Assembly: GCA_029260475.1 (NCBI GenBank)
Contig: JAJDDE010000133.1
Coordinates: 1-33,225 of the forward strand
Length of the DNA: 33,225 nucleotides
Reading direction: 5' to 3'
DNA from: Phycisphaerales bacterium
GTDB lineage: Bacteria > Planctomycetota > Phycisphaerae > Phycisphaerales > UBA1924
The position numbers and the translations under genes are program-made. The notes beneath the pieces were generated by a model. It saw only the letters and a list, made by a program, of their open reading frames with translations. It did no database searches and was not told the DNA's origin. The first letter of the stretch is position 1; each line of letters opens with the position of its first letter. Below are positions 1 to 33,225 of the stretch, piece by piece.

Positions 1-660
1 GGCGGCCATCGCGTCGTGGCGCCCCCGGACTCCGCCGGGTGGCCGCCGCCCCCCCGCGCCCCCCCCGGTCCCACCACTGAGCAGCCGCGTCTGGATGACC
101 TCAAGCAACTCCTCGGGCTCCACCATGCGCCCCGGCCCGACGGCCCGGCACGCCTGCCAGCCGCTGTCGGGACCGATGAGCGTGAAGCCGTCCTCGTCGA
201 GTTGCTTGGCGTTGCGCTGCGTGCTGGCTTGGGCCCACATGACCTCGTTCATCGCGGGGGCGAGGAGCACGGGGATGTGCGTGCGATCGACGGCGCTGAG
301 CATGAGCGTCACGATGTCGTCGGTGCGCCCGGTCGCGAGCCTGGCCATGCAGTCCATCGTGCAGGGGGCGACGACGCAGAGGTGCGCCTTCTTCGCGAGG
401 CTGATGTGCTGCGGGTCCTGGCTCTCCACATGGTCCCACGCGCTGGTGTAGACGTGGTTCGCGCTGAGGGCCTGGAGCGTGAGGGGCGTGATGAAGTGCG
501 TCGCGGCCTCTGTCATGCAGACCGTCACGTCCGCGCCGCGCTGGGCGAGGCGCGAGACGAGCGTCGCGGTCTTGTACGCCGCGATACCGCCGGTGATGCC
601 GACAAGCACCCGCTTGCCCTCGAGATGGCGCGCGGGTTGGTCGTTGGGCGGCGTGGTCAT
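1..660 (-). CDS. coaBC: CoaBC, phosphopantothenoylcysteine decarboxylase domain (partial, 3' end off window)
   Basis: Flavoprotein of coenzyme A synthesis that decarboxylates 4'-phosphopantothenoylcysteine. The 220 codons in the window are open to base 1, so the end is missing. Family features seen: N-terminal GITGGIAAYK flavin-binding segment (21-30); ITPLTLQALS (57-66); active-site His in QHISLA (H85); APCTMDCMARLATG, matching the APATANTIAKLANG block; APAMNEVMW with N138; and the late Cys in WQACRAVGPGRM (C171). After residue 195 the sequence is a Gly/Arg/Pro-rich stretch that could be the linker to a CoaB synthetase domain or the end of a stand-alone CoaC; the window cannot tell. The ATG at 660 lies 21 nt after the rpoZ stop, a common rpoZ-coaBC arrangement, so the two are probably co-transcribed. 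Confidence 0.93.
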   Translation of the reverse strand, partial: MTTPPNDQPARHLEGKRVLVGITGGIAAYKTATLVSRLAQRGADVTVCMTEAATHFITPLTLQALSANHVYTSAWDHVESQDPQHISLAKKAHLCVVAPCTMDCMARLATGRTDDIVTLMLSAVDRTHIPVLLAPAMNEVMWAQASTQRNAKQLDEDGFTLIGPDSGWQACRAVGPGRMVEPEELLEVIQTRLLSGGTGGGAGGRRPPGGVRGRHDAMAA

Positions 661-681
661 GGGTTCTACGGTGCGCGGTGC

Positions 682-987
682 TTAGAGCAGCGCGTCGCTG
701 GTGGAACGACGGTTGTAGCCGGAGGCGTCGTCGATCTCGCGGAGCGTGGCGTCGTCGATATCGGGGGTGATGCCGCCCGGGTTGAGGACGCCGTCCTCGT
801 CTTCGATCGCGATCTTGCCCTGCATGATCTCTTCGACGACGAGGTCCAGGTCACGCCGGCCTTCGCGTTCGACGAGGGGGCGTGCGCCGTCCATCAGCTC
901 GACGAGGCGCTTCTGGATGAGGACGCACAGCTTGAACCTGCCGCCGATCTGCTCGACGATCTTTTCGCTCTTGAGCGCTTCGATCAT
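682..987 (-). CDS. rpoZ: DNA-directed RNA polymerase subunit omega
   Basis: A 101-residue RNA polymerase omega subunit, which helps assemble and stabilise the beta' subunit. The core GGRFKLCVLIQKRLVELMDG (about 15-34) followed by DLDLVVEEIMQGKI matches the family pattern of a basic helix and the xxAxxEIxxGKI helix; the usual Ala is Val here. An acidic C-terminal tail (IEDEDGVLNPGG onward) extends past the fold. The ATG at 987 was chosen because AGAGG lies about 10 nt upstream; the frame stays open further upstream but without family similarity. It is the first gene before coaBC on this strand. The gmk and YicC genes that often precede rpoZ are absent; a plus-strand gene starts 259 nt upstream, so the promoter must lie in 988-1246. 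Confidence 0.9.
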   Translation of the reverse strand: MIEALKSEKIVEQIGGRFKLCVLIQKRLVELMDGARPLVEREGRRDLDLVVEEIMQGKIAIEDEDGVLNPGGITPDIDDATLREIDDASGYNRRSTSDALL

Positions 988-1246
988 GCTGGGGAAACCT
1001 CTTTGGTGGGTGTCGAATGGTGACCGGTACCGGGACGGACGGGCGGGACCGCTGGGACCGGGATGGCTACGATAGGCCTCTGACGCACGCGGGGCCAGAA
1101 TCGGCTTCCGAGGCCCTTCCGGGGCTATCCGGGCAGACCGCCTCGCGGATGCGTCAACCTGACGACCGGCCCACACCCCGACGGACGCCCCCTCAAGGCG
1201 AGGAGGCCCGCGCTCGGGGTGGCATCCACCCAGCGAGCAGCGCCCT

Positions 1247-1891
1247 ATGGCAGACGACAACCGGTACGGCTTCGGCGACCGAGTGGTCCACGCGGACAAG
1301 CCCGAATGGGGCGAGGCGGTCGTGACAGGCACCGCCAACGTCACCCACGAGGGCAAGCCCTGTCAGCGTCTGACGCTGCGGTTCGAGCGGGCGGGCTTGA
1401 AGCATGTTGTCACAGCCATCGCCAACATCCGCCCCGCCGGCGAGAAGGCGGCCCCCGCTCGCGATGCGGGCGAGGCGCCCGCCGCCGCGGCGGTCATGGA
1501 GGGCGGCTCCTGGCTCGATGAGGTCTCCGCGGGCGATCTCGCCCAGCGGATGGCGACGCTCCCCCAGTCCACGAACGACCCCTTCTCCAGCCTCGAAGAC
1601 CGCCTTCGCGCGACGATGGCCCTCTACCGCTTCGGTCCCAACGGCGGATCACTGCTGGATTGGGCCGCGACGCAGACGGGGCTCTCTGACCCGCTCTCGC
1701 GGTTCAGCCGTCAGGAGCTCGAGGAGTTCTTCCGGCGGTACGAGACGGAGCGGGCCAAGCGCTTCAAGGGTTTGTTATTGGACGCGAAGCGCAACGACCC
1801 GCGTCTGTTCTCGAAGATCGAGCGCGAGGCCGGTGCCAAGATGACCGACGCGGACAAACAGATGTTGCGTCGGATCAACGCGCCGCGTTGA
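1247..1891 (+). CDS. DUF3553 domain protein
   Basis: A 214-residue cytoplasmic protein with no signal peptide. Residues about 6-62 fit the DUF3553 domain, a small SH3-like or CarD-like beta barrel: FGDRVVHADKPEWGEAVVTGT, then a strand ending in FERAGLKHVV and the closing IANIRPA. Residues about 65-90 are an Ala/Gly-rich linker. The rest (about 90-214) is helical and ends in a charged region (RRYETERAKRFKGLLLDAKR) with no recognised fold. In other proteins DUF3553 occurs as an accessory domain of DNA helicases and related factors, so a nucleic-acid role is possible but not shown. It starts with ATG and is monocistronic; both flanks are intergenic stretches of over 200 nt. Confidence 0.75.
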   Translation: MADDNRYGFGDRVVHADKPEWGEAVVTGTANVTHEGKPCQRLTLRFERAGLKHVVTAIANIRPAGEKAAPARDAGEAPAAAAVMEGGSWLDEVSAGDLAQRMATLPQSTNDPFSSLEDRLRATMALYRFGPNGGSLLDWAATQTGLSDPLSRFSRQELEEFFRRYETERAKRFKGLLLDAKRNDPRLFSKIEREAGAKMTDADKQMLRRINAPR

Positions 1892-2111
1892 CCTGAGGCG
1901 ACATCGCAACACCGGCGCCCCGGGTCCACCTGAATCGGGCGTTGGTTCTGGGCGAGTCGTCCGGCCTGCACGCCCGAGAAAACCGGGACTCATCACCGAA
2001 TGGACCTCGATTCAGCGTGCCAACCCCGTTTGGCCCGCGGGTTGTCTATGTGTCTCTCCGTGCGGGGCGTGAGCCGCGTGCGACACATCAAGAGAGACGA
2101 GGACGACCCCC

Positions 2112-2387
2112 ATGAACGAGACCGATTTTCAGGCCAAGCTGGGCGAGCTGATCTCCCAGATCGATGACCTCCCGACGGGCCAGCGCGAGGAGCTCCGCAA
2201 GCTCGCCGACGAGACCAAGGCCCGGCACGACAAGATCCGCACGACGATCAAGGGTCTCCAGGACTCGCTTGATTACCTGCGCCTCAGCGTGAAGTACCTC
2301 GTATTCGATCTCGAGGCCACGCGGCGTGAGAACGAGTACCTCCGCAAGGTGGTCGAGGGCAACCACACCGATCCCAACGAGGGCTAA
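2112..2387 (+). CDS. Short coiled-coil protein, function unknown
   Basis: A 91-residue, highly charged, helical protein. Heptad-like spacing of Leu/Ile runs almost the full length (AKLGELISQIDDL; LRKLADETKARHDKI; LQDSLDYLRLSVKYLVFDLEATRREN). It has no signal peptide and no Cys. It probably forms a dimeric coiled coil. I believe similar small proteins are common in planctomycetes, but I cannot name a family. The ATG at 2112 follows the purine-rich AGAGACGAGGACGA. The gene stands alone and is followed by a strong hairpin (2485-2519). Confidence 0.7.
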   Translation: MNETDFQAKLGELISQIDDLPTGQREELRKLADETKARHDKIRTTIKGLQDSLDYLRLSVKYLVFDLEATRRENEYLRKVVEGNHTDPNEG

Positions 2388-2484
2388 GACCTTCTCTTGA
2401 TGCGCCCATGCCCCTCTTCCGCGGGGGCGTGTGGCCTTCGCGCCGTCCGTGTCCGCGCACGGGCGGCGCACCCATTCTGAACGA

Positions 2485-2519
2485 GCCCGCGCGAACGGAG
2501 GAGGACCGTTTGCGCGGGC
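2485..2519 (+). terminator. Strong GC hairpin, possible terminator of the coiled-coil gene
   Basis: The arm GCCCGCGCGAACGG (2485-2498) pairs with CCGTTTGCGCGGGC (2506-2519): 14 bp with one G.T pair and a 7-nt loop. It lies about 100 nt past the stop at 2387 and before the next plus-strand gene. No clean T-run follows on the plus strand (GTTCTGTGCG), so an intrinsic terminator is plausible but not certain. Confidence 0.45.
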
Positions 2520-2587
2520 CGTTCTGTGCGCTCAATTATTGAGGTTCCCGTTTGGAGCGACGTGCACGGCGCGGTAGCGTGGGACGC

Positions 2588-3064
2588 ATGCCGACGACCC
2601 GCCCACTGAAACTGCTCCGGAACGCGCTCATCGGGTTCGTCGTGGTGTCAGGCGTGCTGCTGCTGGTCGTGCGCTGCGCGGGGAGGGTGCCTCGGGTGGC
2701 GGTGGGAGCGCAGGTTCATGCAATCACGATCACATCGCAACAAGCGGATGGCTCGATTGTTGTCGTTGAAGTCCCGCGATCGGACGCTGACAATTTCGAT
2801 CAATTGGAGAAGTACCTCGAGGGGTTGTCGGGCCGGAGAGGCTCGGTGTCATTCGCTTCATATATTGAGGTGCTCATTGTGCAGACACCGACGTTGCGCG
2901 TGAATCTCCTGCAAGACGTGCCAGTGATCTCGACCAGGGATAATCCCGAGGACTCGTTTTGGCAGCGCGTGCTCACGCCTTCGGATGATGATGCGTCATT
3001 CAAAGCGTTCGTTGAGGATCTCTTGCACTCCGAGCACGCGGTTACGCGTTTCGGTACGCCGTGA
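2588..3064 (+). CDS. Hypothetical single-pass membrane protein
   Basis: A 158-residue protein with a basic N-terminus and one hydrophobic segment (about 10-28, NALIGFVVVSGVLLLVVRCAG). The remaining roughly 125 residues are predicted to lie outside the membrane. The Cys at the end of the hydrophobic stretch is not in a convincing lipobox. No family recognised. The ATG at 2588 is preferred to an in-frame TTG at 2552 because the hydrophobic segment then sits at the N-terminus. Codon use is less GC-biased than in the neighbours (for example around 2710-2790). The last 23 nt overlap the convergent VOC gene. Confidence 0.6.
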   Translation: MPTTRPLKLLRNALIGFVVVSGVLLLVVRCAGRVPRVAVGAQVHAITITSQQADGSIVVVEVPRSDADNFDQLEKYLEGLSGRRGSVSFASYIEVLIVQTPTLRVNLLQDVPVISTRDNPEDSFWQRVLTPSDDDASFKAFVEDLLHSEHAVTRFGTP

Positions 3065-3431
3065 TCTCCACGACGTGCCCGTCCGGATCGCTGAGATAGA
3101 TCGAGGCGCAGACGCCGTGGTCCTTGGGCTCGAAGGGGATGCCCCGAGCGTGCAGGTCCTCGGCCCAGAGCGCGAGCGACTCGGTGGTCACCCGAAAGGC
3201 GAAGTGGTCGATCGCGATGCGGCCGTCGGTGGCGTTGCGGGGCGCACCGGCGTGGACGGGGAAGAGGGCGACACCCGCACGCGATACGGGTTCCACGAGG
3301 ATCGTGGGGACGCCGTCCCAGGCATCGGGATAGATGTGCTTAAGGCCCAGCACATCCGAGTACCAGCGCACGGACGCGGCCATGTCCGAGACATGGAGCG
3401 CGACGTGATCGAGGGGGCCCAGCGGCGGCAT
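3042..3431 (-). CDS. VOC (glyoxalase/bleomycin resistance/dioxygenase) family protein
   Basis: A 129-residue single-module vicinal-oxygen-chelate protein with two beta-alpha-beta-beta-beta repeats. The first repeat begins LDHVALHVSDMAASVRWYSD (H9 a likely metal ligand); the second has IDHFAFRV (H76) and ends DPDGHVVEITAY (E122). Three of the usual four metal positions are therefore filled, so it may bind a divalent metal and act as a lyase, isomerase, dioxygenase or resistance protein; the substrate cannot be inferred. It overlaps the 3' end of the convergent upstream gene by 23 nt. Confidence 0.85.
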   Translation of the reverse strand: MPPLGPLDHVALHVSDMAASVRWYSDVLGLKHIYPDAWDGVPTILVEPVSRAGVALFPVHAGAPRNATDGRIAIDHFAFRVTTESLALWAEDLHARGIPFEPKDHGVCASIYLSDPDGHVVEITAYRNA

Positions 3432-3449
3432 GGCCCGATCCTACGACAC

Positions 3450-3698
3450 TCACGCCCGTGGCAGCGAGGCCGTTACCCGGTACCGGATCGTGCTCGCGGT
3501 CTTCCGCATGATGCCCGCCGTCTGCTCGGTGAGGTCCAGGCGGGCGGACTCGCGTTGGAGTTCGTCGGCCATCCAGAGGGCCAGGGCCCTTCGGTTGGGT
3601 GAGGGCTCACGGCTCGCTTCCGCCAGGGCGCTGTCCGCGTCCGTCTGGGCGAGCTTGATGAGCGTGTTGGCGTAGGCCTCGTCCTGCTCCCTGGTCAT
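3450..3698 (-). CDS. Small hypothetical helical protein
   Basis: An 82-residue protein starting MTREQDEAYANTLIK, rich in Ala, Glu and Arg and likely all-helical; no signal peptide and no recognised family. The ATG at 3698 has a near-perfect ribosome site (GGAGGAA, about 5 nt upstream), which decides it over the longer reading back to 3755. It lies upstream of, and on the same strand as, the VOC gene (18-nt gap), so the two may be co-transcribed. Confidence 0.65.
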   Translation of the reverse strand: MTREQDEAYANTLIKLAQTDADSALAEASREPSPNRRALALWMADELQRESARLDLTEQTAGIMRKTASTIRYRVTASLPRA

Positions 3699-3820
3699 GC
3701 CGATTCCTCCGTTGATCTTGCCGCATCGTCGAGTCCGGGGGCCCGCATGAGGCATCCGGGCGAGACTTCCTCGATGAGACTGCCTCCGGTGCGGGATGTC
3801 GGGCTAGCGCAGGTGATACG

Positions 3821-4570
3821 ATGCGGGAAATGAGCCAATTCAACGCCATCCAGGACGAAGAGCAGACCGCAGAGACCCGGGCGGCTGCCGATGACGCATC
3901 GCCCGAGACCCAGCACGGGTTCTCGGACGAACGCCTGCCTGCTGCGGTCGAGGCGGTGCTGCTCGCCTGCGACAAGCCGCTGACCCCTGCTCGCATCGCC
4001 TTGGCCCTGGGGCTCGATGAGGAGGGCTCGCAGCGTGTGAAGGACGCCGCGGCGGGCCTGAACGAGGCGTACGAGAAAGAGGGGCGGAGCTTCCGCATCG
4101 AGCACGTCGCGGGCGGGCTGCGCGTGATGACGCTCCCCGAGTTCGCGACGGCGGTCGCCGCCATCCGTGGCATGCGGGACTCCGGGCGCCTCTCCAAGGC
4201 GGCCATCGAGACGCTCGCGATCATCGCCTACCGCCAGCCCGTCACCCGCGCCGAACTGGAATCCATCCGAGGCGTCGCCTGTGGCGAGGTCGCCCGCACG
4301 CTCCTGGATCGCCGGCTCGTCGAGATCACCGGTCGCGCCGAAGAGCTCGGTCGCCCGATGCTGTACGGCACCACCAAGCGGTTCTTGGAGACCTTCGGCC
4401 TCGCGACCCTCAAAGAGCTCCCACCCGTGGAGGAATTCGACGCCGGTGCGGCTCTCCGGGCGTTTGCGGGTGTTGAAGACGCGGTGAACCCAAGATCGGA
4501 TGACGAACCCGACATCGAGCCCGACATCGAGCCCAGGCCCACACCGGACGCCCAGGCGGCAACCGACTGA
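3821..4570 (+). CDS. scpB: Segregation and condensation protein B (ScpB)
   Basis: A 249-residue ScpB, the winged-helix subunit that binds the ScpA kleisin in the SMC-ScpAB condensin. The first winged helix spans about residues 38-110 (LPAAVEAVLLACDKPLTPARIALALGL); the second follows with the signature LSKAAIETLAIIAYRQPVTRAELESIRGV and ends in GRPMLYGTTKRFLETFGL. A variable acidic/proline tail from about 205 contains a short DIEP-DIEP repeat. No scpA is next to it, unlike in many Firmicutes. An ATG at 3830 in the same frame is an alternative start; neither has a strong ribosome site. A 14-bp GC palindrome (4570-4583) starts at the last base of the stop codon. Confidence 0.93.
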   Translation: MREMSQFNAIQDEEQTAETRAAADDASPETQHGFSDERLPAAVEAVLLACDKPLTPARIALALGLDEEGSQRVKDAAAGLNEAYEKEGRSFRIEHVAGGLRVMTLPEFATAVAAIRGMRDSGRLSKAAIETLAIIAYRQPVTRAELESIRGVACGEVARTLLDRRLVEITGRAEELGRPMLYGTTKRFLETFGLATLKELPPVEEFDAGAALRAFAGVEDAVNPRSDDEPDIEPDIEPRPTPDAQAATD

Positions 4571-4659
4571 CGGGCGCGCCCGTATCCTCCTGAAGCCCCT
4601 GCGCGAGCGCCGGGTGCCAATCCCCCTCTCTCGCCCTACGCACAGAAAGCGAGGCGACG

Positions 4660-5133
4660 ATGCGTCGCGTCTTCACACTCTGCATGCTCGTCATCGCCGC
4701 CGTCCAGATCGGTGGGTGCTCGGGCCATCACGTTCGCGGCGTCGTGCTCGTGGGCGAGAACAGCTACGTCCAGATCGTGGACAAGAACGACCCGCGCCTG
4801 TCGCAGGGCGAGCCCGTGATGGGCGCGACCGTGACGAGCATCGTGGACCCGCAGTCCCTCGACAGCACGCGACTCGCGGGCGTCACGACCGACGTCTCGG
4901 GCGCGTTCTCCATCCCCGTCGAGAATTTCGGCGCCGGCTGGTTGGAGTACGAGATGGGCGTGACGGTGCGCCGCAGCAAGTTCGCCCCCGCCGAGGGGTT
5001 CTTCCCGCTGCCCGGGTCGGGCAAGCGTGTGCTCGTGGTGCTCGCGCCGGGCCGTGACGCGGTGGGCGATCGCCGGTCGGCGTTCGACGAGGACTACTCC
5101 TTCGAGCGCGACCTCGAGCGCTTCGCGCACTGA
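4660..5133 (+). CDS. Putative lipoprotein with carboxypeptidase-regulatory-like fold
   Basis: A 157-residue exported protein. The N-terminus MRRVFTLCMLVIAAVQIGGC looks like a lipoprotein signal with the modified Cys at about residue 20. The following 110 residues resemble a beta-sandwich of the carboxypeptidase-regulatory type: GEPVMGATVTSI, then LAGVTTDVSGAFSIPV, the pattern in which a G/A-x-V strand precedes a T-D-x-x-G-x-F-x-I strand. The family assignment rests on this pattern only. It is 7 nt upstream of the DUF58 gene on the same strand and likely starts that operon. Confidence 0.65.
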   Translation: MRRVFTLCMLVIAAVQIGGCSGHHVRGVVLVGENSYVQIVDKNDPRLSQGEPVMGATVTSIVDPQSLDSTRLAGVTTDVSGAFSIPVENFGAGWLEYEMGVTVRRSKFAPAEGFFPLPGSGKRVLVVLAPGRDAVGDRRSAFDEDYSFERDLERFAH

Positions 5134-5140
5134 CCCCGTC

Positions 5141-6250
5141 ATGCGCCTGCAACGCAAGTACCGCCCCCGCGCCTCGTCGCTGCTCTTCGTGGGCGTGACC
5201 GCCTTCCTTGGCATCGGCGCGATCCAGGCGGACCCGAACCTCATGCCGCTGATCTTCGGCGTCGCGATCGCGGGGCTCGTGTCGTCGGGGCTCGTTGGCG
5301 GCATGATGCTCATGGGCCTGCGCCCCAGGCGGCTCCCGTTGGGTTCGGCGCAGGTGGGCACGGTCTTCCGCGTGCGCTACGAGCTCGAATCGCGCGCACG
5401 GTTCCTGCCATCGTTCGCCCTGGGTATCAGCGAGACGCCCTCGCCGAAGCGCCGGCCCGGTTGGGAGGAGTACTTCTCCCGCGAGGGCGGCGCGGGGCGT
5501 GCGTTCGTGGCCCAAGTGGGGCCTCGAGAGTCCGTGCGCGCCGTCGGGCGCTTCGAGCCGGTGAAGCGCGGCGCGTGCGCGTTCTGCGGCGTGGAGGTCA
5601 CCAGCGGGTTCCCCTTCGGGCTGTTTCACAAGGTCGTTGCGAGCCGGCAGGGTGCCCGGGTTCTGATCCGACCGCGCGTGCGTGCGTTGCGACCCGGGGC
5701 GGTGCCGCGGCTGCTCTCGCGCCTCGGGCACGAGGCGCAGACCTCGCGGAAGCGCCGGACGGGTGAAGAGTTCTTCTCGCTGCGCGAGTACGTCGAGGGC
5801 GATTCGCCCCGTTTCATCGCGTGGCGCACCTCCGCGCGGCTCGACACGCTGGTGATCCGAGAGCACGCAGAACGCACGTGGCACCGGGTCCGGGCGCTGC
5901 TGCTGGTCTCGCCCGAGGCGGCGTCGGAGGACGTGGAGCGGGCCATCGAGCTGTACGCCTCGCTCTCGAGCGCCCTCGTGCGCACGGAGGTGTCCCTAAG
6001 CATGCGGGTGCCGCAGGCCTCCGCATCGTTCGACGGCGCGCGCCCCGCGTCGATCGGTGCGCTGCTCGATGCGCTGGCGCTGCTCGACCACACCTCGCCT
6101 GTGCCGGAGGCCTTCGAATCGACGCGCGAAGCGCTCGTGCTCGTGCGCACCGACGAGGTGTCGGGCCTCCCGACAGCGCCGGCGGGCTGCATCGTCTTCA
6201 CCTCGCGGGACCTTGATCGTCTGGCGAAGAGCGTGGGCGGTGAAGCGTGA
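5141..6250 (+). CDS. DUF58 domain protein
   Basis: A 369-residue membrane-anchored DUF58 protein. Two N-terminal hydrophobic segments (about 13-28 and 33-55) are followed by a beta-rich region (VKRGACAFCGVEVTSGFPFGLF, typical of the stretch before the DUF58 core). The DUF58 signature GEEFFSLREYVEGDSPRFIAWRTSARLDTLVIRE occurs about two-thirds along. The C-terminus resembles a reduced von Willebrand-type domain. Its stop overlaps the GTG start of the next gene (GTGA), implying translational coupling. DUF58 proteins usually sit with a MoxR AAA ATPase and a transglutaminase-like protein; here only the transglutaminase is adjacent. Confidence 0.85.
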   Translation: MRLQRKYRPRASSLLFVGVTAFLGIGAIQADPNLMPLIFGVAIAGLVSSGLVGGMMLMGLRPRRLPLGSAQVGTVFRVRYELESRARFLPSFALGISETPSPKRRPGWEEYFSREGGAGRAFVAQVGPRESVRAVGRFEPVKRGACAFCGVEVTSGFPFGLFHKVVASRQGARVLIRPRVRALRPGAVPRLLSRLGHEAQTSRKRRTGEEFFSLREYVEGDSPRFIAWRTSARLDTLVIREHAERTWHRVRALLLVSPEAASEDVERAIELYASLSSALVRTEVSLSMRVPQASASFDGARPASIGALLDALALLDHTSPVPEAFESTREALVLVRTDEVSGLPTAPAGCIVFTSRDLDRLAKSVGGEA

Positions 6251-8571
6251 GCGTCTACAAGCGGTTTCACAACGCGACCCACCTGTGCGCCACCACGGGG
6301 ATACTGCTCTACGCCACATCGTCGGGCGCCTCCGGGACGGGCTTCATCGGGCTGCTCTTCGTATTCTTCGCGTGGACGCTCTTCGGACGCACCGCGACCT
6401 CCCCGATTCCGCGCATCGCGATCAACACGAGCCTGCTGCTCGCGTCGGGTTACATGATGCTCCGCGTCTCCGCGGCGCCCGGAGACGCGATCGTGATCCT
6501 GTCCGAGTACCTGGTGGTGCTCCTGCTGATCAAGCTCTTCGAGGACCGCACGCCGCGGGATCAGGCGCAGTCGCTGGCGATCTGCGCGATGCTGGGCGTC
6601 GGTGCCGTGCTCACGGACCTCAGCATGTGGACGGGAGTCCTGCTGATCACGCACATCGTGGTGCTGCTGATCGCTTCGACGCGGTACCAGCTCTGGGCCG
6701 GTCACCACGCGACGTACGCGCGCAGCGATACGGCGTCTGCCGACACCATCGAAACCGTTCCGAGTCAGGGCCGACGCACACGCTGGCGCCTGCGCGTGGT
6801 CACCCTCCTGCTCCTGACGATGATCGGCGTGGGGGGCGTGACGATTTTTATCGCGATGCCCAGGCGCGCTTCGGACTCGAGCGCGAGGTTCGACATCTTC
6901 GGCGAGGAAGCGACGTCTGTCTCGGGGTTCCAAGATCACATCCAGCTCGGTGCCGCGGGGCTGATCTCCCAGTCACGCGAGGTCGTCGCGACGGTGGGGC
7001 TGGAGACCGACGGCCTCCTGCTCACGCAGCCGGTCTTCCGGTACTTCCGCGGCTCCACGCAGGACGAGTACGACACGCGCAAAGGGCTGTGGTCGGCGTC
7101 GAACGTGCTGAAGCGATACGAACACGGCCGAAGATTGGCGATCGGGATCGCAGAGGGCGATCACGGTGCACACCTCGATCGCGGCGAGTACGAGCTGCCG
7201 GCGTTGAATTCGGGCCGGAACGCGGGCCGATTCCCGGACGGGCTCAACGTCATCGACCAGCACTTCGAGCTCGTCAACAAGACCTCCGACAACCTCTTCG
7301 CGCTCGCGCAGCCGATCCAGGTCGCGTACGCCGGGCAGTCGTGGATCAACCTCAACCCGATCGACCGCACGCTCACGCTCCCGGGTCGGGTGCAGAAGCA
7401 GGCCTACAGCGTGCGATCGGCGACGAACTACGCGCGCCCCCCGACGCCCGAGGAATGGGAGGACTACACCACCAGGCGTAGCGAGCGCCCAAACCCCTTC
7501 GAGGACGAACAGGTTGGGCACGCCCTGCGCGAACTCGCGCTCGAGATCATGGCGAACGCCGGCATCGAGCGCGAATTCGATGCGCCGCCGAGCCGGGAAG
7601 ACGATCGCATCGTCCGCCTCTTCGAGCAGCACCTGGGCGAGCGCTGCGCGTACACGCTCGAGATGGTGGCCCCGGATGACCAGCGCGACGCCACCGTCTA
7701 CTTCCTCTTCGACTCCAAGCGCGGCCACTGCGAGTACTTCGCGAGCGCCCTGGCGGGCCTGTGCCGGAGCGTGGGCATCGATGCGCGACTCGTCACCGGG
7801 TTCGTGACGAGCGAGGTGAACCAGGACACCGGTCGGTATGTGATCCGCAAAAGCCACGCGCACGCGTGGGTCGAGGCGCCGGTGGTGGAGTCGGTCGCGT
7901 TCTACCCGGAGAACGACCCGGAGCGGGACATGATCCGAGAGGACCGACTGCTCTGGAAGACCTACGACCCCTCGCCACAGTCCTTCCTCGGCTCATCGAC
8001 GCTCGCGGGCTCGTCGTTCACGGACACGCTCCGGATGTGGCTCTACCGCTTCGAGGACCTGTGGGTGGCGAGCGTCGTGCAGTACGACGCGGACGCGCAG
8101 CAGAGCCTGCTCGGCATCTCTGGCGATGAGCAGGTGGAGACGCTTGGTGGCTGGCTCGACACCATGGCCGCGAACCAGACCGGCGTGATCAGCGGTGCCC
8201 CGATGTGGGTGCGCCGGCTCATGGTGCCGGGGCTCGCGATCGCGGGGTGCGTTCTCGTCGCGATCGCGTTCAGACGGCTGGGCGTGGACCACGCGGTGCT
8301 GAAGCGCAGGACGCGCGATCGGCGCACACGCAAGGGCGTGACGCGCATCGACCGTGCGCTCCGCAGGCTCAACGCGCCCAGGCCCGAGCACCGGGCGCTG
8401 CTGGACCACGCGCGTCTGATGCAGGGCGAATCGCGCACCGCGCTCGAGCGCGTCGCCAACGTGATGTACAAAGAGCGGTTCGGCGGCTCGTCATCGACGC
8501 GAGGCGAAACGGCCGAGGCGATCGTGGCTCTTGAACGACTCTCAAAGGGTGGGGAGCATGCCCGTGCGTGA
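6247..8571 (+). CDS. Transglutaminase-like membrane protein (TgpA/DUF3488 type)
   Basis: A 774-residue inner-membrane protein. The N-terminal half (about 10-215) has several transmembrane helices of the DUF3488/TgpA type, then an extracytoplasmic region with the transglutaminase core at about 440-580. The catalytic triad is visible: C495 in GHCEYFASALAGLCRSVGI, H539 in HAHAWVEA and D574 in TYDPSP. One more transmembrane helix (about 660-680) and a C-terminal charged cytoplasmic segment resembling DUF4129 close the protein. The related Pseudomonas TgpA is a periplasmic transglutaminase; substrates are unknown here. The GTG start overlaps the DUF58 stop by 4 nt. Confidence 0.88.
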   Translation: MSVYKRFHNATHLCATTGILLYATSSGASGTGFIGLLFVFFAWTLFGRTATSPIPRIAINTSLLLASGYMMLRVSAAPGDAIVILSEYLVVLLLIKLFEDRTPRDQAQSLAICAMLGVGAVLTDLSMWTGVLLITHIVVLLIASTRYQLWAGHHATYARSDTASADTIETVPSQGRRTRWRLRVVTLLLLTMIGVGGVTIFIAMPRRASDSSARFDIFGEEATSVSGFQDHIQLGAAGLISQSREVVATVGLETDGLLLTQPVFRYFRGSTQDEYDTRKGLWSASNVLKRYEHGRRLAIGIAEGDHGAHLDRGEYELPALNSGRNAGRFPDGLNVIDQHFELVNKTSDNLFALAQPIQVAYAGQSWINLNPIDRTLTLPGRVQKQAYSVRSATNYARPPTPEEWEDYTTRRSERPNPFEDEQVGHALRELALEIMANAGIEREFDAPPSREDDRIVRLFEQHLGERCAYTLEMVAPDDQRDATVYFLFDSKRGHCEYFASALAGLCRSVGIDARLVTGFVTSEVNQDTGRYVIRKSHAHAWVEAPVVESVAFYPENDPERDMIREDRLLWKTYDPSPQSFLGSSTLAGSSFTDTLRMWLYRFEDLWVASVVQYDADAQQSLLGISGDEQVETLGGWLDTMAANQTGVISGAPMWVRRLMVPGLAIAGCVLVAIAFRRLGVDHAVLKRRTRDRRTRKGVTRIDRALRRLNAPRPEHRALLDHARLMQGESRTALERVANVMYKERFGGSSSTRGETAEAIVALERLSKGGEHARA

Positions 8572-9259
8572 TGATCCGATCGATGCGACGATGCCGCTGG
8601 AGCCCGAGGAGCACGCCGCGCAGCTGGAAGGGCTCTCGGCGCTGATCGCGGGGGGCGATCGGGTGATCGACGTCGGCGCGGGACTGGGGCGCATCGCGAT
8701 CCCGCTGGCGGAGCGCGGGTGCGACGTGCTCGCGATCGACACCGAGGAGTCGTGGCTCGTTGGCGTGGAACAGGCCACTTCGGATCTCCCGAATCCCGTC
8801 CTCACCAGACAAGCCGACGTACTCGACATCACCACGGACCTCGCGCACCCCCGAGGGCGTGCGCACGCGGTGCTCATCCTGGGCAACACGCTCGCGCTCT
8901 TCCACGATCCGATCGCGTGTGCCGAGCTCTTCGCGCGATTGCGCGGCGTCATGACGCCCGACGGCGTGCTGCTCGTCGATCACCTGCACAGCGTGGTCTG
9001 GCGTGAGGTGCGTGAGGGGTACTGGCAGGAGGGTGTCAGCGAGGACGGCGATCTCCAGATGGTGTGGTCGCCCGGCGACGCTGTGATCGCGTTCCGGCAG
9101 GGACCGGACGTGGATACCGCGCGTGAGACGGTGGACGATCGGGACGCGCCCATGCGCCTGTGGTCGTGGGGCGCTCTGCGACTGCTCGCGCGTGCGTCGG
9201 GGTTCTCGGACCCCGAGGCGATGCTCGACAGGCATCTGGTCGCCTTCCGCGCCGTGTGA
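8558..9259 (+). CDS. Class I SAM-dependent methyltransferase
   Basis: A 233-residue Rossmann-fold methyltransferase. Motif I is VIDVGAGLGRIAIPLAERGCDV, followed by an acidic loop residue at the next strand end (LAIDTEE). The motif-IV region is HAVLILGNTLALF and a later strand is GVLLVDHLHS. The target is not evident. The ATG at 8558, with GGTGGGGAG just upstream, is preferred to an in-frame TTG at 8531. This start overlaps the end of the transglutaminase gene by 14 nt, so it is probably the last cistron of the lipoprotein-DUF58-transglutaminase operon. Confidence 0.8.
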   Translation: MPVRDDPIDATMPLEPEEHAAQLEGLSALIAGGDRVIDVGAGLGRIAIPLAERGCDVLAIDTEESWLVGVEQATSDLPNPVLTRQADVLDITTDLAHPRGRAHAVLILGNTLALFHDPIACAELFARLRGVMTPDGVLLVDHLHSVVWREVREGYWQEGVSEDGDLQMVWSPGDAVIAFRQGPDVDTARETVDDRDAPMRLWSWGALRLLARASGFSDPEAMLDRHLVAFRAV

Positions 9260-9385
9260 TCCGCACAGACCGCCACCGGTGTGGAATGCGCCCGGCCGGG
9301 GCGCGGGTGGTGCTTCTTGTGCGCCGATGAGACGGATCGGTGCGCTCGGCGCGCCGGGATACCGATCGACACAGAGGAGGACGCC

Positions 9386-10297
9386 GTGCCGGCAGCACGC
9401 TCACGCACGACCAATTGGCGCCGCAGCCTGGACCAGATCCACGAGCGCGGCGGTTGCATCGAGATCACCCTCGCCCGCTACGTGGGCGAGGACGATCAGA
9501 ACCTCGGCGCCTTAGCCGACGACGACAGCGCCGGTGCGCGTGACATCATCTGGCGCGTGCGCATCCTCTCGCTGACCGATGACGAGATCGTCGTCGAGCA
9601 GCCGATGGTGCTCGGCAAGACGATCGATCTTTCGGATGACTCGGAGCTCGCGGGCATCATCAGCGTCGGGCAGAACCGCTGGATGTTCAAGACACGGCTC
9701 ACCGGTCACGCGCCCGTCAAGCTGGGCGGGGCGCACCCCGTCACCGGGCTCGTGCTCAAGATGCCCACCAAGGTGGAGCGTTGCCAACGCCGCGAGTTCT
9801 ATCGCGTGAAGACCGTTGGCGTGCGCCTCCCGGATGTGATGTGCTACCCGATGCAGGACCCCGCCAGCGCGATCGCCGCGGAGGCCGCAAACCGTCAGGA
9901 GTTCATCCGTCGGATGGACACGCCCATCGCGGGCAACATCCGCGACCTGGACCCCGAATCGATCGCGCTGCCCGAAGTCGGCCCGCCCTTCGTCGCGAAG
10001 ATGATGAATATCGGTGGCGGCGGCATCGGCCTCGTCGTCGAGCCCGAGGACCACGCGAGCCTCGAGACGGCCCGCTTCCTCTGGCTCCGCATCGACCTGC
10101 GCCCGGACCTGCCCGCCCCGCTCTGCGCGTGCGCTCGCGGGCGCCACACGCACATCGACTCGACGCAGAGCGTCTACGCGGGCCTGTCGTTCGAGTTCGG
10201 CACGCGGACGGAGCACCGGGAATTCGTCGTGGACCAGATGTGCAAGTACGTCGCTCAGGTGCAGCGGGATCAGCTCGCACGCCAGCGACAGGCCTGA
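9386..10297 (+). CDS. PilZ-type (YcgR-like) protein, possible c-di-GMP receptor
   Basis: A 303-residue cytoplasmic protein. The first 130 residues form a beta-rich N-terminal domain comparable to the YcgR-N region. The PilZ signature begins QRREFYRV (R136-x3-R140, the RxxxR arm that binds c-di-GMP). The second motif, normally D/N-x-S-x-x-G, appears as NIGGGG (N208), with Gly in place of Ser. A long insertion (about 150-200) separates the two. The GTG at 9386 is chosen because AGAGGAGG lies 5 nt upstream. If functional it would respond to cyclic di-GMP; the altered second motif leaves that open. Confidence 0.68.
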   Translation: MPAARSRTTNWRRSLDQIHERGGCIEITLARYVGEDDQNLGALADDDSAGARDIIWRVRILSLTDDEIVVEQPMVLGKTIDLSDDSELAGIISVGQNRWMFKTRLTGHAPVKLGGAHPVTGLVLKMPTKVERCQRREFYRVKTVGVRLPDVMCYPMQDPASAIAAEAANRQEFIRRMDTPIAGNIRDLDPESIALPEVGPPFVAKMMNIGGGGIGLVVEPEDHASLETARFLWLRIDLRPDLPAPLCACARGRHTHIDSTQSVYAGLSFEFGTRTEHREFVVDQMCKYVAQVQRDQLARQRQA

Positions 10298-10349
10298 GTC
10301 AACGCCCTTCGCGGCGGGTATGATCGCCTCTTTATGAGGCCCTTCAGCC

Positions 10350-10715
10350 ATGCCAGACGCCCTGCCCCCCTTCACAATCACACTCGATACCCACGATCCG
10401 GCGCTGCTCGCGTCGTTCTATTGCGATCGACTCGGCTTCGAGCACGTTGAGACGATCAGCCCGGGCGTGATGTTCGAGCGGCACCGCCTGCTGCACCGCG
10501 AGATGGGGGTGGGCCTCGAGCTGCGCAGCTGCCTGCCGCGCCCGCACGTGGGCAGCACGCCCGGCTCGCTCTTCGAATTGACGTTCCGCGTCGATGACCC
10601 GGAGAAGGCGGCGGAGGGCCTGCACATCGAGAGCCGCGTTCCCGAGGAGGGGCCCGCGGACGCCCTGGTGGTGCGCGATCCGGGCAACTACCTCGTGCTG
10701 CTCGAACGGGCCTGA
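10350..10715 (+). CDS. VOC-fold protein lacking clear metal ligands
   Basis: A 121-residue single-module VOC protein. The fold is recognisable (FTITLDTHDPALLASFYCDRLGF; GSLFELTFRVDD; VVRDPGNYLVLLERA). The positions that carry metal-binding His in catalytic relatives are Thr (first strand) and Leu/Thr (third strand). It may bind a small molecule without catalysis, as bleomycin-resistance-type relatives do. TGAGG lies about 10 nt before the ATG. It is convergent with the DUF2071 gene (13-nt gap). Confidence 0.75.
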   Translation: MPDALPPFTITLDTHDPALLASFYCDRLGFEHVETISPGVMFERHRLLHREMGVGLELRSCLPRPHVGSTPGSLFELTFRVDDPEKAAEGLHIESRVPEEGPADALVVRDPGNYLVLLERA

Positions 10716-10728
10716 GCCCTACGAACGA

Positions 10729-11469
10729 TCATCCATCGAACAGTCGCAGCGGTTCGCCGATGACATCGATGCGATGGGTCGCGAGCACGCTCGCCGGCGG
10801 CCCTGCCGCGATGCCCGAGAAGCCCGCGGCGTCGAGCAGAGAATCCTCGAGCGACACCAGGGTGGCCTGTGTGAGTGGCCACGGATCGTGGTGGATACGC
10901 CCCGCGAAGACGCGCCCGCGTTTCTTTGTGAAGAGCCAGTACCGCTCGGTCAGAAAGTGCTCCAGCGATCCGGGTTGGGCCGTGGGCAGCGGTTCTCCGG
11001 TGCTCCAGAGAACGCGTGTCCGCGCCTTCGGCCAGGGCCCGGGGCGACGACGCAGCGCGTAGTCGTGAGCGGTGCCGCGTTGCGACACGTCAAACCCGCT
11101 GTAGACGTAATTCAATCGCCACACCCACCGCCCACCGAGCACGGGGAGCAGGTGCTGGGCATCGAGACTGAAGAACCACACGCCCGGCGTGCCGTTGACG
11201 CGGACGTAGGTGCGCACGTTGCACTCATGGAAATCCGTGAGCCCGGGCGCCCAGCCGAGGCCCGCGAAGTCGCAGTCGGTCATGGTGAAGGGCACAAGGG
11301 CGACCCACGCGCGCCCGTCGAAGGTATCGAGCTCAAGGCCCTCGGGGATCAGCGGGCGGACGAGGTCTGGATCGAGTGCCCAGTGGAGGAACAGCAGTTC
11401 GGTCCAGCTCATACGCACCGCGACGGGCGTTTCGATGTCCAGCATCTGGGCCCGTGTGGCGCTGCTCAT
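10729..11469 (-). CDS. DUF2071 (YqjF-like) protein
   Basis: A 246-residue protein of the DUF2071/YqjF family, function unknown, distantly related to acetoacetate decarboxylase-like beta-barrels. Characteristic blocks: MSWTELLFLHWALDPDLVRPLIPEGLELDTFDGRAWVALVPF near the N-terminus, FHECNVRTYVRVNGTPGVWFFSLDA in the middle, then FLTERYWLFTKKRGRVFAGRIHHDPWPL. The ATG at 11469 is the family start. The integrase reading frame of the neighbouring element runs into the first 137 nt of this gene in another frame on the same strand, a consequence of element insertion 120 nt upstream; its promoter context may have been changed by that event. Confidence 0.85.
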   Translation of the reverse strand: MSSATRAQMLDIETPVAVRMSWTELLFLHWALDPDLVRPLIPEGLELDTFDGRAWVALVPFTMTDCDFAGLGWAPGLTDFHECNVRTYVRVNGTPGVWFFSLDAQHLLPVLGGRWVWRLNYVYSGFDVSQRGTAHDYALRRRPGPWPKARTRVLWSTGEPLPTAQPGSLEHFLTERYWLFTKKRGRVFAGRIHHDPWPLTQATLVSLEDSLLDAAGFSGIAAGPPASVLATHRIDVIGEPLRLFDG

Positions 11470-12802
11470 CCACACAGGATAACGGCGCACGCGAGGGTGA
11501 AGCACGGGTAAGTTGTGTGGGGGCCAGCAGGGTGACGGGACGATCGAGCACGGGCGTGCCCGATCGTCGTATCCGCCAACGATCTGATGAATGGAGCCGG
11601 GGGGAATCGAACCCCCGCGAAATCGCCGCTCCCGATGGCGCAGAGGGGGTGTTGACACTCATGTTGACACGAGCCTCTGACCCACTGTGGACCATATTGG
11701 ATCGGCTCGGCACGACCACGGGCATCGTGTTCACCAGATCGCGTAGCCCTTGGGTACTGCGGTCGGTGTAGCGGTCTTCCATGCCTCGTGTGGTGTGACG
11801 TGTGAGAGATCGGAGTTGATCCGTTGTCTTTGCCTGCGGTCGCAGCAGGCTTGTGTAGGTGTCACGCGAGGAGTACCGAACGATGCGCGATCCGTCTGAT
11901 CGAACACGGTCAATCCCGGCACGCTCACAGTCGAGCGCGAACGTCTTCCGGGTCGGACACCCTTGGTAGAGCAGCGGATCGGCTGCCTCTCTGCCCTTTA
12001 TGAAGCGCTCGAGCACGGGAGCAAGATCATCAGGGAGCTCGACAATATCGCCGCGCTTCGCCTTGTCCTTACCGCGGGGGATCATGATGGAGTACCCGTG
12101 CTCGTCGTGGCGGATGTCGCCCACCTGGAGACGCTTTGATTCCTTCCATCGGAGCCCAGAAAAGATCATCAGGGCGTACACATCGGCGCGATACAGACGA
12201 CGCAGATCATCCGTATCGGGGTCGATGAGACGGCATAGTTCATCCAGTGTGAACGCCGCACGGTCGTATGTTTCTGTGTGTGCAGCGCTGAATCTCGGCA
12301 CGGTTCCGATGGGATTGGTGGGGATGCGTCCATCGCGTTGCAGCCAACGGAAGAGCTGTTTGGCCGCGTCGAGGTAGTGGTTGCGCGTCGATGAGGACCA
12401 AGTCGATGATTCCAGGTGCCGACGAAGAGCCAACGCGTTCGCGTCTGAGACATGACGCCAACGAAGCGACTCGAAGAGATCGCGGCAACGTTGAACAGGC
12501 TTGCGTACATAATCCGCATCTCGTCCCCGTGCCTTGAGTGACTCGCGAAACTCCTCAATGAGCCCATCGAGTGGAATTCTGGCTGTCTCGAGTTCGACCG
12601 GATCGACTATGAGCCCCGCGATCTTGCGCTCTTCTCGATTAACCCACTCTCGCCCGAGCTTCTCGGCAACGTCCTTGCGGGTGACTCCTAGGGCGTGCTG
12701 ACGAGGCCTCTGTTCGCCCGGGAAACGATGGCGGACGGTGTATGTAGGCGCGACGATGACGTTGCCGTACTTATCGCGGCGCTGGCGTCGATACACCTTC
12801 AC
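11333..12802 (-). CDS. Tyrosine recombinase/integrase, reading through the attachment site
   Basis: Phage-type integrase of 489 codons as read in the integrated state. It has an N-terminal SAM-like core-binding region (about 80-160) and a catalytic domain (about 180-360). Catalytic residues: R218 in SGLRWKE, a beta-hairpin Lys in PRGKDKAKRGD (about 245-249), R313 in YSSRDTY (box II with Tyr where His is usual), H336 in TRHTTRG and nucleophile Y345 in MEDRYTD (H-to-Y spacing 9, as expected). The domain ends near residue 362. The frame has no stop before the att core (codons 396-404) and continues 85 codons into host DNA, overlapping the start of the DUF2071 gene. The start is GTG at 12802 and overlaps the HTH gene stop by 4 nt. 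It presumably catalyses integration at ssrA. Confidence 0.9.
   Translation of the reverse strand: MKVYRRQRRDKYGNVIVAPTYTVRHRFPGEQRPRQHALGVTRKDVAEKLGREWVNREERKIAGLIVDPVELETARIPLDGLIEEFRESLKARGRDADYVRKPVQRCRDLFESLRWRHVSDANALALRRHLESSTWSSSTRNHYLDAAKQLFRWLQRDGRIPTNPIGTVPRFSAAHTETYDRAAFTLDELCRLIDPDTDDLRRLYRADVYALMIFSGLRWKESKRLQVGDIRHDEHGYSIMIPRGKDKAKRGDIVELPDDLAPVLERFIKGREAADPLLYQGCPTRKTFALDCERAGIDRVRSDGSRIVRYSSRDTYTSLLRPQAKTTDQLRSLTRHTTRGMEDRYTDRSTQGLRDLVNTMPVVVPSRSNMVHSGSEARVNMSVNTPSAPSGAAISRGFDSPRLHSSDRWRIRRSGTPVLDRPVTLLAPTQLTRASPSRAPLSCVDEQRHTGPDAGHRNARRGAYELDRTAVPPLGTRSRPRPPADPRGP
11539..11568 (-). terminator. Hairpin in the element's left flank, possibly the ancestral ssrA terminator
   Basis: Arms GACGATCG (11539-11546) and CGATCGTC (11561-11568) enclose a further GCAC/GTGC pairing (11548-11551 with 11556-11559), for about 12 bp plus one mismatch. 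No T-run follows on either strand. In the chromosome before insertion this would have lain 22-51 nt downstream of the tmRNA 3' end. Confidence 0.4.
11590..11617. repeat. Attachment-site remnant, left end (28-bp copy of tmRNA 3' end)
   Basis: Identical over 28 bp to 17278-17305 and containing the T-loop/T-arm sequence (GGAATCGAACCCCCG on the plus strand). Flanking bases differ on both sides (g versus t on the left; c versus t on the right), which fixes the repeat limits. It is the detached end of the direct repeat created by site-specific integration. Confidence 0.9.
11651..11663 (+). repeat. Candidate integrase arm-type site, left end
   Basis: GTTGACACTCATG, followed directly by a second TTGACAC (11664-11670). 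The identical 13-mer occurs at 17117-17129 near the other end, in the same orientation. It lies 33 bp inside the att core. Confidence 0.45.
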
Positions 12803-12996
12803 AACGTCAGCCCCAGTTTAGATGCGATGCGTTCGACTTCGGCACGGGGGACGACCTTTCGGCCGTTTGTCCTCAGGCTTACTCGGTTGATAACGCCCTC
12901 GCAGGCCATGCGTTTAGCAGTGGAGTACGAGACTCGGATCAAGCTCGCGAACTCTGTTAGCGTGTAGTAGGGCTTCAGTCCAGCGGCATCATGCAT
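12799..12996 (-). CDS. Small helix-turn-helix protein, likely excisionase/directionality factor
   Basis: A 65-residue protein of the AlpA/Xis winged-helix type: YYTLTEFASLIRVSYSTAKRMACEGVI (helix-turn-helix, about 10-36), followed by a basic wing, RTNGRKVVPRAEVERI. Proteins of this size and pattern directly upstream of an integrase are usually excisionases. Its TGA overlaps the integrase GTG (GTGA), and its start overlaps the RHH gene end by 8 nt, so the three are one operon. An alternative role is operon repressor. Confidence 0.75.
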   Translation of the reverse strand: MHDAAGLKPYYTLTEFASLIRVSYSTAKRMACEGVINRVSLRTNGRKVVPRAEVERIASKLGLTL

Positions 12997-13342
12997 CGTT
13001 CATGCCCTCCGACTTGCGAGGGCGTCCGGCTCGCTTCTTGCGCTTACGATCATGCTTCTTGTCAGCCTGGCGCCGGGCACGCATCGAATCGAGGGCTTCG
13101 GTGAACTCCATGTCACTCGGGTCGCCGGTGCGCTTTACCGGAGCCCCCATCAGTAGATACACGAGGTCATCAGCCCAGTCTCCGGGCTTTGAGTGCTCGA
13201 TGGAGTAGTTGAGATTGGGCAGGAATCGGACAACAGCTCGTCGGACCAGCGCTGAGCGGCTCACATTGATCTCGGATGCGATCAGATCGAGGCCCTCGAT
13301 GAGCTCGTCAGGAAGCACGATTGTGACGTTTCGGTCGGGCAT
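12989..13342 (-). CDS. Ribbon-helix-helix DNA-binding protein with AT-hook-like tail
   Basis: A 117-residue protein. The N-terminus (about 4-45) fits a CopG/Arc-type ribbon-helix-helix: strand NVTIVLP, helix DELIEGLDLIASEI, turn NVS, helix RSALVRRAVVRF. The C-terminus is very basic and includes KKRAGRPRKSE, whose GRP core resembles an AT-hook. First gene of the RHH-HTH-integrase operon and likely its regulator. The ATG at 13342 lies only 6 nt after a good -10 element and has no Shine-Dalgarno sequence, suggesting a leaderless transcript. A 14-bp perfect palindrome 39 nt upstream is a candidate binding site. Confidence 0.72.
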   Translation of the reverse strand: MPDRNVTIVLPDELIEGLDLIASEINVSRSALVRRAVVRFLPNLNYSIEHSKPGDWADDLVYLLMGAPVKRTGDPSDMEFTEALDSMRARRQADKKHDRKRKKRAGRPRKSEGMNDA

Positions 13343-13348
13343 GGCGAG

Positions 13349-13377
13349 ACCATATCCGGCCGGCCACTAGGTGTCAA
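13349..13377 (-). promoter_or_regulatory. Promoter of the RHH-HTH-integrase operon (leaderless)
   Basis: On the minus strand: TTGACA (13372-13377), 17-nt spacer, TATGGT (13349-13354). Transcription would start about 13342, the A of the RHH ATG. The -35 is a perfect sigma-70 consensus; the -10 matches 4 of 6. Confidence 0.6.
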
Positions 13378-13397
13378 TGACAATTACGTAATTGCCA
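13378..13397. promoter_or_regulatory. Palindromic operator candidate between the divergent operons
   Basis: A perfect 14-bp palindrome, CAATTACGTAATTG (13381-13394), extended by two further matching pairs outside one mismatch to 13378-13397. It sits just upstream of the minus-strand -35 and overlaps the plus-strand -35. A bound repressor, most simply the RHH protein, could control both directions. Confidence 0.55.
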
Positions 13398-13418
13398 GTG
13401 CTTGCGGTGGTGTACATT
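13392..13418 (+). promoter_or_regulatory. Possible promoter of the HNH endonuclease gene (leaderless)
   Basis: TTGCCA (13392-13397) and TACATT (13413-13418) are separated by 15 nt, shorter than the usual 17. Transcription would start about 13425, the A of the chosen ATG. The short spacer lowers confidence. Confidence 0.35.
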
Positions 13419-13424
13419 GCCTAC

Positions 13425-14321
13425 ATGCTTCCAGCGTTCCCAGATCGACGGCGCGTATGGGTAGAGGTCTCGACGGACCCGGCACACGGAGGCAGCGGCT
13501 GGGAGTTTGGGACCTGTCTATGGAGCCCGGTTACGAACCGCAGCGGAGCTCGCCGCTATCAGATCATGGAGCAGCCGGTACGGAATGACATGGTGTTGCA
13601 CTTCCGTGCGGAGGACAGGGCCGAGACAGCGCTTCGGGCGTGGTCGCGAGTGTCGTCCCCCGCTCAGGTGACTCGCGAAGAACCTCCACAAGCCGGAGAT
13701 TGGTCCGATCGGGGTGACTACTACCGAGTCAATCTGACGGATTTTCAGCGGCTTACGAACAAGGTGCCGCTAGATGACTTGCTTAACCAGTTCGGCGATG
13801 AGATTCGCGACGAACTGCAGACCGATCGGCCTGCCTTCTACCCGATCACCACGCACGGCCAGACCCTTCGAACGATTCAAGGGATCTATCTCGCGGAATG
13901 CACCCGCCGCCTCTACTCGCTGATCGCGATCGCTTTGGAAGCGTCTGAGCGGGAACCTCTACCTCAGAGTCCGATCGCGCCCGCACTGTTCCGGGAGGGC
14001 CGCGAACGCTGGGGGGAGACGAGGTCGTTTGTTCGGGACCCACGCTTGGTCAGACTCGCGAAAGAGCGGGCCGATGGTTTCTGCGAGTGCTGTGGGCTGG
14101 ACACTCGTAGCCTCGACCCCAAGATTGGGCACCGCGTACTGGAGTGCCATCACAACGACCCTTTGGCGACGAGAGACAGGAAAAGTAACGAGACTTCGCT
14201 GGAAGACGTGACCGTGGTATGTGCCAACTGTCACCGGCTTCTTCACGCGCAATCGGCGGTACTTCAACCGGATGAACTCAAGGCGCTGCTGCTCGAGAAC
14301 CAAAAGGGTTTTTCAGTTTGA
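13425..14321 (+). CDS. HNH endonuclease with N-terminal EVE/PUA-like domain, probable modification-dependent restriction enzyme
   Basis: A 298-residue protein. The C-terminal part is a zinc-bound HNH nuclease: FCECCG (C220, C223), LECHHNDPL (H242/H243), VCANCHRLLH (C266, C269, H270, H274). The N-terminal 110 residues (VWVEVS; WEFGTCLWSP; NDMVLHFRAED; YYRVNLTDF) follow the strand order of EVE/PUA-like domains, which read modified cytosines. A similar EVE-HNH layout is known for the modification-dependent enzyme VcaM4I. The nuclease call is firm; the reader domain rests on pattern only. If right, the protein would cut DNA with modified bases, such as some phage genomes, and needs no partner methylase, consistent with none being present. 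The ATG at 13425 lacks a clear ribosome site. Confidence 0.75.
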   Translation: MLPAFPDRRRVWVEVSTDPAHGGSGWEFGTCLWSPVTNRSGARRYQIMEQPVRNDMVLHFRAEDRAETALRAWSRVSSPAQVTREEPPQAGDWSDRGDYYRVNLTDFQRLTNKVPLDDLLNQFGDEIRDELQTDRPAFYPITTHGQTLRTIQGIYLAECTRRLYSLIAIALEASEREPLPQSPIAPALFREGRERWGETRSFVRDPRLVRLAKERADGFCECCGLDTRSLDPKIGHRVLECHHNDPLATRDRKSNETSLEDVTVVCANCHRLLHAQSAVLQPDELKALLLENQKGFSV

Positions 14322-14339
14322 GCGCAGTCCTGGGAAGTA

Positions 14340-14624
14340 CTATAGAATAACAGGCATGTTAAGCTCATTGTTGGTGAGCTTCATTCGTCGCATGATGCTG
14401 TCAACCCGGTAGGGGCCAACCGACGAATCCGCGTCGTACTTCCGCGGGAGAGGCCACCAGCAGTGCTCGTCTCCGACACGCCTGTAGAAGTACTTTCCGC
14501 CCTCGGGAAGTCCTTGAGCAACATCTGGCTCAACATCGCGCAATTCTACGCCCAGCGACTGAAGCCGCAGAATGAATTGCCCCCAAGTTACGACATTTAT
14601 CGACGGCCTTGTTTCAGAATTCAT
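14340..14624 (-). CDS. Small protein, possibly HicA-like toxin
   Basis: A 94-residue protein of unassigned family. The order of elements recalls HicA mRNA interferases: a helix then strand, WGQFILRLQSLGVELRDV; a strand pair with YFYRRVGDEHCWWPLP holding one His at about the position of the HicA catalytic His; and a C-terminal helix, YRVDSIMRRMKL. It is longer than typical HicA (about 60-80) because of an insertion at about 30-42. The ATG overlaps the upstream gene's stop (ATGA), so the pair is translationally coupled. The base composition is low in GC for this window. The HicA reading is tentative. Confidence 0.5.
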   Translation of the reverse strand: MNSETRPSINVVTWGQFILRLQSLGVELRDVEPDVAQGLPEGGKYFYRRVGDEHCWWPLPRKYDADSSVGPYRVDSIMRRMKLTNNELNMPVIL

Positions 14625-14974
14625 GCTGCGACAGCATAGTCTCTAAATGCAAAGCGTGGGGGCTGGGGTGATCGCAAAGCAATTGCAAGGGCATCCATTA
14701 CTTCAGAAGGTAGCTCTAAGTCGCGAGTTTCGGCAGGTGAACCCTGCTCTACGGCACGATCAAAAATTTCCCAGAACAAGGCTGGTGAAGCTCCGAGATT
14801 TGCAAATGGAGTACACCCCAACCTCCGAGCGATCTGGTACTCCATGCAGAGCACGTGCTCAAGCTCGTGAATGAGCTCATCCATCGACGGAGCAGAAACT
14901 ACAATGTCAAACGGCAGCAACTGGGCCTCAAATTGGCCTTCAGGCCGCCTAACCAAGGCTGATAGCTGTTGCAT
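14621..14974 (-). CDS. Small protein, possibly HicB-like antitoxin
   Basis: A 117-residue protein. RRPEGQFEAQLLPFDIVVSA-PSMDELIHELEHVLCME resembles the strand-strand-helix start of HicB-type antitoxins, in which a substrate-like beta sheet is followed by a T-x-x-E-A-type helix; a typical C-terminal DNA-binding domain is not obvious. The ATG at 14974 is chosen because AGAGGA lies 6 nt upstream; the frame stays open to 15187. Overlaps the next gene by 4 nt. Confidence 0.5.
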   Translation of the reverse strand: MQQLSALVRRPEGQFEAQLLPFDIVVSAPSMDELIHELEHVLCMEYQIARRLGCTPFANLGASPALFWEIFDRAVEQGSPAETRDLELPSEVMDALAIALRSPQPPRFAFRDYAVAA

Positions 14975-15297
14975 GTTGGGTCCTCTTCTCTGCTTCTCTT
15001 CTTGACTGCGCGATCGGTCCTGATTCATCAATCGATGCGACGCGAAGTTCTTCTTCTCTTCTGTACCATTGGACATGACAGGATTCCCTGGCAGTTCCGC
15101 ACCACGAGAGAAACGATACGTCGACTTTTGTGCTTCGGCTATCCCTGAAAGCGTGCGGCAGAAATTTGATGCCTCAGAGGCGGTCACTGTGACCAGTGAA
15201 TACCTGATAAAACCCTATCGCATACGGCCCTGTCCCGGTTTCCGAGGGTATCTGGGTGAGTGGGTGGCCGCCGTGAAAAAAACGCGTGATAGGAAGG
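14975..15297. other. Non-coding stretch within the element
   Basis: A 323-nt gap between two minus-strand genes. It is relatively AT-rich, with several A/G-rich runs on the minus strand just before the ribosome site of the downstream pair. It contains a perfect inverted repeat with a 1-nt centre (GGTCAC-t-GTGACC, 15182-15194), a possible operator for the downstream pair. An open plus-strand frame (15069-15437) crosses it but overlaps the next gene antisense and looks non-coding. Confidence 0.4.
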
Positions 15298-15582
15298 TCA
15301 AGCAGCAGGTTCAGCGAGCACGCTCTCGAACTCGGCCACCATCATCCCTTCCGGAGCACTGGTCCGCATGTAGTGCTCTGCCACGACGGCATACTTGCCT
15401 CCGTGGACTTTGTACAAGTCGATCATCGCCCACTTGATCTCGCGATATCCGGTCTTCCAAAGCTCGCGCAGCTGCATCTCCAGTGTTCCGGCATCCATCG
15501 GGGCTCCTTGCTTGATTGAGTCATAACACCGGTCCAACACAAGCATCGCCTTCTTTAGCCTTCGTTCTGTAACTCGAAACAT
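15298..15582 (-). CDS. Small hypothetical protein of the element
   Basis: A 94-residue, mainly helical protein (VTERRLKKAMLVLDRCYDSI; LEMQLRELWKTGYREIKWAMIDLYK), unrecognised. The ATG at 15582 has an excellent ribosome site, AGGAGG, 5 nt upstream, which decides it over the longer frame to 15717. It is 143 nt downstream of rep and has its own candidate promoter in that gap, so it may be transcribed separately. Confidence 0.65.
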   Translation of the reverse strand: MFRVTERRLKKAMLVLDRCYDSIKQGAPMDAGTLEMQLRELWKTGYREIKWAMIDLYKVHGGKYAVVAEHYMRTSAPEGMMVAEFESVLAEPAA

Positions 15583-15630
15583 GGGCACCTCCTGGTCGTT
15601 CTCGGCCCCTTCCGTGGGGCGTGCTGAGCG

Positions 15631-15660
15631 ACTGTAGGCGAACTCATTGCCAATCGTAAA
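15631..15660 (-). promoter_or_regulatory. Possible promoter of the small hypothetical gene
   Basis: On the minus strand TTTACG (15655-15660), 18-nt spacer, TACAGT (15631-15636); each hexamer matches the sigma-70 consensus at 4 of 6. Transcription would start about 15624, giving a leader of about 42 nt. Confidence 0.35.
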
Positions 15661-15725
15661 CAGATCGAACGCGGAGTTCGGTTTAGAAGGGAGTGCGAGG
15701 CGAACTGTTGGCTGCAAACTGAGTG

Positions 15726-16784
15726 CTATTCCGGTGTATCGAGCGGTCCGCTGTCCCAGGCGCCTGCCGCTCCGTAGACCCGAGTGAACTCCTTCACGAG
15801 CAGTCCGCCGTTGTCACTCGGCTGTAATCCGTAAACGAGCCACTCGAACACTTCCTCGCTAGGGCGCCGGACGGCCGCCGCGAACTCCATGATTCGACGC
15901 CCGTAGGTAACGCGAAACGCTTCTATCCATCTAGCCAGGTCAGGTGACTTCGACGCAGGCGATGTCACGACTTCGTCATGTCGTGCGACGACGCCCTCCC
16001 ACCACTGGCAGCGTGGTCGACGATCAAGCTTTGTCTGTCCGGTGACTTCGCGGAAATCCACCGCGCCAAACACCAGCGCCGTCAGCATCGCGGCCCATTC
16101 AGCATCCGCGCCGTAGAGCTGTCGGCCGACCTCTTGCACGCGATCACCCTTCCACTCGATCTCTAGCCGCTCCCAGCGCCCCGCCGTCTCCGTTGTCTTA
16201 GTCTCGAGCCCTTTGTCGTATATCCGACCGCAGACAGGAGAGTCACGACGCCCGAGGTTGAGATGGAGCCGGTCGGGTCTCTGTCCGACGGTTCGCCGTG
16301 AGTTGTCGCCATAGCTTCGGAGCCTGCACAGCTCATCACGCTCACACGATGCCCGTGCGTTCACGTACAGCTCCTGCCCCTGATCCACGAAGTCAATGCA
16401 CCCGTCGATCCGAGTCGGCTTCATGCCCATCCTCCCGATAGCTCGGAACAACTCGGCTCGCTCGTCACCGTTCATCAGGCGTAGTCGCCCGCCTTGGATG
16501 TCCACCTGACAGACTTTGGAGCGATGACCCCAGCTCATCAAGATGCCAGGCTTCCAGAGCATGCCATCGGTGAAGTACGCCGCACCCTTGTTCCGGTCGG
16601 GCGTCGTGCCTGCGAACTCCTGCAACAGATGCTGCAGCCTGTCTCGATAAAGGTCCTCGAAACCGGTGAATCGGAGCCAGTCGAGACCGACATACACACC
16701 GGGAGGTGGCAGTTGAGTGTGCTCTGAGTGATTTTCTATCCCCGGTGTTACAGAACGGGGATAGACCTCCGGATCGGCACTCAC
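15726..16784 (-). CDS. Replication initiation protein, Rep_trans/rolling-circle type
   Basis: A 352-residue protein matching the replication initiation factor family (Rep_trans), which includes pT181-type Rep, filamentous-phage RstA-like proteins and related element initiators. Family-like blocks: GLDWLRFT (33-40), TRIDGCIDFVD (124-134), LNLGRRDSPVCGRIYDKGLE (175-194), where Y189 is a candidate nicking Tyr, and RWERLEIEWKGDR (203-215). These proteins nick one strand at a double-strand origin and start rolling-circle replication. The start is GTG at 16784, overlapping the upstream ORF's TGA by 4 nt. Two strong secondary structures sit at its start (16736-16764 inside the gene, 16805-16850 upstream). 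A relaxase role in mobilisation is an alternative. Confidence 0.78.
   Translation of the reverse strand: MSADPEVYPRSVTPGIENHSEHTQLPPPGVYVGLDWLRFTGFEDLYRDRLQHLLQEFAGTTPDRNKGAAYFTDGMLWKPGILMSWGHRSKVCQVDIQGGRLRLMNGDERAELFRAIGRMGMKPTRIDGCIDFVDQGQELYVNARASCERDELCRLRSYGDNSRRTVGQRPDRLHLNLGRRDSPVCGRIYDKGLETKTTETAGRWERLEIEWKGDRVQEVGRQLYGADAEWAAMLTALVFGAVDFREVTGQTKLDRRPRCQWWEGVVARHDEVVTSPASKSPDLARWIEAFRVTYGRRIMEFAAAVRRPSEEVFEWLVYGLQPSDNGGLLVKEFTRVYGAAGAWDSGPLDTPE
16736..16764. repeat. Perfect inverted repeat inside the 5' end of rep
   Basis: CTATCCCCG (16736-16744) and CGGGGATAG (16756-16764), 9 bp with an 11-nt loop, lie 20-48 nt inside rep. In pT181-type plasmids the double-strand origin with its nick-site hairpin also lies inside rep, so this is a candidate nicking hairpin. 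Confidence 0.6.
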
Positions 16785-17128
16785 TGAGCACCCCCGGCAG
16801 GCGTGCCGCCCGCGGGCGAGTTGAGCTCAACTCGCCCCGTTGCGGGCGGCTGGTACGAGCGGACACGTTCTGGCGTCCGGCCCCCCTCCCCACTGCCAAG
16901 CTCGCATTCTACGCCCTGACGGGCAACGCTCTGCTCGTCAGTGGTGAGTGGGGCGTGCTGCTGCGAGGACGAGAGTGCACGCAGAGCGGCGGCGGAGCGG
17001 GCGAGCATTAGCATGCTCACCCGTATCTCGCCGCTGAGCCTTGGCCATGCGCGGATGATCTCCCCGAGTTGCTGAAGAGCGAGTGCGTTCAGCGTCGTGC
17101 TATCGAGCGCAACGCCGTTGACACTCAT
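16781..17128 (-). CDS. Leader ORF upstream of rep, function unknown
   Basis: A 115-residue ORF starting MSVNGVALDSTTLNALALQQLGEII. The first 60 residues look like a helical small protein (a possible DNA-binding or copy-control protein, not recognised). The last 30 (GRVELNSPAGGTPAGG) are encoded by the large palindrome and look unlike normal protein. Its TGA overlaps the rep GTG (GTGA), which supports real translation coupled to rep. The ribosome site is weak. The start codon lies inside a 13-bp repeat shared with the other element end. Confidence 0.5.
   Translation of the reverse strand: MSVNGVALDSTTLNALALQQLGEIIRAWPRLSGEIRVSMLMLARSAAALRALSSSQQHAPLTTDEQSVARQGVECELGSGEGGRTPERVRSYQPPATGRVELNSPAGGTPAGGAQ
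16805..16850. repeat. Large palindrome/cruciform just upstream of rep
   Basis: A perfect 24-bp palindrome (16814-16837, centre AGCT) is extended by a 9-bp outer pairing, GCCGCCCGC (16805-16813) with GCGGGCGGC (16842-16850), leaving a 4-nt bulge (16838-16841). Total stem 21 bp without a loop. It ends 21 nt before the rep GTG. Candidate origin component, Rep-binding site or translational control element. Confidence 0.75.
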
Positions 17129-17129
17129 G
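17117..17129 (+). repeat. Candidate integrase arm-type site, right end
   Basis: GTTGACACTCATG followed by GGGACAC, the counterpart of 11651-11670. It lies 148 bp inside the att core at this end and covers the start codon of the leader ORF. Confidence 0.45.
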
Positions 17130-17277
17130 GGGACACTCGGATTTGGACCTCGCGGGCCTGCAACGACCTCGGGTGGTCCTTCGTGACCTTCGCCCGAGTC
17201 GCCACAAACCTTGTGAGAAGACCGTTTTAGATCCTCGGTGGACTTCGGTGAGCCACCCTGATCTGTTTGGTCTTGGT

Positions 17278-17305
17278 AATGGAGCCGGGGGGAATCGAAC
17301 CCCCG
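17278..17305. repeat. Attachment site, right end (within the tmRNA 3' end)
   Basis: The intact 28-bp copy of the repeat. From 17280 it is the T-arm and acceptor 3' strand of tmRNA, so integration keeps the RNA gene functional. Confidence 0.9.
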
Positions 17306-17626
17306 TCCCGTAGCAGTCCACTCGACGCTTCTCCGTGCGCAACCGACGAATAATCTCGGCGCCCGCCCGCTCGTCGGTCAACAAGCGGACGCCCAGCCTG
17401 GTTAAGTCTCGATCCCGCCGCCTCAGGCGGTGGCATTGGGATCCAGCCCGATGTCTGTGTCCACGCCTCTATCGGGCGTCGAAGCGTGGACAGGCGGATT
17501 TATTAAGCCGCCAGAGCAAACTGCGGTTTGGCAGTTATCAGTGTTTGCTCGCTTGTTAACGCGGTACGCGAGCGCCGCGGCACGCTACGCCGAGCTTGCC
17601 ATGCCCGGTCGAAACCGATCGGCCCC
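17280..17626 (-). ncRNA. ssrA: Transfer-messenger RNA (tmRNA)
   Basis: A 347-nt tmRNA. The 5' end GGGGCCG pairs with the 3' CGGCTCC (7-bp acceptor with one G.U), followed by discriminator A; CCA is not encoded. The 5' part has the conserved GGTTTCGACCGGG element, and the 3' end has the T-arm with GGTTCGAT. About 95 nt from the 5' end, a TAACT-GCC resume context opens the tag frame for AKPQFALAA followed by TAA TAA. The final ALAA is the usual protease-recognition end. Works with SmpB to rescue stalled ribosomes. The mobile element is inserted exactly at its 3' end. Confidence 0.95.
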
Positions 17627-17739
17627 GGTTGTAAAAGACAAGGGCGCATGAAGCAGCGCCCCGCACCGGACTCTAGGTCGGTCCCACGGTGGATGCGAAT
17701 CAGAGGATCCGCCGCGACTCCGGTGCTGATACAGAGGAT

Positions 17740-18528
17740 TCAGCGTCTACGGCGCAGGAGCAGTCCGCCGACGGCGAGCACAGCGAGTGAGCCCGGTGCC
17801 GGGACGAGGGTCAGCGTGACGAAGTGGCCGTCGTCGCCGATGAGGCGTCCGCCCGGGCCAGGGTAGGCCCCGACGTTGGAGCCGGAGAACGCCGTGTCGC
17901 GTCCGAACCGCAGCGCGATGCCGCCCGGCGAAGAGAAGAAACTCGCATCGGTATCGACGTAGTTGTTCCACTCGAACGTCATCGAGACGGAGGAGGGGCC
18001 GGTTCCCGAGATGACGGCGGACGCCGATTGGTTGACGTTCTGATTCAGGTCGAAGTTGACCGGGCCGAGCGAAACAGGTGCGAGCGACATCGTCCCGCTC
18101 TGGAGCGTCGCGCCCGAGAGGGCGGTGAGAGCGGAGGGGCCGAGCTGGGCGCTGAGATCGTCATCGTTCTCGGCGTCGGTCGTGATAGCGCCGATCCGTG
18201 ACTGGTCCACCGTGATCGACCACGGGCCGGCGTTGGTCACATCGAAATTCAGCGTCCAGCGTGAGGACGCGTTGATGGTCTGTCCCGACGTGGAATTATT
18301 GACACCGTCGGGATCGACCATGAGCCCCCAGGCGTAGCGGGCTTGGATCACGTTCGCCGACGAGCTGATGATGCTCGCGTCGCGCTGGGCAAAGCCGCTG
18401 GGTCCGGTTTGGCCGTTCACGATTGTCCCGCCGGAGACGAACGCGTTGGGTGTCGCGAAGTTCGCATTGGCTGAGCCTGTGAGCGAGACGAGCGTGGTCG
18501 CACCGATAGCGGAAACGAAGTGGCGCAT
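17740..18528 (-). CDS. Secreted PEP-CTERM-type protein, paralogue 1
   Basis: A 262-residue exported protein. A signal peptide (MRHFVSAIGATTLVSLTGSANA) is followed by a beta-rich body and the C-terminal sorting tail VPAPGSLAVLAVGGLLLRRRR (short motif, hydrophobic helix, Arg cluster), a variant of the VPEP motif. Such tails direct processing by exosortase at the inner membrane. The body shares blocks with the next gene on this strand (ARYAWGLMVDP; GPSSVSMTFEWNN; GGIALRFGRDTAFSGSNVGAYPGPGGRLIGDDGHFVTLTLVPAPG). GGAGGG lies 6 nt before the ATG. Function unknown, likely cell surface or matrix. Confidence 0.82.
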   Translation of the reverse strand: MRHFVSAIGATTLVSLTGSANANFATPNAFVSGGTIVNGQTGPSGFAQRDASIISSSANVIQARYAWGLMVDPDGVNNSTSGQTINASSRWTLNFDVTNAGPWSITVDQSRIGAITTDAENDDDLSAQLGPSALTALSGATLQSGTMSLAPVSLGPVNFDLNQNVNQSASAVISGTGPSSVSMTFEWNNYVDTDASFFSSPGGIALRFGRDTAFSGSNVGAYPGPGGRLIGDDGHFVTLTLVPAPGSLAVLAVGGLLLRRRR

Positions 18529-18834
18529 GGGTCTTCCCTCCTGAGTTCGCGCCGCCGGGGACCGGTGGCGCGTGTGACGTGTGGACGCCGCGCACAGTCG
18601 GCATCGCATTCTTACACTACATCCGAATCGGGCGAACGCACACCGATTCGGTTCTTGCCGCTGTTGATGATCCCGGAAGGCTAAACGAATACCGAGCACG
18701 ATCGCCGCGCGATTCCTCTGTGCTGAGGGGTCAGAACGAGGGTTGCACACGGGCGACGGATGCGTGCAGACCGGCACCCATCACGCGCCGCGGTCAGGCT
18801 GCCGAGTGCGAACGAGCGTGGCTATGTCTGGGGA
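18529..18834. other. Intergenic stretch between the PEP-CTERM paralogues
   Basis: A 306-nt stretch that presumably carries the promoter of paralogue 1. It contains the pair CCGAATCGG (18623-18631) and CCGATTCGG (18643-18651), centred 20 bp apart. These form an inverted repeat, and each arm is itself palindromic except at its centre base, a regulator-site-like pattern about 95-123 nt before the start codon. No gene seen. Confidence 0.45.
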
Positions 18835-19647
18835 TCACCGCCGTCGGCGCATCGTCGCCGCGAGCCCCGCGATGGCCAGTGCCGCAACTCCGCCCGGCGC
18901 GGGCACGAGCGTCACCGACACGAAGTGCCCATCCAACGCGATGGGTCGCGCACCGACGCCGGGGTAGGCACCGATCGTCGAGTTGGTGAACGATGTGTCC
19001 ACGCCCGCCCGCAGCGCGATCGCGCCCGGCGCGACGATGAACGACGACTCTGCGCGCACCGCGTTGGACCACGCGAAGGAGAGCGTCACCGAGGACGGTC
19101 CCGAGCCCGTGAGGAGCGCGTTCCCCGTTTGGTTGATCGCCAGATCCACTGTCGAGTCCGAGGGTCCGAAGACGAACGAGGGCAGCACCAGCGAGCCGGA
19201 GTGCAGCGTCGCGCCCGTCACGCCGGCAACGATCGGGGCGATTGAAGCGGAATTTGTATCGAATTGGGATGCGGGGTCCGTCGTTAAGGCGCCGTGGCGC
19301 CGGTGCTGGACGATCAACGCCCAAGGCCCCGCGTCCGTCACGTCGAAGGTCATCGACCATCGCGAGTCACCGGAGACGGTCGTGTCGTTGGTCCCGCCGT
19401 TGGCCGTCGGGTCGGCGCTGAGGCCCCAAGCGTACCGAGCATCGAACGTGGTGGAGGTTGAGCCCAGCGTGCCGACGCTGCTGGCTCGTCGCCCAGTCGG
19501 GCTCCCGAGCGGGCCGATGATCTGATTCCCCATGTTGAGGAAGTCGGTCTGTGCGCTCGGGTTCTGGATATCCGCGTGTGTGTCCTTCGCAGTGACGCAC
19601 ACAGCGGTGAACGCGCAAACGACAAGCGTGGAGCGGATCGCAGACAT
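18835..19647 (-). CDS. Secreted PEP-CTERM-type protein, paralogue 2
   Basis: A 270-residue paralogue of the preceding protein in tandem. Signal peptide MSAIRSTLVVCAFTAVCVTAKDTHA; body with ARYAWGLSADP, GPSSVTLSFAWSN, GAIALRAGVDTSFTNSTIGAYPG and DGHFVSVTLV; tail VPAPGGVAALAIAGLAATMRRRR. The aligned blocks point to a tandem duplication that has diverged considerably. GGAGAAA lies 5 nt before the ATG. It starts downstream of the rpsG terminator, so it is a separate transcription unit. Confidence 0.8.
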   Translation of the reverse strand: MSAIRSTLVVCAFTAVCVTAKDTHADIQNPSAQTDFLNMGNQIIGPLGSPTGRRASSVGTLGSTSTTFDARYAWGLSADPTANGGTNDTTVSGDSRWSMTFDVTDAGPWALIVQHRRHGALTTDPASQFDTNSASIAPIVAGVTGATLHSGSLVLPSFVFGPSDSTVDLAINQTGNALLTGSGPSSVTLSFAWSNAVRAESSFIVAPGAIALRAGVDTSFTNSTIGAYPGVGARPIALDGHFVSVTLVPAPGGVAALAIAGLAATMRRRR

Positions 19648-19773
19648 GGTGTTTCTCCCGCAGGCGGAGCCTGCAATGTGTTTCTTGCCTGGATTGTGCG
19701 GTGTCCGATGGTGGATGAGAAGAGAGACGATTAGGGGTACGTCACATCTGGTGTTATCCCGAGGGGCGCGCAT

Positions 19774-19805
19774 AAAAAAGGGCGACCAACCGGGTGGTCA
19801 CCCTA
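19774..19805 (-). terminator. Intrinsic terminator of rpsL-rpsG
   Basis: On the minus strand AGGGTGACCA, 6-nt loop, TGGTCGCCCT (10 bp, one T.G pair), followed by a run of T. Located about 25 nt past the rpsG stop. Textbook rho-independent terminator. Confidence 0.9.
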
Positions 19806-19830
19806 CCGATGATTCAGATCGAGCTCCGGA

Positions 19831-20328
19831 TCAGAACGCGAAGTGGGCGAAAGCCTTGTTCGCGTCGGCCATGCGGTGGGTCTGGTCGCGGGTGTTCATC
19901 GCCTTGCCCTCGCCCTTCGACGCCGCGTAGAGCTCATCGGCGAGGCGCTGGTGCATGGGGCGGCCCCGCTCGGCGCGGGCGGCGGTGATGATCCAGCGGA
20001 AGGCGAGCGACTGGCGTCGTTGCGGCGTCACCTGCATCGGCACCTGGTAGTTCGCACCGCCGATGCGCTTCGACCGGACCTCGACGTGCGGCTTCACTCG
20101 CTCGATCGCCTTCTCGAAGACCTCGATGGAGCTGGCGCAGCCATCGGGGTGGCCACCGTCCTTCTTGAGACGGCCTTCGATGACGTCCATCGCGTCGTTC
20201 ATCACGCGCTCGGCGCGGGTCTTCTTCCCGTCCTGCATGACGCAGTTCGTGAACTTCGCGAAGGTCATGTTGTGGAACTTGGGGTCCGGGCGGAGTTGCT
20301 GCTCGGACTTCGTGATGCGACCGGCCAT
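19831..20328 (-). CDS. rpsG: 30S ribosomal protein S7
   Basis: A 165-residue S7, which nucleates the 30S head by binding the 3' major domain of 16S rRNA. Conserved blocks: KFTNCVMQDGKKTRAERVMNDAMDVI, then AIERVKPHVEVRSKRIGGANYQVPMQVTPQRRQSLAFRWII and the C-terminal NTRDQTHRMADANKAFAHFAF. Slightly longer than the usual 156. The ATG at 20328 has AAGGAG 6 nt upstream. Second gene of an rpsL-rpsG unit. fusA does not follow; a terminator does. Confidence 0.97.
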   Translation of the reverse strand: MAGRITKSEQQLRPDPKFHNMTFAKFTNCVMQDGKKTRAERVMNDAMDVIEGRLKKDGGHPDGCASSIEVFEKAIERVKPHVEVRSKRIGGANYQVPMQVTPQRRQSLAFRWIITAARAERGRPMHQRLADELYAASKGEGKAMNTRDQTHRMADANKAFAHFAF

Positions 20329-20412
20329 GCGGTGCTCCTTCGGGCTCATCGGCGGGCACAATCGCCCGCTGTGTGTTCACCCCGCGTCGGATGGTCGCGG
20401 GATTACTTGCCA

Positions 20413-20452
20413 ATGACAGATTGTCATGCGGCGCGCTCACACGAGCGCGCCG
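20413..20452 (-). promoter_or_regulatory. Double hairpin in the rpsL-rpsG intercistronic region
   Basis: On the minus strand, first CGGCGCGCTC-GTGT-GAGCGCGCCG (20429-20452, perfect 10 bp), then ATGACA-ATC-TGTCAT (20413-20427, perfect 6 bp), with no T-run after either. In E. coli the corresponding spacer binds S7 for translational feedback; a similar role is possible here. Confidence 0.5.
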
Positions 20453-20465
20453 TGTGTGGATCGGT

Positions 20466-20840
20466 TTACTTCTTGGTGCGCTTGACGCCGTACTTCGAAC
20501 GCCCGTTGGTGCGTCCATCGACCCCGAGGGAGTCGAGCGCGCCGCGGACGATGGGGTAGCGGACGCCGGGGAGGTCACGGTCACGGCCGCCTCGCACGAG
20601 CACGATGGAGTGCTCCGGGAGGGTGTGCCCTTCGCCGCCGCTGTAGGCGGTGACTTCCTTGCCGTTGGAGAGGCGGACACGCGCGATCTTGCGGAGCGCG
20701 GAGTTGGGCTTCTTGGGGGTCTGCGTCTTCACCTGCAGGCACACCCCGCGACGCGCGGGCGAGTTCTCGAGATCGCGGACCTTGGACTTGGTCTTGGGCG
20801 TCTTGCGAGGCTTGCGGATGAGCTGGTTGATCGTCGGCAT
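20466..20840 (-). CDS. rpsL: 30S ribosomal protein S12
   Basis: A 124-residue S12 of the decoding centre. It aligns with E. coli S12 without gaps through the conserved core: [11 protein letters not shown] (41-51), [25 protein letters not shown]. Lys44 of the PKKPNS loop and Asp89 (the methylthiolation site in E. coli) are kept. Residue 88, Lys in E. coli (K87 of the mature protein), is Arg here. That change is a classic streptomycin-resistance substitution elsewhere, so intrinsic resistance is possible. First gene of the rpsL-rpsG unit, with GGAGAAG about 10 nt before the ATG. Confidence 0.97.
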
Positions 20841-20885
20841 GCTCGGTACTTCTCCAGATCTCGCGGGACGTTTGCGAGGGTCGTG

Positions 20886-20913
20886 AGTGTAGCGCGCGAT
20901 CCCGAGTGGGCAA
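20886..20913 (-). promoter_or_regulatory. Candidate rpsL promoter
   Basis: On the minus strand TTGCCC (20908-20913), 16-nt spacer, TACACT (20886-20891); each hexamer matches sigma-70 consensus at 4 of 6. Predicted start about 20879, leader of about 39 nt. Confidence 0.5.
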
Positions 20914-21048
20914 CCGTTCAGTTGGTGTGCGTTACGGGGGGGCGACACCAGTTCTTCACGATCTTGCTTTGTTTGGGTTGTGATCGGTCGATCGGCGCGG
21001 TATCACACGACCACCAGCACCACCCCAACACCGAGACGGAGAGCCAGT

Positions 21049-21579
21049 ATGACAGACCCGACCACCAAGGACCAAGGCCAGACCTGTGACTTCGAGGCGA
21101 TGCGCGCCACGGCGCCCGAGCACGCGTATCTCGAGCCCTTCATCGGCACCTTCAAGGCGAAGATCAGCATGTTCATGGGCCCGGGCGACCCGATGATCGC
21201 GACGGGCGTCATGAAGAACGAACCCGAACTCGGTGGGCGTTTCCTGCGGCACCATTACACGGGCGACCCCAGCGAAGGCCCATTCTCCGCGTTCCACGGG
21301 CGCGGCTACTGGGGCTACAACACGGTGGATAAACGGTTCGAGAGCGTGTGGATCGACAACGCCTGCACCTTCATGATCGTGGATCGTGGGCACGCCAGCG
21401 ACAATGGCAAGACCTTCGAGATGGAGGGCCATATGACCGACCCGGGTTCCGGCAAGCCGATGACGCGCCGCTCTGTCATCACGCTCATCGACAAGGACAC
21501 CCACCTCATGGAGATGTACCACCACCCCGAGGGTGGGGAGGAATGCAAGACCATGGAGATCCGATACGAACGGACCTGA
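21049..21579 (+). CDS. DUF1579 family protein
   Basis: A 176-residue soluble protein of the DUF1579 family, a beta-barrel of unknown function in many planctomycetes and proteobacteria. Typical blocks: HAYLEPFIGTFKAKISMFMGPGDPMIATGVMKNEPELGGRFL near the N-terminus; FHGRGYWGYNTVDKRFESVWIDN in the middle; RRSVITLIDKDTHLMEMYHHPEGGEECKTMEIRYERT at the end. The ATG at 21049 has GACGGAGAG about 6 nt upstream. Divergent from rpsL across a 208-nt gap. Confidence 0.82.
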   Translation: MTDPTTKDQGQTCDFEAMRATAPEHAYLEPFIGTFKAKISMFMGPGDPMIATGVMKNEPELGGRFLRHHYTGDPSEGPFSAFHGRGYWGYNTVDKRFESVWIDNACTFMIVDRGHASDNGKTFEMEGHMTDPGSGKPMTRRSVITLIDKDTHLMEMYHHPEGGEECKTMEIRYERT

Positions 21580-21668
21580 GCTGCTCTGAGGGCCCCGTCC
21601 TCGTTGTTATCGATGTGGCTCCTGGATCTGGGTTGAGTCCGTCCGATGGCTTCGCCGATACAGCGGGT

Positions 21669-21965
21669 ATGCCCTTCGTCGGAATCATCCCGCCCTCCGG
21701 AGGCGTCCCGCCCGAACGCCGAGCGCAGAACGAGCGCAAGGTGCGTCGCGTCGAGCGCATCGCTGGCGTAGAGCGTGCGACGGACGAGGCGGAGCTCTCA
21801 TCGGTTGAGCGGGCCCGCCGTGCGGACGCGGTGCAGGGCGAAGCGAGCGAGGAAGGGCACGAGGACCGACAGTCGCACGCGACCTCGTTCAGCTACAAGC
21901 CCGGTGCCTCGGGGCAGCCCCGCAAGGTGCTCAAGGCGACGCCAAAGCTCGACCTCAAGGGCTGA
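21669..21965 (+). CDS. Small charged hypothetical protein
   Basis: A 98-residue protein, MPFVGIIPPSGGVPPERRAQNERKVRRVERI..., rich in Arg, Glu and Ala, with a long charged helix (about 15-65) and a disordered-looking C-terminus (KPGASGQPRKVLKATPKLDLKG). No family recognised. The frame is open further upstream, but that part overlaps the DUF1579 gene; the ATG at 21669 is the sensible start. Weak ribosome site. It may be co-transcribed with the DUF1579 gene (89-nt gap). Confidence 0.55.
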   Translation: MPFVGIIPPSGGVPPERRAQNERKVRRVERIAGVERATDEAELSSVERARRADAVQGEASEEGHEDRQSHATSFSYKPGASGQPRKVLKATPKLDLKG

Positions 21966-21980
21966 GCGCGCCGCCGCATT

Positions 21981-22460
21981 TCATTCCTGTTCGTTGACCG
22001 GCTCCGTGACGCGGTTGCCGATGTTGCGGACGGGTCTGGGCTCCTGATCGGCGAACGGGGTGCCCGGGAGCGTGTCGCCCGGCATTTCGGGGGTCGGGCG
22101 GATGGCCATGTCCAGCCGGCGCGCGCTCGAAGGCGGGCAGGGCTGGCGGTTGTCGCGGGTGCCGAAGCGCCTGCCCGCGGGCATCAGGCCCCACACGATC
22201 TCGTCGGGGCGGAGCTCGTTCGGGCCCGTGCCCTTGCTGAACCCGACAACGAGTTGCTGCCCGACGGGCACGTCCACGGACCACGTGGTTTCGCCGGTGC
22301 GGGTATCGATGAGGGTCACCGTCTTGGGCTGCCAGGTGCGCGAGACATAGGTGTAGCGGTCGGCGCTGTAGCGCGAGCCGCCCTCGAGGTGACAGGCACC
22401 GAGGGGAGCGCAGGCGGCGAGGGCGAGCAGGGCAAGGCGGGGAGCGGTGGTGCGTCGCAT
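21981..22460 (-). CDS. Putative lipoprotein
   Basis: A 159-residue exported protein. The N-terminus MRRTTAPRLALLALAACAPLGACHLEGGSRY has a lipoprotein signal with the lipobox LGAC. The body, YVSRTWQPKTVTLIDTRTGETTWSVDVPVGQQLVVGFSKG, is beta-rich and ends in a Pro-rich tail. Family not recognised. The ATG at 22460 starts the signal peptide; the longer open frame is high-GC read-through. Convergent with the small charged gene (15-nt gap). Confidence 0.7.
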   Translation of the reverse strand: MRRTTAPRLALLALAACAPLGACHLEGGSRYSADRYTYVSRTWQPKTVTLIDTRTGETTWSVDVPVGQQLVVGFSKGTGPNELRPDEIVWGLMPAGRRFGTRDNRQPCPPSSARRLDMAIRPTPEMPGDTLPGTPFADQEPRPVRNIGNRVTEPVNEQE

Positions 22461-22606
22461 GGCGATCCGTGTCTCGTGGGTCGGAGGGTGGGCGAAGGGG
22501 CCTGGGGCGTGGGTCGGGTACGGTACGAACCGCAGCCGCCCTGCGTTCGTGATCGGCGTGAGCGGGGGTGGTGCGTGAGCGTCCTTTGGATGAGGGATCA
22601 CTGCGC

Positions 22607-23158
22607 GTGACCAAAAACGACCATCTTGCCCCGTCCGAGCGGCCCCAATTCCGCATCGGGCACGGCTACGACCTCCATCGCCTAGAGCCGCTGGCCCCGG
22701 AGGGCGACGGCAGGCCCTTCGTGCTGGGCGGGCTTGCTCTCGAGCACGATCGGGGGCCCGTGGGCCATTCCGATGGCGATGCACTGCTGCACGCGGTCAC
22801 CGACGCTCTTCTCGCGAGCGTCTGCCTCCCCGATATCGGTGAGTTGTTCCCGGATACGGACCCCGTTCACGAGGGCGCCGCCTCCGATCGGTTCCTATTG
22901 GAAGCGGTCAAGAGGCTCGCGAGCGCTGCGTACACGATCGAGAACCTGGATTGCACCATTATTCTGGAGCGTCCCAAGGTGAAGCCCATCAAAGCGGCGC
23001 TCCGCGAGAACCTCGCCCGCTTGCTCGGCGTGCCGGTGGATCGCGTGAACGTGAAGGGGAAGACCCACGAGCGCGTGGACGCGGTGGGGGAGGGGCGGGC
23101 GATCGAGGTCCACGTGGTGGTGCTCGTCCGCCGGATTGATGCGGGGGGTGTTCGGTAG
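22607..23158 (+). CDS. ispF: 2-C-methyl-D-erythritol 2,4-cyclodiphosphate synthase (IspF)
   Basis: A 183-residue MEP-pathway enzyme converting CDP-methylerythritol 2-phosphate to the cyclic diphosphate with loss of CMP; a trimer with a Zn site per subunit. Metal ligands are visible: D22 and H24 in GHGYDLHRLEP, H54 in VGHSDGD. The family signature SDGDALLHAVTDALL, DIGELFPDTDP and, near the end, KGKTHERVDAVGEGRAIE are intact. The GTG at 22607, with TGAGGGA about 9 nt upstream, is preferred to an upstream GTG at 22568. Slightly longer N-terminus than the usual 156-160. ispD is not adjacent. Confidence 0.95.
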   Translation: MTKNDHLAPSERPQFRIGHGYDLHRLEPLAPEGDGRPFVLGGLALEHDRGPVGHSDGDALLHAVTDALLASVCLPDIGELFPDTDPVHEGAASDRFLLEAVKRLASAAYTIENLDCTIILERPKVKPIKAALRENLARLLGVPVDRVNVKGKTHERVDAVGEGRAIEVHVVVLVRRIDAGGVR

Positions 23159-23312
23159 GTACCGGTATTTCCCTTGGAGCCGAGCGCGTCCGGAGGTATT
23201 CTGGGCTGTAGCGCCGCGTGGTTCGTGAGGAGAGGCGGCGCAGGCCAAGCCGGGCGCAGGCTCGTGTCCCTTGTCGGGACGCCGGCGTGCGCTATCGCGA
23301 GAGGAGTTCGCG

Positions 23313-24080
23313 ATGCCCTCCACGATCCCGAAGACACCCGACCCCGCCACCACGCCTCCGAAGGCCACCGCGTGTACGAACGTCGCCGACAGCGATCTGC
23401 GCGAGCGTCTCGTGCAATCGCTCTCGCCCGGCGCGTGCATCAACCGCGGACTCGAGGCGGTCGAGGCGATGTACGCCTCCTCCAACGGTGATCCGAAGCA
23501 GGTTCCTTGGGCGCACACCCGCGCCAACCCGGCGCTCGTTGCGTGGCTCAACGCACGCGCCCCGGGCCTGATCCGCTGCGGGGCCCGCGTCGCGGTCGTC
23601 GGGTGCGGCTTGGGTGCCGACGCGGTGGAACTCGCGGAGCGCGGGTACGAGGTGTGCGCGTTCGACGCGTGCGAGAGCGCGATCCGGCACGCCAAGGCGA
23701 CCAACGCGCGACACGCCGCGATCTTCCGCGTCGCGGACCTGCGCGATGTGCCCAGCGTGATGCGCCACCGCTTCGATCTTGTCGTGGAGATCCACACGCT
23801 GCAGGCGCTGCCCCCCGAGCACCGTTCGACGCTGGCGGCGGGCATCGCGTCGCTCGTCTCGCCGCACGGTCGCCTGCTGGCGATCACGCGAGGGCGCCCC
23901 GATGACGAGCCGCTCGTCTCCACCCCAGGCCCGCCCTACGCCTTCACGCCCGCCGAACTGATCGGCGTGCTCGGGGCGCACGCGCTGGTCCCCGAAGGCC
24001 GACTCGACGACTTCATGGACGACAACGATCCGCCGGTACGCCGGCTCCGGGGCGTCTTTGTGCGGGATGCCGCCCGCTGA
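23313..24080 (+). CDS. SAM-dependent methyltransferase (thiopurine/TehB-like class)
   Basis: A 255-residue class I methyltransferase. After a Pro/Thr-rich N-terminus, WAHTRANPALVAWLN precedes motif I, RVAVVGCGLGADAVELAERGYEVCAFDACESAI; the motif-IV region is FDLVVEIHTLQALPPEHR; and GRLLAITRGRP is a later strand. The PW/W-x-x-x-x-x-NP lead-in and motif spacing recall the TPMT/TehB group, which methylates small thiol or chalcogen substrates, but this is only a resemblance. The ATG at 23313 has GAGAGGAG 6 nt upstream. It follows ispF by 154 nt. Confidence 0.78.
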   Translation: MPSTIPKTPDPATTPPKATACTNVADSDLRERLVQSLSPGACINRGLEAVEAMYASSNGDPKQVPWAHTRANPALVAWLNARAPGLIRCGARVAVVGCGLGADAVELAERGYEVCAFDACESAIRHAKATNARHAAIFRVADLRDVPSVMRHRFDLVVEIHTLQALPPEHRSTLAAGIASLVSPHGRLLAITRGRPDDEPLVSTPGPPYAFTPAELIGVLGAHALVPEGRLDDFMDDNDPPVRRLRGVFVRDAAR

Positions 24081-24259
24081 GGCGTCGTAACACCTTGCCT
24101 GTTCGGGGCTTGGCTGCCGTGGAGGGCGGGCATCGGACGCAACCCGAGTGGCCCCGGACGCGAATCGGGGGGAGCGGTACGATCCGCCGGGCTGTCTATA
24201 CGGTCATACGCTCGCCACCTCTCTCCGCCACCACCCCTCGTCTATCTGAGGACCGCACC

Positions 24260-25267
24260 ATGCCCAACGCCACAACCTCCCCGCGTACCCCCCGGGACCG
24301 CCGCGCGTTCACGCTGACGGAATTGCTCGTGGTGATCTCCATCATCGCGCTGTTGCTCGGGCTGCTGCTCCCTGTGGTCGGCGCGGTGCGCGCCGGTGCG
24401 CGGAAGGCGGCGACCGAGTCGCTGATGACGAGCATCCTCGCCGCGAGCAGCCAGTACGTCGCGGACAACCAGCGCCTGCCCGGCATCTTCAGCCAGGAGG
24501 AGATGGCCCAGGCCTCGAACGAGACCCAGGGCTTCACGCCGATGGAGAACGCGCTGCTCGCCCTCGCGGGCGGCGTGGTGAGCGACCGCACGAACAGCGC
24601 GTTCCTCCTGGTCGGTCCCTCATCCGACGATGCCCGGAAGGTGCCCATCGACATCGGGCGCATCGGTGACACCGATGGTCCGGGGTACCTCACCCTCAGC
24701 GACAGCAGCTTCGCGGCGGGCGAGCGCGGCTCCGGGCGCTCGCAGCAGAACGCGGTTGCCAATCACATCGCCATCCCCGACGTTGTCGATTCGTTCGGCT
24801 ACCCCATCCTGATGTGGGCGAAGAACGAGCAGGCGGGCCCGACCCCCTTCTTCGCGGAGCGTGACGCGAGCGATGATTCGACCAAGGCCCTCTACTACTG
24901 GTCCTCCAACATCGCGTTCCTGAACTCACGCACCCTGGGCAGACGCCTGGATTCGGACAACTACCGCAACTCGTGCCTCTCGGACCTGCAGAACACCGAC
25001 GCCGAGGTCGTTCGCACGCTGGAGGGCATGATCGGCGACCCGAGCTCCCCGCGCAGCAACACCTCGCCCCCCGAGCCCGCGCGGGCCTACGGGGATCTCG
25101 TGCTGCACTCCGCGGGTAAGGACGGGTACTTCGCAGAGAACAAGAAGGGCGATATCAACCAGTACGTCTACGTCCCCACCGGAGGCGGCAACTTCGGCGG
25201 CTCCCTCGCGGATGACGACGCCCTGGCGGACACCGTGAACGACATTCTCATCGGCGGCGGCAGCTGA
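24260..25267 (+). CDS. Type IV pilin-like/pseudopilin protein
   Basis: A 335-residue protein with a class-III leader: RRAFTLTELLVVISIIALLLGLLLPVV (about 14-40). The prepilin peptidase site is before F17; the residue before it is Ala rather than the usual Gly, while Glu at position +5 of the mature protein is kept. The leader-type helix is followed by a long extracytoplasmic domain with several low-complexity acidic and serine loops. Planctomycetes carry many such proteins of uncertain function, some associated with type II secretion. TGAGGA lies about 7 nt before the ATG. Confidence 0.83.
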   Translation: MPNATTSPRTPRDRRAFTLTELLVVISIIALLLGLLLPVVGAVRAGARKAATESLMTSILAASSQYVADNQRLPGIFSQEEMAQASNETQGFTPMENALLALAGGVVSDRTNSAFLLVGPSSDDARKVPIDIGRIGDTDGPGYLTLSDSSFAAGERGSGRSQQNAVANHIAIPDVVDSFGYPILMWAKNEQAGPTPFFAERDASDDSTKALYYWSSNIAFLNSRTLGRRLDSDNYRNSCLSDLQNTDAEVVRTLEGMIGDPSSPRSNTSPPEPARAYGDLVLHSAGKDGYFAENKKGDINQYVYVPTGGGNFGGSLADDDALADTVNDILIGGGS

Positions 25268-25367
25268 GCGCCTCCAGGGGCCTCTGGCCCCGGGCTCATC
25301 GCAACGACATCCTGATCCTCCCGTAGCATGGAGTTCGCCACACTCTTGCTGGGAGGCTGCCCCCGTA

Positions 25368-28300
25368 ATGCCACTGAATTCACTCTCTTCACCCTTCGGG
25401 CGGGCGGCGTTGTGCCTCGCGCTCGGTGCGGTGCTCGCTGTCGTTTCGGGGTTGGCACCGCGCCAGCCGCGTGAGCCGGTCAACGGCGTTGCGCGGGACG
25501 CCCTTGATTTCCATGCGATCGTCCACGCGACGCTGATCCCCTCACCGGGCGAGCGCGTCGAGGACGCGACGATCGTGATCCGCAACGGCACGATCCAGAG
25601 CGTGACCCCGGGCGGCGCGCCGCCCCAGGGTGCGCGTGTCTGGGACGCGGAGGGCCTGCTGGTCCACGGCGCCTTCATCGAGTCGTATCTGGAAGTGGAT
25701 GCGCCGGACATCAGCGTCGCCTCCGAGGGCCTGGGCAGGCACTGGAACCCCAAGGTGATGGCGGAGCGCAACGCGCTCGAGGCGGGGCAGGTCGGCGGCG
25801 CGGTCGTCGATGGCCTCCGCAAGATGGGCTTCGCGGTGGCGCACGTCGCGCCCGACGGCGGCGTCTTCCGAGGCGTCTCGGGCGTGCTCACGCTGATCCC
25901 GGACGAGGGCAGCACGCCCCCCGAGTCGCGCGTTCTGCGCGAAGAGATGGGGCATGTCGTCGCGCTCGAGTCGGGCGGGTTCAGCTCCCGCGGCTACCCG
26001 GGCTCCAAGATGGGCGCGATCGCTCTCGTCCGTCAGACGCTCGCGGACGCGGACTGGTACGCGCGCACACAACAGGCACACCAGCGGGACACGAAGTCCA
26101 CGCCCCGCCCCGCGCCGCAGAGCGCGCTGGCGAAGCTGGGCGAGGACATGCCGCTGATCTTCCCGGTTGGTGATGAACTGGACCTGATCCGGGCGAGCAA
26201 GATCGCTCGCGAATTCGACCGCGAAGCGGTGATGGTCGGCTCGGGCAACGAGTACCGGCGTCTGGACGCGGTCGTCGCGGAGGGGCGCACGATCATCGTG
26301 CCACTGGCCTTCTCGAAGGCGCCGAGCGTTTCGACCGCGGGCCAGCGTACGAACGCGTCGCTGCGAACACTGATGATGTGGGAGCAATCACCCACGAACG
26401 TGCGCCGCCTCGTGGACGCCGGCGCGGACGTGGTGCTGACGACGAGCAAGCTGCCGCGCGGGCAGAAGTTCATGCCCAACCTGCGCAAGGCGATCGAGCA
26501 CGGGCTCGACGAGGATCGCGCCTTCGCGATGCTGACCACCGGCCCCGCGGAATTGCTGGGCCTGGGTGATCGTCTCGGGCGCGTGGCGCCCGGGTTTGCG
26601 GCGAACCTCGTGGTGACGGATGCCCAGAGCCCCTTCGACGAGGAGGGCGAGATCCGCGACCTGTGGATCGACGGCGTACGCCACGAGATCAACGCGCCGC
26701 CCGCCACCGACATCTCGGGCACCTACGAGCTCACGATCGTCGGCGATGACAACGGCTTCGCGCAGTCCGGGCGTGGTCCCTTGAGCCTGGAGATCGGCAA
26801 GAACGCCAAGTCCTTCACGTTCGTGCTCGCCAACGAGGGCGTCGAGCGTGCGGAAGGTGAAGAGGCGACACCGACCAAGCTCAAGGGGCGCAAGGTGAGC
26901 GCCTTCGAGAACCGGGTGGGTGGTGCGCTGACCGCGACGGAGGTCGGCATCGACGGCAGTATCCTGATCGACTTCGTGGTCGAGGGCGACGCGGTCATCG
27001 GCACCGCGACCATGAGCGACGGCAGCGTCGCGACGTGGACCGGCGTGAAGCGTGACGACGAGCCCGAGGACGGTGAAGAGAAGGATGAGAAGGACGACAA
27101 GAAGACGCCCAGCGTCCCCGAGTCCTTCGGCCTTCCCTTCGGCGCCTACGCGATCGACGAGACACCCGAGCTGGCGCACATCGTCTTCCGCGGCGCCACC
27201 GTTTGGACCGCGAGCGATCGCGGGATCATCGAGGACGGCGAGGTCGAGATCAAGAACGGCGAGATCGTGTACGTCGGAGAATCGCGCAACGCGATGCCAA
27301 CCGGCGCGAGGATCCTCAACATGGAGGGCAAGCACATCACGCCGGGACTCATCGACTGCCACTCGCACACCGGGATCTCGGGCGGCGTCAACGAGGGTTC
27401 GCTGAGCAGCACCGCGATGGTGCGCATCTTCGACGTGATCAACCCCGACGCGATCGGCTGGTACCGCGAACTCGCGGGTGGCATCACCGCCGCCAATCAA
27501 CTGCACGGCTCGGCCAACGCCATCGGCGGGCAGAACTCCGTCGTCAAGCTGCGATGGGGCTGCGATCACCCGGACGACATGCGCTTCGAGGGCGCGCCGG
27601 GCGGCATCAAGTTCGCGCTGGGCGAGAACGTCAAGCAGTCCAACTGGGGCAGCGAGAACACGACCCGCTACCCGCAGACGCGCATGGGTGTCGAGACGTT
27701 TATCCGCTCACGCTTCATCGCGGCGCGCGAGTACCTCGCCGAGGAGCAGCGCGGCGGTGACACGTTCCGGCGCGACATGGAGCTCGAAGCGCTGGGCGAG
27801 ATCCTGCGCGGCGAGCGCCTGATCCACTGCCACAGCTACCGCCAGGACGAGATCCTGATGCTCTGCCGCGTGGCGCAGGAGTTCGGCTTCACGATCGGTA
27901 CGTTCCAGCACGTGCTCGAGGGGTACAAGGTCGCCGAGGCGATCAAGGAAGCCGCGATCGGCGGTTCCTCGTTCAGCGACTGGTGGGCGTACAAGTTCGA
28001 GGTGGTGGACGCGATCCCGGAGAACGGCGCGATCATGCACGAGGTGGGCGTGACCGTCTCCTTCAACTCCGACTCGGACGAGATGGCGCGGCGCATGAAC
28101 ACCGAGGCCGCCAAGGCGGTGAAGTACGGCGGCGTGGAGCCCAACGAGGCGCTCAAGTTTGTCACGCTCAACGCCGCGATCCAGCTCGGCATCGATGACC
28201 AGACCGGCTCGCTCGAGCGTGGCAAGGACGCGGACATCGCGGTGTGGTCCATGAGCCCCTTGAGCAGCATGACCCGCTGCGAGAGCACGTTCGTGGACGG

Positions 28301-28682
28301 CCGCGAACTCTTCTCGCTGGCGATGGACCGCACGATGCGCGAACGCAACGCCGCCGAGAAGATGCGTCTGATCCAGAAGCTCCTCGAGGACCCCAAGGCC
28401 CGCGAGAAGGCCGGCGAGTCCGAAGACGATCAGGACGGCGCCGACACAGGCGACGGCTCCGATGACACAGAATCCATCGATGGCTCCCCGCCCGAATGGC
28501 TGCTCGACGCGTTGCGCGCCAGCGGGCACTCGCACGATCACAGCCATCATCCCGAGTCCGAGGACCCCCTCGCGCTGGAGCGCGAGTACCTCTGGCTCAT
28601 CGAGAACGGCATGGACCCCGACACGAACCGTCCCGGCGAGTGCGGCTGCGGCCGCTGGGCCGGCTACCGGGAGGAGAACTGA
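25368..28682 (+). CDS. Double amidohydrolase-domain exported protein
   Basis: A 1104-residue protein with an N-terminal signal (about 1-30). Domain 1 (about 45-445) has the amidohydrolase flanking beta-sandwich and barrel pattern, but the metal motif PGLIDxHxH is replaced by VHGAFIESYLEVD. A beta-rich insert (about 450-560) and an acidic linker (DDEPEDGEEKDEKDDKK) follow. Domain 2 (about 600-1010) is intact: PGLIDCHSHTG (H665, H667), HCHSY (H820, H822), FQHVLEG (H848), NSDSDEM (D902/D904), of the imidazolonepropionase/peptidase-like class. The C-terminal tail has a His cluster (GHSHDHSHH, 1053-1061) and CGCG. Substrate unknown. The next gene starts 1 nt after the stop. Confidence 0.85.
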   Translation: MPLNSLSSPFGRAALCLALGAVLAVVSGLAPRQPREPVNGVARDALDFHAIVHATLIPSPGERVEDATIVIRNGTIQSVTPGGAPPQGARVWDAEGLLVHGAFIESYLEVDAPDISVASEGLGRHWNPKVMAERNALEAGQVGGAVVDGLRKMGFAVAHVAPDGGVFRGVSGVLTLIPDEGSTPPESRVLREEMGHVVALESGGFSSRGYPGSKMGAIALVRQTLADADWYARTQQAHQRDTKSTPRPAPQSALAKLGEDMPLIFPVGDELDLIRASKIAREFDREAVMVGSGNEYRRLDAVVAEGRTIIVPLAFSKAPSVSTAGQRTNASLRTLMMWEQSPTNVRRLVDAGADVVLTTSKLPRGQKFMPNLRKAIEHGLDEDRAFAMLTTGPAELLGLGDRLGRVAPGFAANLVVTDAQSPFDEEGEIRDLWIDGVRHEINAPPATDISGTYELTIVGDDNGFAQSGRGPLSLEIGKNAKSFTFVLANEGVERAEGEEATPTKLKGRKVSAFENRVGGALTATEVGIDGSILIDFVVEGDAVIGTATMSDGSVATWTGVKRDDEPEDGEEKDEKDDKKTPSVPESFGLPFGAYAIDETPELAHIVFRGATVWTASDRGIIEDGEVEIKNGEIVYVGESRNAMPTGARILNMEGKHITPGLIDCHSHTGISGGVNEGSLSSTAMVRIFDVINPDAIGWYRELAGGITAANQLHGSANAIGGQNSVVKLRWGCDHPDDMRFEGAPGGIKFALGENVKQSNWGSENTTRYPQTRMGVETFIRSRFIAAREYLAEEQRGGDTFRRDMELEALGEILRGERLIHCHSYRQDEILMLCRVAQEFGFTIGTFQHVLEGYKVAEAIKEAAIGGSSFSDWWAYKFEVVDAIPENGAIMHEVGVTVSFNSDSDEMARRMNTEAAKAVKYGGVEPNEALKFVTLNAAIQLGIDDQTGSLERGKDADIAVWSMSPLSSMTRCESTFVDGRELFSLAMDRTMRERNAAEKMRLIQKLLEDPKAREKAGESEDDQDGADTGDGSDDTESIDGSPPEWLLDALRASGHSHDHSHHPESEDPLALEREYLWLIENGMDPDTNRPGECGCGRWAGYREEN

Positions 28683-28683
28683 T

Positions 28684-30033
28684 ATGAAGAGCATCACCAC
28701 ACTCATCGCGAGCGTCGCGCTGTGCGCGACTTCCGGGGCCCAAGACCTTGCGCCCAAAGCGCCGTCGCAGGAGCGTGCGATCGCCATCATCGGCACCACG
28801 GTCCACACCGTGTCGGGCGAGACGATCGAGAACGGCGTCGTGGCATTCACGGACGGCGAGCTCGTCGCGGTCGGCGGTCGCGACGACGGGTCCGGCGCGG
28901 TGCCTCGTGGCGCGCGCGTGATCGACCTGTCGGGCCAGGGCCTGCACGTCTATCCCGGGCTCATCGGCGCGAACACGCTGATGGGCTTGATGGAGATCGG
29001 CGCCGCCCGCGCGACGCTGGATTACGACGAGGTCGGGCAGTTCTCCCCGGAGGTACGCGCCTCGATCAGCGTGAATCCGGACTCGACGATCATCCCTGTC
29101 ACGCGCTCCAACGGCATCCTGACCGTCGGCGTGATGCCCTCGGGAGGCACCCTGCCGGGGCGTGCGAGCGTCATCCGCATGGACGGCTGGACGAACGAGG
29201 ATCTCACGATCGATGACGATGCGGGCGTGATCGTCAACTGGCCCAGCGTGCAGCTGCAGACGGGCTGGTGGGTGCGGTCTACCGACGAGGAGCAGCGCAA
29301 GCGCACGAAGGAGCAGCTCGAGCGCATCGACGGCGCCTTCGACGAGGCCGAGGCGTACTTCGCCGCCCGCGCCGCCGACGCGACAACGCCTCAGGACCTG
29401 CGATGGGAGGCGCTGCGCGGCGTGATCTCGGGCGACGACCGCCTACTGATCCGCGCGAACGAGCTCGACCAGATCATGAGCGCCGTCCGCTGGGCGAGCG
29501 AGCGGGCCTACAAGGTCACGATCGTCGGCGGCATGGACGCGCCGCGCTGCGCGGACCTGCTCGTGCGTCACGACGCGTGGGTGATGGTCACCGGCACGCA
29601 CCGGCTGCCGAACCGGCGCGATGACGAGTACGACTGGTCGTACCGCGTGCCGCAGATGCTCGAGGAGGCGGGCGTCACCTGGTGCCTCGCGGCGACGGGT
29701 GGCAACTTCGAGACGCCCCACGAAAGGAACCTGCCCTACCACGCCGCGACCGCGGTGGCGCACGGGCTGGACCACGACGAGGCGGTGAAGTCGATCACGA
29801 TCGACGCCGCGAAGCTGCTGGGCGTCGATGACGTGCTCGGTTCGTTGGAGGTCGGCAAGGCGGCGACGCTGATCGTGACAGACGGTTCGCCGCTGGAGTT
29901 CACCACCGAGATCTCGATGGCCTTCATCGATGGCCGGCTGATCGACCTCTCGAACAAGCAGACGGAGCTCGCCGCCAAGTACCGCGAGAAGTACCGCCAG
30001 CTCGACCTGATCCCCGAGGAGGGTGAGGAGTAA
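28684..30033 (+). CDS. Amidohydrolase-like exported protein lacking metal ligands
   Basis: A 449-residue protein with a cleavable signal (MKSITTLIASVALCATSGAQ). It has the amidohydrolase layout: a small beta-sandwich (IIGTTVHTVSGETIENGVVAFTDGELVAVGG), then a barrel, then LGVDDVLGSLEVGKAATLIVTDGSPLE. The HxH motif is replaced by YPGLIGANTLMGL, and the later His positions are also changed (MDAPRCADLL). It is probably non-catalytic on its own and may form a complex with the preceding double-domain enzyme, from which it is separated by one nucleotide. GGGAGG lies about 9 nt before the ATG. Confidence 0.83.
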   Translation: MKSITTLIASVALCATSGAQDLAPKAPSQERAIAIIGTTVHTVSGETIENGVVAFTDGELVAVGGRDDGSGAVPRGARVIDLSGQGLHVYPGLIGANTLMGLMEIGAARATLDYDEVGQFSPEVRASISVNPDSTIIPVTRSNGILTVGVMPSGGTLPGRASVIRMDGWTNEDLTIDDDAGVIVNWPSVQLQTGWWVRSTDEEQRKRTKEQLERIDGAFDEAEAYFAARAADATTPQDLRWEALRGVISGDDRLLIRANELDQIMSAVRWASERAYKVTIVGGMDAPRCADLLVRHDAWVMVTGTHRLPNRRDDEYDWSYRVPQMLEEAGVTWCLAATGGNFETPHERNLPYHAATAVAHGLDHDEAVKSITIDAAKLLGVDDVLGSLEVGKAATLIVTDGSPLEFTTEISMAFIDGRLIDLSNKQTELAAKYREKYRQLDLIPEEGEE

Positions 30034-30045
30034 ACGCGATACGGC

Positions 30046-31293
30046 TTACGCCTCGTCGTCCTCGAAGATGTCCATGATCGAATCGCCCCGCTCCATCGCG
30101 AGGGCGATTTTTTTGCGCATGCCGACCGTCATTTCGCCGACCGCCCCGCCCACGAGCAGCGCGAGGCAGAGTCGCCCGTCGATGAGGCCCGTGTTGAACG
30201 CGACGGTCGCGAGGAGCAGCTGCACGATGCCGGCGCCCGCGTTGGCGCAGCGTTCGGCGTCCGTGTAGTGCGTCGAGCGGCCGACGGCCTGCATGACGCG
30301 CGCGAGCGCGTACCAGCGCAGGTCGCTGGAGATGAGCCCGATGCCGATGAGCAGCGCCCAGAAGAGCCAGTCGCCCCAGAGCGGTCCGGTCTCGATGCGT
30401 GCCACCGTCATCGCGCAGACGCCCGGGAGGAGCACGAAGAGCGCGGCGGTGTTGAGCGTGCGACGCGCCGAGCGCACGCTCACGCGGGGGAGCCGGTGGT
30501 AGAGGGGCCAACCGATCAGGATCAGCAGGAGGGCGAGGCCGGTCCCCGTCGCGAGCGACCCGGGTCCGAGAGGCGTGTGGTCGCCCGAGAGCGCGAGCAC
30601 CCGTACGAGCGTGAGACAGACGAAGCACCCGAGCAGGCACCACGGCGCGAGCGATCCGAACGCGCGTGCGCTGGGCGCCGGCGCAACGAGCGCCGCGATC
30701 GCGGCGATCGTGAGCGCCACGCTCGGCGCAGGCGTGAACCCGGTGGCTCGGACGATGGTGCCCAGCAAGGCCCCCGCGAGCACGATCCCGATGAAGGGGC
30801 CCAACCAGCCCGAACCGTCGTGCGTTCGAGGGCGCGGCAACCAGTAGGGGGCGGTGCAGGCGACGAGCAGGGCGAGCAGAACCACAGCGGCAACGCGCAG
30901 CGAGTCCGAGCGTGCTGCCCGGGCGTCGCCGAGCGACTCTTCGAAGGGCGCGCGGGTCTCCTTGCGGGCGGTGACGTACTCGTCGATCGCGACGCCGCTC
31001 ACGTCGGAGACCTGGAAACCCAGTAGGCCCGCATTGGTCTCGTCATCGAAGAGGTCGAGCTCACCCTGCTCCTCTGTGCCACCGTTGAGCCACGCGTCGT
31101 AGCTGTCGGGCCAGAGAGCGCCGACGCCGCCGTGCCCCGCGAGGAGGCCCACGACGATGCCCCCGACGAGCCCCGCGGCGCGATTGCCGCCCGGAACACC
31201 GGCGCCGCGGAAGACGAGGGCTCCGATCGCGCCGATCGCCAGCGCGATGGCGGTGATGACGAGGGCGGCGGTGGTGTCGGTGGGCGGGGTCAC
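30046..31293 (-). CDS. Polytopic membrane protein, unknown function
   Basis: A 415-residue integral membrane protein with about eight to ten hydrophobic segments. Two lie near the N-terminus (ALVITAIALAIGAIGALVF; AAGLVGGIVVGLLAGHGG), then a roughly 60-residue acidic soluble loop (EEQGELDLFDDETNAG...), then the rest. The C-terminus KKIALAMERGDSIMDIFEDDEA is cytoplasmic-looking. The Gly-rich late segments (LCLALLVGGAVGEMTVGM) recall transporters, but no family can be named. The GTG at 31293 fits the first membrane segment; the longer open frame runs antisense into lgt. Convergent with the amidohydrolase gene (12-nt gap) and divergent from lgt (49-nt gap). Confidence 0.72.
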   Translation of the reverse strand: MTPPTDTTAALVITAIALAIGAIGALVFRGAGVPGGNRAAGLVGGIVVGLLAGHGGVGALWPDSYDAWLNGGTEEQGELDLFDDETNAGLLGFQVSDVSGVAIDEYVTARKETRAPFEESLGDARAARSDSLRVAAVVLLALLVACTAPYWLPRPRTHDGSGWLGPFIGIVLAGALLGTIVRATGFTPAPSVALTIAAIAALVAPAPSARAFGSLAPWCLLGCFVCLTLVRVLALSGDHTPLGPGSLATGTGLALLLILIGWPLYHRLPRVSVRSARRTLNTAALFVLLPGVCAMTVARIETGPLWGDWLFWALLIGIGLISSDLRWYALARVMQAVGRSTHYTDAERCANAGAGIVQLLLATVAFNTGLIDGRLCLALLVGGAVGEMTVGMRKKIALAMERGDSIMDIFEDDEA

Positions 31294-31342
31294 GGGTCGA
31301 TCGTATCCGCGTTGCGCACCGGCCCCTAGTAGGATGCGAACG

Positions 31343-32434
31343 ATGATCGCACTCCCGAACACGACGATCGCGCAGGGCGCGTGGCTGCACGACCTCGATC
31401 CCATCCTGCTCCCGATCAGCGGCGCCCTCGCGGTCCGGTGGTACGGGCTCGCGTACGTCGGCGGGTTCATCGTCGCGTGGTTGCTCGTGCGCATGCTCGC
31501 GAAGCGCGGGCTCGTGAAGATCCGCCCGGAGTTCGTGAGCGACTTCATCCTCGCGGCGGTCGTCGGCGTGCTCGTCGGAGGGCGCCTCGGGTTCGCCCTC
31601 GTGTACTCGCCGGGCCTCTTCGTTGAGTTCTCCGGGAGTTTTCCCTTCTGGGGGCTGCTGAACATCACGAAGGGCGGGATGGCCAGTCACGGCGGGATGG
31701 TCGGGCTCGTCTGCGCCGCGGTCTGGGTGGCGCGACGCGAGAAGACGCACCCGCTGCACGTCCTGGACACCCTGGCCTTCGCGGCACCGCCCGGCATCGT
31801 GCTCGGTCGGCTCGCGAACTTCGTGAACGGCGAGCTGCTCGGCAAAGTCGTGGCGCAGCCGGGCGAGGCGGCGCCGCGATGGAGCGTGCGGTTTCCGCAA
31901 GAGCTGCTGAACCGACCCACCGAGGAGCAGATCGCCTGGATCGAACGCCGCTTCCCGGTCGCTGGGGATGAGGACGCGTACAACGCCGCGGTGCATCAGT
32001 TGATCGCATTTGTGCAGAAGGGCGACCCCGAGGTCCGGGCGGCGATCGAGCCGATCCTGAGCGCACGCCACCCCTCGCAGCTCTACCAGGCCTTCGCGGA
32101 GGGCGTTGTGGTATTCGCGGTGCTGCTGTTCGTGTGGCGGAAGCCGCGCCGCCCGGGTGTGATCAGCGCATGGTTCTTGGTCGTCTACGGCGTCGGACGC
32201 ATCGCGACGGAGTTCATCCGCCTGCCGGACACGGGGCTCGGGCGGACGATGGGGCTGAGCCGCGGGCAATGGCTGAGCGCGTTGATGGTGCTCGCGGGCG
32301 TTGCGCTGCTCGCGATCATCGCTCAGCGCTCGGGACGCGAGCGCTGGCCCGCACCGCTCGGTGGGTGGGCGCAGAAAAAAACCGGCGCCGCGGAGAGCGA
32401 CGCCGGTTCGGATGAAGTCTCGGGAGAATCCTGA
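31343..32434 (+). CDS. lgt: Prolipoprotein diacylglyceryl transferase
   Basis: A 363-residue inner-membrane enzyme that transfers diacylglycerol from phosphatidylglycerol to the lipobox Cys of prolipoproteins. Key blocks: VRWYGLAYVGGF; MASHGGMVG (H116); LGRLANFVNGELLGK (R156, N159, N162, E164, the Lgt signature); RHPSQLYQ (R242). Between the signature and RHPSQLY is a roughly 70-residue loop (RFPQELLNRPTEEQIAWIERRFP...) longer than in E. coli Lgt. The last 20 residues are charged and carry a terminator for the opposite gene. ATG 31343 (AGGA 8 nt upstream) is chosen; ATG 31334 is an in-frame alternative. It fits with the several predicted lipoproteins in this window. Confidence 0.95.
   Translation: MIALPNTTIAQGAWLHDLDPILLPISGALAVRWYGLAYVGGFIVAWLLVRMLAKRGLVKIRPEFVSDFILAAVVGVLVGGRLGFALVYSPGLFVEFSGSFPFWGLLNITKGGMASHGGMVGLVCAAVWVARREKTHPLHVLDTLAFAAPPGIVLGRLANFVNGELLGKVVAQPGEAAPRWSVRFPQELLNRPTEEQIAWIERRFPVAGDEDAYNAAVHQLIAFVQKGDPEVRAAIEPILSARHPSQLYQAFAEGVVVFAVLLFVWRKPRRPGVISAWFLVVYGVGRIATEFIRLPDTGLGRTMGLSRGQWLSALMVLAGVALLAIIAQRSGRERWPAPLGGWAQKKTGAAESDAGSDEVSGES
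32374..32408 (-). terminator. Intrinsic terminator of trxA inside the lgt 3' end
   Basis: On the minus strand AACCGGCGTCGC, 5-nt loop, GCGGCGCCGGTT (12 bp, one T.G pair), then a T-run. It lies 34 nt past the trxA stop, within the lgt coding sequence. Confidence 0.88.
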
Positions 32435-32441
32435 AGCGGAT

Positions 32442-32771
32442 TCAGAGGTGCTTTTCGATCGCGGCCTTCAGGTCGCCCTCGTTCGTCATGCCGACGAATT
32501 TCTCGGCGACCTCGCCGTTCTTGAGGATGAGGACCGTGGGGATCGCGGTGACCTTGAAGTCCACGGAGGTCTTTTGGTGCTGGTCGATGTTGACCTTGCC
32601 GACCTTCACCTTGCCGCTGTACTCATCGGCGATCTTGTCGATGGTCGGACTCAGGAGGCGGCAGGGCTGGCACCATTCGGCCCAGAAATCGACGACGACC
32701 GGTGCGTCGGCGTCCAGGACCTCGGACTTGAAGTTGTCGTCTGTGAACTCTTTGACGTTGGCGCTTGCCAT
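32442..32771 (-). CDS. trxA: Thioredoxin
   Basis: A 109-residue single-domain thioredoxin that reduces protein disulfides in the cytoplasm. Active site W33-C34-Q35-P36-C37 (Gln replaces the usual Gly), preceded by VVDFWAEW; cis-proline loop TAIPTV (P78). Length and fold are typical, with no signal peptide. GAGGGA lies 7 nt before the ATG. Convergent with lgt with a 7-nt gap; its terminator overlaps lgt. Confidence 0.95.
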   Translation of the reverse strand: MASANVKEFTDDNFKSEVLDADAPVVVDFWAEWCQPCRLLSPTIDKIADEYSGKVKVGKVNIDQHQKTSVDFKVTAIPTVLILKNGEVAEKFVGMTNEGDLKAAIEKHL

Positions 32772-32847
32772 GATGATGTCCCTCGTGTGCTGCCTCGGTG
32801 CAGTGCGTCGGCCCGAGACGATCGGGGGTTCGCGGCTGTGAACGGGC

Positions 32848-32877
32848 AGTCTAGCCGTGGGTGCTGCACAGGGCCAA
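32848..32877 (-). promoter_or_regulatory. Candidate trxA promoter
   Basis: On the minus strand TTGGCC (32872-32877), 18-nt spacer, TAGACT (32848-32853). Predicted start about 32841, leader of about 70 nt. Confidence 0.4.
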
Positions 32878-32913
32878 GCCCGGCACGATGAACGAACCGT
32901 TCACCCCAACGGG

Positions 32914-33225
32914 TTATTCCGAAACGCGTTCTGACGACGCTGGACGGGTTTCACGGGCCCCGCCGGACAACCCCGCCGCGACGCGGAGGGCCTGGGCGTG
33001 GGGGGCGACGTCGTGAACGCGGAACAGACGCACGCCCGCGAGAGAGTGGGCGACGGAGATCGCGACCGATCCAGCGACGCGCTCGGCGGGGCGCTCCACC
33101 CCGCTGACCGACCCTACGAAACTCTTGCGGCTCGCCGCGCTCAGCGTCGGGTGCCCGATCGACTCGATCTCCCGAACGCCCCGGATGAGCTCGAGGTTCT
33201 GCTCGACGGTCTTTCCGAACCCGAG
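32914..33225 (-). CDS. folP: Dihydropteroate synthase, C-terminal part (5' end off window)
   Basis: The last 103 residues of a folate-pathway enzyme that condenses p-aminobenzoate with dihydropterin pyrophosphate. Visible blocks: LGFGKTVEQNLELI, then GHPTLSAASRKSFVG (the SRKSF loop that binds substrate) and FRVHDVAPHAQALRVAAGL (the RVHD motif). The tail ARETRPASSERVSE goes slightly past the usual end. The gene enters from the right and stops (TAA) at 32914, upstream of trxA on the same strand with a 142-nt gap. Confidence 0.93.
   Translation of the reverse strand, partial: LGFGKTVEQNLELIRGVREIESIGHPTLSAASRKSFVGSVSGVERPAERVAGSVAISVAHSLAGVRLFRVHDVAPHAQALRVAAGLSGGARETRPASSERVSE

Follow-up and report, generated by a model that had tools for sequence, protein, structure and literature searches.

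By sequence, the best solved relative of the three amidohydrolase modules described here, M1, M2 and M3, is the Thermotoga amidohydrolase 3OOQ, a PDB entry which we take to correspond to locus TM0814 of Thermotoga maritima. Each of the modules has its best match to this structure, with E values of 2.5e-51 for M2, 6.1e-22 for M3 and 4.9e-10 for M1, so the triple homology is not due to chance. A system with an inactive partner is known from Pseudomonas aeruginosa. The aspartate transcarbamoylase of this organism needs an inactive pseudo-dihydroorotase for its activity and stability, and forming the complex gives a melting point about 30 degrees higher (PMC7053772).

The three modules are found on two genes, A and B, in a stretch of 33,225 nucleotides from a Phycisphaerales bacterium, called the window in this study. 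Both proteins score above the curated cut-off of 25 bits of the amidohydrolase family PF01979, gene A with 105.4 bits and gene B with 37.3 bits. None of the curated function-specific family models tried on both proteins reached its cut-off. The Xaa-Pro dipeptidase model NF051886, which requires more than 500 bits, scored 72.9 and 44.4 bits, and the imidazolonepropionase model TIGR01224, which requires more than 298.15 bits, scored 72.4 and 19.9 bits. The annotated relatives in the records examined are called only 'amidohydrolase' or 'amidohydrolase family protein', and no description of the trio was found in the open-licence PubMed Central literature.

Organisation and distribution of the trio

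Gene A encodes 1104 amino acids, and a single base separates its stop codon from the ATG of gene B at position 28684. The ATG at 28462 given in the list of open reading frames lies upstream of the likely start of gene B. The coordinates, together with the 3OOQ matches, confirm the original prediction of three amidohydrolase modules in two adjacent genes 1 nt apart. All features are collected in Table 1. In five relatives the linker between M1 and M2 is only 41-52 residues long, which leaves no space for the small beta-strand domain. A prepilin-like gene with an N_methyl motif is positioned upstream of gene A (window 24095-25267) and a prolipoprotein diacylglyceryl transferase (LGT) gene downstream (window 31157-32434). 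Matches to tyrosine recombinases at window 11336-12802 on the minus strand are weak, all of them far under the curated cut-offs.

Table 1. Features of genes A and B, with positions in the window.
Feature	Position	Strand	Basis
Gene A, exported double-module amidohydrolase (M1, beta domain, M2, Cys/His tail)	25368..28682	+	export from signal-like start, heuristic
Signal-peptide-like N-terminus of gene A (approximate end)	25368..25469	+	sequence, hydropathy heuristic
Module M1, degenerate amidohydrolase pseudo-module	25503..26702	+	sequence match, ligand alignment
M1 strand-1 His-x-His position, occupied by Y-L-E	25686..25694	+	alignment
Small beta-strand domain between M1 and M2	26718..27050	+	AlphaFold model
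Module M2, sole module with intact metal site	27171..28367	+	sequence match, ligands, fold match
M2 His-x-His (H665, H667)	27360..27368	+	121/121 homologues
M2 strand-5 His (H822)	27831..27833	+	homology
M2 strand-6 His (H848)	27909..27911	+	homology
M2 strand-8 Asp (D902)	28071..28073	+	homology
C-terminal tail of gene A, 104 residues, with HSHDHSHH and CGCG	28368..28679	+	sequence
Shine-Dalgarno-like GGAGGAG ahead of gene B, within the end of gene A	28670..28676	+	by eye
Gene B, exported single-module protein	28684..30033	+	export from signal-like start, heuristic
Module M3, degenerate amidohydrolase pseudo-module	28744..30009	+	sequence match, ligand alignment
M3 strand-1 His-x-His position, occupied by N-T-L	28972..28980	+	alignment

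We read 121 loci, namely the window, 40 relatives from the same phylum (40 stretches from the 94 genomes that matched) and, taken from named genome records, a further 80 loci (out of 588 confirmed places). Genes were taken as reading frames from stop to stop, which are not gene predictions, and three or more of the loci are represented twice (L051/L106, L062/L141, L067/L077). The order M1, M2, M3 is found in 113 of the 121 loci. These 113 trios are partitioned into genes in four ways: [M1-M2][M3] as in the window (63 loci), [M1-M2-M3] (21), [M1][M2][M3] (17) and [M1][M2-M3] (12). A contig end truncates an outer module in 12 of these trios. Five of the eight other loci are likewise cut by a contig end (L060, L082, L109, L124 and L147). 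The other three, L121, L135 and L148, have no adjacent M3, yet a full-length M3 is found elsewhere in each of these genomes. The M1-M2 genes of L121 and L135, which have no M3 as a neighbour, end in an extension of 131-135 residues.

Judged by record titles among the matches listed, the trio is present in at least about a dozen phyla. Complete trios were detected in six cultured carriers, Singulisphaera, Undibacterium, Idiomarina, Hymenobacter, Roseivirga and Rufibacter, so the arrangement is not a binning artefact. M3 and M1 matches occur in all five sampled genomes of the source family and in none of the eight listed from the rest of the order and class, which indicates a patchy spread. Seven plasmid records with a relative of M3 and seven with a relative of M2 were found at the limits used, and one scan of a viral collection gave no relative. 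No conserved neighbour pointing to a substrate was found, the commonest neighbour cluster being present in only 12 loci.

Metal ligands and selection on the modules

In the window, the strand-1 motif of M2 is PGLIDCHSH, and the corresponding stretches of M1 and M3 read VHGAFIESYLE and YPGLIGANTLM. Both M1 and M3 also have no ligands at strands 5, 6 and 8, so that only one module has an intact metal site, as had been expected from the window sequence. The catalytically competent ligand set, consisting of His-x-His, the histidines of strands 5 and 6 and the aspartate of strand 8, is found in M2 of all 121 loci read. The original prediction had named relatives with a full HxH metal site in M1 or M3 as the sign of a merely local decay. 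Among the aligned trio rows the full set is found in 0 of 107 M1 and 0 of 111 M3 modules, these counts leaving out modules aligned over fewer than 330 residues. In a further sample of 20 Bacteroidota loci chosen by M3 alone, the ligands are present in 18 of 18 M2 modules, 0 of 18 M1 and 0 of 20 M3. Within the trio no relative of the kind named was found.

None of the four histidines is left in 99 of the 107 M1 rows, one in seven and two in one, and a single M3 row out of 111 has at least two. Two histidines at strand 1 are found in M1 of L088 and in M3 of L089, where the remaining ligands are absent. In M1 and M3 there is free variation at the positions once occupied by the ligands, and there is no His or Cys among those columns of the two modules that are at least 90% conserved. 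Other polar residues are near-invariant, namely E104, D113, R141 and R348 in M3 (98-99%) and Q223 and D227 in M1 (99%). In M2 the lysine K748 is 99% conserved, and by its presumed role, taken from related enzymes, it could bridge two metals.

Outside the trio set stands L166 from genome G007 (297-5999 of the locus, minus strand), a long reading frame in which degenerate modules flank a module with the motif PGFIDLHNH. This module is a distant relative whose best score, 170 bits, is against the M3 profile, and its other ligands align only in part.

We built an unrooted tree of 85 rows from 20 chosen loci, 11 two-module dyads and four single-module rows including 3OOQ. M1, M2 and M3 each form one side of a branch with a support of 100/99 or better, apart from the singles and dyads. 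Both degenerate modules are under purifying selection, with dN/dS values of 0.04-0.22 for M1 (10 pairs) and 0.03-0.21 for M3 (11 pairs). The pairs used have at least 73% identity and unsaturated dS, which goes up to 1.1 in some of them, and six of the pairs were drawn from four genomes belonging to a single genus. Not included in these ranges are the M1 pair L050/L051 (truncated module), L054/L055 (M1 and M3) and L067/L068, both below 73% identity, and L066/L069 (saturated). M1 is poorly conserved, with a mean pairwise identity of 0.34 over 97 loci. Over the same number of loci the distances of the modules correlate with each other at 0.82-0.83, which we do not count as evidence because shared descent alone yields such values. 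The recurrence of the pseudo-active-pseudo trio in many phyla makes the dead modules look retained, and M1 and M3 look like ancient pseudo-modules that were kept as working parts rather than left to decay.

Co-retention, probable export and predicted structure

Among 118 Bacteroidota genomes, 64, or about half, carry M3 at an E value of 1e-40 or better, in a single copy in all but one. All 64 also have an M1-type match with an E value of 6.2e-75 or better, no more than 5 kb away from M3 in 56 genomes and apart from it in eight. In two of these eight, G252 and G268, M1 and M3 share a contig, with roughly a million bases or more between them, and in the two separated genomes that were read M1-M2 is present as a unit. 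Together with the three loci mentioned above, these eight genomes show that tight linkage is not universal. Only two of the 54 genomes without M3 at the cut-off have a strong M1: G294, a complete trio whose M3 missed the cut-off, and G216, in which a run of 5000 N starts within M2 and hides any M3. Weaker matches, with E values of 1.6e-32 to 4.6e-52, occur in five M3-negative genomes, of which G210 and G288 are dyads. Fisher's test on the counts 64, 2, 0 and 52 gave 1.3e-31, for genomes that are not independent of each other.

Signal-like starts were scored with a hydropathy heuristic and not with a signal-peptide predictor. At the start of separate genes, a hydrophobic stretch is found in 105 of 108 cases for M1, 28 of 29 for M2 and 71 of 81 for M3, the other 10 M3 gene starts having no signal-like stretch by this heuristic. 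At the same positions inside fusions it is found in 0 of 89 cases for M2 and 1 of 34 for M3. Signal-like starts on separate genes and not inside fusions suggest that the putative complex most probably acts outside the cytoplasm. In the window both proteins start in a signal-peptide-like manner, with M2 internal to gene A, which agrees with the earlier claim that all modules are exported.

The tail of the [M1-M2] genes is rich in Cys and His. Cys is found in 59 of 67 such tails, and two Cys, or Cys with two His, in 54 of 67. The ends of M2-only genes have Cys in 4 of 20 cases and the combination in 1 of 20, and both are found in just 1 of 117 M3 gene ends. The frequency of Cys is 0.024 in the [M1-M2] tails versus 0.0025-0.0086 in the modules. 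From this composition the tail may load or gate metal.

AlphaFold modelled M1-M2 of the window with a pLDDT of 90.1 and a pTM of 0.87, and the natural Singulisphaera M2-M3 fusion with a pLDDT of 88.5 and a pTM of 0.89, both pTM values holding within one chain and being no proof of a complex between separate chains. With two large modules per chain, such values would need a confident relative placement of the modules.

Proposed complex and comparison with known systems

We consider it likely that the products of genes A and B form an asymmetric amidohydrolase complex which is exported and in which one fold occurs three times, with M2 as the catalytic module and M1 and M3 as ancient pseudo-modules. 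We infer a physical complex with one active site per M1:M2:M3 unit, which, outside the cytoplasm, would hydrolyse a small substrate of peptide-like or N-acyl type; our guess for the substrate is a small peptide or amide. M2, with its His-x-His, His, His and Asp metal site, would cleave the amide or peptide bond. For their part, M1 and M3 would pack against M2, so that its substrate site is completed, stabilised or given its shape. We propose that they have been retained because of this packing, as in the case of the pseudo-dihydroorotase. The original suggestion of a stable complex with inactive units gains support from the natural M1-M2, M2-M3 and three-module fusions, from joint retention even when the genes are unlinked and from the high pTM of both neighbouring pairs, all of which favour a complex.

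The separate genes in 17 of the 121 loci, each usually with its own signal-like start, would also fit M1 and M3 as proteins of their own that bind or deliver substrate in the same pathway as M2 and form no stable complex with it, as would an M3 located apart from M1 in 8 of the 64 Bacteroidota genomes and in L121, L135 and L148. We regard this as improbable, since fusions of M1 with M2, of M2 with M3 and of all three exist and both neighbouring pairs are predicted with a confident relative orientation. Still less probable is that M1 and M3 represent a different type of enzyme, metal-free or with different ligands. Their near-invariant polar residues speak for such a role but may equally serve folding or interfaces, and the free variation of the former ligand columns and the lack of highly conserved His or Cys argue against it. 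Local decay, with M1 and M3 as copies of an active enzyme that are dying out in the source lineage, has next to no probability. It would account for the loss of all ligands in M1 and M3 of the window, but the same loss is found in all aligned trio relatives, and M1 and M3 each form one clade and are under purifying selection. We rejected it on the universal ligand loss in the aligned trio relatives and the dN/dS values.

Beyond the exported complex itself, we put forward more tentatively, as a possibility we would not yet favour, that the trio represents a widespread and undescribed class of extracytoplasmic enzymes, an obligate pseudo-active-pseudo unit in which two dead copies of the active module complete the single metal site and the tail delivers or gates the metal. 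If the proposal is true, the trio is a natural experiment in which dead enzyme copies became required parts, with four gene partitions, three fixed roles and one active site. It would also warn annotation pipelines that two of three trio matches may not be enzymes, and it would offer a ready system for testing the roles of pseudo-modules.

Pairs of modules, a simpler grade than the trio, are found in 18 dyads from Planctomycetota, Alphaproteobacteria and Bacteroidota (L074, L075, L157-L165, L167-L169, L172, L173, L210 and L211). The first module keeps His-x-His, His and His in 18 of 18 dyads, and the Asp too in 17, and the second has no His-x-His in 18 of 18. Thus the pairing of an active with a dead module seems to be a habit of the 3OOQ-like family. 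The dyads differ from the trio in having no M1 and in their second modules, which do not group with M3 in the tree (11 dyads). The Qipengyuania dyad (L074, 4114-9114) is flanked by a peptide MFS transporter gene and an FKBP-type peptidyl-prolyl isomerase gene, neighbours that weakly hint at peptides as substrate.

Membership of the 3OOQ-like group was found by sequence for all three modules and by fold for M2 and the Singulisphaera M2-M3 protein, M1 being placed with 3OOQ by sequence only. Fold searches with the predicted models aligned 3OOQ to the M2 region with a Z score of 46.1 (367 residues, rmsd 2.2) and to the Singulisphaera M3 with a Z score of 47.0 (372 residues, rmsd 2.5). Prolidase, arginine carboxypeptidase and isoaspartyl dipeptidase structures (3FEQ, 3BE7, 3MTW, 1ONW and 2P9B) rank next for M2 with Z scores of about 24-25. 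These are single modules, far under 3OOQ, and the common fold says nothing about the substrate. 3OOQ is itself a single module with intact ligands, unlike the window, which has three modules, two of them without ligands, plus a signal-like start. The Pseudomonas system, the closest parallel that has been worked out, resembles the trio in that a dead amidohydrolase-type (dihydroorotase-like) subunit is required by an active partner (PMC7053772). It differs in that this partner is a transcarbamoylase (PMC7053772), whereas in the window there is homology between the active and dead modules, together with export-like starts.
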